Shown: positions 1-44,248 of the stretch, piece by piece
How positions within the stretch are numbered: the first letter of the stretch is position 1
How the letters are laid out: each line of letters starts with the position of its first letter
DNA from: Sulfurimonas sp.
GTDB taxonomy: Bacteria; Campylobacterota; Campylobacteria; Campylobacterales; Sulfurimonadaceae
NCBI GenBank assembly: GCA_026988315.1
Contig: JALSLJ010000078.1
Span: forward strand, 1 to 44,248
Direction of reading: 5' to 3'
Length of the DNA stretch: 44,248 nucleotides
Notes under the pieces: generated by a model
Seen by the model: the letters and a program-made list of their open reading frames with translations, nothing else
Told to the model about the DNA's origin: nothing
Databases searched by the model: none
Position numbers and translations under genes: made by a program

Positions 1-112
1 AGTCTATTTACTTGCTTAGTTTTCAATGATCTCAAACATCACATCTACTTCAACTCGAAGTCTATCTTCAACCTTTTAAATTAGGTCTCTGTGTTTGTGG
101 ACGGGAATTATA
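1..112 (-). promoter_or_regulatory. Stable-RNA promoter and leader, probably upstream of an rRNA operon
   Basis: Read on the minus strand, a perfect -10 box TATAAT (112 to 107) is followed by a GC-rich discriminator, CCCGTCC. The 22 bases from 113 to 92 are identical to those at 26833-26854 upstream of tRNA-Lys. No good -35 hexamer is visible. The next 90 bases contain no reading frame and end in TTGAAAACTAAGCAAG and nearby bases, which resembles the leader of a 16S rRNA gene. The structural RNA would begin beyond the left edge, so the rRNA assignment is inference. A GC-rich discriminator is typical of stable-RNA promoters under growth-rate or stringent control. Confidence 0.55.
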
Positions 113-166
113 GGGGGAATTAGCTTAAAGAATGTTTAATTTGTGGAAGAGTTTGGAGTTTTGTTT

Positions 167-178
167 ATTTGGCCAAAT
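167..178. repeat. 12-bp perfect palindrome after mnmA
   Basis: ATTTGGCCAAAT lies 7 bases beyond the mnmA stop codon, between the end of the flagellar operon and the stable-RNA promoter. It could be an operator or a short RNA hairpin. No U-tract follows, so it is not a convincing intrinsic terminator. Confidence 0.35.
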
Positions 179-184
179 CAACTG

Positions 185-1210
185 CTATACTTCAGCTATC
201 CACCCACCACCTATTAGTCTATCATCATCGTAAAATACTGCAGCTTGTCCTGTAGCAACACCAAAAACACTAGTTTTTAAAGTCACATATGCTTTATCAT
301 CTTTTATTTCAACATGACATGGAACTGCTGTAGTTCTATATCTTAGTTTTACAGTAGTATTAAACTCTTGTAAGTCATTAAACATATTGAGATTATCAAG
401 CACTACACTATTGCATGCTAACTCTTCTTTTTTACCAACTACAATTTGATTTTTTTTGGCGTCAATACTTAAAACATAATGGGGATCATGAGCACCCTTT
501 ACAGTAAAACCTTTTCTTTTTCCAATTGTATAGTGCATATAACCCTTATGTTCACCCACTACATTTCCATACTTATCAAGAACTTCACCAATATTATCTA
601 CATCTACATAATCTTTCAATAAATCTGTATAAGTTGTTTCAACAAAACAAATTTCACTTGATTCTGCTTGGCTTGCAAATGTTTCAAGTCCTTCTATAGA
701 AGCAGCTATTCTTTTTATATCAACTTTCTTTCTACTCCCTAAAGGAAACATTAATTTTGGTAAATTTTCTTTATTTACATAAAAAAGAAAATAACTTTGA
801 TCTTTTGTATCATCATCAGCCTGATAAAAATATTTACCATCACATTTTATATAATGTCCAGTAGCCACAAAATCTGCACCGATGCTATTGGCAAACTTAA
901 CCATTTCACCAAATTTAAGATTTCTATTACATAAAGCGCAAGGGTTTGGTGTTTTACCTTCAGCGTAAGTATCTATAAATGGTTGGAAAACTTTTTCATT
1001 AAATGTCTCTTGTAAATCCAATACATTTAATTTTACACCTATAAAGTCGGCAGCTTTTTGAGCACGAGCTTGATGTATCTCATGATAACCCGGTTTAGAG
1101 TGAAGTTTCATGTATAAACCTTCTACTTCATAGCCTTCTTCTTGTAACATCAATGCAGAAACAGTTGAATCTACTCCCCCACTCATGCCAACTAAAACTT
1201 TTTTCTTCAT
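185..1210 (-). CDS. mnmA: tRNA-specific 2-thiouridylase MnmA
   Basis: A cytoplasmic enzyme that adenylates and then thiolates U34 of tRNA-Lys, tRNA-Glu and tRNA-Gln to give s2U. Two of those tRNAs, Lys(UUU) and Glu(UUC), are encoded in this window. The N-terminal PP-loop SGGVDST (residues 10-16) binds ATP. Residues 88-95 read PNPCALCN and contain the first catalytic cysteine (Cys94 by alignment to the family). SSEICFVE near residue 188 carries the second, so the persulfide/disulfide pair is present. The 341-residue length is slightly shorter than the E. coli enzyme, as I recall is usual in this phylum. The ATG follows the LOG-family gene by 18 bases, so it is the last gene of the long flagellar operon. 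Confidence 0.95.
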   Translation of the reverse strand: MKKKVLVGMSGGVDSTVSALMLQEEGYEVEGLYMKLHSKPGYHEIHQARAQKAADFIGVKLNVLDLQETFNEKVFQPFIDTYAEGKTPNPCALCNRNLKFGEMVKFANSIGADFVATGHYIKCDGKYFYQADDDTKDQSYFLFYVNKENLPKLMFPLGSRKKVDIKRIAASIEGLETFASQAESSEICFVETTYTDLLKDYVDVDNIGEVLDKYGNVVGEHKGYMHYTIGKRKGFTVKGAHDPHYVLSIDAKKNQIVVGKKEELACNSVVLDNLNMFNDLQEFNTTVKLRYRTTAVPCHVEIKDDKAYVTLKTSVFGVATGQAAVFYDDDRLIGGGWIAEV

Positions 1211-1228
1211 AATAAACTCTTTATTCTT

Positions 1229-1984
1229 TTATTTATTCTTATATTTTGATAATGAAGTCAATGATTTATAGTATTGTGTCTTATCTAAACCAACCTCTTC
1301 AAGCAGTTCAATCTGCTTTACTAAAGATTCTTCAATCTCATTAACAATACATTCTAAATCATCTGTTAATCGTATTATCTCAAAATCTTTTTTATCAATC
1401 ATCCCATTATACCTAAGCTTATTCTCAATAAAATCTAAAAGCGGTGTATAAAACTCTATGCCTACTACAAAGATTTTAACACCAGTTACTTTTTTTGTTT
1501 GAACTAAAGTAAGCGCCTCAAACAGCTCATCTAAAGTTCCAAATCCTCCTGGAAAGATCACATATGCCATTGAGTATTTCACTAACATCACTTTTCTTGA
1601 GAAAAAATAATCAAAGCTCAACTCTTTTGTGGTATATTTATTCGCTATTTGCTCAAAGGGCAAATCAATATTTAAGCCAATCGAGTCAACATCTTTATGC
1701 TCTTTTGCACCTCTGTTTGCTGCTTCCATTATGCCAGGACCACCGCCTGTCATAATATTAAAACCTCTTAATGCCAACAATGAAGAGAGTCTTTGTGATT
1801 CTTTATAATAAAAATCATCTTCGTCAACTCTAGCACTTCCAAAAATTGTTACTGTTGGACCAAGCTCACCTAGTTCATCGAAACCTTTAACGAAATCAGC
1901 AATAATCTTAAATACACTCCAAACATCTGCAGACTTTATATCCTTTATGTATCTTTTAGTTAATTCTTCTTCTCTTTTTTGCAT
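1229..1984 (-). CDS. LOG-family (TIGR00730-type) Rossmann-fold protein
   Basis: Belongs to the LOG / 'lysine decarboxylase-like' family. Characterised members hydrolyse nucleoside 5'-monophosphates such as cytokinin riboside monophosphates to free base and ribose 5-phosphate. The hallmark PGGFGTLDE (145-153) is intact, as are GSAR (49-52), GGGPGIMEA (80-88) and the Arg-Lys pair of SRKVML (129-134). Together these form the nucleotide pocket and catalytic site. At 251 residues it has an N-terminal helical extension of about 40 residues compared with minimal LOG proteins. It starts 4 bases after fliY and is probably co-transcribed with it. Its physiological substrate cannot be told from the sequence. 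The older label lysine decarboxylase should be avoided. Confidence 0.88.
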   Translation of the reverse strand: MQKREEELTKRYIKDIKSADVWSVFKIIADFVKGFDELGELGPTVTIFGSARVDEDDFYYKESQRLSSLLALRGFNIMTGGGPGIMEAANRGAKEHKDVDSIGLNIDLPFEQIANKYTTKELSFDYFFSRKVMLVKYSMAYVIFPGGFGTLDELFEALTLVQTKKVTGVKIFVVGIEFYTPLLDFIENKLRYNGMIDKKDFEIIRLTDDLECIVNEIEESLVKQIELLEEVGLDKTQYYKSLTSLSKYKNK

Positions 1985-1988
1985 TTAA

Positions 1989-2852
1989 TCATGCCTTTAA
2001 GCGAGTGAGTCTCTCTCTTTTTGTACCAATTGTAGTTATCTGGACACCAAAATTACCATCTACAATAACAACTTCACCTTGTGCTATTACATGATTATCT
2101 ACTAAAATATCCAAAGGATCATTTGCCAACTGATTTAACTCAATAACAGAACCTATGTCCATATTTAAAACATCTTTTAAAAGCATCTTTTTTTTACCAA
2201 TTCTTACTCTAACCGGAAGCTTAACATCCATGATAAGCGCAATATTATTTATCTCGTCACTACTTAATTTAACATCTGAGGAAAAATCTTCATCTGAGGG
2301 TGCCATCTCATCAAGTATAGAATCCCCACTAGATTCAGGTGAACCAAACAATGCATTATCGAGTTTTTCATCTATAATAAACATGAGGAGCGATTTCAAA
2401 GGGTCTATTCCAAATTTATATACAAACATCTTGCTAAAATGTTCTAAGCTTACTTCAGATTCATCATTGACAAACTCAATACTTTCAATTTTAAAAGATA
2501 AAACAGGAATCTCTTTTTGAGCAGAAAGAGTGTTACTTATGGCACCAAAAATATTAGAGACAATCTCTTTAGTAGCATCTAAATCATCATCACTTACATC
2601 TTCTCTATCACTCGCTTCTTCACCCATCATCATATCTGATAATGATGCGCTTAAATTTGGAGGTAGTGCAACCATTGCAGAAGCATCTATATCTCCAGAA
2701 ACACTCAATTTTAAAAGCACTATAGGGGGAATTATATTTGAAAGTATGGTTAATTCCTGCTCTTCATTTAGTTCTAGTGTAGGAGCTTGACCAATAAGTG
2801 CTTCAATAGTGCCAACAGTTTCATCTTCAAATAATTTAATAAAATCACTCAT
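1989..2852 (-). CDS. fliY: Flagellar motor switch protein FliY
   Basis: A component of the cytoplasmic C-ring that sets flagellar rotation direction. The C-terminal ~85 residues form a FliN/SpoA domain (VKLPVRVRIGKKKMLLKDV onward, then GSVIELNQLANDPLDILVDN). The N-terminal two thirds resemble the CheC-like middle domain of FliM/FliY proteins. A stretch DATKEIVSN recalls the CheC phosphatase signature, but its Asn is one position out of register, so CheY-P phosphatase activity is doubtful. The linker around residues 170-200 is acidic. It lies 14 bases downstream of fliM and its length fits Campylobacter FliY. Confidence 0.9.
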   Translation of the reverse strand: MSDFIKLFEDETVGTIEALIGQAPTLELNEEQELTILSNIIPPIVLLKLSVSGDIDASAMVALPPNLSASLSDMMMGEEASDREDVSDDDLDATKEIVSNIFGAISNTLSAQKEIPVLSFKIESIEFVNDESEVSLEHFSKMFVYKFGIDPLKSLLMFIIDEKLDNALFGSPESSGDSILDEMAPSDEDFSSDVKLSSDEINNIALIMDVKLPVRVRIGKKKMLLKDVLNMDIGSVIELNQLANDPLDILVDNHVIAQGEVVIVDGNFGVQITTIGTKRERLTRLKA

Positions 2853-2866
2853 TTACATACTCCTAC

Positions 2867-3961
2867 TTAATCTTCATCATCATAGTCATCTTTTTCTTCA
2901 TCAATAATATCTCTTACATTGGAAATTTTTTCATGCCGTTTAAACTCAAAATTTTCTAAAGCGCGTTTTACTGCATCTTTTTCTGTATCTATCACTTCTG
3001 TGATTTGGATAGATTTTCTAAAGCGCCGCAGTCCAATTTCACCTTTAAAACGCTCTTTTCCATCTATTCTTACTGTTACTATATCATCTGCCGCTGCAGA
3101 TAATCTTACAACATCTCCAACACTTAAGTCCAAGATATCTCCCATAGTCAGTTCTGCATCACCTAAATTTGCTTCAACATTTACTTTTGCACCACCAAGT
3201 AATACTTGAAGTTCTGCGTTTCTACTTTTTTTAGAGCTTGTCTCATTCAACATCAAATCACGCGAAGCTAATTTAGGCAATATTGGTTCTAAGGATATAA
3301 CAGGATAGCAAATATTCATCATACCTGAAGAGTGTCCGATAATTATCTCCATTACCACCATGACAACAATCTCATTTTGTGCAACAATTTGAACAACATT
3401 TGGACTTGATTCTTTAGACTCAATTGTTGGATAAATATCCATAACTGGCCCCCAAGCCTCTTTTAAAGTGCTCATCATTACTCTAAGTATAGTTTCAAAA
3501 AGACTCAATTCTATATCCGAGAACTCTCTATTTGCATCAAAGGGCTCACCTTTTCCACCTAAAAGTCTATCTAACATAGGAAATGCGATAGAGGGATTTA
3601 TCTCAATAACACCGCTTCCTTCAAGTGGTTTTACAGAAAAAACATTAAAACTAGTTGGATTAGGCAACGACATTAAAAACTCACCATATGTCATTTGATC
3701 AACTGAGTGAAGCTGAATCTCAACGATTGAACGCATAATAGATGAAATTTGTGAAGCTAAAGATCTTGCCATTTTATCATGCACCCCGCGAAAAGCTCGA
3801 AGTTGCTCTTTTGATACTCTATTTGGTCTTTTAAAATCGTATAAAGTCACCTGCCTTTGCGGAAGAAGTTGATCTTCGGATCCTTCTAAGACATTATCAC
3901 CCTCATCCTCAACAACATCTAAGAGGGCATCAATTTCCTCTTGTGAAAGTATATCTGCCAT
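2867..3961 (-). CDS. fliM: Flagellar motor switch protein FliM
   Basis: The C-ring protein that binds phosphorylated CheY and FliG. I chose the ATG at 3961, preceded by GGGAG seven bases upstream, over an in-frame start 15 bases earlier, giving 364 residues. The protein then begins MADILSQEEIDALL, which holds the conserved EIDALL CheY-P docking motif. A CheC-like middle domain follows (about 40-240, with GGKGEPFDANREFSDIE). A C-terminal SpoA domain (about 250-330) ends in an acidic tail rich in Asp and Glu. The start lies one base after the fliA stop, which implies translational coupling. Confidence 0.95.
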   Translation of the reverse strand: MADILSQEEIDALLDVVEDEGDNVLEGSEDQLLPQRQVTLYDFKRPNRVSKEQLRAFRGVHDKMARSLASQISSIMRSIVEIQLHSVDQMTYGEFLMSLPNPTSFNVFSVKPLEGSGVIEINPSIAFPMLDRLLGGKGEPFDANREFSDIELSLFETILRVMMSTLKEAWGPVMDIYPTIESKESSPNVVQIVAQNEIVVMVVMEIIIGHSSGMMNICYPVISLEPILPKLASRDLMLNETSSKKSRNAELQVLLGGAKVNVEANLGDAELTMGDILDLSVGDVVRLSAAADDIVTVRIDGKERFKGEIGLRRFRKSIQITEVIDTEKDAVKRALENFEFKRHEKISNVRDIIDEEKDDYDDED

Positions 3962-3962
3962 T

Positions 3963-4646
3963 TTATGCTCCCACACTCTCTTTAATTTTATGGATAATTG
4001 ATTTATGAATTTGTGAAATTCTTGATTCTGTAATATTTAAAACTTCACTAATCTCTTTAAGTGTCAACTCCTCAAAATAGTATAACTGAATAATTAACTG
4101 TTCTCTCTGATTATACCCTGATAAAACCTTTTTAATAACATCTATCAACTCCTCTTTCTCAATATGAGCTAAAGCAGCTCCTTCATCTCCAACATGAAGT
4201 TGATCGTGGAGAGGCATCACTGTGTATATACTTGAAGCCACTCTTGCATCATGAATTTTTGCAACACTCTCATCAAGAATTTCAGCCAACTCTTCATCCG
4301 TTGGCTCTTCATCATGAAGCAATCTATACTCTTCTACAGCATAATCAATTGCTTTTATTAACTTTCTGCTTGCTCGACTTAAGATATCAAGACTTCTCAA
4401 ATAATCAAGCATCGCTCCATACACTCTTTTTTTAGCATATCCCCAAAAAGAGTCATTTAAACTTTCATCATATCTTCTTGCAAGCTTTATCAGCTCTTCT
4501 GTCCCTATAGCTGAGAGATCCATAAAATCAATAGAACTTGGTAGCCTCTCTTTCAGTCTAAAAGCCATAGCTTTTACAGCAGGTAAATACTGCAGAGCTA
4601 ACTCATCTTCTTTATGCTTAAGTTCATTTATGTATGAATTTGACAT
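3963..4646 (-). CDS. fliA: Flagellar sigma factor FliA (sigma-28)
   Basis: The alternative sigma factor for late flagellar genes such as flagellin. Sigma region 2 is recognisable (DFMDLSAIGTEELIKLARRYD and FWGYAKKRVYGAMLDYLR, the latter close to the family motif). Region 3 follows (EEPTDEELAEIL), then a region 4 helix-turn-helix near the C-terminus (LTLKEISEVLNITESRISQIH). The length of 227 residues is normal for FliA. Its ATG overlaps the stop of the upstream membrane-protein gene by one base. In this phylum FliA output is normally held in check by FlgM, which is not encoded here. Confidence 0.95.
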   Translation of the reverse strand: MSNSYINELKHKEDELALQYLPAVKAMAFRLKERLPSSIDFMDLSAIGTEELIKLARRYDESLNDSFWGYAKKRVYGAMLDYLRSLDILSRASRKLIKAIDYAVEEYRLLHDEEPTDEELAEILDESVAKIHDARVASSIYTVMPLHDQLHVGDEGAALAHIEKEELIDVIKKVLSGYNQREQLIIQLYYFEELTLKEISEVLNITESRISQIHKSIIHKIKESVGA

Positions 4647-4984
4647 CAGCTTTTCTTCTTCTCTATTGTATCATTAGAGTTCATTTTAATAGCTACATCA
4701 GTGATTTTGCAGGCAGAATCAATCATTTTTTCCCGTTTTGTTATCTCATGAACAAAAAAGTCTAACTCTTTTTCATGTGAAACCTTGGGAAAATAATATG
4801 TTTTTGCTGTAATAGTTCTAAAATAAAATGCGATAATTATATGAGAAAATAGATAAAAGAAGGTCGTTATAAAAAATGTATATAATAATAAACCTTCAGC
4901 ATCAAAAGATTTTAATATTCCAAAAATGATTCCAACAAAAAAACCTTGAACTGTAAAGAAATATACAAAATTTTCACCTAACAT
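4646..4984 (-). CDS. Small two-helix membrane protein of the flagellar operon
   Basis: A 112-residue protein with two predicted membrane helices (about 8-26 and 32-56), then a charged cytoplasmic tail with KREKMIDSACK. No named domain is recognised. A protein of similar size and position, between flhG and fliA, is known to me from Campylobacter jejuni (Cj0062c) and Helicobacter pylori (HP1033). The location is therefore conserved across the phylum although no function has been assigned. The conserved position argues for a flagellum-related role, perhaps in polar placement or FliA control; this is inference. The ATG has only a weak ribosome-binding site. Confidence 0.75.
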   Translation of the reverse strand: MLGENFVYFFTVQGFFVGIIFGILKSFDAEGLLLYTFFITTFFYLFSHIIIAFYFRTITAKTYYFPKVSHEKELDFFVHEITKREKMIDSACKITDVAIKMNSNDTIEKKKS

Positions 4985-5006
4985 CTTTTACCCCAAAATA
5001 ATAGAC

Positions 5007-5882
5007 TCAAAAATGTTCCATCAAACGCTTAAAAAGTCCTGTTAATCCACTCTCTTGTGATGCAACAAGCACATTTCGTTCCAATTTCTTAGCAATATTA
5101 TTGGCTATAAACACAATGTCCTTGTGTGGTTGCGACGAAGAATGTGTTACGCAAAACAAAGCTCTTTGTTTTACTGCAGTTGAAACTTTATCATCATTGT
5201 TTATCTTTCCTATTAATTTCAAATCTAAATCTACTCTTATATTAGCATGTGCAACTTTTTGAATCTTACCAAAAACTGCATCTGCTTCTTTTTGATTTTT
5301 TACCTGATTCATAATAACACTAATATCATTACGCAGTGTTGCTATAGTCTTTATGGTTGCATATGCATCTGTAATCGCCGCTGGATCTGGAACAGTTACA
5401 ACTATTACATCATCAGCTGCATTTAAAAACATTTGAATATGTTCGCCTATCCCTGCTCCTGTGTCTATTATCATCACATCAAGCTTATCTAGCACCTGTG
5501 CTTCTTCCATAAATCTTTCAAAAAGTGCCATATTAGAATACTTGAGAATTTCATCTCCGCTTTCACCAGGAATTAAAATCAAGTTTCTTGTGATAGGGAT
5601 TAATATATCACTAACCGTTGCTTCACCTTTTAATACATGCAAAATATTTTTCTTGATTTTTACATTGAACATTACATCTAGGTTTGCCAAACCAATATCT
5701 GCATCAAATATCCCAACATTCAGTCCACTTTGAGATAAAACATAAGCAAGGTTAGAGCTAATTGTACTTTTTCCTACTCCACCTTTCCCACTTGTAATAG
5801 CAATAAATCTAGTTTTTTTTGATCTTTTTGGTGCACTTGAAGCAACAAGCTCTTCAAGCTTTTCAGCTTGATTGCCTATCAT
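5007..5882 (-). CDS. flhG: Flagellar number regulator FlhG (MinD-like ATPase)
   Basis: A MinD/ParA-family ATPase that limits flagellar number and works with the GTPase FlhF; in Campylobacter it also influences division-site placement. The deviant Walker A motif SGKGGVGKST (31-40) is intact, with DADIGLANLD after it and the switch residue stretch IIDTGAGIG. The N-terminus reads NQAEKLEEL, a variant of the DQAxxLR motif that stimulates FlhF GTPase in other bacteria (Asp to Asn). The C-terminal amphipathic segment LTGLFKRLMEHF is a likely membrane-targeting helix. Its ATG overlaps the flhF stop by 4 bases. The length of 291 residues is typical. Confidence 0.93.
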   Translation of the reverse strand: MIGNQAEKLEELVASSAPKRSKKTRFIAITSGKGGVGKSTISSNLAYVLSQSGLNVGIFDADIGLANLDVMFNVKIKKNILHVLKGEATVSDILIPITRNLILIPGESGDEILKYSNMALFERFMEEAQVLDKLDVMIIDTGAGIGEHIQMFLNAADDVIVVTVPDPAAITDAYATIKTIATLRNDISVIMNQVKNQKEADAVFGKIQKVAHANIRVDLDLKLIGKINNDDKVSTAVKQRALFCVTHSSSQPHKDIVFIANNIAKKLERNVLVASQESGLTGLFKRLMEHF

Positions 5883-7159
5883 ACTTTGCTCCTATTAAAT
5901 CCATTTAGCAAACACTCCACTAAAAAGTCACTACTTGCAAAAACCAAATCCTCAGGAACCTCTTGTCCGACAGAAAAATAACTTATAGGCTTTTTAGTTT
6001 CATATGCAAGGGAAAAAATATTACCAAAGCCTCTTGTTTCATCAAGTTTAGTAAACATCATAGTGTCTATACTTAAAGATGAAAAATTATCATATGTGAT
6101 TTTGAGATCATCATATTTAATAGAACTAGGTACTACTAAGACAACATCCACGCTAAACTCTGTATCATTTGCCTCTAAACATTCATAAATTTTCTCTATT
6201 TTTCCTTTATCATAAGGACTAGAACCCATTGTATCTATAAGAATATAATCACAATAACGCAAAGAATTTAAAGCACTTGAAAATTCTGGAGGATCGACAA
6301 CTGTCTCAATACCAAGTTTCATCATTCTTGCATATTGCATCAATTGTTCAACTGCACCTATACGGTAAGTATCTAAAACTACTAATCCAACTTTATACTT
6401 TTTTTGCATTAAAAATGAATATCTAGCAGCCAATTTAGCAATAGAAGTAGTTTTACCAACGCCAGTTGGACCAACTAACATAATAACTTTTTTAGTACCT
6501 TTTGTCGGCATACTTTCAAGCCGAATAGGTATCATTTTTCTAAGTAAAGTTTGAAAATATCTTTTCACTGTTGATGAATTTTCTCTCATCTTTGCTGGCA
6601 TATGTTGTAGAGTCATTCTCATAATATCGTCTAAATGATCTTTATTCATTCCACTTTGGGAAGCAAGACGATATATCTCTGCAAATTCTGCTGGAATTTG
6701 GCTCTCAATATCTGGCGACTTTTCATCCCAAAACATATTTTGGATCAACTTAACCTTATCGCCTAGTTTTGAGATTTCTGATTTTATATCTTTTAACTCT
6801 TTTGGCTCAAATGAGGCCTGTTTTGGCTTAAGAGATTTTTCTTGAGCATAACTATACATAGGCTCTTCCGCCACATCAGCTATTTGAGAAATTTGCGTAG
6901 CAGCATGAGAAATATCGTACAAAACTTCTTCGCTATGTTTTTTAATTGGCTTTTGTTCTTGTAAAGGCTTATTAATTTTTGAATATGTTGCAGCAGTTGC
7001 CTCATCTAGTCCGATAACTATCTCATAAAGCCCCTCTTTTCCAAGTCCTCTTTTATGGATTTCTCGAGTCTCTATCAGCATCCCATCATCACCAACTTCT
7101 AGCTTTGCTTTTTTAAGAGCCTCTGTTGGTGTTTTACCACTAAATGTTAAAATTTTCAT
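5879..7159 (-). CDS. flhF: Flagellar biosynthesis GTPase FlhF
   Basis: An SRP-type GTPase that directs flagella to the cell pole and, in Campylobacterota, is needed for full expression of sigma-54 flagellar genes. Three parts are visible: a basic N-terminal B domain (1-150), an N-domain (150-215) and the GTPase domain. The G domain has G1 GPTGVGKTTS (230-239), DTYRIGAVEQL (263-273) and the G4 stretch TKLDE in MFTKLDETRGFGN. All nucleotide-binding elements are present. It overlaps both folK and flhG by 4 bases, indicating strict co-translation with its partner FlhG. Confidence 0.95.
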   Translation of the reverse strand: MKILTFSGKTPTEALKKAKLEVGDDGMLIETREIHKRGLGKEGLYEIVIGLDEATAATYSKINKPLQEQKPIKKHSEEVLYDISHAATQISQIADVAEEPMYSYAQEKSLKPKQASFEPKELKDIKSEISKLGDKVKLIQNMFWDEKSPDIESQIPAEFAEIYRLASQSGMNKDHLDDIMRMTLQHMPAKMRENSSTVKRYFQTLLRKMIPIRLESMPTKGTKKVIMLVGPTGVGKTTSIAKLAARYSFLMQKKYKVGLVVLDTYRIGAVEQLMQYARMMKLGIETVVDPPEFSSALNSLRYCDYILIDTMGSSPYDKGKIEKIYECLEANDTEFSVDVVLVVPSSIKYDDLKITYDNFSSLSIDTMMFTKLDETRGFGNIFSLAYETKKPISYFSVGQEVPEDLVFASSDFLVECLLNGFNRSKV

Positions 7160-7644
7160 GAATAAATATCCAATAAAGGGATAAGAACACTATCTCTTTT
7201 GAACCACTCTGGATGTGGTATTTGAAGTTTTGGTAAATCTACAACTCTGTTATCAAAAAAGATAATGTCCAAATCTAAAGTCCTTGGGGCATTTGCAAAA
7301 CTTCTTCGTCTCGCAAATTTTTTTTCTACACGCATTAAATAATCCAAAAAAACAATAGGTTGCATATTAGTCTGCAGAACAATTATTGAATTAAAAAAAT
7401 CATCTTGAGGCTTAAAACCAAAAGGAGGATTTTTTAAAATCAACGAAGCTCTTCTAATTTCAACTCTTTTATCTCTTTTCAAATAGACAAAGAGATGCTC
7501 AAACCTTCGTTTAACATCTCCTACATTTCCACCTATTCCAACAGTTACACTGTACCTGTGGGAATTACTCTTAATTTTTTTATAGCCAAAACGTAAGCCT
7601 TTAAAGGTTGTTAAACTCTCACTTAACTGACGCTTTAGATACAT
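7156..7644 (-). CDS. folK: 6-hydroxymethyl-7,8-dihydropterin pyrophosphokinase FolK
   Basis: Transfers pyrophosphate from ATP to 6-hydroxymethyl-dihydropterin in folate synthesis. The signature elements are GIGGNVGDVKRRF (36-48 region), the pterin-binding NPPFGFKPQDDFFNS and the catalytic/metal motif RTLDLDIIFFD. Compared with the usual ~155-residue enzyme it has about 30 extra basic residues before the first strand. A shorter start is possible but no better candidate was found. It sits 3 bases after aroQ and overlaps flhF, as in Campylobacter, so a housekeeping folate gene is embedded in the flagellar operon. Confidence 0.92.
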   Translation of the reverse strand: MYLKRQLSESLTTFKGLRFGYKKIKSNSHRYSVTVGIGGNVGDVKRRFEHLFVYLKRDKRVEIRRASLILKNPPFGFKPQDDFFNSIIVLQTNMQPIVFLDYLMRVEKKFARRRSFANAPRTLDLDIIFFDNRVVDLPKLQIPHPEWFKRDSVLIPLLDIYS

Positions 7645-7647
7645 GAA

Positions 7648-8130
7648 TTACTCGGCAGTTTGCGCTGCTTTTTGCTGAGCCTCTTGAGCAGCTTTAATCT
7701 CTGTCATTATTTGTGTCATTCCAACCATTGCTAAATGGTATCCAAATGGACCAAACCCAACGATAGAAGAGGAACAAACTGGCGCAATCATATTTGTTTT
7801 TCTAAACTCTTCACGACGGTGAATGTTACTGATATGCACTTCAATAGTAGGAATCCCTACAGCCGAAATTGCATCACGAATAGCGATAGAAGTATGAGTA
7901 TATGCTGCAGGATTTATAATAATTCCTTGTGCATCACCAAAACATTCTTGAATTCTATCTACTAGTTCACCCTCTAAATTGCTTTGAAAAAATTCTATCT
8001 CAATTTTGTTTTGTGCTGCGAAGTCTTTCATTTGAGCATGAATTTGCTCTAGTTTCATTGGTCCGTAAATTTGTTGTTCACGAACACCTAGCATGTTTAA
8101 ATTTGGACCTTGAATAACTACTATCTTCAT
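7648..8130 (-). CDS. aroQ: Type II 3-dehydroquinate dehydratase AroQ
   Basis: Catalyses the third step of the shikimate pathway. The type II fold is shown by [17 protein letters not shown] with its catalytic Tyr, [16 protein letters not shown], and [15 protein letters not shown] with the catalytic His and substrate-binding residues. The protein has 160 residues including an Ala/Gln-rich tail of about 15 residues. It is the first gene of the operon. The ATG is preceded by AAAAGG, and its promoter should lie in the 106-base divergent gap shared with the aminofutalosine deaminase gene. Confidence 0.95.
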
Positions 8131-8236
8131 TTTACACCTTTTCTTTTAAAAATTTAAATCTTTTAAGGACTTATTCTATCAAAATAAAGCATAATCTATT
8201 TTAAATTTAGTAAATTCCATTTTTTAAAGATTAAAT

Positions 8237-9454
8237 ATGCAAATAATATCGCCTTCATTTATATACACCGCAGATAAGTTACTCCGCAACTTATCCATAG
8301 CGTATGACAAAACCATACATAAAATCGCTCCTTTAGAGGAGTTAAAAAAAGAGTTTCCAGATGCGGAAGTTACAGTTTTGCAAGAAAACTCTCTTTTAAT
8401 GCCCGGACTTATAAACGCTCATGTTCACTTAGAGTTTAGTGCCCATAAAACTGAACTAAGTTATGGTGACTTTATTAACTGGCTTTACAGTGTTATAGAA
8501 AATAGAGAAGAGCTTATTGGTGGTAGTGTCGATACAGCTATGAGAGAATCTGTTGAGAGTATGCTTGAGTCTGGGATCACAACTTTTGGTGCTGTAAGCT
8601 CACATGGAATGGATCTTGAAGCTTGTGCTAACGCTCCACAAAATGTTGTTTTTTTCAATGAACTTATCGGCTCTCAAGCCACAATGGCAGATGCACTTTT
8701 TGGTGATTTTTTATCTCGTCTGGATGCTTCAAAAGCAGTAAATAGAGATGGTTTTTATCCTGCAGTTGCTATCCACTCACCCTACTCTGTTCATCCCGTG
8801 CTTATAAAAAAAGCACTCGCTATTGTTAAAAATGAGAACCTAAAACTAACAGCTCATTTTATGGAGAGTGAAGCGGAGAGAAAGTGGTTGGATGAAAATG
8901 ATGGTGATTTTAAAGAGTTCTTTGTAAATCTTCTAAAACAAAACTCTGCTGTATCTGATTCAAAAGAATTTTTAGAACATTTTAACGATATTCCAACACT
9001 TCTTACTCATGTTGTAAAAGCAAATAAAGATGAAATCAAAACAATTTCATCAAAAAAACACACTGTCATCCACTGTCCCATTTCAAATAGACTTTTAGGC
9101 AATGGAACTCTCAATATAAAAGAGTTAAATGAGAACAATATAAGATGGATAGTAGCAACTGATGGACTAAGTTCAAACTACAAACTTGACCTATTTGAAG
9201 AGATGAAGGTCTCTTTGTTTATGCACTCGGATGCTCCGCTACTAGAGTTTGCAACTGCTCTTTTAAAAGGGGTTACAGCTCATGCAGCTGATGCACTTGG
9301 ACTCAATACAGGTGAAATTGTAGAGGGAAAAAATGCTGATATGATTGTACTTGACTTGGACAATGAACCAAATGATGAGTTAGCAATTCATTTGATACTT
9401 CATAGATATAATGTCAGTAAGGTTTATATAAATGGGGAGTTAAAGAAAAATTAG
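8237..9454 (+). CDS. mqnF: Aminofutalosine deaminase-type amidohydrolase (futalosine menaquinone pathway)
   Basis: A metal-dependent amidohydrolase placed here by position and similarity to the Campylobacter/Helicobacter enzyme (Cj0067 type) that deaminates 6-amino-6-deoxyfutalosine in menaquinone synthesis. The metal-binding HVH follows PGLINAHVHLEFSAH (His62 and His64). Further metal and substrate residues lie in LTAHFMESEAE, LLTHVVKA and ATDGLSSN (Asp). The length of 405 residues is normal. It is divergent from aroQ. Assignment to this deaminase rather than another adenosine-type deaminase (TrzA/AtzF superfamily) relies on synteny. Confidence 0.82.
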   Translation: MQIISPSFIYTADKLLRNLSIAYDKTIHKIAPLEELKKEFPDAEVTVLQENSLLMPGLINAHVHLEFSAHKTELSYGDFINWLYSVIENREELIGGSVDTAMRESVESMLESGITTFGAVSSHGMDLEACANAPQNVVFFNELIGSQATMADALFGDFLSRLDASKAVNRDGFYPAVAIHSPYSVHPVLIKKALAIVKNENLKLTAHFMESEAERKWLDENDGDFKEFFVNLLKQNSAVSDSKEFLEHFNDIPTLLTHVVKANKDEIKTISSKKHTVIHCPISNRLLGNGTLNIKELNENNIRWIVATDGLSSNYKLDLFEEMKVSLFMHSDAPLLEFATALLKGVTAHAADALGLNTGEIVEGKNADMIVLDLDNEPNDELAIHLILHRYNVSKVYINGELKKN

Positions 9455-9456
9455 CA

Positions 9457-9822
9457 CTACTTTGTTCTTACACATTCAACATATAAAGTATTTGTTTTAA
9501 CGCTGAAATGTTGATATGTTTCACTAAAACTTACAAACCATGCTGCTTTTTTATAGTGTGGGTATGTTAATGCACTCCAATAATAACTTGGATTATTTAA
9601 TGTACTCTCTCTTTTTTTAGCTTCATACGCATATTTTGCTAATTCAAAAAGATTGGGCAACCGCCAATCCTCTTTGCTATTTTTATTTAAATTTTTGCAA
9701 TACTCTACCGCTTTGTACCAATTCATTTTGTTTTTTGTAACACCCTCAAATTCTAGTTCAGCTAATGATTGTGCATAAATAATGCTAGTAAATATTAGCA
9801 AACTGAGCAGTATCTTCTTCAT
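9457..9822 (-). CDS. Small secreted DUF1566 (Lcl-like) protein
   Basis: A 121-residue exported protein. The signal peptide MKKILLSLLIFTSIIYAQS is cleaved near Ala17. The mature part shows the DUF1566/Lcl C-terminal-like pattern: WYKAVEYCKNLN, then WRLPNLFELAKYA, then YYWSALTYPHYKKAAWFVSF, ending in a conserved-looking VECVRTK. Two Cys residues could form a disulfide. Function is unknown; related domains occur in surface and adhesive proteins. It converges on the preceding deaminase gene with a 2-base gap and is divergent from sppA. Confidence 0.7.
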   Translation of the reverse strand: MKKILLSLLIFTSIIYAQSLAELEFEGVTKNKMNWYKAVEYCKNLNKNSKEDWRLPNLFELAKYAYEAKKRESTLNNPSYYWSALTYPHYKKAAWFVSFSETYQHFSVKTNTLYVECVRTK

Positions 9823-9857
9823 TCATGAACTCTTTTTTGAGAATATTTTATTCTTTC

Positions 9858-9878
9858 TTAGCTTAAAGTATTAGCTAA
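9858..9878. promoter_or_regulatory. Inverted repeat in the sppA divergent intergenic region
   Basis: TTAGCT and AGCTAA form a perfect 6-bp inverted repeat separated by 9 bases. It lies between the start of the DUF1566 gene and the -10 box of sppA (TATAAT at 9896-9901). It is positioned about 25 bases upstream of that box, so it could be a regulator binding site; a chance hairpin cannot be excluded. Confidence 0.3.
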
Positions 9879-9895
9879 ACAACACTTATTTAAGA

Positions 9896-9901
9896 TATAA
9901 T
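9896..9901 (+). promoter_or_regulatory. Probable -10 box for sppA
   Basis: A perfect TATAAT lies 26 bases before the sppA ATG. No -35 consensus is apparent, which is common for the main sigma factor in this phylum. AAAGGCCTCTTA just before the ATG supplies the ribosome-binding site. Confidence 0.5.
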
Positions 9902-9927
9902 TTCCATAATTTTACAAAGGCCTCTTA

Positions 9928-10797
9928 ATGGAACTAATCAAAAAAATATTTCTACCTATTACTTTACCAATGAGATTTATTCAAAACCACTTTAAAGCGA
10001 TGATTTTTTTGCTCATTGTGTTTTTAATATTTGCACCTGCAAGTGATGAAGATTTTACGCCACACAACCTACAACAAATCTCTTTTATAGGTCCTATTAT
10101 GGATGTTAGCGAGGTTTTAACACAGATTAATGATGCTAGCTCAGACGAACATATAAAAGGTGTTTTATTAGTTGTTGATTCCCCTGGTGGTGCTGTTGCT
10201 CCATCTGTTGAGATAGCTTATGCAATAAAAAGACTCAAAGAGAAAAAGCCAGTTGTTGTATATGCAAGTGGGACACTCGCTAGTGGGAGTTACTACGCTA
10301 GTATATGGGCAAATGAAATCATAGCGAATCCAGGTTCAATGGTTGGTAGTATTGGTGTTATTATGCAAGGAGCAGATTTAAGTGAAGTTATGAGTAAAAT
10401 CGGTATAAAAACGCAAACTGTTCAAGCTGGAAAATACAAAAAAGTTGGCACTACTGATAGAGAGTGGAAACCATATGAAATAAATGAACTCAATAAAGTT
10501 ATCCAAGGCACATACGATATGTTTACTCAAGATGTTGCAAATGCAAGAGGGCTAGACTTTAACAAAAGAGATCTTTATGCAAACGCTCATATATTTACAG
10601 CTTCTCAAGCAGTAGAGGTGGGATTAGTTGATAGTGTTGGTGTTAGCTATGATGCAAAGCAAAAACTCATTGAACTCAGTGGGGTCAAAGAACCATTATG
10701 GAATAAGGAGAATAGATTTGACAAACTTATCAAGAAACTATCTGCTTCAGCAGCGATGAATATCTACACCCATTTTCCATCTTTAGTTTTAAAGTAA
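9928..10797 (+). CDS. sppA: Signal peptide peptidase SppA, short form (S49 family)
   Basis: An inner-membrane serine protease that degrades cleaved signal peptides. One N-terminal membrane helix (about 23-38) anchors it, with the catalytic domain in the periplasm. The nucleophile is Ser121 in ASGSYYAS and the general base is Lys169 in QAGKYKKVG, giving the Ser/Lys dyad. VDSPGGAV (83-90) is the conserved oxyanion-region loop, and PGSMVGSIGV follows. The 289-residue length is the single-domain type that assembles as an oligomer. It occupies the same position next to the deaminase gene as in C. jejuni. Confidence 0.93.
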   Translation: MELIKKIFLPITLPMRFIQNHFKAMIFLLIVFLIFAPASDEDFTPHNLQQISFIGPIMDVSEVLTQINDASSDEHIKGVLLVVDSPGGAVAPSVEIAYAIKRLKEKKPVVVYASGTLASGSYYASIWANEIIANPGSMVGSIGVIMQGADLSEVMSKIGIKTQTVQAGKYKKVGTTDREWKPYEINELNKVIQGTYDMFTQDVANARGLDFNKRDLYANAHIFTASQAVEVGLVDSVGVSYDAKQKLIELSGVKEPLWNKENRFDKLIKKLSASAAMNIYTHFPSLVLK

Positions 10798-10874
10798 AAA
10801 GCAATCTTTTACCACTCTATTGTCACTTTTATTAAGTATAATAAATTCAATATATATACTCGGAGGTATAATAG

Positions 10875-13073
10875 ATGCTCAATTGTGAAAATATTTACCA
10901 AAGTACCAAACAATCTATAGAGAGAAAATCATCTTCTATTTTAATTATAGAAGCTTCTAAAACCATAAGCGATACAATCTTTGTAGCCTTATCAAAAAAT
11001 AAAAACAACCATGCAGAGGTTGTAAGTGACTTAGAGACAGCAAAAGAGCTATTTTTAAAAAATGACTATGATTTTGTAATTATGAACTTAAATATTTCTC
11101 TTAAAACTCCAGACAATTTAATCCAAGAGATTGCAATTCACTCCAATGCTAAGACAATCGTTCTAACAGACAAAGAAGATATACAAGTGCGTGAAAATCT
11201 CTTTCATAGTGGTGTATTGGATTATATAGTTATGGGGAACGATTTTTCATTTGTCATAAACTCTATTGAACACACTATAAGAGCAATAGAGGGTAATGTT
11301 GGAAGTAGTATTTTACTTATCAATGATTCTATTAGCATATATAAACAAATTGAAAAAATTCTTCAAATGAGAAACTATAAAGTTTTAACGGCCTCATCTG
11401 CTGATGAATGCTATCATATTTTCAAAAAGAACAATATAAATACCATTATTCTCGACATAGATTTTTCCAAAAATAATGGTTTTAATTTACTTAAGGAGAT
11501 AAAAGACAAAAAGGAATTATGCCACATCCCCGTGATCATTGTATCAAAAGAGCGAAACCCTGAACTACTAAGATCATCACTAAGAAGTGGTGCTTCAGAT
11601 TTTATTGCAAAGCCATTTAATGTAGAGGAGCTAACTCTAAAGATTGGTTTAGCAGTCCAAACAAATAAAAATTTTACAGAGGTTCTTTGCACTAAGAAGA
11701 TACTTGATGAATATAAAGATGCGATAGACGATAGTGCTTTTGTAAGCAAAACAAATTTAAAAGGGATAATCACCTATGTCAACGATATGTTTTGTGAAAT
11801 CTCTGGATACACGAGAGATGAACTACTTGGTTCTCATCATAATATAGTTAGACATCCAGATATGGACTCAAGTATATTTACAGAGATGTGGAAAACTATA
11901 CAATCCAAAAAGATCTGGAAAGGTATCATAAAAAACAAGAAAAAAGATGGTTCATCGTACTATGTAAAAAGTGTTATACATCCTATTGTTAGTGCTGATG
12001 GGAATATTATAGAATATATTGCAATTCGAACAGATATAACAGAACTTGAGTCATACAAACAAATTTTACAAAAGGAGCTCAAAGTTTCTAGTAACAATTT
12101 TCATTATTTTAAACAATACGAAAATGCTATTGATACTTTTGTGGCTGTAATCAAAACAGATATAAACAATAACATCACCTATATAAATCAAAATTTTTCT
12201 CAATTAAGTGGGTATAAAGAGGAGGAACTATTAGGGGTAAACTGTCAAATTCTTCGTAGTTCAAAACATATAAAAAATGGGGACTGTGAAAAAATTTTAA
12301 AAAATTTACAAAAGAAAAAAACCATACAGTTTCTTTTTGAAAATAAGAAAAAAAATAAAAGAAAATATTTTACTGAAACAACAATATATCCACTCCTAGA
12401 TGACAACGGAAATATTGTAGATTTTCTTCATCTTATGTTTGATGTCACACAAATAATAAACATCCACAAAGAACTTGAAGATACACAAAAAGAGATTGTT
12501 CATAAACTAGGAGCAGTAGGAGAGAGTCGCTCAGAGGAAACAGGCAATCATGTAAAGCGGGTTGCAGAGTATTCAAAACAGCTTGCTATGCTTTATGGAC
12601 TAGAAGAAAAAGCAGCAAATCTTCTTTATGTAGCATCACCCATGCATGATATTGGAAAGGTTGGAATCCCAGACTCCATACTTAACAAACCAGCAAAATT
12701 AACAAAAGAGGAGTTTGAGATTATGAAAACTCACAGTGAGATAGGGTACAGTATTCTGAAAAATTCAAAACGCCCTATCCTAAAAGCAGCTTCAATTATC
12801 TCATATCAACATCACGAAAAATATGATGGAAGTGGATATCCTCGTGGACTATCTGCAAAACAGATTCATATTTTTGGTCGTATTACAGCTATTGCTGATG
12901 TTTTTGATGCTCTAGGGAGCGATAGAACCTATAAGAAAGCTTGGAGATTAGACAAAATTCTTGACCTTTTAGAAAAAGAGAAAGGGAAGCACTTTGATCC
13001 TGAACTCATCGACCTATTTATAAATAATCTCAATATATTTCTAAAAGTGAGAGATAGATTTAAAGATATTTAA
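10875..13073 (+). CDS. Double-REC, double-PAS, HD-GYP response regulator (predicted c-di-GMP phosphodiesterase)
   Basis: Domains in order: REC1 (about 20-130), REC2 (145-258), PAS1 (275-390), PAS2 (405-515) and HD-GYP (520-720). In REC1 the phosphoacceptor position is Asn (VIMNLNISL), so it is probably not phosphorylated. REC2 keeps its Asp (ILDIDF) and the Lys of AKPF. PAS1 carries NIVRHPDMD and KKDGSSYYV, resembling Aer-type redox PAS domains. The HD-GYP part has GNHVKRV, MHDIGKVGIP, HHEKYDGSGYP and TAIADVFDAL, so the metal centre and GYP motif are intact. No membrane helix is seen, so it is cytoplasmic. GGAGG stands before the ATG. It is a single gene with no kinase next to it. Confidence 0.9.
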   Translation: MLNCENIYQSTKQSIERKSSSILIIEASKTISDTIFVALSKNKNNHAEVVSDLETAKELFLKNDYDFVIMNLNISLKTPDNLIQEIAIHSNAKTIVLTDKEDIQVRENLFHSGVLDYIVMGNDFSFVINSIEHTIRAIEGNVGSSILLINDSISIYKQIEKILQMRNYKVLTASSADECYHIFKKNNINTIILDIDFSKNNGFNLLKEIKDKKELCHIPVIIVSKERNPELLRSSLRSGASDFIAKPFNVEELTLKIGLAVQTNKNFTEVLCTKKILDEYKDAIDDSAFVSKTNLKGIITYVNDMFCEISGYTRDELLGSHHNIVRHPDMDSSIFTEMWKTIQSKKIWKGIIKNKKKDGSSYYVKSVIHPIVSADGNIIEYIAIRTDITELESYKQILQKELKVSSNNFHYFKQYENAIDTFVAVIKTDINNNITYINQNFSQLSGYKEEELLGVNCQILRSSKHIKNGDCEKILKNLQKKKTIQFLFENKKKNKRKYFTETTIYPLLDDNGNIVDFLHLMFDVTQIINIHKELEDTQKEIVHKLGAVGESRSEETGNHVKRVAEYSKQLAMLYGLEEKAANLLYVASPMHDIGKVGIPDSILNKPAKLTKEEFEIMKTHSEIGYSILKNSKRPILKAASIISYQHHEKYDGSGYPRGLSAKQIHIFGRITAIADVFDALGSDRTYKKAWRLDKILDLLEKEKGKHFDPELIDLFINNLNIFLKVRDRFKDI

Positions 13074-13093
13074 GGGCACCTCTAAATCTATCT
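13052..13093. terminator. Convergent bidirectional hairpin between the HD-GYP gene and batD
   Basis: AGATAGATTTA and TAAATCTATCT form a perfect 11-bp inverted repeat around a 20-base loop. It overlaps the last codons of both convergent genes: the HD-GYP stop lies in the loop and the batD stop lies in one arm. A run of T follows on the plus strand at 13102-13108. It is best read as a shared terminator, although the T-run is displaced from the stem. Confidence 0.5.
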
Positions 13094-14515
13094 TATATCA
13101 TATTTTTTAAGAATCTCTTTTATCTCCTTTTTTTCTACCTCTATCTTCTCTCCACTATAGATATTTTTCTCTAAAATATCTACTATTTTTTGCACTCTAG
13201 TATCATCCTTATATGGAAAAAGTTTCATTATAAGAACTTTTGGATCCTTTATAGAGACTTGCTTCTCTTTGTTTAAAATCTTCCATGGTCTTAGCAACAT
13301 CACAAAGACACCCAAAACAACACCCCCCACAAATGCCAACATAATCCAAAGAGTATCTACACCACTTTTTAATTCATCTGCAGAATTATTTATCTCTGTA
13401 TCTTTATCTACTTCTCTTTTTATTGTAAGCTCTTGACTTTGTTTTGCGCCATTTACTTTTATAGCTATAGGCTTTGTTTGTATAGTTTGAATCTTTGATG
13501 TGTTTGGGTTAAAAAATTTTAAAGTAAATGGTGGAATTGTAAAATCTTTATCAGAAACCAATGCAATTTTTTGAGATAATTTAGCACCACGAATACGAAT
13601 CTTTTCATCAAATGAGTTTACACCATCTATATATGGCTTAAATGTTTTTACATCCTCTAAGTTTCCAACCCCTTTTACTTCAATATTTACATTTACCGCT
13701 TCGTTTACATTGATGGTTTTTTTATCTACTGCTGCACTTATAGTAAAATCGCCAACTAAATCTACTCCTGCTGGTAGTGCTTTTACTTTGATACTCAGTT
13801 CATTTGAGAAATATGTTCTCCACTTAATTTGTGGTATCCATGCTCCCCAACTATCTTTTCCTGCATCTCTAGATGCTATCTTCATCTGTGCTGGAGTGAT
13901 TTTTTGCACACCCTCTCTTTGTGCAGATACAACATAAGAGAGTTTTGTAATTGTGTAATCACCTTGCTCATAACGCTGGGAATCTTTTTCCTCTTTCACC
14001 CAAAGACCTTTCAACTCCGGCGGAACAAATTTAGAGTCAACTGCATTCGCACCTGATCTTTGCTTAAAGAGTAGCACTATCTCAAACTCCTCACCAACAA
14101 AAACTTCCTTTTTAGAACTTTGAAGTATAAGCACAAAATCTGAATCTTTTGCGACATCCATAGCTTTTACTTTGACCTTTATAGGTTTTGTAAGTTCAGT
14201 AACTCCATCTATCTCAATCTCTATGGGCTTAATAGTACAACTTTTTTGAGGTGTAAACTCATAGTTTAGTATATAACTTTTTTTATACTCCCCATTGACT
14301 ATCTGGATACTTGTTGAAGAGCCACTAGATGTAACATCTGAGTCACACAGAGTATAGATTGTTGGTCGTTTTACATTTTCGCCAGATACCTCTAGGTGTA
14401 AGGTTACTGCATCACCCAAAGTTACAGTTTTAGTGCTGACACTTGCAGTAACTCCTCCATACAAGGCATATGGAATTAGCAATAGTAAAGATATTAGTTT
14501 ACCAAGGTTTATCAT
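13088..14515 (-). CDS. batD: BatD family protein (first Bat set)
   Basis: A membrane-anchored periplasmic protein of the Bat system, once linked to aerotolerance in Bacteroides. I chose the ATG at 14515, which has AGAGG upstream and opens a signal peptide (INLGKLISLLLLIPYALYGG). Two Ig-like BatD repeats follow (TASVSTKTVTLGDAVTLHLEV and a second unit with VDKKTINVNEAVNVNIEVKG). A membrane helix lies at about 390-412 (WIMLAFVGGVVLGVFVMLL), and a basic/acidic cytoplasmic tail of about 60 residues ends the 475-residue protein. It overlaps the end of batBC by 17 bases. Confidence 0.85.
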   Translation of the reverse strand: MINLGKLISLLLLIPYALYGGVTASVSTKTVTLGDAVTLHLEVSGENVKRPTIYTLCDSDVTSSGSSTSIQIVNGEYKKSYILNYEFTPQKSCTIKPIEIEIDGVTELTKPIKVKVKAMDVAKDSDFVLILQSSKKEVFVGEEFEIVLLFKQRSGANAVDSKFVPPELKGLWVKEEKDSQRYEQGDYTITKLSYVVSAQREGVQKITPAQMKIASRDAGKDSWGAWIPQIKWRTYFSNELSIKVKALPAGVDLVGDFTISAAVDKKTINVNEAVNVNIEVKGVGNLEDVKTFKPYIDGVNSFDEKIRIRGAKLSQKIALVSDKDFTIPPFTLKFFNPNTSKIQTIQTKPIAIKVNGAKQSQELTIKREVDKDTEINNSADELKSGVDTLWIMLAFVGGVVLGVFVMLLRPWKILNKEKQVSIKDPKVLIMKLFPYKDDTRVQKIVDILEKNIYSGEKIEVEKKEIKEILKKYDIR

Positions 14516-16394
14516 TTGTATCGTCCTCTTTAGGTTTAGAATCATTGAGCATATAGATATATGTAGAGTGTTGCTTATTTAACTCTCCAAGCCATTTTTG
14601 CTCTTCTGCATCGCTCATCTCCATAGGTTGGGTATTTTGCGGTGCAGATGATGAAGATGTTTTGTTATCTTCTTCTTTATCAAGCTCATCTAATTCAGGT
14701 TTTGATTTTTGCTCATCTTTTGTTTCATTATTCTCTTGGCTTTTATCTGAATCCTCTTTTTTATTATCTTCATCAGATTTTTGCCCTTTATCTTCTTTTT
14801 GTGAATTCTCTTTTTTCTCATCAGATTTTTCTTTATCTTGTGAATCCTCACTTGATGATTCATCTTTATTTTCAGATTTATCACCATCTTTTGACTCTTT
14901 ATTATCGTCATTTTCTTTGTTCTTATCTTTGTTCTTATCTTTGTCTTGTTTTTTATCTTTTTCATCATTTTGCTCATCATCTTTTGAGTCTTGCTCTTGC
15001 TCTTTGAGAAGTTTTTTAACAGCTTCTAAATTTTCTCTCGTTTGTTCATCTTCTTTTATCTTAAGTGATTTCTCATAAATCTCTACTGCTTTTTGAAGAT
15101 TTTCTACATCTCCCTGTTTTGCATAAGAGTTTCCCATATTGGAAAAGTTTTTAGCTCTTAAATCCTTGTTTTCAAAAGTAGCTTTTTCATAAGACTCTAT
15201 CGCCTTAGTATAATCCTCTTGTTTGTAAAAAGCATTCCCTGCATTATAGTAACTCTCGCCATTGTTAGTTTTTTCAGCATAGTTTTTATATAGAGTTGCT
15301 GCTTTAGCATAGTCTTGTGCATCATAAGCCTCTTTCGCCTCTTGTAGCTCCATAAAATCAAACACTCCAGCCTTAACATCCGCAGTTGTAAAAAGAAGAA
15401 CAAAAAGTATGAAAATAGATGGTAAGTTTACAACCTCTCTCTTACTCATAGAACTCGTAGCAATTAGTAGAATAAACAATGCTAAACCAAGTGGAAAATA
15501 AAAAAGTGGTATATATCTTGGGATCTCTTCACTCTTTAGCTCTTTTTTATCTGCTATACTTTCTATCTCTTGTAACATTGTTTTTATATCTTCATTGGAT
15601 GTTGAATTCTCTATATAGACACCACCTGTAGCAGTTGCTAACTCAGATATATTCTCATTGAGTTTGGAGATAATTATGTTTCCTTTTTCTTTTATAAAAC
15701 TTCCATTTGCAAGTTTGATTGGTGCACCCTTAAGCGTTCCAAGACCTAAAACAAAGACCACTATATCATGCTCTTTTGCAATTTCAATCTCTTTGGAGAA
15801 ATCACTTTTATCGCCACCATCGCTCAAAATAAGAAGATATTTTTTACCCTCTTTATTGAGTGATTTGTTAACAACATCAAGCATGGACAAGAAGTTAGTA
15901 CCCTTTTCTGTAATGGAATCTGTATCTAACTGCGATAGTAAAAATTCAACTGCACTATGGTCAAAACTAAGAGGTGATACAAGATAAGAGTTTTTTGCAA
16001 AAGCAATTACCCCAACCCTTTCATTTGGAGCCATTCTTAAAAGATCTAAAGCTTTTTGTTTTGCCAATTTTAAGCGGTTTGGATACACATCCTCCCCTAG
16101 CATTGAGTCTGAAATATCTAACGCTATCATAATATCTGCACTTTTAGCTTTTATGGTTATGGTGCCCTCATTTATTACAGGTTGTGCGAGGGCTACAATC
16201 ATCAAAAATCCTACCAAAAACATCAAAGCATTTCTTGCTTTTAAAGTTAAAGTATTTGCGCTCACACGAAGCTTATCTATTACCTCTTGAGAGAAAAAAT
16301 GCTCTTGTGATTCTTTTTGAGTAAGTAAAAGACCAAAAAGTATAAAAAGTGGAGGGAGCATATAGTATAAAAACTCTGGATGTAAAAAACTCAT
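14499..16394 (-). CDS. BatB/BatC fusion: VWA domain, TPRs and a charged low-complexity tail (first set)
   Basis: An inner-membrane protein combining BatB and BatC. Two N-terminal membrane helices (about 8-25 and 55-72) precede a VWA domain whose MIDAS motif is intact (D93-I-S95-D-S97). Two helices follow near 290-350, then TPR units at about 360-455 (AKAATLYKNYAEKTNNGESY, YTKAIESYEKATFEN). Residues about 470-600 are almost entirely Lys, Asp, Glu, Ser, Asn and Gln. The C-terminus is NDKPW, matching the -KPW end of the paralogue at 24350. Its ATG overlaps the batA stop by 4 bases. It probably binds metal-dependent ligands on the periplasmic or cytoplasmic face. Confidence 0.88.
   Translation of the reverse strand: MSFLHPEFLYYMLPPLFILFGLLLTQKESQEHFFSQEVIDKLRVSANTLTLKARNALMFLVGFLMIVALAQPVINEGTITIKAKSADIMIALDISDSMLGEDVYPNRLKLAKQKALDLLRMAPNERVGVIAFAKNSYLVSPLSFDHSAVEFLLSQLDTDSITEKGTNFLSMLDVVNKSLNKEGKKYLLILSDGGDKSDFSKEIEIAKEHDIVVFVLGLGTLKGAPIKLANGSFIKEKGNIIISKLNENISELATATGGVYIENSTSNEDIKTMLQEIESIADKKELKSEEIPRYIPLFYFPLGLALFILLIATSSMSKREVVNLPSIFILFVLLFTTADVKAGVFDFMELQEAKEAYDAQDYAKAATLYKNYAEKTNNGESYYNAGNAFYKQEDYTKAIESYEKATFENKDLRAKNFSNMGNSYAKQGDVENLQKAVEIYEKSLKIKEDEQTRENLEAVKKLLKEQEQDSKDDEQNDEKDKKQDKDKNKDKNKENDDNKESKDGDKSENKDESSSEDSQDKEKSDEKKENSQKEDKGQKSDEDNKKEDSDKSQENNETKDEQKSKPELDELDKEEDNKTSSSSAPQNTQPMEMSDAEEQKWLGELNKQHSTYIYMLNDSKPKEDDTNDKPW
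14650..15010 (-). repeat. Low-complexity coding tract in batBC
   Basis: This stretch encodes the Asp/Lys/Glu/Ser/Asn-rich tail of BatBC, including short near-perfect repeats such as DKNKDKNKE (around 14915-14950, TTGTTCTTATCT repeated). Because it is so biased, several other frames stay open here; these are not genes. Confidence 0.75.
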
Positions 16395-17320
16395 GCATAG
16401 CCCCTTTTATTTCTTAAATATGTATATAACATCAAAGATATTAATGCTATAAAAAGAGGATACACATAGTAGTATTTCAAATATGTAAAACTCTCACTTT
16501 TTATCTCTGATTTTTCAAGTTCATCTATCTTTTTATATACCTCTTGAAGTTCTGTGGCAGTTGATGCTCCAAAAGCAACTCCACCTGTCTCTCTAGCTAT
16601 CTCTACAAGAGCTTTTCTATTGTATTCATGTGGTAATCCAATCCCTATTGGGTAAACTTTTATCCCCTCTTTTTTAGCCAGCTCAATGGCTATATCTACA
16701 GGAATTTTATCTATCTCTGGAGTGGAGTATCCATCCGTCAAAAGTATAATCACCTTAGAGTTTGATTCAGTCATCTTTAAAAGGTTTACCCCCTGAGCCA
16801 AAGATGTGTAAAGTGCTGTATATTTTCCAGCCATTGCAATTTGAAGTTGTGAGACAATACGGCTTAAAATATTTTCATCATAAGTAAGAGGCGATGCGAT
16901 AAAAGAATACTCACCAAAAACTACTAAACCTATGTTATCATTGATACGCTGGAGGATAAAATCACTTACTATCTCTTTGACAACATCAAATCTATTTAAA
17001 GATGGATTGTCAGTGTCAAATCCCTCTGCTCGCATCGATTGAGAAGCATCCAAGATAAGTGCTATTTCATATCCATCTTTTGGTTCAACTTCATATGGCT
17101 CATCTTTTACAGGTGACATTAATGCAAGTATCATCATAACAATCGCTATCCATTTTAGAAAAAAGAGTAAACTTGAACTCGAAACAGCAGTTTTTAAAAA
17201 CTGCTGAGTATGGGGAAAATAGATAGACTGTAATCTCATTTTACAAAGTGTCGCACAGGCTATAAAAAAGAAAATTACAAATGCTAAACGAGGAAATTCA
17301 AAATAAAGACCATCAAACAT
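16391..17320 (-). CDS. batA: BatA family VWA protein (first set)
   Basis: An inner-membrane von Willebrand A protein. I chose the ATG at 17320, within the upstream gene's last codons and preceded by AAAGAG, because the protein then starts MFDGLYFEFP like BatA family N-termini; an earlier TTG would add 8 residues. Membrane helices lie at about 10-26 and 52-70, followed by a VWA domain with the MIDAS D91-A-S93-Q-S95, a Thr-region TALYTSLAQG and the Asp stretch ILLTDGYST. A C-terminal helix follows (YYVYPLFIALISLMLYTYL). The product has 309 residues. It partners BatB-type proteins and MoxR in known operons. Confidence 0.88.
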   Translation of the reverse strand: MFDGLYFEFPRLAFVIFFFIACATLCKMRLQSIYFPHTQQFLKTAVSSSSLLFFLKWIAIVMMILALMSPVKDEPYEVEPKDGYEIALILDASQSMRAEGFDTDNPSLNRFDVVKEIVSDFILQRINDNIGLVVFGEYSFIASPLTYDENILSRIVSQLQIAMAGKYTALYTSLAQGVNLLKMTESNSKVIILLTDGYSTPEIDKIPVDIAIELAKKEGIKVYPIGIGLPHEYNRKALVEIARETGGVAFGASTATELQEVYKKIDELEKSEIKSESFTYLKYYYVYPLFIALISLMLYTYLRNKRGYA

Positions 17321-17723
17321 CGCACATCTCTTTATATAGCTCAAAATAGCCTAAGGTTTCTTTATCAAAATCATCTACCTCTTTTTTATATTTATACCCC
17401 TCTAAGCGTCTTATGAGGTTGTTATACATCTCACTATGTCTTTGGCTATCATCTTTAAAAGTTGCCCCATAAAATGTAATATCATACGCTGCTTTTTTTG
17501 TATCTTTTAGGCTTATGGATGTTAAAAGTTTCCTATGCTCTTTTCTCACGCTATATGCATTTCGTTTTTGTATCCATTTATAAAGTAGATAGGCAATTCC
17601 AGACACTAGTATTACTGCCAAAATTGTTGCTGCTAAAAAATAGTAAAGGGAGTACTCATGTACTTCCACTATAGGTTTAATATCGTGTAGAGGGATCTCA
17701 AAGTTTTTCATTGAATCTTGCAT
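17313..17723 (-). CDS. DUF4381-like single-pass membrane protein
   Basis: A 136-residue protein with one membrane helix at about 26-48 and a basic cytoplasmic domain. The N-terminus FEIPLHDIKPI recalls the LRDIHLP motif of DUF4381 proteins, which are found between DUF58 and batA genes in other Bat operons. The location here is exactly that. No catalytic motif is seen. A second Met at residue 5 could be the start. It overlaps batA by 8 bases and follows the DUF58 gene by 2 bases. Confidence 0.7.
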   Translation of the reverse strand: MQDSMKNFEIPLHDIKPIVEVHEYSLYYFLAATILAVILVSGIAYLLYKWIQKRNAYSVRKEHRKLLTSISLKDTKKAAYDITFYGATFKDDSQRHSEMYNNLIRRLEGYKYKKEVDDFDKETLGYFELYKEMCDV

Positions 17724-17725
17724 AT

Positions 17726-18556
17726 CTACCTGCCCTCAAATAAACGGCGAAGCTCAACACTAGCCGTACTTGTAGTATATATTTTTGTAAAGCGGATTTG
17801 ATGTTTTCTAAAAGTTTCATAAAGCTGTCGATCGTGAGCTATAACTTTTTTTGCATATGACTCTACACTTGAAGAGTTGAAGTCACCCTCTAAAACTGCT
17901 CCACTCTCAGGATCTACTAAAGAGGAGAATCCCATTTTTGGCGGTTTCTCTTCTAATATATCCCTAACTATAATAGCAACAACCTCATGTTTTTTCGCAA
18001 GTAACTTAAAATCTGGAATTTCAAAAAAATCTCCAACTATAATAACAAGAGATTTTCTTTTGAGCCTTTTATATAAAATGTCTGCCATAGCTTTGAAATC
18101 CACTTTTTCATTGATCGCATAAAAGTTTAAGATTTCATCAACACTTTTTTGCACCTGGTTTATTTTTTTGCTTGGTTTTAAAAAGGATTTCATCTCGTCT
18201 GTAAAGATATAAGAACTTAATAAATCACCATTTTTCAATGTTGAGAAACTCAGTAATGCCACTATCTCAGCGATAGTCTCTTGCTTAAATTTTTTCGAGC
18301 CAAAGTGCACACTTCCATTGAGTACAGATGCCACGACAACATTTAACTCCCTCTCTTCACGAAAGATTTTTATAAATGGCTTTTGCATCTTCGCTGTAAT
18401 ATTCCAGTCAATATGGCGGATATCATCCCCAGGCATATATTCACGAAGTTCTATAAAATCATAGCCTTCACCCTGAAAGATAGAAGGATTGTTTCCAACC
18501 ATTTCGCTAAAGACTTGTCGCCTCGCACGAACCAATATTTTTTGTAATTTACTCAT
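17726..18556 (-). CDS. DUF58 domain protein of the MoxR/Bat operon
   Basis: A cytoplasmic protein of the DUF58 family that accompanies MoxR ATPases. The family signature FIELREYMPGDDIRHIDWNI (34-53) is complete, and the C-terminal half has a degenerate VWA-like fold (SLVIIVGDFFEIPD). No membrane helix is present, unlike many longer DUF58 proteins. It has 276 residues and starts 14 bases after moxR. It is probably an adaptor between the ATPase and the VWA proteins; this is inference from the conserved operon. No DUF58 gene accompanies the second Bat set. Confidence 0.88.
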   Translation of the reverse strand: MSKLQKILVRARRQVFSEMVGNNPSIFQGEGYDFIELREYMPGDDIRHIDWNITAKMQKPFIKIFREERELNVVVASVLNGSVHFGSKKFKQETIAEIVALLSFSTLKNGDLLSSYIFTDEMKSFLKPSKKINQVQKSVDEILNFYAINEKVDFKAMADILYKRLKRKSLVIIVGDFFEIPDFKLLAKKHEVVAIIVRDILEEKPPKMGFSSLVDPESGAVLEGDFNSSSVESYAKKVIAHDRQLYETFRKHQIRFTKIYTTSTASVELRRLFEGR

Positions 18557-18570
18557 TTATCACCTACCAA

Positions 18571-19518
18571 TTAAGGTATCGCTACAGTCTCTAAAACTCT
18601 CTGAATAATCTCATCACTTGTTATCCCTTCAGCTTCTGCCTCATAGGTCAAAACTATACGGTGGCGCATCAACTCTTTGGCGATATAGGCAACATCTACA
18701 GGAGTTACAAAATCTTTACCTCTTAAATATGCCATAGCTTTAACAGCTTTAAACATATCAATACTCACACGAGGGGATGCTCCAAACTGTATAAAATCTT
18801 TCAACTCTTCTAGTCCATAAGCACTTGGATCTCTTGTTGCACTAACGAGCTCTATAATATATTCTTCAACTTCAGCATCCATATGAACTTCTTTTATCTC
18901 TCTTTTGAGAGTATTTAAGTCTTCATGTGTTACAACCGCCTCAATCTGCTCAAATTTTCCACTTGATATTCGTCTAGCGATCTCTAGCTCTTCACTTTTT
19001 GTATTGTAATCAACTACAAGCTTGAGCATAAATCTATCTAATTGTGCTTCTGGAAGTTGGTACACACCCTCTTGCTCAACTGGATTTTGAGTAGCCATAA
19101 CAAAAAATGGAGGTTCAAGCTTAAATGTTGTATCGCCTAAAGTTACTTGTTTTTCCTGCATAACTTCAAGTAAAGCAGACTGAACTTTTGCAGGAGAACG
19201 GTTAATCTCATCTGCTAAAAGTAAGTTAGTAAAGATAGGACCTTTTTTGATTTTAAAACTATTATTTTGGGGATCGTAAATCTCAGCACCAAGGATATCT
19301 GAGGGAAGTAAGTCGGGAGTAAATTGAGCACGCTTGAAGTCAAGCCCTAGTGACTTTGCAAGTGCATTAACCGTTGTAGTTTTAGCGAGTCCAGGAACAC
19401 CTTCTATAAGTATATGCCCATCACACAAGAGTGCGATCAAAAGACCGTCAATCATTCTTTCTTGCCCTACAACAACTTTTGAAACTTCTTTTTTAATCTC
19501 TTGAATTTTAGAAACCAT
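18571..19518 (-). CDS. MoxR family AAA+ ATPase
   Basis: A cytoplasmic AAA+ chaperone-like ATPase of the MoxR branch. The Walker A motif is GVPGLAKTT (40-48) and Walker B is LLADEINRSPAKVQSALLEVMQE. Sensor elements follow (MATQNPVEQEG and the later ASPRVSIDM with sensor-2 Arg). The length of 315 residues is standard. MoxR proteins act with VWA proteins to mature or activate client complexes. As the first gene of this Bat operon it is the only AAA+ ATPase gene for the two VWA sets in the window. A promoter with a perfect TATAAT lies 32 bases upstream. Confidence 0.94.
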   Translation of the reverse strand: MVSKIQEIKKEVSKVVVGQERMIDGLLIALLCDGHILIEGVPGLAKTTTVNALAKSLGLDFKRAQFTPDLLPSDILGAEIYDPQNNSFKIKKGPIFTNLLLADEINRSPAKVQSALLEVMQEKQVTLGDTTFKLEPPFFVMATQNPVEQEGVYQLPEAQLDRFMLKLVVDYNTKSEELEIARRISSGKFEQIEAVVTHEDLNTLKREIKEVHMDAEVEEYIIELVSATRDPSAYGLEELKDFIQFGASPRVSIDMFKAVKAMAYLRGKDFVTPVDVAYIAKELMRHRIVLTYEAEAEGITSDEIIQRVLETVAIP

Positions 19519-19549
19519 AAATAAAAAACCTTATTTTTAATCTATTTGA

Positions 19550-19592
19550 ATTATAACAAGGCAGAGGTAAATAGTTGATAAATAGTTGATAA
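19550..19592 (-). promoter_or_regulatory. moxR promoter with a tandem 11-bp repeat over the -35 region
   Basis: On the minus strand TATAAT occupies 19555-19550. At 19571-19592 the plus-strand unit ATAGTTGATAA occurs twice in perfect tandem. The repeat covers the -35 region and the bases just upstream. An 11-base period places both units on the same helix face, which suits a dimeric regulator. The promoter call rests on the -10 box and position; the operator role is inference. Confidence 0.5.
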
Positions 19593-19621
19593 TTAAATAT
19601 TATCTTTTTTAAAAGTATTTT

Positions 19622-19720
19622 TTATAAAGTTGTTTTGTTTTTTGGCTTAAGCAATAAGAAAACATAATAACCAATCAAGCAAACACCTATTGTAAATAAT
19701 GACAAAGCAAATAATTCCAT
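19622..19720 (-). CDS. 32-residue single-pass membrane protein
   Basis: A short frame that starts MELFALSLFTIGVCLIGYYV, forms one hydrophobic helix of about 22 residues and ends in the basic tail KPKNKTTL. It is supported by a strong ribosome-binding site, AGAAGG, eight bases before the ATG, and by a perfect TATAAT at 19760-19755 upstream. The topology rule (positive end inside) predicts the N-terminus outside. The size resembles small accessory subunits of respiratory oxidases and other membrane complexes, but I do not recognise the family. It lies in the gap between the LPP20-family gene and moxR, in the same direction as both. Confidence 0.6.
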   Translation of the reverse strand: MELFALSLFTIGVCLIGYYVFLLLKPKNKTTL

Positions 19721-19754
19721 AACATAATCCTTCTTGTAACCATTTCGTTATAAA

Positions 19755-19760
19755 ATTATA
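19755..19760 (-). promoter_or_regulatory. Probable -10 box of the 32-residue membrane protein gene
   Basis: TATAAT on the minus strand lies 34 bases before the ATG, with an AT-rich stretch upstream and no clear -35. The spacing leaves a leader of roughly 28 bases containing AGAAGG. Confidence 0.4.
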
Positions 19761-19850
19761 TACTATTAATTTTACTTATAAATTTTGTTTTATATATAGT
19801 TGTTTTACTTAAGTATAATGTTAATATTATATTGTGATATTCAAGTGATG

Positions 19851-19889
19851 TAGGATAAATAAATTTGAAAAAATCAAACATTTATCCTA
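19851..19889 (-). terminator. Strong hairpin after the LPP20-family gene
   Basis: TAGGATAAAT and ATTTATCCTA form a perfect 10-bp stem, and within it TTTGA/TCAAA around five A form a second 5-bp stem. It begins 15 bases past the stop of the LPP20-family gene. No terminal U-run follows in the direction of transcription, so it may be a weak terminator, a 3'-end stabiliser or a binding site. It separates the second Bat/lipoprotein block from the downstream genes. Confidence 0.5.
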
Positions 19890-19904
19890 AAGTGAAAGGG
19901 AGTT

Positions 19905-20894
19905 TTAGTTACCTGTTATAAAAGCAACCACCCCTTTTTCATTTATTTTTTTCTCATACTTTGCAGTTCTTTGGATGGCATCTTCAAAACCTTCAGAGGA
20001 ACCCTCTTTTGTTTTATATACCTTATTCGACACAATATTTCCATCTCTATCTGTTGCTTTTATAACTGTTTTTCTAAGAGCAAAGGTAAGGTTGGCAAAC
20101 TTTTCATTTGTTGATGGGTACTTTTTCTTTTTTGCTTTTGTTGTAATCTCAATCAACACATTGTAGTTAGTATTATTAAAAGTTGCATTTTCACTACTTA
20201 GTTCTGAGCGTATTAAAGAAGCTAATGATTCTGAGTTTTTATCTGCTTTAATTTTAAAAACAAGCTCATCTTTAGCTTTTCTCATCTCTTTTGTGTAGTT
20301 TAAATAACGCGTAGTATATTTAGAAGCATCATAATCACCTTTGAGTGAATACAATAAGGGAAAAATACTGTCAGTTTCTTTTAGATAATTATTTATAGTA
20401 ACAGATAGCTTTAGCTTTTGAAATATTCCAGCATTTTTAAAAACTTCCCATTCTGCTTTTATTTTATCATCAACCTTATCTAATTTTCTCTCATAGGTTT
20501 TTATTAAAGAATCCCTATCGACCTCAACTAAAACAGCCCATTGATTTGAATCCTTAAAGCTCTCTATAACTTTAACATCCGTATATTCAATATTCCTACT
20601 TTTACTAATAACTTCACTCTTCGTAGTAGCTAAAACACTCTCATCATCACCTTGTCTTCTTGCTGTTACAGAGTTAGAAAAATTCGATGCAACATCTACA
20701 GAAATTTTTGCACTGATGGTTGCCAAAGCATCACTTTTTGCATCTTTTTGAGTTTTCCCATATCCAACTGCATAAAAGTATTTATTGGTATCTGATGGAG
20801 GATTATTTATCCATGACATAGAAGCACTACTTGAAGCAAAAGCTCCAGAAATGCTTGTAATCAATAAGGACAAAACAAGAATTATCTTTTTCAT
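19905..20894 (-). CDS. LPP20-family periplasmic protein
   Basis: An exported protein of 329 residues. The signal peptide MKKIILVLSLLITSISGAFA has a type I Ala-x-Ala cleavage site and no lipobox Cys, unlike H. pylori Lpp20. The mature N-terminal ~120 residues match the LPP20/FlgP-like fold pattern: NPPSDTNKYFYAVGYGKT, DAKSDALATISAKISVDV, then a hydrophobic WAVLVEVDRDSLIKTYERKL. The C-terminal part is a second, unassigned domain rich in Lys with a VLIEITTKAKKKKYPS strand. It follows the COG3014-like gene by 15 bases and has GGAG eight bases before its ATG. Its job is unknown; the context suggests an envelope complex with the two preceding lipoproteins. Confidence 0.7.
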   Translation of the reverse strand: MKKIILVLSLLITSISGAFASSSASMSWINNPPSDTNKYFYAVGYGKTQKDAKSDALATISAKISVDVASNFSNSVTARRQGDDESVLATTKSEVISKSRNIEYTDVKVIESFKDSNQWAVLVEVDRDSLIKTYERKLDKVDDKIKAEWEVFKNAGIFQKLKLSVTINNYLKETDSIFPLLYSLKGDYDASKYTTRYLNYTKEMRKAKDELVFKIKADKNSESLASLIRSELSSENATFNNTNYNVLIEITTKAKKKKYPSTNEKFANLTFALRKTVIKATDRDGNIVSNKVYKTKEGSSEGFEDAIQRTAKYEKKINEKGVVAFITGN

Positions 20895-20909
20895 AACTAC
20901 AACTCCATT

Positions 20910-22247
20910 TTAATTAGTTGCTTGTGCTAATTTTTTTTTACTAGCTTCTTTTTGGGCTGCATCTTGCGCTTTATTTTGTTCCATTTTTGTTGCATAAGCT
21001 TCCAAAATAACATCTGTAAAATCATCATACTTTTGAGCTAATGTAGCTTGCTTGCTTGCATAATATGTACCTACAAAAATATTTGGCAATAAATATATTG
21101 CATTTTTCACAAGCCTCTCTACCCTTTTATCATATTTTGATTGTAGATATGAAGGAACACGCGCTTTGGCAACAGCTAATGAAACAAGCTCTTTTGGAAA
21201 ATTTAAAACAGCATTAGTTGTTCCTAAATTTGTTAAAGCCAATCCAAAAGCTGCATATGCTTCAGTTGCACCATAATCAATCTCATTCGCCACTATGTTG
21301 ATATTTTTTGCCAGTTTCACATACGCTTCATCATCTATATTTATATCACTCTCTAATGCAATGGTTGCTCTATCAAGTAATTCAAAATAGATAGCTTCTT
21401 TCTCATCTGCAACCGATTCAGCTTGCTTAATTCTTTCCTCTAAAACAGCTAACTCATTTTTAATCTCATTGATCTCTTTATTTGTTAAAAACTTTTGTTT
21501 TTGCTTTGTTTTCGCTTTTTTATTTGCTGCATCTGCTTGTAATTCTGCATCATATTCACCTTTATCATCCTTTAGAGATGCTGTTAGTTCAAAAGCTTCT
21601 AACATCTCTTCTCTAGCTGATTCTAAATCTTTTTGTAAAGAGACAGGAGCTAAAGATATTACAGCCTCACCAAGAGTTTCATATACATCTCCTGTTGGCG
21701 AATCAATCTCTTGAAGAGTTGCATTTTTAAAATCTAAAAAACTACCCTCTGCAGAATCAAAACTAAAAATATTTGGCCACTGCTTAGCATCTTCACCATA
21801 AAATATAGATATTTTAGAAACAGCTCTATAGGCAAGAGGAGAAACGCTTTGGTCTAAAATCATTGCTGTAAGGGTTCCAAAATCACCAAATTGACTCATC
21901 AGAGCTCCACTACCCAACATTTTTCTTTGGATTGCCTTAGTGTAATGAACTGTTGAATAGTATGGATCTGCTTTTAATACATTATCTATATATTTGGTTT
22001 GATTTTCATCAATATCTGCAGATACTAAAGTTGGCCAAATGGCATCTGAAGAGATAGGTATCTTATATGCCATTATATTATTTTCTCTTACTATTGTCAT
22101 ACCTATTGCAACACGATTTACTTGATTTTCAAGCGTTGGAACTTCCATTTGCGATGCCATTGTTTCTTGAAGTGCACTACATCCAGTCATTGTAAATGTT
22201 GCAACTGCAATAACAAGCGAATTGATTATTAATTTTTTTGATTTCAT
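20910..22247 (-). CDS. COG3014-like lipoprotein
   Basis: The start was set to the ATG at 22247, which has AAGGG in front of it and opens a lipoprotein signal (KSKKLIINSLVIAVATFTMT followed by GC); a longer frame would begin inside the upstream gene. The mature 425 residues are mostly helical and Ala/Lys-rich, with a coiled-coil stretch NEIKNELAVLEERIKQAES and internal repeat-like helices resembling TPRs. The overall pattern reminds me of proteins labelled COG3014 that neighbour LpoB-like and LPP20-like lipoproteins in Vibrio and Shewanella. It lies 25 bases after the LpoB-like gene. Function is unknown. Confidence 0.6.
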   Translation of the reverse strand: MKSKKLIINSLVIAVATFTMTGCSALQETMASQMEVPTLENQVNRVAIGMTIVRENNIMAYKIPISSDAIWPTLVSADIDENQTKYIDNVLKADPYYSTVHYTKAIQRKMLGSGALMSQFGDFGTLTAMILDQSVSPLAYRAVSKISIFYGEDAKQWPNIFSFDSAEGSFLDFKNATLQEIDSPTGDVYETLGEAVISLAPVSLQKDLESAREEMLEAFELTASLKDDKGEYDAELQADAANKKAKTKQKQKFLTNKEINEIKNELAVLEERIKQAESVADEKEAIYFELLDRATIALESDINIDDEAYVKLAKNINIVANEIDYGATEAYAAFGLALTNLGTTNAVLNFPKELVSLAVAKARVPSYLQSKYDKRVERLVKNAIYLLPNIFVGTYYASKQATLAQKYDDFTDVILEAYATKMEQNKAQDAAQKEASKKKLAQATN

Positions 22248-22272
22248 ATTTACCCTTATGGTTTTATTGATT

Positions 22273-23211
22273 TTATTCGTATTCATCATCAGAGCTTCCT
22301 GCCATAGAATCTCTGTCATCTCTTAGTGCCTGATTTGCCTTATCTTGCTTTTTGGTTTTATTTAAAAGCTCATAAAAGTTATCAAACTTAGCTTTAGCAT
22401 TCATCACCATTTCATCTTCTATACCTCCAAGCTGCACAGCTTTTTCATAATTTATAGATGCTGAATCTAAAAGTTTAAGACTCTCGGTAATACTAGCCTC
22501 TGCTTCATAAAGAATTGCCAAATCATAGTGATAGTTCAAATCTTTTTCACCTTTAAAATTTTCCATCAATTTTATAGCACCTTTATAGTTTTTTCTTTTT
22601 GCATAAGAGATCACATGTTTTAGCTCTTTAGGTAAAGGTTTAAACTCTCTCATCTGATGCGTTTTCAAAGGAGATACATCTGAAATAAAATACTTTACAA
22701 CTTTTGAAACAGCAGAAGAAGCTAGCTCATTTTCACTTGGTAGTTTATTTGGATCACTTGATTGACGGTTTTTTCTTGCTTTATATTTTTTTACTAAAAA
22801 CTCATCAACACCTCGTGAAAGTACAAAGGTAACCTCTAAAGCCATACTTACTTTTTTCCCAGAGTTCTTGTACTCATAATTTGAAACTTTCATACTTAAT
22901 GTAACACCCTCTTCACCACCAAGAGGATCAAGAGTAATAAAATTTGTCTCAGTAAGCTTAGCCTTTACTCCATCTATAAGCATCTGTGCTAACTTAGGGT
23001 TTGTTTCCTTAGCGCCTTTGACTTCTGGTGATAAGAATAGTGCGAGATAAGCACCGTCAGAGATAAATTCATCTCTTGTTTCAATTTTGCTTAGTTTTGC
23101 AGCCTCTTTTGGTGCAGTGTATGATGGTATAACAATTTTAGGACCAGCCCCACAACCACTCACTAATAAAGTGATAACTAAAACCATAATTGTTGCAATT
23201 ATTTGTTTCAT
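22273..23211 (-). CDS. LpoB-like lipoprotein with a helical C-terminus
   Basis: A 312-residue lipoprotein with signal MKQIIATIMVLVITLLVSGC and the lipid-modified Cys at 20. The N-terminal half (about 40-190) has an LpoB/CsgG-like alternating pattern: LAQMLIDGVKAKLTETNFITL, then VSMALEVTFVLSRG, then AVSKVVKYFISDVSP. The C-terminal half resembles TPR helices (LNYHYDLAILYEAEASITES, INYEKAVQLGG). LpoB proteins reach through the peptidoglycan to activate penicillin-binding proteins, but the resemblance is only fold-level and the role is inferred. It follows batD2 by 54 bases, a gap holding a hairpin and AAAGG before the ATG. Confidence 0.55.
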   Translation of the reverse strand: MKQIIATIMVLVITLLVSGCGAGPKIVIPSYTAPKEAAKLSKIETRDEFISDGAYLALFLSPEVKGAKETNPKLAQMLIDGVKAKLTETNFITLDPLGGEEGVTLSMKVSNYEYKNSGKKVSMALEVTFVLSRGVDEFLVKKYKARKNRQSSDPNKLPSENELASSAVSKVVKYFISDVSPLKTHQMREFKPLPKELKHVISYAKRKNYKGAIKLMENFKGEKDLNYHYDLAILYEAEASITESLKLLDSASINYEKAVQLGGIEDEMVMNAKAKFDNFYELLNKTKKQDKANQALRDDRDSMAGSSDDEYE

Positions 23212-23242
23212 TTTTTTCCTTTAAATAATTTGAACAATCATA

Positions 23243-23264
23243 GTAGATTAAAATTTAATTCTAC
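23243..23264 (-). terminator. Hairpin between batD2 and the LpoB-like gene
   Basis: GTAGA/TCTAC plus TTAAA/TTTAA make a stem of about 10 bp with one bulged base, starting one base after the batD2 stop codon. There is no U-run, so transcription probably continues, perhaps with attenuation or mRNA processing between the Bat and lipoprotein parts. Confidence 0.35.
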
Positions 23265-23265
23265 A

Positions 23266-24369
23266 TTAACCCACAAGCTCTTTTTTTAAACTTTTCAGTG
23301 ATTGAGACTCTTTTCTCTCAATCTCTAAAATCAACTCATTATATTTTCTAGCATTTTCTAAAGTTAAGACAATCGCCAACTCTTTTAATGATTTAGAATT
23401 AGCAACTTTTTGTAAAAATTTTTTATCTACATTCTCTTTTTTAGGTTTTGTTTTTATCTTTATTTTTGCTACTAAAAAACCAGCTATAAAAGTTAATAGA
23501 TAATAGAAATATGTGTACGAAAATTGAAATGTTTCCCCTGTAACATCCAGTAATTCCTCTTTTACATAAGCTTTTTCTACTTCAACTTTTATGGCTTGTG
23601 TCTGCAAAATTTTTACCTGTGTTAACTCTATGTTGAAATACTCAAGTGCAATCTCTGGTATAACGAAATCTTCATCTGACACAAAAACAAATTTTTGACT
23701 CCACTTGCCACTATACCCCTCTTTTGTAAGAATTATCTCTTTTTTTGGTACGCTAGAAAAAACTTTTACATTTTCTATGTCAAATTTAAACCCCTTCAAA
23801 GCATCGATATTTCCAATTCCATTTATACTTACTTCCATGTGAAATGGCTCGTATGCTTTTACTTGTGGAGCATCTGCATTTACATTTAAGAAAAAATTTC
23901 CAACAAGCAATGTGAGGGTCTCTTTAATATCCACAACTAAACTCTTTTGCTTCATCACTCTTTGGGAAAACTCCTCTATTTCCCTATCATTATCCCTGCC
24001 ACCTATCGTGCTATCTATTGACTCCTGTGTTGTTTTTTTCATAATCATATTAAAATCAAAAATCATTGTGCCAGCTTCTTTCACAAAGGCAATAAATTCA
24101 TAAACATTGACTCTTTTGTTGTTAATTATCTTTTCACTTTCTGCTAAAAGTTTTAAGCTGTATTTTTCATTATCACCTACTGGGTTGAAGTCTATAGTAT
24201 AAAGTTCACTTTTATCGCTAAATTCGCAAGTGTACTTGAGATGTATCGCTTCATTTACATAAGCTGTTTTTTTATTTATCTCTGCAGTCCATCTATATGT
24301 TGAAGCAAAAAGTTCCAAACTTACAAAGAGTAAAAAAACTACAAAAGCTTTACCAAGGTTTTTTTTCAT
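23266..24369 (-). CDS. BatD-like protein (second Bat set)
   Basis: A 367-residue paralogue of the BatD protein at 13088. It has a signal peptide (NLGKAFVVFLLFVSLELFA), then a first Ig-like unit (KKTAYVNEAIHLKYTCEFSD), a second unit (YEPFHMEVSINGIGNIDALKG) with SDEDFVIPEIALEYFN. The first copy has the matching SDKDFTIPPFTLKFFN, which establishes homology. A membrane helix (YFYYLLTFIAGFLVAKI) precedes a Lys-rich cytoplasmic tail. It is about 110 residues shorter than the first copy. It overlaps the end of batBC2 by 20 bases. Confidence 0.78.
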   Translation of the reverse strand: MKKNLGKAFVVFLLFVSLELFASTYRWTAEINKKTAYVNEAIHLKYTCEFSDKSELYTIDFNPVGDNEKYSLKLLAESEKIINNKRVNVYEFIAFVKEAGTMIFDFNMIMKKTTQESIDSTIGGRDNDREIEEFSQRVMKQKSLVVDIKETLTLLVGNFFLNVNADAPQVKAYEPFHMEVSINGIGNIDALKGFKFDIENVKVFSSVPKKEIILTKEGYSGKWSQKFVFVSDEDFVIPEIALEYFNIELTQVKILQTQAIKVEVEKAYVKEELLDVTGETFQFSYTYFYYLLTFIAGFLVAKIKIKTKPKKENVDKKFLQKVANSKSLKELAIVLTLENARKYNELILEIERKESQSLKSLKKELVG

Positions 24370-25795
24370 TTACTCCCCTCTTATTTATAAGTTCATACTG
24401 TTGAGAACTCAGTTTTGATTTAGCCTTATTTAGATGGAGTACACCATCGCTTCTCATCTTTTTTTCCATCTCGCCTGCTCCACTTCCTGCATTGGCGCTT
24501 ACTTTCATATTTGAACTGCCCCCATCTTTTTTCTTTGTATTTGAGCTTTCTTGCTGTGCAAAAGATGATTTTTTATCTGTTTTTTGCTGACCCATCTTCA
24601 TCTGCTTTTGTTCCTCTATATTTTTAATATAACGCAAATTTTCATCTGCTTCTTTAGAGTACATAAGAGTAAGTGATTTCAAGTAAGCTTCTCTCGCTTT
24701 TTGAAACTCTTGCAACCTTATAAATGAATTGCCAATATTATAATAGATTACAGATTTAAACTTTGCATTTGATGATGCAACACCCTCATAAGTTTGTAGT
24801 GCTTTTTCGTACTCTCCATTTTTATAATAAGCACTCGCTTTTTTAAACTTTACCCTATTTTCATCTTCAAAAAATTCGTATATACTGGCATCCAAATTCA
24901 CCCCAAAAAGAAGTAAAAATGCGAAAATGTACCTTTTAAGAGTCGTTATTGTCACTAAAAACACCAGTATGGCCAGTGCAATAAAGTAGTAAAAAAGTTC
25001 TAAGTTCCTTACTATAATCATTTGCGATAAAATATCCCTATTTTTTTGACTCTCTAGCGCATCTCTTAGTTCATTAAAGTCTTTAGTATAGATGCCCCCC
25101 GTACTTTTTGAGATGAAAGCAATGGCATCATTTTCTCTACTGACAACTATATCTCCCTTTTCATCTTTTAAGAGTTCTCCATTATCAAGAGTTAGAGTGC
25201 CCCCATGCTTGCTTGCTAACATCAAAATATTTACAAGAAGATTATTCTCTTTTGCAAACCTTGCCTCTTTTTCATAATTTCTAGCATCCCCTCCATCACT
25301 CAGTATCACCACGGTAACACTTTTTGATTGTGACATTTTTCGTGCAAGTTTTAGAGCTGGTAAAATCGAACTCCCCTTGGTTATTATCAACCTTTCATCC
25401 AAAGCATTAAAGAGGTGAAGCAGAAGTTCAGAATCTTGAGTAAGTGGTGAGAGAATTATCGCATTAGTTGTAAAGCCTAAGACACCATATCTGGTTTGTG
25501 GTTCTTGTTTTACAAGTTTTTTTAAAATCTCTTTTGCTTTTGTAAGTCTTGTTGGTTCAATATCTGTAGCTTGCATAGAGTAAGACAAATCAACTCCGAT
25601 GATTACATCACTCAAAACCTGCTCACTCTTTAAAGGTTCTTGTTCCATAATAGGGCGAGTAAGAGCAAGTGTTATAAAAACAAATGTCAACATATATCCA
25701 AAAACTATAAAATTCAGTTCACGGAAACTTTTTTTTATAAATACTGGAACTAAAAATAATAGTAGCCAAAAATATTCAGGGGAAAGAAAAATCAT
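24350..25795 (-). CDS. BatB/BatC-like VWA-TPR protein (second set)
   Basis: A 481-residue paralogue of the protein at 14499. The N-terminus MIFLSPEYFWLLLFLVP parallels MSFLHPEFLYYMLPPLF in the first copy. The VWA MIDAS is intact (D69-L-S71-Y-S73), and VVILSDGGDARNYEKEA carries the second metal-site Asp. Two membrane helices near 270-310 are followed by TPRs (ASAYYKNGEYEKALQTYEGV, NSFIRLQEFQKAREAYLKSL). The long charged tail of the first copy is replaced by a short Gln/Ser/Gly-rich linker (SSNMKVSANAGSGAGEMEKK). It ends EKKPW. It overlaps batA2 by 4 bases. Confidence 0.85.
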   Translation of the reverse strand: MIFLSPEYFWLLLFLVPVFIKKSFRELNFIVFGYMLTFVFITLALTRPIMEQEPLKSEQVLSDVIIGVDLSYSMQATDIEPTRLTKAKEILKKLVKQEPQTRYGVLGFTTNAIILSPLTQDSELLLHLFNALDERLIITKGSSILPALKLARKMSQSKSVTVVILSDGGDARNYEKEARFAKENNLLVNILMLASKHGGTLTLDNGELLKDEKGDIVVSRENDAIAFISKSTGGIYTKDFNELRDALESQKNRDILSQMIIVRNLELFYYFIALAILVFLVTITTLKRYIFAFLLLFGVNLDASIYEFFEDENRVKFKKASAYYKNGEYEKALQTYEGVASSNAKFKSVIYYNIGNSFIRLQEFQKAREAYLKSLTLMYSKEADENLRYIKNIEEQKQMKMGQQKTDKKSSFAQQESSNTKKKDGGSSNMKVSANAGSGAGEMEKKMRSDGVLHLNKAKSKLSSQQYELINKRGVNEKKPW

Positions 25796-26715
25796 TTTTT
25801 TATCTCCCTATAGATTAAAAATAGCACTAACTGGGATGCTAGAAGTAAAATTATCTGATAATAGTACTCTTTTAAAATATATTCACGACTCTTAATCTTT
25901 GAAGACTCTAATTTATCTATCTTTGTATATACTTTTTGCAACTCTTTTGCACTTGTAGCGCTATAAAACTCACCCTTTGTCTCTGCTGCTATTTTTTCAA
26001 GTAAAGAAGAATCCGCCTCCCCCTCATTTCCAATAGCAATTGTATATATTGTAATATTATTCTCTTTTGCTAAGGCAGTAGCCTCTTGTGGTGAGACAAC
26101 ACCACTGTTATGCTCTCCATCACTAAGAAGTATCACTATTTTACTCTTTGCATGCGAGTACTTAAAAGCCCTCACACTTACGGCTATAGCCTCCCCTATT
26201 GCAGTATTTTGCCCTGCCATCCCTTGGTTTAAGTATGAAAGCATATCAATGACTATCTTTTTTTCATAAGTGATTGGGGAGGCTATAAAAGCAAAGTCTC
26301 CATAAAGAACCACCCCTATGTTATCACTTACTCTGTTTTGTATAAACTCACTTGCAATAATCTTTGTAAGTTCAAATCGACTGACTCTTTTCCCCTCACT
26401 TATCTCATCTTCGAGATCAAATCCAGATGAATTCATAGAGCCACTTGCATCAATTGCCAAAACTATATCTTTGCCTTCTCTATTGAGTGGGTTTAATTTA
26501 TCTATGATTATTGGGGAAGTAAGTCCAATACAGAGCAATGTAAATATAAGAATCTTGATTATCCACTCTAGCTTTAAATAACCTCTTTTGACAGGCAAAA
26601 AATGTAAGTGCACAAAAAATCTTGGCTTAATATATTCTTTACACCTATAAAGACATAAAATTATTGGGATAAGCAACAATATCAAAAATGGGTATTCAAA
26701 ACTATAGTAATTCAT
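25792..26715 (-). CDS. BatA-like VWA protein (second set)
   Basis: A 307-residue inner-membrane VWA protein, first of the second Bat set. I chose the ATG at 26715 because the protein then begins MNYYSFEYPFLILLLIP like BatA relatives; a TTG six codons earlier is the alternative and neither has a strong ribosome-binding site. Helices lie at 10-24 and 52-70, the MIDAS at D89-A-S91-G-S93, TAIGEAIAVSVRAF at the Thr region and ILLSDGEHNSG at the Asp region. A C-terminal helix ends the protein. No MoxR, DUF58 or DUF4381-like gene precedes it; tRNA-Lys lies upstream on the other strand. Confidence 0.86.
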   Translation of the reverse strand: MNYYSFEYPFLILLLIPIILCLYRCKEYIKPRFFVHLHFLPVKRGYLKLEWIIKILIFTLLCIGLTSPIIIDKLNPLNREGKDIVLAIDASGSMNSSGFDLEDEISEGKRVSRFELTKIIASEFIQNRVSDNIGVVLYGDFAFIASPITYEKKIVIDMLSYLNQGMAGQNTAIGEAIAVSVRAFKYSHAKSKIVILLSDGEHNSGVVSPQEATALAKENNITIYTIAIGNEGEADSSLLEKIAAETKGEFYSATSAKELQKVYTKIDKLESSKIKSREYILKEYYYQIILLLASQLVLFLIYREIKK

Positions 26716-26810
26716 AGCTTCTATTTTAACCAAAAAGAATCATAATAATAATTATTTTGTGAACAAAAATAGCAATTTTTACGAAAATTATAAATTTATA
26801 GCTATTTATC

Positions 26811-26839
26811 TTGACATATAAAAACTATTTGTCTATAAT
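26811..26839 (+). promoter_or_regulatory. Consensus sigma-70 promoter of tRNA-Lys
   Basis: TTGACA (26811-26816) and TATAAT (26834-26839) are both perfect and separated by exactly 17 bases. The -10 box and the following discriminator TCCCGTCC are part of a 22-base identity with the promoter at the left edge of the window. Full consensus promoters are unusual in this phylum and fit a highly expressed stable RNA. Confidence 0.9.
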
Positions 26840-26869
26840 TCCCGTCCACAAACAAATAATGTTTGTTAT

Positions 26870-26945
26870 GTCTTGTTAGCTCAGCTGGTAGAGCACGTCA
26901 CTTTTAATGATGTGGCCGATGGTTCGAATCCATCACAGGACACCA
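26870..26945 (+). tRNA. tRNA-Lys (anticodon TTT)
   Basis: The cloverleaf folds completely: acceptor GTCTTGT with ACAGGAC (one G-U pair), D arm GCTC/GAGC, anticodon stem CGTCA/TGATG with loop CTTTTAA, T arm GATGG/CCATC around TTCGAAT, discriminator A and encoded CCA. It is 76 bases long. Its wobble U is a target of MnmA, encoded at the left of the window. Confidence 0.97.
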
Positions 26946-26979
26946 TTTTTTTGTTTATTTGCACTTTAGTTTAAAGCTC

Positions 26980-27105
26980 ATGTACAAGTTGTACACTCCA
27001 CTTGAAACTTCAGCACAACTAAATCAAAAACCAATGTTATTTAATTTTTCTTTTATCAAGGAAAAGTTGATTTTTTTAATGAGGAAGTGCACAGATGGTA
27101 CATGA
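26980..27105 (+). other. Structured tRNA spacer with an unsupported 41-codon frame
   Basis: The 201-base spacer between tRNA-Lys and tRNA-Glu contains a perfect palindrome, TGTACAAGTTGTACA (26981-26995). It also has an imperfect long inverted pair: the segment at 26979-27003 resembles the reverse complement of 27080-27104, with CATGTAC/GTACATG exact. A frame of 41 codons spans nearly the whole unit but has no ribosome-binding site. It may be a processed tRNA-linked RNA, a decayed insertion or a small element. I do not recognise it. Confidence 0.35.
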
Positions 27106-27146
27106 CGAATGAAAAATCAAATTTGACGCAGAGAAAAGTAAAATTT

Positions 27147-27221
27147 GGCCCCGTCGTCTAGCGGTTAGGATCCATGGTTTTCATCCATGTTACAGGAGTT
27201 CGATTCTCCTCGGGGTCACCA
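27147..27221 (+). tRNA. tRNA-Glu (anticodon TTC)
   Basis: A 75-base cloverleaf: acceptor GGCCCCG with CGGGGTC (one G-U pair), anticodon stem CATGG/CCATG with loop TTTTCAT, T arm AGGAG/CTCCT around TTCGATT, discriminator A and encoded CCA. No promoter is visible directly upstream, so it is probably transcribed together with tRNA-Lys. Confidence 0.97.
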
Positions 27222-27274
27222 TTTACAATCAATCAAACTCTAATAAAAACAGAACTTATGATAAAATTCCGCCT

Positions 27275-27544
27275 ATGAAATTAAAATTTTTATTCTCCTT
27301 ACTTTTTATCATCGCTACAACTCTTAGTGCTATACACGAGATAGAGCATATCAATCACAATCATGATAATAGTACATGTGAAATTTGTATAATCAATCAT
27401 AACTTTTTATCTTCAGATGTTATAGCAGAATTTCAAGAGATAGAGTGCTTCATTTATGCAAACATCACACTAAAAAAACCCATTTCAAAGTTTTACACTC
27501 AAAAGCACACTAATCAAAACCGAGCCCCACCTTTTTTATCCTAA
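27275..27544 (+). CDS. Small His/Cys-rich periplasmic protein of the zinc operon
   Basis: An 89-residue exported protein. The signal peptide MKLKFLFSLLFIIATTLSA is followed by HEIEHINHNHD, then CEIC and INHNF: six His and two Cys within about 30 residues, an obvious metal-binding cluster. It precedes an outer-membrane protein gene and znuAB, so zinc is the likely ligand and a role as periplasmic zinc chaperone or sensor is plausible. Similar small proteins next to zinc transporters exist in gammaproteobacteria; I cannot confirm homology. No ribosome-binding site is visible, and -10-like sequences (TATGATAAAAT, 27257-27267) end within 8 bases of the ATG, which suggests a leaderless mRNA. Confidence 0.65.
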   Translation: MKLKFLFSLLFIIATTLSAIHEIEHINHNHDNSTCEICIINHNFLSSDVIAEFQEIECFIYANITLKKPISKFYTQKHTNQNRAPPFLS

Positions 27545-27545
27545 A

Positions 27546-27577
27546 CAAAAACAAAAATAAAAATAAAAATAAAAAAA
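27546..27577 (+). repeat. A-rich hexamer tandem repeat before the outer-membrane protein gene
   Basis: The intergenic region between the small His-rich protein and the barrel gene carries AAAAAC followed by three AAAAAT-type units and an A-run. The copies lie 30-60 bases before the ATG at 27606. Such tracts can vary by slippage and change promoter spacing or DNA curvature. Confidence 0.6.
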
Positions 27578-27578
27578 C

Positions 27579-27590
27579 TATATTAATATA
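27579..27590. promoter_or_regulatory. 12-bp palindrome before the zinc-operon barrel gene
   Basis: TATATTAATATA is a perfect palindrome directly after the A-rich hexamer tract and 15 bases before the ATG of the outer-membrane protein. It could be an operator or a -10-like element. It does not obviously match a Zur box. Confidence 0.3.
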
Positions 27591-27605
27591 TTACTTAGGA
27601 TAACT

Positions 27606-28883
27606 ATGCAAAAAATACTACTATCATGTGCACTATGTGCAACTATGGCTTTTGGTGCAGCAGATGTGTTGCCAGTTGAAAAAAGAACTTTCGAGCAATC
27701 AAAATTTATACCAGATATCTCACTTATACTAGACTCATCTTTCGTAAATAGAAGTATAAGTGATGATGAAGCACCACACTTAGAGATACCAGGTGTTGTC
27801 CATGGGCTACTTGGTTCTGATCCACATGCAGAACATTCTCATGCCTCTTATAATGCAAACAATGGTTTTAACTTAAATTATGCAGAATTAATACTCTCTA
27901 GTTCTGTTGATCCGTACTTAACTCTTGATGGTGTTTTTCACTTCTCAGAAGCAAGTGTAGCCATAGATGAAGCTTATTTTACCTCTACAGCACTTGGAAA
28001 TGGACTCAGAGCAAAGGGTGGAAAATTTTTATCAAATTTCGGATATATCAATGAACAACATCATCATGCTTGGGACTTTGGAGATATGCCTTTAGTGTAT
28101 GAAGCTTTTTTAGGGATGCACGGTATCAACGAAAAAGGTTTACAACTGCAGTGGACAGCTCCAACATCCACATACTTAATGCTTGGAGCTGAAGTGCTTC
28201 AAGGTGAAAATGAATATATGTTTGGAAATAGCTCTATTGGTGATGTAGAAGACCCGATTGCAAAGGGTGCGGATGCTCCATCCCTCTTAGTGAGTTATAT
28301 TAAAACATCATTTGATATTGGAGACACTACTGTTTTAGCGGGTCTCTCTTATGCTAAAGGAGCTTCAAGGATTGATCATTCCCTAGATGAAGAGAATCCT
28401 CATGCTGTAAGTGGTACAAGTAAACTCTATGGTGCAGACTTAGTTATAAAGCATTACTTTGATTCTTATAGCTCTATATCTTGGCAGAGTGAGTGGCTAA
28501 GTAGAGATATACAAGGCACTCAATATAGCATTGATTCTAATGATACAAATAGTGCACTTGGCAGTTCTCAACTGAGCAAAATTCAAAGTGGAATCTACTC
28601 TCAACTAGTTTATACTCATGACAAAAACTATAAAGCAGGTATTAGATATGAAAATATTTATCAAAATGATGTAGAGATAGATGGTGTAGATTCAAACTTA
28701 GAAAATAATTTTAAAAAGTATTCTGTTATGATTGAATACCACACAAGTGAATTTGCCCGTTTTAGAGTTCAGTACAACAAAAACAATGCTTTATATAATG
28801 AAGATAATGAGAAACAAAGTATTGACACTATAATGATTCAGGTAAATATATCCATAGGGGCTCATGGAGCTCACTCATTTTAG
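27606..28883 (+). CDS. His-rich outer-membrane beta-barrel protein linked to zinc uptake
   Basis: A 425-residue exported protein. The signal peptide QKILLSCALCATMAFGAA is followed by an exposed acidic and His-rich segment with SDPHAEHSHASYN, and later a loop EQHHHAWDFGD. The rest alternates polar and hydrophobic residues in barrel strands (YLTLDGVFHFSEASVAIDEA, YSSISWQSEWLSRDIQ, FARFRVQYNKN) and ends in an aromatic residue (HGAHSF), the outer-membrane insertion signal. There is no TonB box or plug domain, so it is porin-like rather than a TonB-dependent receptor. Being 8 bases ahead of znuA, it probably brings zinc across the outer membrane. AGGA lies six bases before the ATG. Confidence 0.75.
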   Translation: MQKILLSCALCATMAFGAADVLPVEKRTFEQSKFIPDISLILDSSFVNRSISDDEAPHLEIPGVVHGLLGSDPHAEHSHASYNANNGFNLNYAELILSSSVDPYLTLDGVFHFSEASVAIDEAYFTSTALGNGLRAKGGKFLSNFGYINEQHHHAWDFGDMPLVYEAFLGMHGINEKGLQLQWTAPTSTYLMLGAEVLQGENEYMFGNSSIGDVEDPIAKGADAPSLLVSYIKTSFDIGDTTVLAGLSYAKGASRIDHSLDEENPHAVSGTSKLYGADLVIKHYFDSYSSISWQSEWLSRDIQGTQYSIDSNDTNSALGSSQLSKIQSGIYSQLVYTHDKNYKAGIRYENIYQNDVEIDGVDSNLENNFKKYSVMIEYHTSEFARFRVQYNKNNALYNEDNEKQSIDTIMIQVNISIGAHGAHSF

Positions 28884-28891
28884 GATTAACA

Positions 28892-29761
28892 ATGAAACTA
28901 CTTTTACTACTTTTACCGCTTAGTCTATTTGCTCACCTAAACATTGCTGTTAGCTATCCCTATATTGGTGCTATTACAAAAAGTATAGGGGGGAAGCATA
29001 TCAGCACTATAGTGCTTGCAAAAGGAAACTGGGATCCCCACTTTGTTGTTCCGCGTCCATCACTTATATCAAAGGTTCGTAATGCGGATGCACTTATTAT
29101 TAATGGAGCCCAACTCGAAATCGGCTGGCTACCTGCACTTATAAAAAGAGCAGGTAATCCAAAAGCCAAAGCTGGGTCACAAACTTTTTTAAACCTCGCT
29201 CACCACATAAAGCTGATAAATAAACCACAAAAGGTTGACCGTTCAGGTGGAGATATACATCCAGATGGAAATCCTCACTTCCATCTAAACCCTCAAAACA
29301 TTTTATATTTAGCTCAAACAATCAAAGAGTTTCTTATATCTATAGATAAAGAACATTCTGATATTTATCAAAAAAATTATGAGAAATTCTCTAAAATGTG
29401 GTTACCAAAAATGAAAATGTGGCAAGAGAAAATGGCAGATAAAAAAGGTTTAAAAGTTATACAATTTCATAATAATCTTGCCTACTTTAACAAAGTTTAT
29501 GGACTTGATAGCATAGCTACAATAGAGCCTCTTCCTGGGATCCCTCCATCATCCAGACATACTATGAATCTTATTAAACTTATAAAACAAGAGAAACCTT
29601 GTTGTATATTGCATGATGTGTATCACTCCACAAAAACAGCTAAATTTATTTCAAGTAAAACAGGGATAAAAGTAGTTTTAATGCCTCATGATATTGGGGC
29701 ATTAGAAGATATAAAAGATTTAACATCGCTTTTTGATTATCTAACAAGTGCTATACAATGA
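28892..29761 (+). CDS. znuA: Zinc ABC transporter substrate-binding protein ZnuA
   Basis: A cluster A-I (TroA/ZnuA) periplasmic metal-binding protein of 289 residues with a short signal peptide (KLLLLLLPLSLFAH). Predicted metal ligands are the His in WDPHFVVP, the His in GNPHFHLNP, the His in IQFHNNLAYF and the acidic residue in LHDVYHS. The flexible His-rich loop of E. coli ZnuA is reduced to DIHPDGNPHFH. The unusual CC in EKPCCILHD is not a known ligand. Its stop overlaps the znuB start by 4 bases. Confidence 0.9.
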   Translation: MKLLLLLLPLSLFAHLNIAVSYPYIGAITKSIGGKHISTIVLAKGNWDPHFVVPRPSLISKVRNADALIINGAQLEIGWLPALIKRAGNPKAKAGSQTFLNLAHHIKLINKPQKVDRSGGDIHPDGNPHFHLNPQNILYLAQTIKEFLISIDKEHSDIYQKNYEKFSKMWLPKMKMWQEKMADKKGLKVIQFHNNLAYFNKVYGLDSIATIEPLPGIPPSSRHTMNLIKLIKQEKPCCILHDVYHSTKTAKFISSKTGIKVVLMPHDIGALEDIKDLTSLFDYLTSAIQ

Positions 29762-30513
29762 TAGATATACTCCTTGTTCCTATTGCTTTAGTAATTATCT
29801 TGGTAATGCTACACTCATGGTTTGGAATCAGAATTTTAAAAAAAGGGATAATCTTTACAGACTTGGCTATTGCTCAGTTTGCTGCACTAGGTTCAGCTAT
29901 TAGCCTTGGCTATTTTCATGAAGAGTATTTTTATATCCTAACACTTAGCTTTGCACTCTTTAGTGCTTTTTTAATAGCCATAGCATCCCAAAGAGCCATT
30001 AAACTAGAGGCATTTATAGGACTTTTATATGTTCTAGGTGCTAGTGGGATAATGATGGTTCTCTCACATTCAGCAGAGGGGATGGAGCATTTCAAATCTC
30101 TTTTAGCAAGTGATATACTCTTCACGCCCATAGATGATGTCATAAAAAGTGCTGTTATTTATGCTTTTATCGCTTTGATTTTATACAAAGTTTACCCAAG
30201 AACCTCAGGCTTTTTAAAAGAGCTTTTATTTTTCTCTTTGCTGGCTATCACGGTTACTTCATCAGTGCAACTTGCTGGTGTTTTAGTTGTTTTTGTTCTT
30301 CTTATTGCACCTGCACTTGTATCCACTTCACTCGAATCTAAGAAACCCTTACTAACTAGTTTTGGTGTAGGATGGTTTTTTAGTATAAGTGCTATAGTTA
30401 TCTCATTTTATTATGATCTGCCAACAGGTTATAGTATAGTATTTTTAGGTGCTCTTTTAAGTGCAAGCATAGTTTTATTTAGCTCTAAAAAGTTGCTTAA
30501 TCCTGAGACATAA
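29758..30513 (+). CDS. znuB: Zinc ABC transporter permease ZnuB
   Basis: A 251-residue polytopic membrane protein of the ABC-3 family with about seven or eight hydrophobic helices. GIRILKKGIIFTDLAIAQFAALGSA is the characteristic family stretch, and the cytoplasmic coupling region follows. It is translationally coupled to znuA. No znuC ATPase gene lies before or after it: the next gene is convergent and overlaps its 3' end by 17 bases. The ATPase must come from elsewhere in the genome. Confidence 0.9.
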   Translation: MIDILLVPIALVIILVMLHSWFGIRILKKGIIFTDLAIAQFAALGSAISLGYFHEEYFYILTLSFALFSAFLIAIASQRAIKLEAFIGLLYVLGASGIMMVLSHSAEGMEHFKSLLASDILFTPIDDVIKSAVIYAFIALILYKVYPRTSGFLKELLFFSLLAITVTSSVQLAGVLVVFVLLIAPALVSTSLESKKPLLTSFGVGWFFSISAIVISFYYDLPTGYSIVFLGALLSASIVLFSSKKLLNPET

Positions 30514-32434
30514 CTATATTTTTACCACTAGCTTTTGCTTTATATAATGCTTTATCTGCTCTATTTATTAGAGTATCACTAGTATCATCTTTTTGGCATG
30601 AACTCACACCAAAACTTCCTGTTTGGGTGTGAACTACAGAAAATTCATGTGATTCAATGGAATGTCTAATTTTTTCAGCCAATATGCTTGCTGCTTCTTT
30701 ATCTGTATTTGAAAGTACAAGTAAAAACTCTTCACCACCCCATCGTCCAAGTGTATCAGACTTACGGATGTTGTTTTGAAGTATCGCACTAATCTCTTGA
30801 AGCACTATATCACCCACTTGATGCCCATGCACATCATTCAGCATTTTAAAGTTATCAATATCAACTAAAACTATAGATAAAGCCAACTGATATCTTTGTG
30901 ATCTTTGCAACTCAATCTCAAGTATCCTGTCAAGATATAGTCTATTGTAAATTTTTGTTAAAGCATCTGTAATGGAAAGTTCTTCTGCTATTTTTCTATC
31001 TGAGACATCTTGCATTATAGAGCGATACCCTATAGTTATACCATCAGAATCATATACATTATCAATATTAAGAGCTAGCCAATAATTACTGCCATCTTTT
31101 CTTCTGTTTTTTATCTCACCCTTCCATGATTTACCATGAGTTATTGCTCCCCATAAACTTTTATATACTGATAGTGGAGTATCAGGATGTTTGACAATGC
31201 TATTTTTTGCATTTAATAACTCAGACTCATCAAAACCAGAAATGAAACAAAACGCACTGCTTACATATGTAATTACCCCTTCTTTATCCGTCTCAACCAT
31301 AATTACATACTTATCAACAGTCTCCTGTTGCTCTATAAGCTCTTTTGTTCTCATCTTTACTGTAGCCTTAAGATGTCTGTTAAATAAATAAAAAGCTGTA
31401 CTTACAACAATAGATATACCAAGAAGAGTGAAAAATAGGTAAAGATAATAGATATTGCTATTTTCAGTATTATTGGGATTATATATCAACGCATTAAGTG
31501 CCAACTCTTTCTCTTCTTCACTGATTTTCCCTATATTTTTATATATATCCCCAATTCTTCTAAACCTTTCTATACTTGTATATCCAATATCTACAACATC
31601 TGCTAAAATCATTTTTTGGGTATTGAACGCCTCAAATCTTAAGTGCTCAAGCGATCTTTTCGCACCATATTTGTCTATAAGTACCTGTATGGTTTCCTCT
31701 TTATTTTCTAATGCATATTTCCAGCCTTTTAAGGAAGCTTCTGTAAAATTTTTAACTCTTAGTGGATGCTTATCAATCTCACTTTGAGTAGTAAAAAGAT
31801 TATCTCCGTAAAAATCGACCCCGTAACTTAAAGGGCTGATAATATTTATCTCAATCCCTAACTTTCTAAAATAGTATGGTTGATCACTAATATACGAGCT
31901 GATAACATCAACCTCCCCGGCTATAAACTCTTTATAATTCAAGTCAAGTTTCTTATAGATATAATCTTCTTCTCTAATGCCTGTAAATTCAAGCATAGCA
32001 ACAATAGGTGCATCATCTAAATCTCGCTCAAAAGAGATTATTTTACCTTTCATCTCATATGGGCTTAGAATATTTGATGATTTTTTTGCTATCAGGATGA
32101 GTGGACTGTGTTGAAAAATAGATGCTAAAATTTTTACTGGTTTGTTATTTGCTCGATATAAAAGGATAGTTGAGTCTGCAACCCCATATTCTGCTTCACC
32201 TTCTAAGACCTGTTTGATGTTATTTTTGGAAGGGTCTCTCTGGAGAATTTCTACATTTAAGCCAACATCTTCATAGAAACCTTTTTCTAGTGCCATATGA
32301 TAGCCTGCAAATTGAAAGGATGTAAACCACTTTAGCTGTAGCCTAACCTTATCCCCTGCTTCTTTTGCAGATATGCTTGTAGTAATAACACAAATAATTA
32401 AAAATATTTTTAATATTTTTAATATTTTCAGCAA
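30497..32434 (-). CDS. Membrane diguanylate cyclase with periplasmic NMT1/THI5-like sensor and PAS domain
   Basis: A 645-residue receptor. I chose the TTG at 32434, seven bases after AAAGG; no ATG fits. Signal peptide (LKILKILKIFLIICVITTSI), then a periplasmic binding-protein domain of the SsuA/THI5 type (about 25-300, with RLQLKWFTSFQFAGYHMALE and GEAEYGVADSTILLY). One membrane helix follows at about 333-353, then a PAS domain (NSIVKHPDTP and RRKDGSNYWLA, Aer-like) and a GGDEF domain. The active site GGEEF is intact and RKSD upstream matches the inhibitory I-site RxxD. The protein probably couples a periplasmic ligand to c-di-GMP synthesis. The ligand is unknown; related solute domains bind pyrimidines, taurine or sulfonates. 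Confidence 0.85.
   Translation of the reverse strand: MLKILKILKIFLIICVITTSISAKEAGDKVRLQLKWFTSFQFAGYHMALEKGFYEDVGLNVEILQRDPSKNNIKQVLEGEAEYGVADSTILLYRANNKPVKILASIFQHSPLILIAKKSSNILSPYEMKGKIISFERDLDDAPIVAMLEFTGIREEDYIYKKLDLNYKEFIAGEVDVISSYISDQPYYFRKLGIEINIISPLSYGVDFYGDNLFTTQSEIDKHPLRVKNFTEASLKGWKYALENKEETIQVLIDKYGAKRSLEHLRFEAFNTQKMILADVVDIGYTSIERFRRIGDIYKNIGKISEEEKELALNALIYNPNNTENSNIYYLYLFFTLLGISIVVSTAFYLFNRHLKATVKMRTKELIEQQETVDKYVIMVETDKEGVITYVSSAFCFISGFDESELLNAKNSIVKHPDTPLSVYKSLWGAITHGKSWKGEIKNRRKDGSNYWLALNIDNVYDSDGITIGYRSIMQDVSDRKIAEELSITDALTKIYNRLYLDRILEIELQRSQRYQLALSIVLVDIDNFKMLNDVHGHQVGDIVLQEISAILQNNIRKSDTLGRWGGEEFLLVLSNTDKEAASILAEKIRHSIESHEFSVVHTQTGSFGVSSCQKDDTSDTLINRADKALYKAKASGKNIVMSQD
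32401..32429 (-). repeat. 9-bp tandem repeat in the signal peptide of the diguanylate cyclase
   Basis: The coding strand repeats an AAAATATTA-type unit three times, encoding KILKILKIF. Gain or loss of a unit would keep the frame and change the length of the signal peptide. Confidence 0.6.
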
Positions 32435-32506
32435 ACACAAGCCTTTGCAATTTAAGTTAATTGCTATTTTACTGAATATTCTATTATCTTTATTCTTTAA
32501 AAAGAG

Positions 32507-33682
32507 CTATATTGCCCTTTTAAACTCAGGATATGCTTCAACACCACATTCTGTAACATCCATACCCTCAAGCTGTGCTTCATCTTCTGCTCTGAATCTT
32601 GTAACTTTATTGATGATAAATAAGACAACAAAAGAGACAATAAAGGCAAACAAGGCAATAATCACAACACCCTTTAACTGGTCTAAAAATGCCACATTTT
32701 CAACAAAAATTCCAACAGCGAGTGTTCCCCAGATCCCATTTACAAGGTGAACAGATAATGCCCCAACCGGATCATCTAACTTTAGTTTATCAAAAAGAGG
32801 AACAGCAAATACCACTAAAGCTCCACCAACTGCACCGATTAAAATAGGTGTGTACATATCATATAAATCAGGTCCAGCAGTAACAGCAACTAGTCCCCCT
32901 AAAGCACCATTTAAAATCATCGTAATATCAAACAGTTTATATCTTACATACATAAGAATACCTGCAATCAAAGCACCAGCTAAACCAGCGGTATTAGTAT
33001 TCATAATAGTCTTAGCAACAAGATCGGCATTTTCTACACTTGAGATGCTACCAACACTTCCCCCATTAAATCCAAACCAACCTATCCATAATAAAAATGC
33101 ACCAAGTACAACTAAAGGGATATTCGAAGCAGGTATAACTCTTACTTTACCATTCTTATATCTTCCACGACGAGGACCCATTATGATGATAGCAGCTAAA
33201 AGTGCCCAGCCACCAGTTGAGTGTATAACCGTTGAACCTGCAAGGTCATACATGTTTATATCAAGAAATGTTCCTGCTATCATATCCGCTCCCCAACTCA
33301 CATTTACAACAGTTGGGTAGATGAGCCCACCCATAATAGCAGCAAAAATTGCTAAAGGAAAGATACGAACTCTCTCACTCACCCCACCACTCATTATATT
33401 GATGGTCTTACCAACAAATGCCATTTGAAACATAAATGCAGCCCAAATACTCATGGAGTCATTTTCCCAAGAACCAAAAGCAAGCGAATACCCAATCAGT
33501 AAAAATGCAAGGGAGGCAACTGCGTAAATCATAACATTGATAGTTAAAACAGATGTAACATTTTTTGTACGAACAAGCCCAGCTTCAAGCATTGCAAAAC
33601 CTGGAACCATAAAGATGATGAGCACCATAGCAAATAGTGCAAAGAAAGTGTCGATAATATATTTAAAATCAGCTTCTAACAT
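32507..33682 (-). CDS. Ammonium transporter, second Amt copy
   Basis: An Amt/MEP/Rh-family channel of 391 residues with about 11 membrane helices and no signal peptide. Family motifs present are PGFAMLEAGLVRTKN, the first pore His in TVIHSTGGWALL, WIGWFGFNGGS and the second pore His in SVHLVNGIWGTLAVG. It differs clearly from the first copy in its N-terminus, so this is not a recent duplication. It lies 161 bases beyond the PII gene, with a terminator-like hairpin between, and has AAAGGATAACTCT before its ATG. It may therefore have its own promoter. Confidence 0.92.
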   Translation of the reverse strand: MLEADFKYIIDTFFALFAMVLIIFMVPGFAMLEAGLVRTKNVTSVLTINVMIYAVASLAFLLIGYSLAFGSWENDSMSIWAAFMFQMAFVGKTINIMSGGVSERVRIFPLAIFAAIMGGLIYPTVVNVSWGADMIAGTFLDINMYDLAGSTVIHSTGGWALLAAIIIMGPRRGRYKNGKVRVIPASNIPLVVLGAFLLWIGWFGFNGGSVGSISSVENADLVAKTIMNTNTAGLAGALIAGILMYVRYKLFDITMILNGALGGLVAVTAGPDLYDMYTPILIGAVGGALVVFAVPLFDKLKLDDPVGALSVHLVNGIWGTLAVGIFVENVAFLDQLKGVVIIALFAFIVSFVVLFIINKVTRFRAEDEAQLEGMDVTECGVEAYPEFKRAI

Positions 33683-33796
33683 AGAGAGTTATCCTTTAGT
33701 AAAATAAAAGCTGTAATTTTATCTAAATAAGTAAGTTTTTAAAATTAAAGTAGATTGTTTTTTTAATATTTTTGAAAGGGTTTGTAGATTTTGAAA

Positions 33797-33827
33797 TTTT
33801 CCATACTCAAGATTGAGCATGGAAATT
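33797..33827 (-). terminator. Hairpin after the PII gene
   Basis: TTTCCATaCTCAA pairs with TTGAGcATGGAAA around a 2-base loop, with one mismatch. Runs of T lie on both flanks (TTAAAATTTTTT on the plus side). It starts 17 bases after the PII stop and probably terminates the amt1-PII transcript. Confidence 0.65.
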
Positions 33828-33843
33828 AAAATTTTTTATATTT

Positions 33844-34197
<354 letters not shown>

Positions 34198-34241
34198 TTA
34201 ATTTTAACATTTTAGCTATTTTTATAGTTTTAATCAACTAT

Positions 34242-35495
34242 TTAAAGATTTAAAGCCTTTTCACCGTGTACAGTTTCATCAAGACCACGAGCTTCAGTCT
34301 CCTCATCAACTCTACCACCACCAGTTAGTGCAGATGCTATAAAGAACACAATTGCTGTAGCAATTGCTGAATATACTATAGTTAAGCCAATAGCAGCAAA
34401 CTGAGAACCTAATTGACTCATCATATTGTAATCATCAGCCATTGCATAATCAGCTATAAAGATAGCAGTTGCGATTGAACCCCAGATACCAACAAGACCA
34501 TGTATCCAAAATGCATCTAAAGAATCATCAACTTTGAACATATGTTTGAGTTTAGAAACACCCCAAAAACCTAATGCTCCACCAATAAGACCAATAATTA
34601 TTGCACCCTCTACACCAGCAGAACCAGAAGCAGGAGTAATTGCAACAAGACCAGCAACAGCACCAGAAGCAGCACCAACTAAAGTAGCTTTTTTATAAAC
34701 TAACCACTCTGCAACAATCCAACCAATAACACCTAAAGAAGCAGCAACATTCGTTACAAGGAATGCAGAAGCAGCAGTACCATCAGCAGCAACTTGTGAA
34801 CCTGCATTGAAACCAAACCAACCGAACCATAGTAAAGCAGCACCAAGAACAACTAAAATAGGAGAAAAAGGCTTGATAGCAGCTTTTCCATAATCTTTTC
34901 TACGCCCAAGTATCATAGCAACAACAAAACCAGCAACACCCGCATTTAAGTGAACAACAGTACCACCAGCAAAATCCATCTCACCAAAGTTAAGTGTTTC
35001 ACCACCACCCCATGCCCAGTGAGTAATAGGAGCATAAACAGCTACAATCCATAAAGCAGCAAAAATCATGTATGTTGAAATTTTAACTCTCTCTATCATA
35101 GAACCACTTGCGATTGCTACGGCGATTGCAGCAAATGTTCCTTGAAATGCAACAAAAAGAAGCTCTGGAATAGTTCCACTCAAACTCTCATTCGTAATTC
35201 CAGCAAGTAACACTTTTCCAGTTCCAATAAAGTCACCATCACCAAAGGCGATTGAGTAACCAACTAATACCCATACTAAAGTACCTACTGCGTAAGCACC
35301 TAAACTCATACCTATTGTATTTAGTACATTTTTTGAACGAGTAAGTCCACCGTAAAATAGTGCTAGTCCCGCAGGTGTCATTAACATAACAAAAGCTGTT
35401 GCAACCAACATCCAAGCGGTATCACCACTGCTTAATGTATCTTCTGCAAATACCATAGTTGGCAATGCTAAAAGAGCAAGAAGAAATCTTTTCAT
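34242..35495 (-). CDS. amt: Ammonium transporter, first Amt copy
   Basis: A 417-residue Amt channel. The N-terminus MKRFLLALLALPTMVFAED looks like a cleaved signal peptide, as in E. coli AmtB. Motifs include PAGLALFYGGLTRSKN, THWAWGGGE, the twin His in TVVHLNAGVAGF and FWIHGLVGIWG, and WFGWFGFNAGS. The C-terminal tail (GRVDEETEARGLDETVHGE) matches the PII-interacting region of Amt proteins, so it is a likely partner of the PII protein encoded 59 bases downstream. Confidence 0.94.
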   Translation of the reverse strand: MKRFLLALLALPTMVFAEDTLSSGDTAWMLVATAFVMLMTPAGLALFYGGLTRSKNVLNTIGMSLGAYAVGTLVWVLVGYSIAFGDGDFIGTGKVLLAGITNESLSGTIPELLFVAFQGTFAAIAVAIASGSMIERVKISTYMIFAALWIVAVYAPITHWAWGGGETLNFGEMDFAGGTVVHLNAGVAGFVVAMILGRRKDYGKAAIKPFSPILVVLGAALLWFGWFGFNAGSQVAADGTAASAFLVTNVAASLGVIGWIVAEWLVYKKATLVGAASGAVAGLVAITPASGSAGVEGAIIIGLIGGALGFWGVSKLKHMFKVDDSLDAFWIHGLVGIWGSIATAIFIADYAMADDYNMMSQLGSQFAAIGLTIVYSAIATAIVFFIASALTGGGRVDEETEARGLDETVHGEKALNL

Positions 35496-35522
35496 TGTAA
35501 ATCCTTAAAGTTTATCTGCAAA

Positions 35523-35528
35523 ATTATA
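35523..35528 (-). promoter_or_regulatory. Probable -10 box for amt1
   Basis: TATAAT on the minus strand, 28 bases before the amt1 ATG. No consensus -35 and no clear sigma-54 (GG-N10-GC) site is seen. AAGGATTTACA precedes the ATG as a ribosome-binding site. Confidence 0.45.
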
Positions 35529-35559
35529 CACACTAAGTATTTTATATTAGTCAGATGGC

Positions 35560-35576
35560 TGATTAATTTTTAATCA
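35560..35576. promoter_or_regulatory. Inverted repeat upstream of the amt1 promoter
   Basis: TGATTA and TAATCA are perfect 6-bp arms around five bases, centred about 40 bases upstream of the amt1 -10 box. The position suits an activator or repressor of the amt1-PII genes. Confidence 0.35.
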
Positions 35577-35628
35577 CTTACAATCACATGACTCTTTTTT
35601 CACAATGCGCACAACTTACTCCAAAAGT

Positions 35629-35644
35629 TTTGTAATATTACAAA
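35629..35644. promoter_or_regulatory. 16-bp perfect palindrome between amt1 and gyrA
   Basis: TTTGTAATATTACAAA lies in the 208-base divergent region, about 20 bases before the probable gyrA -10 (TAATAT near 35665) and about 100 bases upstream of the amt1 -10. Its dyad core GTAATATTAC looks like a dimeric repressor or activator site. The regulator is unknown. Confidence 0.45.
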
Positions 35645-35704
35645 TATCTTAAGGGATAATCAGATAATATAGGTAAATTTTATTTTAATAAACTAGGTGT
35701 TTAT

Positions 35705-38188
35705 ATGAACGACTTGTTAAATAACGACGATATACAAACTATTAATATTGAAGAAACTCTTCAAAACAGCTATCTTGATTACTCTATGAGTGTAATTGTT
35801 GGGCGTGCGTTACCAGATGTTAGAGATGGACTTAAGCCAGTGCATAGAAGAATTCTTTACGCAATGGATAAACTAAATTTATCTCATGGTGCAAAGTACA
35901 AAAAATCAGCTCGTATAGTTGGTGATGTAATTGGGCAGTATCATCCACATGGCGATACAGCAGTTTATGATGCACTTGTTCGTATGGCTCAAGATTTTTC
36001 TATGCGAATGGAACTTGTTGACGGTCAGGGAAACTTCGGTTCCGTTGATGGCGACTCTGCTGCGGCGATGAGATATACAGAAGCTCGCATGACAAAATAT
36101 GCTGGTGAACTTCTCAAAGATTTAGATAAAAATACAGTAAATATGATAGAAAACTACGATGGTACAACCAAAGAGCCCGATGTTATGCCTACTCGTGTTC
36201 CAAACTTACTTATAAATGGTTCATCAGGTATCGCAGTTGGTATGGCAACAAATATCCCCCCACACAATCCAAGAGAGATTTTAACTGGCCTTAAAGCACT
36301 TTTAGCAAATCCAAATATAGAGTTAGCAGAAATAATGGAGCATATCAAAGCACCAGATTTTCCAACTGGCGGTATTATTTTTGGTAAAAAAGGGATTACA
36401 GAGGCTTACGAGACTGGTCGCGGTCGCATTAAGGTTCGGGCAAAAACACATATAGAACAAAGTGCGAAAAAAGAGATTATTGTTATTGATGAGCTTCCAT
36501 ATCAAGTAAATAAATCCCGCTTAATTGAAAATATCGCTAACCTTGTAAAAGATAAGATGATCGATGGTGTTTCACTAATTCGTGATGAATCAGACCGTGA
36601 TGGTATGCGCGTTGTAATTGAGCTTAAGCGTGACGCTATGAGTGAGATTGTTCTTAATAATCTTTTCAAGCAAACAAGCATGCAAACTACATTTGGTATT
36701 ATCATGTTATCTATATTAAACCAAGAGCCTCGTATTTTTGGAATTATAGAGATTTTAAAACACTTTATAAATCACCGTAAAACAATTATTATCCGCCGTA
36801 CTATTTTTGATCTTGAAAAAGCAAAAGCACGCGCGCACATCTTAGAGGGTCTCAAAAAAGCACTTGACATTATTGATGAAATTATCAAAGTTATCAAAGC
36901 AAGTACAAATATAGAAGATGCAAGAGATAATCTAGTTGCTCAATTTGACTTTTCCCAAATTCAAGCACAAAGCATTGTTGATATGCGTCTTGGTAAGCTT
37001 ACAGGACTAGAGCGTGAGAAAATCGAAAATGAACTGCGTGAGCTAATGGAGCTAATCGAATATTTAGAATCAATCCTTAAAAGTGAAGAGATTTTACACG
37101 GCATTATTGATGAAGAATTCGATGAATCTTTAGCTACTTATGGTGGTAACGAGAGAAGAACAGAGGTTGAGGATGACTATGATGACATCGATATTGAAGA
37201 TTTAATCCCTAATGAACCAATGGTTGTTACTATCACTCATAGAGGCTACATCAAAAGAGTTCCTCTTGCTTCATATGAAAAACAAAAAAGAGGCGGTAAA
37301 GGTAAAACTGCTGTTACCACTTACGATGACGATTTTATTGAAAACTTTTTTACTTGTAATACACACGATACACTTTTGTTTGTAACAGATCGTGGTCAAC
37401 TACATTGGTTAAAAGTTTACCGTATCCCTGAAGGAAGTAGAGTTGCTAAAGGGAAGGCAGTTGTAAATCTCATAAACCTAGTGGCAGATGAAAAGATATG
37501 CTCTATAATCCCTACTACAGACTTTAGTGAAGATAAAGGGCTTGTATTTTTTACGCAACGCGGTGTTGTAAAAAGAACTAATCTCAGTGAGTTTAGCAAC
37601 ATTAGAAGTAATGGTGTAAGAGCGATTGTTTTAGATGATGATGATACACTTATTACAGCTCATATAGCAAATCAAGATATTAAATATCTATTTATAGTTA
37701 CTAAACTTGCTCAGTGTATTAAATTTGAGATAGAAAAAACTCGTGAACAAGGTCGTAGCACTCGTGGTGTTAGAGGTATCAAGTTCAAACATGAAGGTGA
37801 TGAAGTAATTGATGCTAATATCATAGCAAGTGACGAGCAAGAGATTTTAATCATTGCGGAAAAAGGTATCGGTAAACGAACTGATGCTGGTGAATATCGC
37901 TTAACTAACCGTGGTGGTTCTGGTGTTATAGCAATGAAGATGACTACTAAAACTGGTAAAAATATTGTTGGCTGCTTGATGGTTGATGAAGAGATGGATA
38001 TGATGGCACTCACAAAAGCTGGTAAGATGATACGAGTAGATATGCAAACTATCTCAAAATCAAGCAGAAACACCTCTGGTGTGTATATAGTCAAAGGTGA
38101 CGATGTTGCGAGCGTTTCCCGTTGTCCAAAACAACCTAAGGAAGAAGATGAAGAGCCAGAAGAAGATGGAACATTAGGATTGGAATAA
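35705..38188 (+). CDS. gyrA: DNA gyrase subunit A
   Basis: The breakage-reunion subunit of gyrase, 827 residues. The catalytic Tyr124 lies in [10 protein letters not shown]. The quinolone-resistance region reads [20 protein letters not shown]: Thr85 and Asp89 match the wild-type pattern known from Campylobacter, with no resistance substitution. The GyrA box in [13 protein letters not shown] marks it as gyrase rather than topoisomerase IV, and six C-terminal beta-pinwheel repeats follow. The C-terminus is acidic ([10 protein letters not shown]). It heads the gyrA-flgP-flgQ-flgR-asd order shared with C. jejuni. Confidence 0.98.
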
Positions 38189-38233
38189 AAATTGCTTATT
38201 ATTTCAATAATGAATCATCTTAAGGGACAAGAA

Positions 38234-38743
38234 ATGAAATACTCTCTACTTTTTGTTGCACTTTTAAGTGCATCCACTCTCGTAGCAGTTGAAACAGATG
38301 AAACCATAAATAACTCTGAGTCTATTGAAGTAGTTGAATTTAAAGAGGTGCAACCTGTCGATAATGTAGATGAGTGCACTAGGGGGGATTGTGGCGAAGT
38401 AAACACAATCAACGACGAGCTATTAGCACTAGCTACAAATATTCGTGTGAGTGTAGTTGGGCAAGGTGTTGCTCCTATGCATACTAGTTCCCCCGCACAG
38501 GCTTACGCTCTTGCTAAAAGAGCAGCTATCGCTGATGGCTACAGAATGATTGCTGAACGCGTAAAAGGAGTACGAGTTGAAGGTCAAGACTTAATCAAAA
38601 ACATGATGGTTGCAAGATCATCAGTTCGTACTTCTGTCAATGCAATGATTAGAGATGCAAGCGTTTTAGAAACTACATTTAAAGATGGATTATGCGAAGT
38701 AGAGATGGAAATCGTACTTTCTCACTCTCTCTTTGCTCGTTAA
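38234..38743 (+). CDS. flgP: Flagellar protein FlgP (LPP20-like domain)
   Basis: Required for motility in Campylobacter, where FlgP forms the basal disk that widens the motor. The ATG at 38234 was chosen because AAGGGA precedes it and the protein then starts with a signal peptide (MKYSLLFVALLSASTLVAV); a longer frame adds 14 unlikely residues. The domain shows SPAQAYALAKRAAIADGYRM and AERVKGVRVEGQ, typical of LPP20/FlgP. No lipobox Cys follows the signal, although C. jejuni FlgP is a lipoprotein. Two Cys occur later in DECTRGDCGE. The product has 169 residues. Confidence 0.88.
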   Translation: MKYSLLFVALLSASTLVAVETDETINNSESIEVVEFKEVQPVDNVDECTRGDCGEVNTINDELLALATNIRVSVVGQGVAPMHTSSPAQAYALAKRAAIADGYRMIAERVKGVRVEGQDLIKNMMVARSSVRTSVNAMIRDASVLETTFKDGLCEVEMEIVLSHSLFAR

Positions 38744-39102
38744 TACTATTTAGTTCGCTAACACTAAAAGCAGACGAGTATCTTATCTCTTACCGCTATG
38801 TGGTAAAAGATGCTATCCTCTTTAATGAAGACTTATATATCTCTAGGGCAATGCAAAAATGCAAAGGAACTCCTAGTGATACTCTCATCATAAATAGTGA
38901 CGGCTTTAAAAATCTAAAAAAAATAATACAAAAAAACAATACTTTATTTATTGATTATATCCATAAACTTGGCTTAGATGTAAAACATGAAGAACGCAAT
39001 ACAAACTTGCAAAATAGTTCCACAACTATTTTAACACTAAAGACCACCTGCTTCAAAGTCGATTTTAATGATAATCTCGCTAAAATATCCCCTTTAAAAT
39101 AA
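38692..39102 (+). CDS. flgQ: Flagellar protein FlgQ
   Basis: A 136-residue exported protein assigned mainly by position directly after flgP, as in C. jejuni, where FlgQ is needed for FlgP stability and motility. The first 52 bases overlap the end of flgP in another frame. The N-terminus RSRDGNRTFSLSLCSLILF ends a signal peptide at SSLTLKA before DEYLISYRYVVKDA. Cys residues in MQKCKG and TTCFKV may pair. The ribosome-binding site (AAAGATGG) is weak, consistent with coupled translation. Confidence 0.75.
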   Translation: MRSRDGNRTFSLSLCSLILFSSLTLKADEYLISYRYVVKDAILFNEDLYISRAMQKCKGTPSDTLIINSDGFKNLKKIIQKNNTLFIDYIHKLGLDVKHEERNTNLQNSSTTILTLKTTCFKVDFNDNLAKISPLK

Positions 39103-39135
39103 GAATAATTTATACGAAAACTTAAAGGTATTTTG

Positions 39136-40428
39136 GTGAAAATTGCAATAATTGAAGATGATATAAACATGAGAAAATCCCTTGAAATTTCTATGAGTGA
39201 TTTTAAAGAGTTTGAGATTAAAACATTTAAAAATGCTAAAGATGCACTTAAGAGTCTCGATGATAGCTTTAATCTTATAATCACTGATATTAATATGCCT
39301 GGTATGGATGGGATAGAGCTTGTAAAAAAACTCAATGGTCGTTTTGAAGTTATCATTATGACAGGAAATGCCACTCTGCAACGCGCTATAGAATCTATCC
39401 ACCTTGGTGTAAAAGATTTTTTGCTAAAACCTTTTGAGATAGATACACTTATAACTGCTATTAAACGGGAAGACAAAGTTCAAAAAGCAAAAAAAACTGT
39501 AAGCAAAAAAGAGGCTAAAAAATCTACTACTGACTTTTTAGGAACATCAAAGGCACTTGAAAATGTTTTAAATATTGCAAACAAAGCAGCGAAAACAGAT
39601 GCTAGTGTTTTACTTTTAGGGGAGAGTGGTGTTGGTAAAGAGCTATTTGCAAATTACATCCATAAAAACTCCCCAAGAGTAAAAAAACCATTTGTCGCTA
39701 TCAATATGGCAGCCATTCCTGAAAACTTGATTGAGAGTGAACTATTTGGATTTGAAAAAGGTGCTTTTACAGATGCAAATGAAGCAAAAGCTGGACAATT
39801 TGAACTTGCAAACGGCGGAACACTTTTTTTAGATGAGATTGGTGAGATGCCATACGGGGTTCAAGCTAAACTGCTTCGTGCACTTCAAGAAAAAGAGATA
39901 AGAAGACTCGGTTCATCAAAAAGTATAAACATAGACATAAGAGTTATCTCAGCGACAAATGCAAATTTAACTACTAAAATAACAAATGGTGAATTTAGAG
40001 AAGATTTATACTACCGTTTAAATACAATTCCTCTCAATATTCCACCTTTGCACCAAAGAAAAGATGAAATATTACAAATTGCAGATATAATTCTAAAGCA
40101 AAATTGTCAAAAGTATGATTTTAATCTAAAAAAATTTTCAGCAGAGGCTCAAGAGCAGCTTTTAGCTTATAGCTGGCCTGGAAATATTAGAGAACTCATT
40201 TCGGTTGTAGAGAGAGCCGCTATCTTAAGTGATGGTGACGAGATAACACCAGAAGCACTTTTTTTAGAGTCTCGTGGACTTAAAGAGACAAAAGATATAC
40301 AAAGTATGGAAAAAGAACTTATCCAAGAGGTGATGACTTCAGAAAATGGGGATATAGAAAAAGTATCTAGTGTGCTAGGTATGACTAAAGCAAATTTAAT
40401 AAAAAAAATAGAGATATACGAACTATAA
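39136..40428 (+). CDS. flgR: Sigma-54-dependent flagellar response regulator FlgR
   Basis: An NtrC-family activator phosphorylated by the kinase FlgS in Campylobacter, driving RpoN-dependent rod and hook genes. I chose the GTG at 39136, seven bases after AAAGG; a TTG codon immediately before is the alternative. A REC domain has its phosphoacceptor in IITDINMPGMDG. The AAA+ domain has Walker A GESGVGKE, Walker B GGTLFLDEIGEM and the sigma-54 contact loop GAFTDA (canonical GAFTGA). The C-terminal 40 residues (ENGDIEKVSSVLGMTKANLI) fit a Fis-type helix-turn-helix, which H. pylori FlgR lacks. It ends 9 bases before asd. Confidence 0.92.
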   Translation: MKIAIIEDDINMRKSLEISMSDFKEFEIKTFKNAKDALKSLDDSFNLIITDINMPGMDGIELVKKLNGRFEVIIMTGNATLQRAIESIHLGVKDFLLKPFEIDTLITAIKREDKVQKAKKTVSKKEAKKSTTDFLGTSKALENVLNIANKAAKTDASVLLLGESGVGKELFANYIHKNSPRVKKPFVAINMAAIPENLIESELFGFEKGAFTDANEAKAGQFELANGGTLFLDEIGEMPYGVQAKLLRALQEKEIRRLGSSKSINIDIRVISATNANLTTKITNGEFREDLYYRLNTIPLNIPPLHQRKDEILQIADIILKQNCQKYDFNLKKFSAEAQEQLLAYSWPGNIRELISVVERAAILSDGDEITPEALFLESRGLKETKDIQSMEKELIQEVMTSENGDIEKVSSVLGMTKANLIKKIEIYEL

Positions 40429-40437
40429 GGAGATAAA

Positions 40438-41472
40438 TTGTCAAGAAAATACAATGTAGCAGTAGTAGGAGCCAATGGAGCAGTTGGTGAAGAGATATTA
40501 ACAATTTTACAAGAGATAGACTTTCCTCTAAAGAAGATAGTTCCTCTTGCAAGCTCAAGAAGTGCAGGTAAATCTGTAACTTTTAACGACAAAGAAGTTC
40601 TAATCAAAGAACTAACAAACGATGTTTTTAAAGAAGAAGATATTGAGATTGCTCTTTTTTCTGCTGGGGGAAGTGTTAGTGCAGAGTTTGCACCATCTGC
40701 TGTAGAAGCGGGAGCAGTTGTTATAGATAATACTTCGCACTTTAGAATGGATGCGAAAATTCCACTTGTTGTTCCTGAGGTAAATCCTCAAGATATTGCA
40801 AAATGGAAAAATACTGGGATAATTGCAAATCCTAACTGCTCAACTATTCAAATGGTTCAAGCACTGAAACCACTTGATGAGGCTTATGATTTACTCAGAG
40901 TTGATGTGAGCACATACCAAGCAACTTCTGGTGGCGGAAAAACTGCTATGGAAGAGTTAGTTACACAGATGCAAGAGTTCTTTGCATTTAAACTAAATGA
41001 TGCTGAACACAAAGCATTTCCTCATCAAATTGCATTAAATGTCATCCCTCAGATAGATGTATTTATGGAAAATGGATACACAAAAGAAGAGATGAAAATG
41101 GTGAATGAAACAACTAAAATCATGGATAAAGATATTGAAGTGAGTGCTACTTGTGTTCGTGTTCCAACTTTGCGTGGTCATGCAGAAGCTTTAACTATGA
41201 CTTTTGACTCTGATGTTGATGCAAATGAAGCGAGAGAGTTATTATCAAAAGCTCCAAACCTTGTTATACTTGATAAGCCAGAAGAGTCTTTGTATCCTAT
41301 GCCGGCTACTTGCGTTGATATGAATGAAACATTTGTTGGAAGAATCAGAAACGACACATATAAAAGTAATATTCTTCATATGTTTATTGTTGCTGACAAC
41401 CTAAGAGTAGGTGCAGCTACAAATGCTGTTAGAATTGCCCAAAAATGGGTTGAAATGGAGGGAGAAAAATAG
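40438..41472 (+). CDS. asd: Aspartate-semialdehyde dehydrogenase
   Basis: Reduces aspartyl phosphate to the semialdehyde for lysine, threonine, methionine and diaminopimelate synthesis. It starts at a TTG, with AAGGAGAT seven bases upstream. The NADP-binding GANGAVGEEI is near residue 11, the catalytic Cys is in ANPNCSTIQ, ATSGGGKTAMEEL follows, and the general-base His is in LRGHAEALT. The 344-residue length is normal. It is directly followed by the YqhA-family gene with no gap. Confidence 0.96.
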   Translation: MSRKYNVAVVGANGAVGEEILTILQEIDFPLKKIVPLASSRSAGKSVTFNDKEVLIKELTNDVFKEEDIEIALFSAGGSVSAEFAPSAVEAGAVVIDNTSHFRMDAKIPLVVPEVNPQDIAKWKNTGIIANPNCSTIQMVQALKPLDEAYDLLRVDVSTYQATSGGGKTAMEELVTQMQEFFAFKLNDAEHKAFPHQIALNVIPQIDVFMENGYTKEEMKMVNETTKIMDKDIEVSATCVRVPTLRGHAEALTMTFDSDVDANEARELLSKAPNLVILDKPEESLYPMPATCVDMNETFVGRIRNDTYKSNILHMFIVADNLRVGAATNAVRIAQKWVEMEGEK

Positions 41473-41988
41473 ATGATTGAAAGAATATTTGAAAATAGCC
41501 TATGGGCTACAAGATTTATGGTAATTCTTGCTGTAGTTTTTGGTTTAGTTGGAGCAGTTGTCTTGTTTGCAGTTGCAAGTGTAGATATCGTTGTAACTGC
41601 TAAGTATGTTATAACAACTTACACAACTGGTGCACATCCAGAAAAATTTCATCAAGATATAGTTGGTGGAATTATTGGAGCAGTTGACTTATATCTTATT
41701 GGTGTGGTTATGCTACTTTTCTCATTTGGTTTATATGAACTATTTATATCAGATATAGATCCAGCAAAAGATGATGAAGGTAATGACAATCAAATATTGG
41801 CTATTCACTCTTTAGACCAGTTAAAAGATAAAATTTCTAAAGTTATTGTGATGGTTTTAGTAGTTGGCTTTTTTCAAAAAGTTGGATATACAGAATATAA
41901 TGGAGCTTTAGATATGCTCTATTTTGCTATTTCGATTGCTGCAGTTGCTGTTGGCTTATATTTTTTAAGTAAAGTTGGGAAAAAATAA
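41473..41988 (+). CDS. YqhA / UPF0114 family membrane protein
   Basis: A 171-residue inner-membrane protein with four hydrophobic helices (about 14-37, 66-88, 122-138, 148-166). The pattern ENSLWATRFMVILAVVFGL, VDLYLIGVVMLLFSFGLYELF and HSLDQLKDKISKVIVMVLVV is typical of the UPF0114/YqhA family, whose function is unknown. Its ATG abuts the asd stop codon, and GGAG within asd serves as ribosome-binding site. The same neighbour follows asd in C. jejuni. Confidence 0.88.
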   Translation: MIERIFENSLWATRFMVILAVVFGLVGAVVLFAVASVDIVVTAKYVITTYTTGAHPEKFHQDIVGGIIGAVDLYLIGVVMLLFSFGLYELFISDIDPAKDDEGNDNQILAIHSLDQLKDKISKVIVMVLVVGFFQKVGYTEYNGALDMLYFAISIAAVAVGLYFLSKVGKK

Positions 41989-42013
41989 TCATTTAAACAT
42001 TATATAAACTTAT

Positions 42014-42024
42014 ATTGTTACAAT
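42014..42024 (+). promoter_or_regulatory. Small dyad and possible -10 before hemE
   Basis: ATTGT and ACAAT flank one base, and TACAAT within it could serve as a -10 box about 22 bases before the hemE ATG. The region (41989-42046) is short and has no other evident signal. Confidence 0.25.
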
Positions 42025-42046
42025 GCAAAGAATTAAAAGGATTAGA

Positions 42047-43096
42047 ATGAGTAAAATATTTGTAGATGCATGCTTAGGTAAAGAAACTCCGTACACTCCA
42101 GTTTGGATGATGAGACAAGCTGGAAGATACCTTCCAGAATATATGGCAGTTCGCGCAGAGGCTGGAAACTTTTTAAATCTTTGTCACGACCCTGCGAAAG
42201 CTGCAGAGGTTACTATACAACCTCTTGATATAGTTGGTGTGGATGCGGCAATCTTATTTAGTGACATTCTTGTTATACCAGATGAGATGGGCATGGATTT
42301 ATCTTTTGTCAAAGGTGAAGGTCCAAAATTTTCTGATCCCTTAAAGACACAAGAAGATTTAGATAGACTTATCGGTGGTGATGAGGCAGCAAGTAAACTA
42401 ACATATGTTTATGAGACAATTGAATTACTAAGGAAACAGCTAGATCAAAGAGGTGATGAGATTGCACTTATCGGCTTTACTGGTGCTCCTTGGACTCTTG
42501 CTACTTATATGATAGAGGGTCAAGGTACAAAAACCTACAACCTATGTAAAAAAATCATGTACAATGAGCCTGAATTACTTCACAACATCCTAGCAAAGGT
42601 TACTGAAGTTGTTAAGCTTTATATGGAAAAACAAATCCAAGCAGGAATCGATGTGGTTCAAATCTTTGACTCATGGGCAGCTGCGATTGAGCCATCAAAA
42701 TATGATGAATTTTCTTGGAGATACATGGTAGAGATTGCTGAGTATTTAAAAGAAAAATATCCTCACATCCCAGTTATTATGTTCCCTAAAGGGATCCCAG
42801 CATTTTTAGATAAAGTGTATGGAAACTTTGATGTATTTGGTGTTGATTGGTCAACTCCAATGAGTCTTGCAAAAGAAAAACTTGGTGACAAGTATGTTCT
42901 TCAAGGAAACATGGAGCCATGTCGTTTGTACTCAAAAGAGATGATAACTGAATCTGTTGAGGATATCCATGCAACAATGGGTGGAAAGCGACATATATTT
43001 AATCTTGGTCATGGAATACTTCCAGATGTTCCTGTTGAAAATGCTATCCACTTTGTTAGCGAATGCCAGAGAGTTAGCGGTAAACCCGCTAACTAG
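42047..43096 (+). CDS. hemE: Uroporphyrinogen decarboxylase HemE
   Basis: Decarboxylates uroporphyrinogen III to coproporphyrinogen III in haem synthesis. The ATG at 42047 has AAAGG six bases upstream and gives the standard N-terminus; an upstream in-frame ATG adds 8 residues. Family motifs are [15 protein letters not shown] (substrate-binding Arg), [14 protein letters not shown] (catalytic Asp), [16 protein letters not shown] and [15 protein letters not shown]. The product has 349 residues. A hairpin GTTAGCGG/CCGCTAAC (43073-43093) covers its last codons. Confidence 0.96.
43073..43093 (+). terminator. Hairpin at the end of hemE
   Basis: A perfect 8-bp stem with a 5-base loop (TAAAC) lies just before the hemE stop codon. 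There is no U-run, so termination is uncertain. Confidence 0.35.
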
Positions 43097-43106
43097 TCCT
43101 TAACGA

Positions 43107-43178
43107 TGCTAAAGCATATCGCTTCCGGCTCCAATCCCAAAAAAGTGAAGCAGTTCGCTTTTACTTTACGGATTCCGA
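43107..43178. repeat. Structured spacer between hemE and the radical SAM gene
   Basis: Two imperfect hairpins can form: CGATGC/GCATATCG, and AAAGTGAAGC with GCTTTTACTTT around AGTT. An outer AATCC/GGATT pairing is also possible. The segment is more GC-rich than other intergenic regions here and looks like a small dispersed repeat, but no second copy lies in the window. Confidence 0.35.
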
Positions 43179-44117
43179 GTGGAAAATAATATAATTTTTG
43201 GTCCAATAAACTCACGCCGCTTTGGCATGAGTTTGGGTATAGACCTCTCACCATCTTCAAAACAGTGTAATTTTGACTGCCTATACTGCGAACTAGCTCC
43301 AATGGCTACTGTTTCACAACAATCACAAACTATAGAAGTGAAAAAAATCATAAATGAATTAAAAACTCATCTTAATGACAAAATAGATGTCATCACGCTA
43401 ACTGCAAACGGTGAACCCACTCTCTACCCTCATTTAAATGAACTCATAGATGCAATAGATAAAATAAAAAATAAGACAGATACACTAATCCTGACAAATA
43501 GTGCCAACTTAGTTGATGAAAATGTTTTCAATACACTTCTAAAACTCGATCAAGTAAAACTCTCTTTAGATGCTGTTAGTAATGATGTGTTTAAAAAGAT
43601 TGACAGACCCCATAGTAACATAGATATCAATGATGTTATAAAACAAGTAATTGAATTTTCTAACATATATAATGGTAAGCTTTTCATAGAGATACTTTTC
43701 GTTCACGGACTTAATGATACGAAAGAAGAGATAGAAAAACTAAACAATGTACTTAAGCGTGTAGATAGCACAAGAGTTGACCTAGGAACAATAGATAGGC
43801 CACCAGCTTACCCTGTAGTTGGAATAAGCTATAAAGAGCTTTATGAGGCATCTCTAATGTTTGACAATAGCTTGCCAATTCACATAGCTTCAAGAGTTCA
43901 TGCTGAACCTAATAACGCCCACTACAGTGATGATGAGATAATCAACACTTTAGATAAAAGACCTTTAACTATGGATGACATAAACCTACTCTTTAATGAT
44001 GAAAGCAAAAAACGCCTAGAAATGCTATTAAATGCATCAAAAGTGATAAAAAAACTAGTAGGAAATTTGGAATTCTTAGTTCCGCATAATAATCTAAAAA
44101 GAAAACGGATAAAGTAG
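43179..44117 (+). CDS. Radical SAM protein (COG0731-like)
   Basis: A 312-residue radical S-adenosylmethionine enzyme. The cluster-binding motif C-x3-C-x2-C is in CNFDCLYC, preceded by FGPINSRRFGMSLGIDLSP, the family N-terminal signature. LTANGEPTLYPH supplies the SAM-binding GGE-like segment. I recall a homologue beside hemE in C. jejuni (Cj1244). The substrate is unknown; COG0731 includes wyosine-type tRNA enzymes, but bacterial members are uncharacterised. The start is a GTG with only a weak GGA upstream. The C-terminal third (residues 220-312) is an extra helical domain. Confidence 0.85.
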   Translation: MENNIIFGPINSRRFGMSLGIDLSPSSKQCNFDCLYCELAPMATVSQQSQTIEVKKIINELKTHLNDKIDVITLTANGEPTLYPHLNELIDAIDKIKNKTDTLILTNSANLVDENVFNTLLKLDQVKLSLDAVSNDVFKKIDRPHSNIDINDVIKQVIEFSNIYNGKLFIEILFVHGLNDTKEEIEKLNNVLKRVDSTRVDLGTIDRPPAYPVVGISYKELYEASLMFDNSLPIHIASRVHAEPNNAHYSDDEIINTLDKRPLTMDDINLLFNDESKKRLEMLLNASKVIKKLVGNLEFLVPHNNLKRKRIK

Positions 44118-44127
44118 CCTAAAAGCC

Positions 44128-44156
44128 TTGACTTTTTACATATCATAAAGTATAAT
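44128..44156 (+). promoter_or_regulatory. Sigma-70 promoter of tRNA-Asn
   Basis: TTGACT (44128-44133) and TATAAT (44151-44156) are separated by 17 bases and lie just upstream of the tRNA. It lacks the shared CCCGTCC discriminator of the other two stable-RNA promoters. Confidence 0.85.
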
Positions 44157-44173
44157 CTCGGCTCAATAAATAA

Positions 44174-44248
44174 TCCGGATTAGCTCAGCGGTAGAGTAGG
44201 TGACTGTTAATCACTTGGTCACTGGTTCGAATCCAGTATCCGGAGCCA
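44174..44248 (+). tRNA. tRNA-Asn (anticodon GTT)
   Basis: A 75-base cloverleaf: acceptor TCCGGAT/ATCCGGA, D arm GCTC/GAGT, anticodon stem GGTGA/TCACT with loop CTGTTAA, T arm CTGG/CCAG around TTCGAAT, discriminator G and encoded CCA. It ends exactly at the window edge. Confidence 0.97.

Follow-up and report, generated by a model that had tools for sequence, protein, structure and literature searches.

Bat operons have been described in Bacteroides, Leptospira and Borrelia, where they comprise MoxR, DUF58, BatA, BatB, a TPR protein, BatD and VWA domains of the MIDAS type, as in the locus studied here (PMC5700661, PMC3557215, in the parts available). The same excerpts report that BatA and BatD are duplicated in B. 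fragilis too, and the VWA domain of BB0173, the Borrelia BatA homologue, was measured to be periplasmic (available part of PMC5700661). NorQ-NorD likewise joins a MoxR AAA+ protein to a VWA partner for ATP-driven remodelling; it differs in having nitric oxide reductase as its target, and a lipoprotein module is not mentioned in the accessible portion of the source (PMC13036017). NorQD is a different MoxR-VWA pair from MoxR/Bat. Among envelope lipoproteins, LpoP is an activator of PBP1B (PMC7267771, excerpt), cj0089-cj0091 of Campylobacter jejuni form one operon encoding three predicted lipoproteins (PMC3100323, excerpt), and Helicobacter HP1457 is the Cj0091 orthologue, termed an LpoB homologue (PMC11394524, excerpt). 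In the available text of the latter two papers, Cj0089-Cj0091 and HP0018/HP1457 are described without a link to Bat. A putative MoxR gene appears in the binding table of an envelope regulator (PMC9275681), and the accessible portions of that paper and of PMC12282271 hold no Bat-lipoprotein link. Our literature search found no description of a lipoprotein cassette flanked by Bat sets, and the present locus departs from known Bat operons in having a cassette of outer-membrane lipoprotein genes between its two sets.

The window is a stretch of 44,248 nucleotides from Sulfurimonas sp. (contig JALSLJ010000078.1). Twelve genes follow one another on its - strand, in the order bat2, cassette, moxR-DUF58-bat1:

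25792-26715, - strand: batA2; VWA (Pfam, E 2.1e-20), DxSxS, three predicted TM segments (hydropathy)
24350-25795, - strand: batBC2; BatB-type VWA fused to BatC-type TPR (Pfam VWA_2, E 1.9e-16, and TPR)
23266-24369, - strand: batD2; N-terminal signal, PF13584 (E 5.2e-6, above cut-off)
23212-23265, - strand: bat2-cassette junction, 54 bases
22273-23211, - strand: cassette gene 1; lipoprotein (lipobox LVSGC), predicted LptE/PelC/TraT/CsgG-like domain and TPR
20910-22247, - strand: cassette gene 2; mostly helical lipoprotein (lipobox MTGC) without a Pfam family
19905-20894, - strand: cassette gene 3; LPP20 protein (PF02169, E 5.9e-8, above cut-off), signal sequence without lipobox cysteine
19519-19904, - strand: cassette-moxR gap, 386 bases
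18571-19518, - strand: moxR; AAA+ ATPase (AAA_3, E 3.4e-64)
17726-18556, - strand: DUF58 protein (PF01882, E 1.9e-43)
17313-17723, - strand: 136-aa protein of the bat1 set; one predicted TM segment, weak Pfam match below cut-off
16391-17344, - strand: batA1; VWA, DxSxS
14499-16394, - strand: batBC1; VWA and TPR
13088-14545, - strand: batD1; PF13584 (E 3.2e-29)

A sequence-only reading of this DNA had joined bat2 and the three cassette genes into one unit. All six ORFs that it named are present on the - strand, and the coordinates bear out the tight packing it described, with overlaps of 4 bases (batA2/batBC2) and 20 bases (batBC2/batD2) and then 54 bases to the cassette. Its picture of an inner-membrane VWA/TPR set beside outer-membrane-type lipoproteins matches what the genes encode. 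The adjacency recurs in other genomes; the unit does not stand, as the trio sits between bat2 and a moxR-bat1 block that begins 386 bases past the cassette and runs from 19518 down to 13088.

Both sets carry the marks of Bat proteins, namely VWA domains with DxSxS (MIDAS) in BatA and BatB, TPR (BatC) and BatD; the DxSxS pattern was present in every family member used (24/24, 16/16, 22/22 and 15/15). BatA2, taken to start at an ATG (its longest ORF begins at a TTG, 26733), matches NCBIfam BatA_Lepto at E 4.3e-46, below the model cut-off, and BatBC2 matches the BatB and BatC Lepto models, also below cut-off. Topology was read from hydropathy; a positive-inside signal is clear in BatA2 and not in BatA1. 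Each locus has a single moxR and a single DUF58 gene, both next to bat1, and the 136-aa gene lies between DUF58 and batA1 in most typed bat1 loci. Many loci also have an ORF of ~276 aa next after bat1.

The earlier reading would have been refuted by a strong terminator and a separate promoter at 23212-23265. The scan found no terminator-like site in this junction, and folding of 23190-23290 was not better than that of shuffles (z -0.69). A single weak promoter-like match (9/12; - strand, 23225-23198) overlaps the junction, and such matches are common around it (45 found vs 35.6 expected). In 12 other same-genus survey genomes the gap after batD2 ranges from -4 to 88 bases, the next lipoprotein gene overlapping batD2 by 4 bases in G016, G172 and G232; survey gap sizes are approximate, with ORFs taken at their first start, and survey genes were typed with profiles made from the same loci.

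Cassette gene 1 had been called LpoB-like, a name that fails sequence tests. Its protein has no Pfam match at E 0.1, no match to the LpoB families PF13036 and TIGR02722 and no profile match to true LpoB, and LpoB identity was rejected; PF13036 was not among the matches of 18 family members at E 0.01 either. CsgG (PF03783) was equally without a match in this protein at E 0.1, and Pfam LptE was found in 1 of the 18 relatives, below cut-off. The AF2 model (pLDDT 87.8) predicts an LptE/PelC/TraT/CsgG-like domain at residues ~25-182 and TPR at ~193-290. At E 0.001 Foldseek found 16 structures, predominantly LptE and lipoproteins like it, with FlgT once, and the VIA structure comparison gave Z 9-10. 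For the N-terminal domain, PelC (5t10) gave Z 10.0 (rmsd 3.2, 122 aligned), TraT (9fs5) Z 10.0 (rmsd 3.3, 124 aligned) and CsgG (4q79) Z 9.3 (rmsd 3.3, 120 aligned). Since these tie with LptE and other lipoproteins, they speak for a shared fold only; gene 1 differs from all four by low identity (6-18%), an additional TPR domain and no known barrel partner. The TPR part resembles LpoP (6w5q: Z 9.3, rmsd 2.5, 86 aligned), and PDB sequence matches of the gene-1 alignment fall on this part alone. The 50 matches listed for gene 1 contain no known LpoB structure, from which no exclusion follows. A full-length homology with the CsgG/LpoB-type protein found at the same position in other loci, suggested by hhalign (97.7%), failed once the proteins were split: the TPR halves matched at 95.2% and the N-terminal halves at 15.8%, which leaves the two proteins with matching TPR parts and a comparable architecture only.

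Gene 1 is an outer-membrane-type lipoprotein like the LpoB/LpoP activators of PBP1B, with TPR as in LpoP, and differs from them in its lack of an LpoB family match and in that no UB2H partner was found in the genus sample. The LpoB search of the own genome was empty, with the E. coli control detected. UB2H, the LpoB-docking domain, was matched in 0 of 25 same-genus genomes at E 0.001, the own genome included and some being incomplete; overall, 6 of 41 genomes matched, none above cut-off, and 6 of 14 controls were detected, E. coli among these. These searches therefore did not turn up the PBP1B route as it is known. One class A synthase was found in the own genome.

The COG3014-like label given to cassette gene 2 could not be supported, there being no Pfam match at E 0.1 and no credible family. 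We placed its start at 22247 because a clean lipoprotein signal results; the longest ORF starts at 22319, overlapping cassette gene 1 by 47 bases. Its AF2 model has a pLDDT of 84.0, the PDB sequence search gave 0 matches, and the best structure comparison (Z 10.5, rmsd 3.2) covers 104 residues of long helices, maybe merely a common arrangement. For cassette gene 3 the proposed LPP20 likeness holds for the domain (PF02169, 33.5 bits vs a cut-off of 25.9; the family profile matches the solved structure 4kzs at E 4.6e-11) and not for the lipobox: its signal region has no cysteine, as in L165, L167 and L170. Signal sequences had been claimed for all three proteins, and each has an N-terminal hydrophobic stretch, with a lipobox cysteine in the products of genes 1 and 2. 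The lipobox pattern of the survey was too strict, and its misses were re-judged by eye.

A genome search for conserved adjacency had been set beforehand as the test that could refute the earlier reading; the trio arrangement is not confined to one strain. In a class-wide draw of 298 genomes, 18 of them from the window's genus (own included), a lipoprotein cassette adjoins bat genes or moxR in 18/18 genomes of that genus and lies directly upstream of moxR in 17/18; of the 17 evaluable ones, 13 have bat2 upstream of their cassette, once with a TraT gene between. A set of relatives, sharing G005, G012, G016 and G020 with this draw, includes 20 same-genus genomes that could be evaluated (G006, G015, G023 and G035 could not), and in 16 of these the cassette lies upstream of moxR; it left out the bat1 regions of other same-genus genomes, e.g. 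G001, G007, G008, G013, G022, G027 and G034, and the G026 region was fetched around the trio and not around bat genes. The window's own type of trio occurs in 20 loci (L161-L179 and the window; duplicate records are L169=G337, L170=G026, L172=G030 and L175=G063), with moxR-bat1 downstream in 10/13 evaluable loci and bat2 upstream in 8/15, counts on which the unit of second Bat set plus trio was rejected. A scan of genome contigs with cassette gene 2 led only to Sulfurimonas, 'Helicobacteraceae' and plain 'bacterium' MAGs. Lipoprotein pairs or trios were also seen where the fetched region holds no bat genes (L078, L087, L095, L096, L140-L148, L176 and L178), as was bat1 without an adjacent cassette (G002, G009, G010 and G030). 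Vertical inheritance within one genus may account for part of the conservation.

The slot is filled by differing cassettes, usually a lipoprotein of the CsgG/LpoB/LptE kind with an LPP20-type protein. Three kinds of content were found: a CsgG/LpoB-type TPR lipoprotein with LPP20; true LpoB with DUF1425 and an LPP20-like protein; and the window's trio. The slot lipoprotein of the CsgG/LpoB type and proteins related to it all match CsgG (PF03783; 17/17). DUF6340 is matched by 2/17 of that set (best E 1.1e-7) and 3/18 of the gene-1 set (best E 4.5e-5; below cut-off in L178), the window's own gene 1 protein having no match. True LpoB, DUF1425 and a 478-aa gene fill the slot in G005, G012 and G032 (families tested in G005 alone), and the G005 slot protein reaches 19.9 bits against LPP20, below the Pfam cut-off of 25.9. 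We take the 478-aa type to be COG3014 or Cj0089-like, and would guess that this set is the counterpart of cj0089-cj0091 and of HP0018 and HP1457. From cj0089-cj0091 the window's trio appears to be distinct: gene 2 has no profile match to the 478-aa type (hhalign 4.6%, signal peptide only, with a profile of 5 sequences) and gene 1 has none to true LpoB. On a tree of moxR-DUF58-batA1, cassette type changes repeatedly: the 40 loci need 14 or more changes of content, a count in which 'none' and 'both' are states. Content is partly clustered, as few changes arising in only 7/200 shuffles. Sister loci carry different cassettes in L163 (trio) and L139 (pair) with SH-aLRT 98, and in L073 (LpoB set) and L074 (pair) with SH-aLRT 96. 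Of the 41 labelled loci, 40 entered the tree, L138 being left out for want of genes; it was built by a quick method, with 9 open branches and two long rows, L065 (outgroup) and L175.

The bat2-cassette-moxR-bat1 linkage recurs in the genus, and it is from this linkage that we infer a mechanism. Two Bat sets flanking swappable lipoprotein genes suggest one envelope-spanning machine, and we give an even chance to a MoxR/Bat system that is duplicated and has a lipoprotein module of its own at the outer membrane. BatA and BatB would sit in the inner membrane with periplasmic VWA domains, by the precedent of BB0173, and BatC-type TPR and BatD domains would lie beside these. By analogy with NorQ-NorD, MoxR with DUF58 would act in the cytoplasm and drive ATP-dependent remodelling. 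Under the outer membrane the cassette proteins would form a complex that the VWA/TPR proteins have as their partner or client. Such a system would probably assemble or maintain an outer-membrane or peptidoglycan-associated structure. Interchangeable outer-membrane modules could set the target of the Bat system, and the two Bat copies may be two partners of one machine. Only tentatively do we extend this to a modular trans-envelope machine of two Bat complexes whose VWA/TPR domains face the periplasm, one MoxR powering both, and exchangeable outer-membrane lipoprotein modules deciding what is assembled or repaired; if true, Bat would gain a defined outer-membrane partner and its stress phenotypes a reason. 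We do not favour an obligatory 'delivery' of lipoproteins by Bat, proposed earlier, since genomes of another family carry similar pairs with no bat gene in the fetched region (L141-L148). Bat proteins are widespread, and a recurrent outer-membrane partner set makes their client a directly testable question. Cassette swapping at one slot provides natural evidence for a Bat machine that would work with an outer-membrane module, and the slot is a handle on uncharacterised LPP20, CsgG/LpoB-type and DUF6340-like lipoproteins. Gene neighbourhood is not the same as physical interaction.

The pairs of L141-L148, standing alone, also fit a cassette that is an independent envelope module, e.g. a peptidoglycan-synthase regulator of the LpoB/LpoP kind, merely co-regulated with Bat in an envelope-stress locus and forming no joint complex. 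We hold this to be possible, if on the doubtful side. The Campylobacter and Helicobacter lipoproteins described without Bat agree with it, as do the true LpoB with DUF1425 in the slot of three genomes and the LpoP-like TPR part of gene 1, and the single class A synthase of the own genome could still be a target. The absence of UB2H matches in the genus and of LpoB in the own genome speaks against it, however, and functional dependence more easily explains why one slot has had its cassette type exchanged repeatedly.

Linkage could instead be neutral, with gene order generally conserved in Sulfurimonas and the slot a tolerated insertion spot that gathers lipoprotein genes, which seems improbable to us. 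The ORF after bat1 indicates that wider gene order is partly conserved too, and the slot also takes, or is joined by, TraT, Leu/Phe-transferase-domain proteins and a 755-aa ORF (G002); yet the cassette genes share a strand with bat and either overlap or are only a short gap apart, and the same kinds of envelope proteins fill the slot repeatedly. Very improbable, finally, is that the cassette builds a FlgP/CsgG/PelC-like disk or pore of the outer membrane, serving export or motility, with Bat as its assembly chaperone. Flagellar FlgP belongs to the LPP20 family, and the N-terminal domain of gene 1 matches the ring-forming lipoproteins PelC, TraT and CsgG, but these matches share their rank with LptE and other lipoproteins.

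At 386 bases, the cassette-moxR gap of the window is longer than in any other same-genus survey locus with that junction (17 in total). It holds a strong hairpin at 19851-19889 and a promoter-like site, making a single twelve-gene transcript doubtful in the window. A 32-aa ORF (19622-19720) also lies within it, its only full-length matches among the fetched loci being copies of the window's own sequence.

The six genes from batA2 to LPP20 are present as the sequence-only reading described them, all on the - strand. batA2, batBC2 and batD2 (together bat2) overlap by 4 bases (batA2/batBC2) and 20 bases (batBC2/batD2), and a 54-base gap separates them from a cassette of three genes, the trio:

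22273-23211, - strand: gene 1, previously called LpoB-like
20910-22247, - strand: gene 2, previously called COG3014-like
19905-20894, - strand: gene 3, LPP20

Pfam domains were found in BatA2 (VWA), BatBC2 (VWA and TPR), BatD2 (BatD) and gene 3 (LPP20), and for genes 1 and 2 nothing was matched in Pfam at E 0.1, nor credibly in NCBIfam. A scan found no terminator-like site at the bat2-cassette junction, and RNA folding there is no stronger than in shuffles. The - strand runs on past the trio into moxR, a DUF58 gene, a gene for a 136-aa protein, batA1, batBC1 and batD1 (the last three, bat1); therefore the supposed six-gene operon consists of real genes, but the block is longer and they make up its first half. 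Since qRT-PCR suggested independent promoters in a Leptospira Bat gene cluster (PMC3557215), caution is needed before assuming one transcript.

The bat-lipoprotein locus is real, recurrent in one genus and broader than first described. In a class-wide draw of 298 genomes, regions from the window's genus were retrieved mostly through LPP20 matches and otherwise through bat or gene-2 matches, covering every genus member. A cassette adjoins bat genes or moxR in all 18 of these genomes, own included, and lies directly upstream of moxR in 17 (exception: G309); in one, G067, moxR is present and bat1 does not adjoin it. bat2 lies upstream of the cassette in 13/17 evaluable genomes, with a TraT gene in between in G246. 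Across the whole draw, the LPP20 profile matches 102 genomes at E 1e-8 and the gene-2 profile 5 at E 0.001, all 5 in the window's family, of which a further genus (G063) carries trio-moxR-bat1. Among 60 relatives, own genome included, BatA-type proteins were matched in 50, whereas matches to gene 2 (7 genomes, in 2 of them short and weak) and to gene 1 (5 genomes) are confined to the window's genus. Regions were fetched around bat and trio matches, mostly bat matches for the relatives, and genes were typed with profiles built from these same loci. The cassette is upstream of moxR in 16 of the 20 evaluable relatives and missing there in G002, G009, G010 and G030. The bat1 of G030 is nearly identical to that of locus L173, yet L173 has the trio upstream. 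At the survey loci the gap 3' of batD2 measures -4 to 88 bases, and cassette-moxR gaps at 17 of them span 49 to 138 bases, the window alone having 386.

Scanning genome contigs for gene 2 gave 19 loci, in MAGs labelled Sulfurimonas, Helicobacteraceae or bacterium, hence 20 trio loci with the window. bat2 is upstream in 8/15 evaluable loci (in L166 the other cassette, described below, intervenes) and moxR-bat1 downstream in 10/13, with further genes intervening in L171 and L177, and 626 bases in L173. The complete twelve-gene order occurs in L162, L167, L169 and the window. Both cassettes stand side by side in L166 and L177, gene 2 is present in two copies in L165, and L176 and L178 have no bat genes on either side. 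The same holds for L078, L087, L095 and L096, which are not among the 20. In L078, L087 and L178 the gene after a bat-less second form of the trio encodes a ~600-aa Lnb_N/DUF7843/DUF7840 protein, identified by domain test in L087 and by similarity in the other two. Proteins of ~245 aa with a Leu/Phe-tRNA-transferase domain (PF03588) are encoded between cassette and moxR at L177:5531-6265 and L171:12271-13008.

The slot between bat2 and moxR-bat1 is often occupied by lipoprotein genes other than the trio. One alternative (the pair) is a ~335-aa lipoprotein that matches CsgG/LpoB and TPR, with an LPP20 lipoprotein after it; of 17 such ~335-aa proteins, 13 of them slot proteins and 4 drawn from another family, all 17 matched CsgG and 15 matched LpoB at E 0.01. 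The slot of G005 and G012 is filled by an LPP20-like protein, a lipoprotein of 478 aa (475 aa), DUF1425 and a true LpoB. Tests on the G005 proteins gave E 8.2e-41 for PF13036 and E 1.4e-19 for DUF1425, with TIGR02722 above its cut-off and LPP20 under its own. G032 has this LpoB set and the pair together. A TraT-family lipoprotein lies between batD2 and the pair at L052:1002-1763, L083:9113-9874 and L131:7062-7820 (PF05818 tested in L052, the others assigned by similarity or profile).

Slot position is retained while its content is swapped for similar kinds of proteins. A tree built from the joined MoxR, DUF58 and BatA1 proteins of 40 loci requires a minimum of 14 changes in cassette type, coded as six states including "none" and "both". 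Shuffling gave a mean of 16.6 and equally few changes in 7/200 cases, so cassette type is only weakly clustered. If starred branches alone are counted, the pair must still have changed at least 7 times and the trio at least 4 times, and sister loci carry different cassettes: trio in L163 and pair in L139 (SH-aLRT 98), LpoB set in L073 and pair in L074 (SH-aLRT 96). In our view no other single argument for a functional bat-cassette link is as strong as this exchange at a fixed position; a kept position with exchanged content could alternatively be read as a neutral insertion spot.

The labels given to the cassette genes need correction. The LpoB identity of gene 1 fails by sequence. Its AlphaFold2 model (pLDDT 87.8) combines an alpha/beta domain with TPR-like helices, the predicted domain resembling LptE, PelC, TraT and CsgG, with VIA Z 9-10 and a lowest Foldseek E of 2.2e-5. 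Against the CsgG/LpoB-type slot protein, the TPR halves match (hhalign 95.2%) and the N-terminal halves do not (15.8%). Gene 2, modelled as mostly helical (pLDDT 84.0), gave no credible family match and no profile match to the 478-aa lipoprotein type. Gene 3 keeps its name, through the LPP20 domain, and its family profile retrieves the solved structure 4kzs; a lipobox is absent from gene 3 and from three of the named relatives.

We infer that Bat and cassette may form a trans-envelope machine, of which the cassette would be the outer-membrane part. The three-TM pattern of BatA2 (4-22, 52-70, 287-305) is like that of BB0173, a BatA homologue of Borrelia for which a periplasm-facing VWA domain has been demonstrated (PMC5700661), and every Bat family member used contains DxSxS. 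ATPases of the MoxR type remodel their VWA partners, as NorQ does NorD (PMC13036017). Alternatively, the cassette may be an independent peptidoglycan regulator that is only co-regulated with Bat: a TPR lipoprotein, LpoP, can activate PBP1B (PMC7267771) and the own genome shows one class A synthase, but a search of 25 same-genus genomes, the own genome among them, gave no UB2H match at E 0.001. No Bat-lipoprotein locus is described in the open-access papers listed, an absence that is weak evidence. Oakland et al. 2011 (PMC3100323) localised Cj0089 to the inner and Cj0091 to the outer membrane, and HP0018 has been linked to envelope maintenance, its synteny with hp1457 being noted (PMC11394524).

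The LPP20-moxR gap of the window (19519-19904) contains a perfect 10-base inverted repeat at 19851-19889 (-14 kcal/mol, z -4.6), a promoter-like site (10/12 match) and a 32-aa hydrophobic ORF with no full-length match among the other fetched loci. On the + strand, a perfect TTGACA-17-TATAAT at 26811-26839 stands just before tRNA-Lys, divergent from batA2. The window has a second LPP20 gene at 38192-38743, within a row (35705-41472) of gyrA, this gene, a 136-aa ORF, a sigma-54 response regulator and semialdehyde dehydrogenase. This is the gyrA-flgP-flgQ-flgR-asd order of Campylobacter, and because of it the gene is probably the flagellar FlgP. Elsewhere in the own genome (contig C76, 57315-59282; L066), at least two further adjoining LPP20 genes neighbour a 391-aa ORF whose N-terminal part is hydrophobic.
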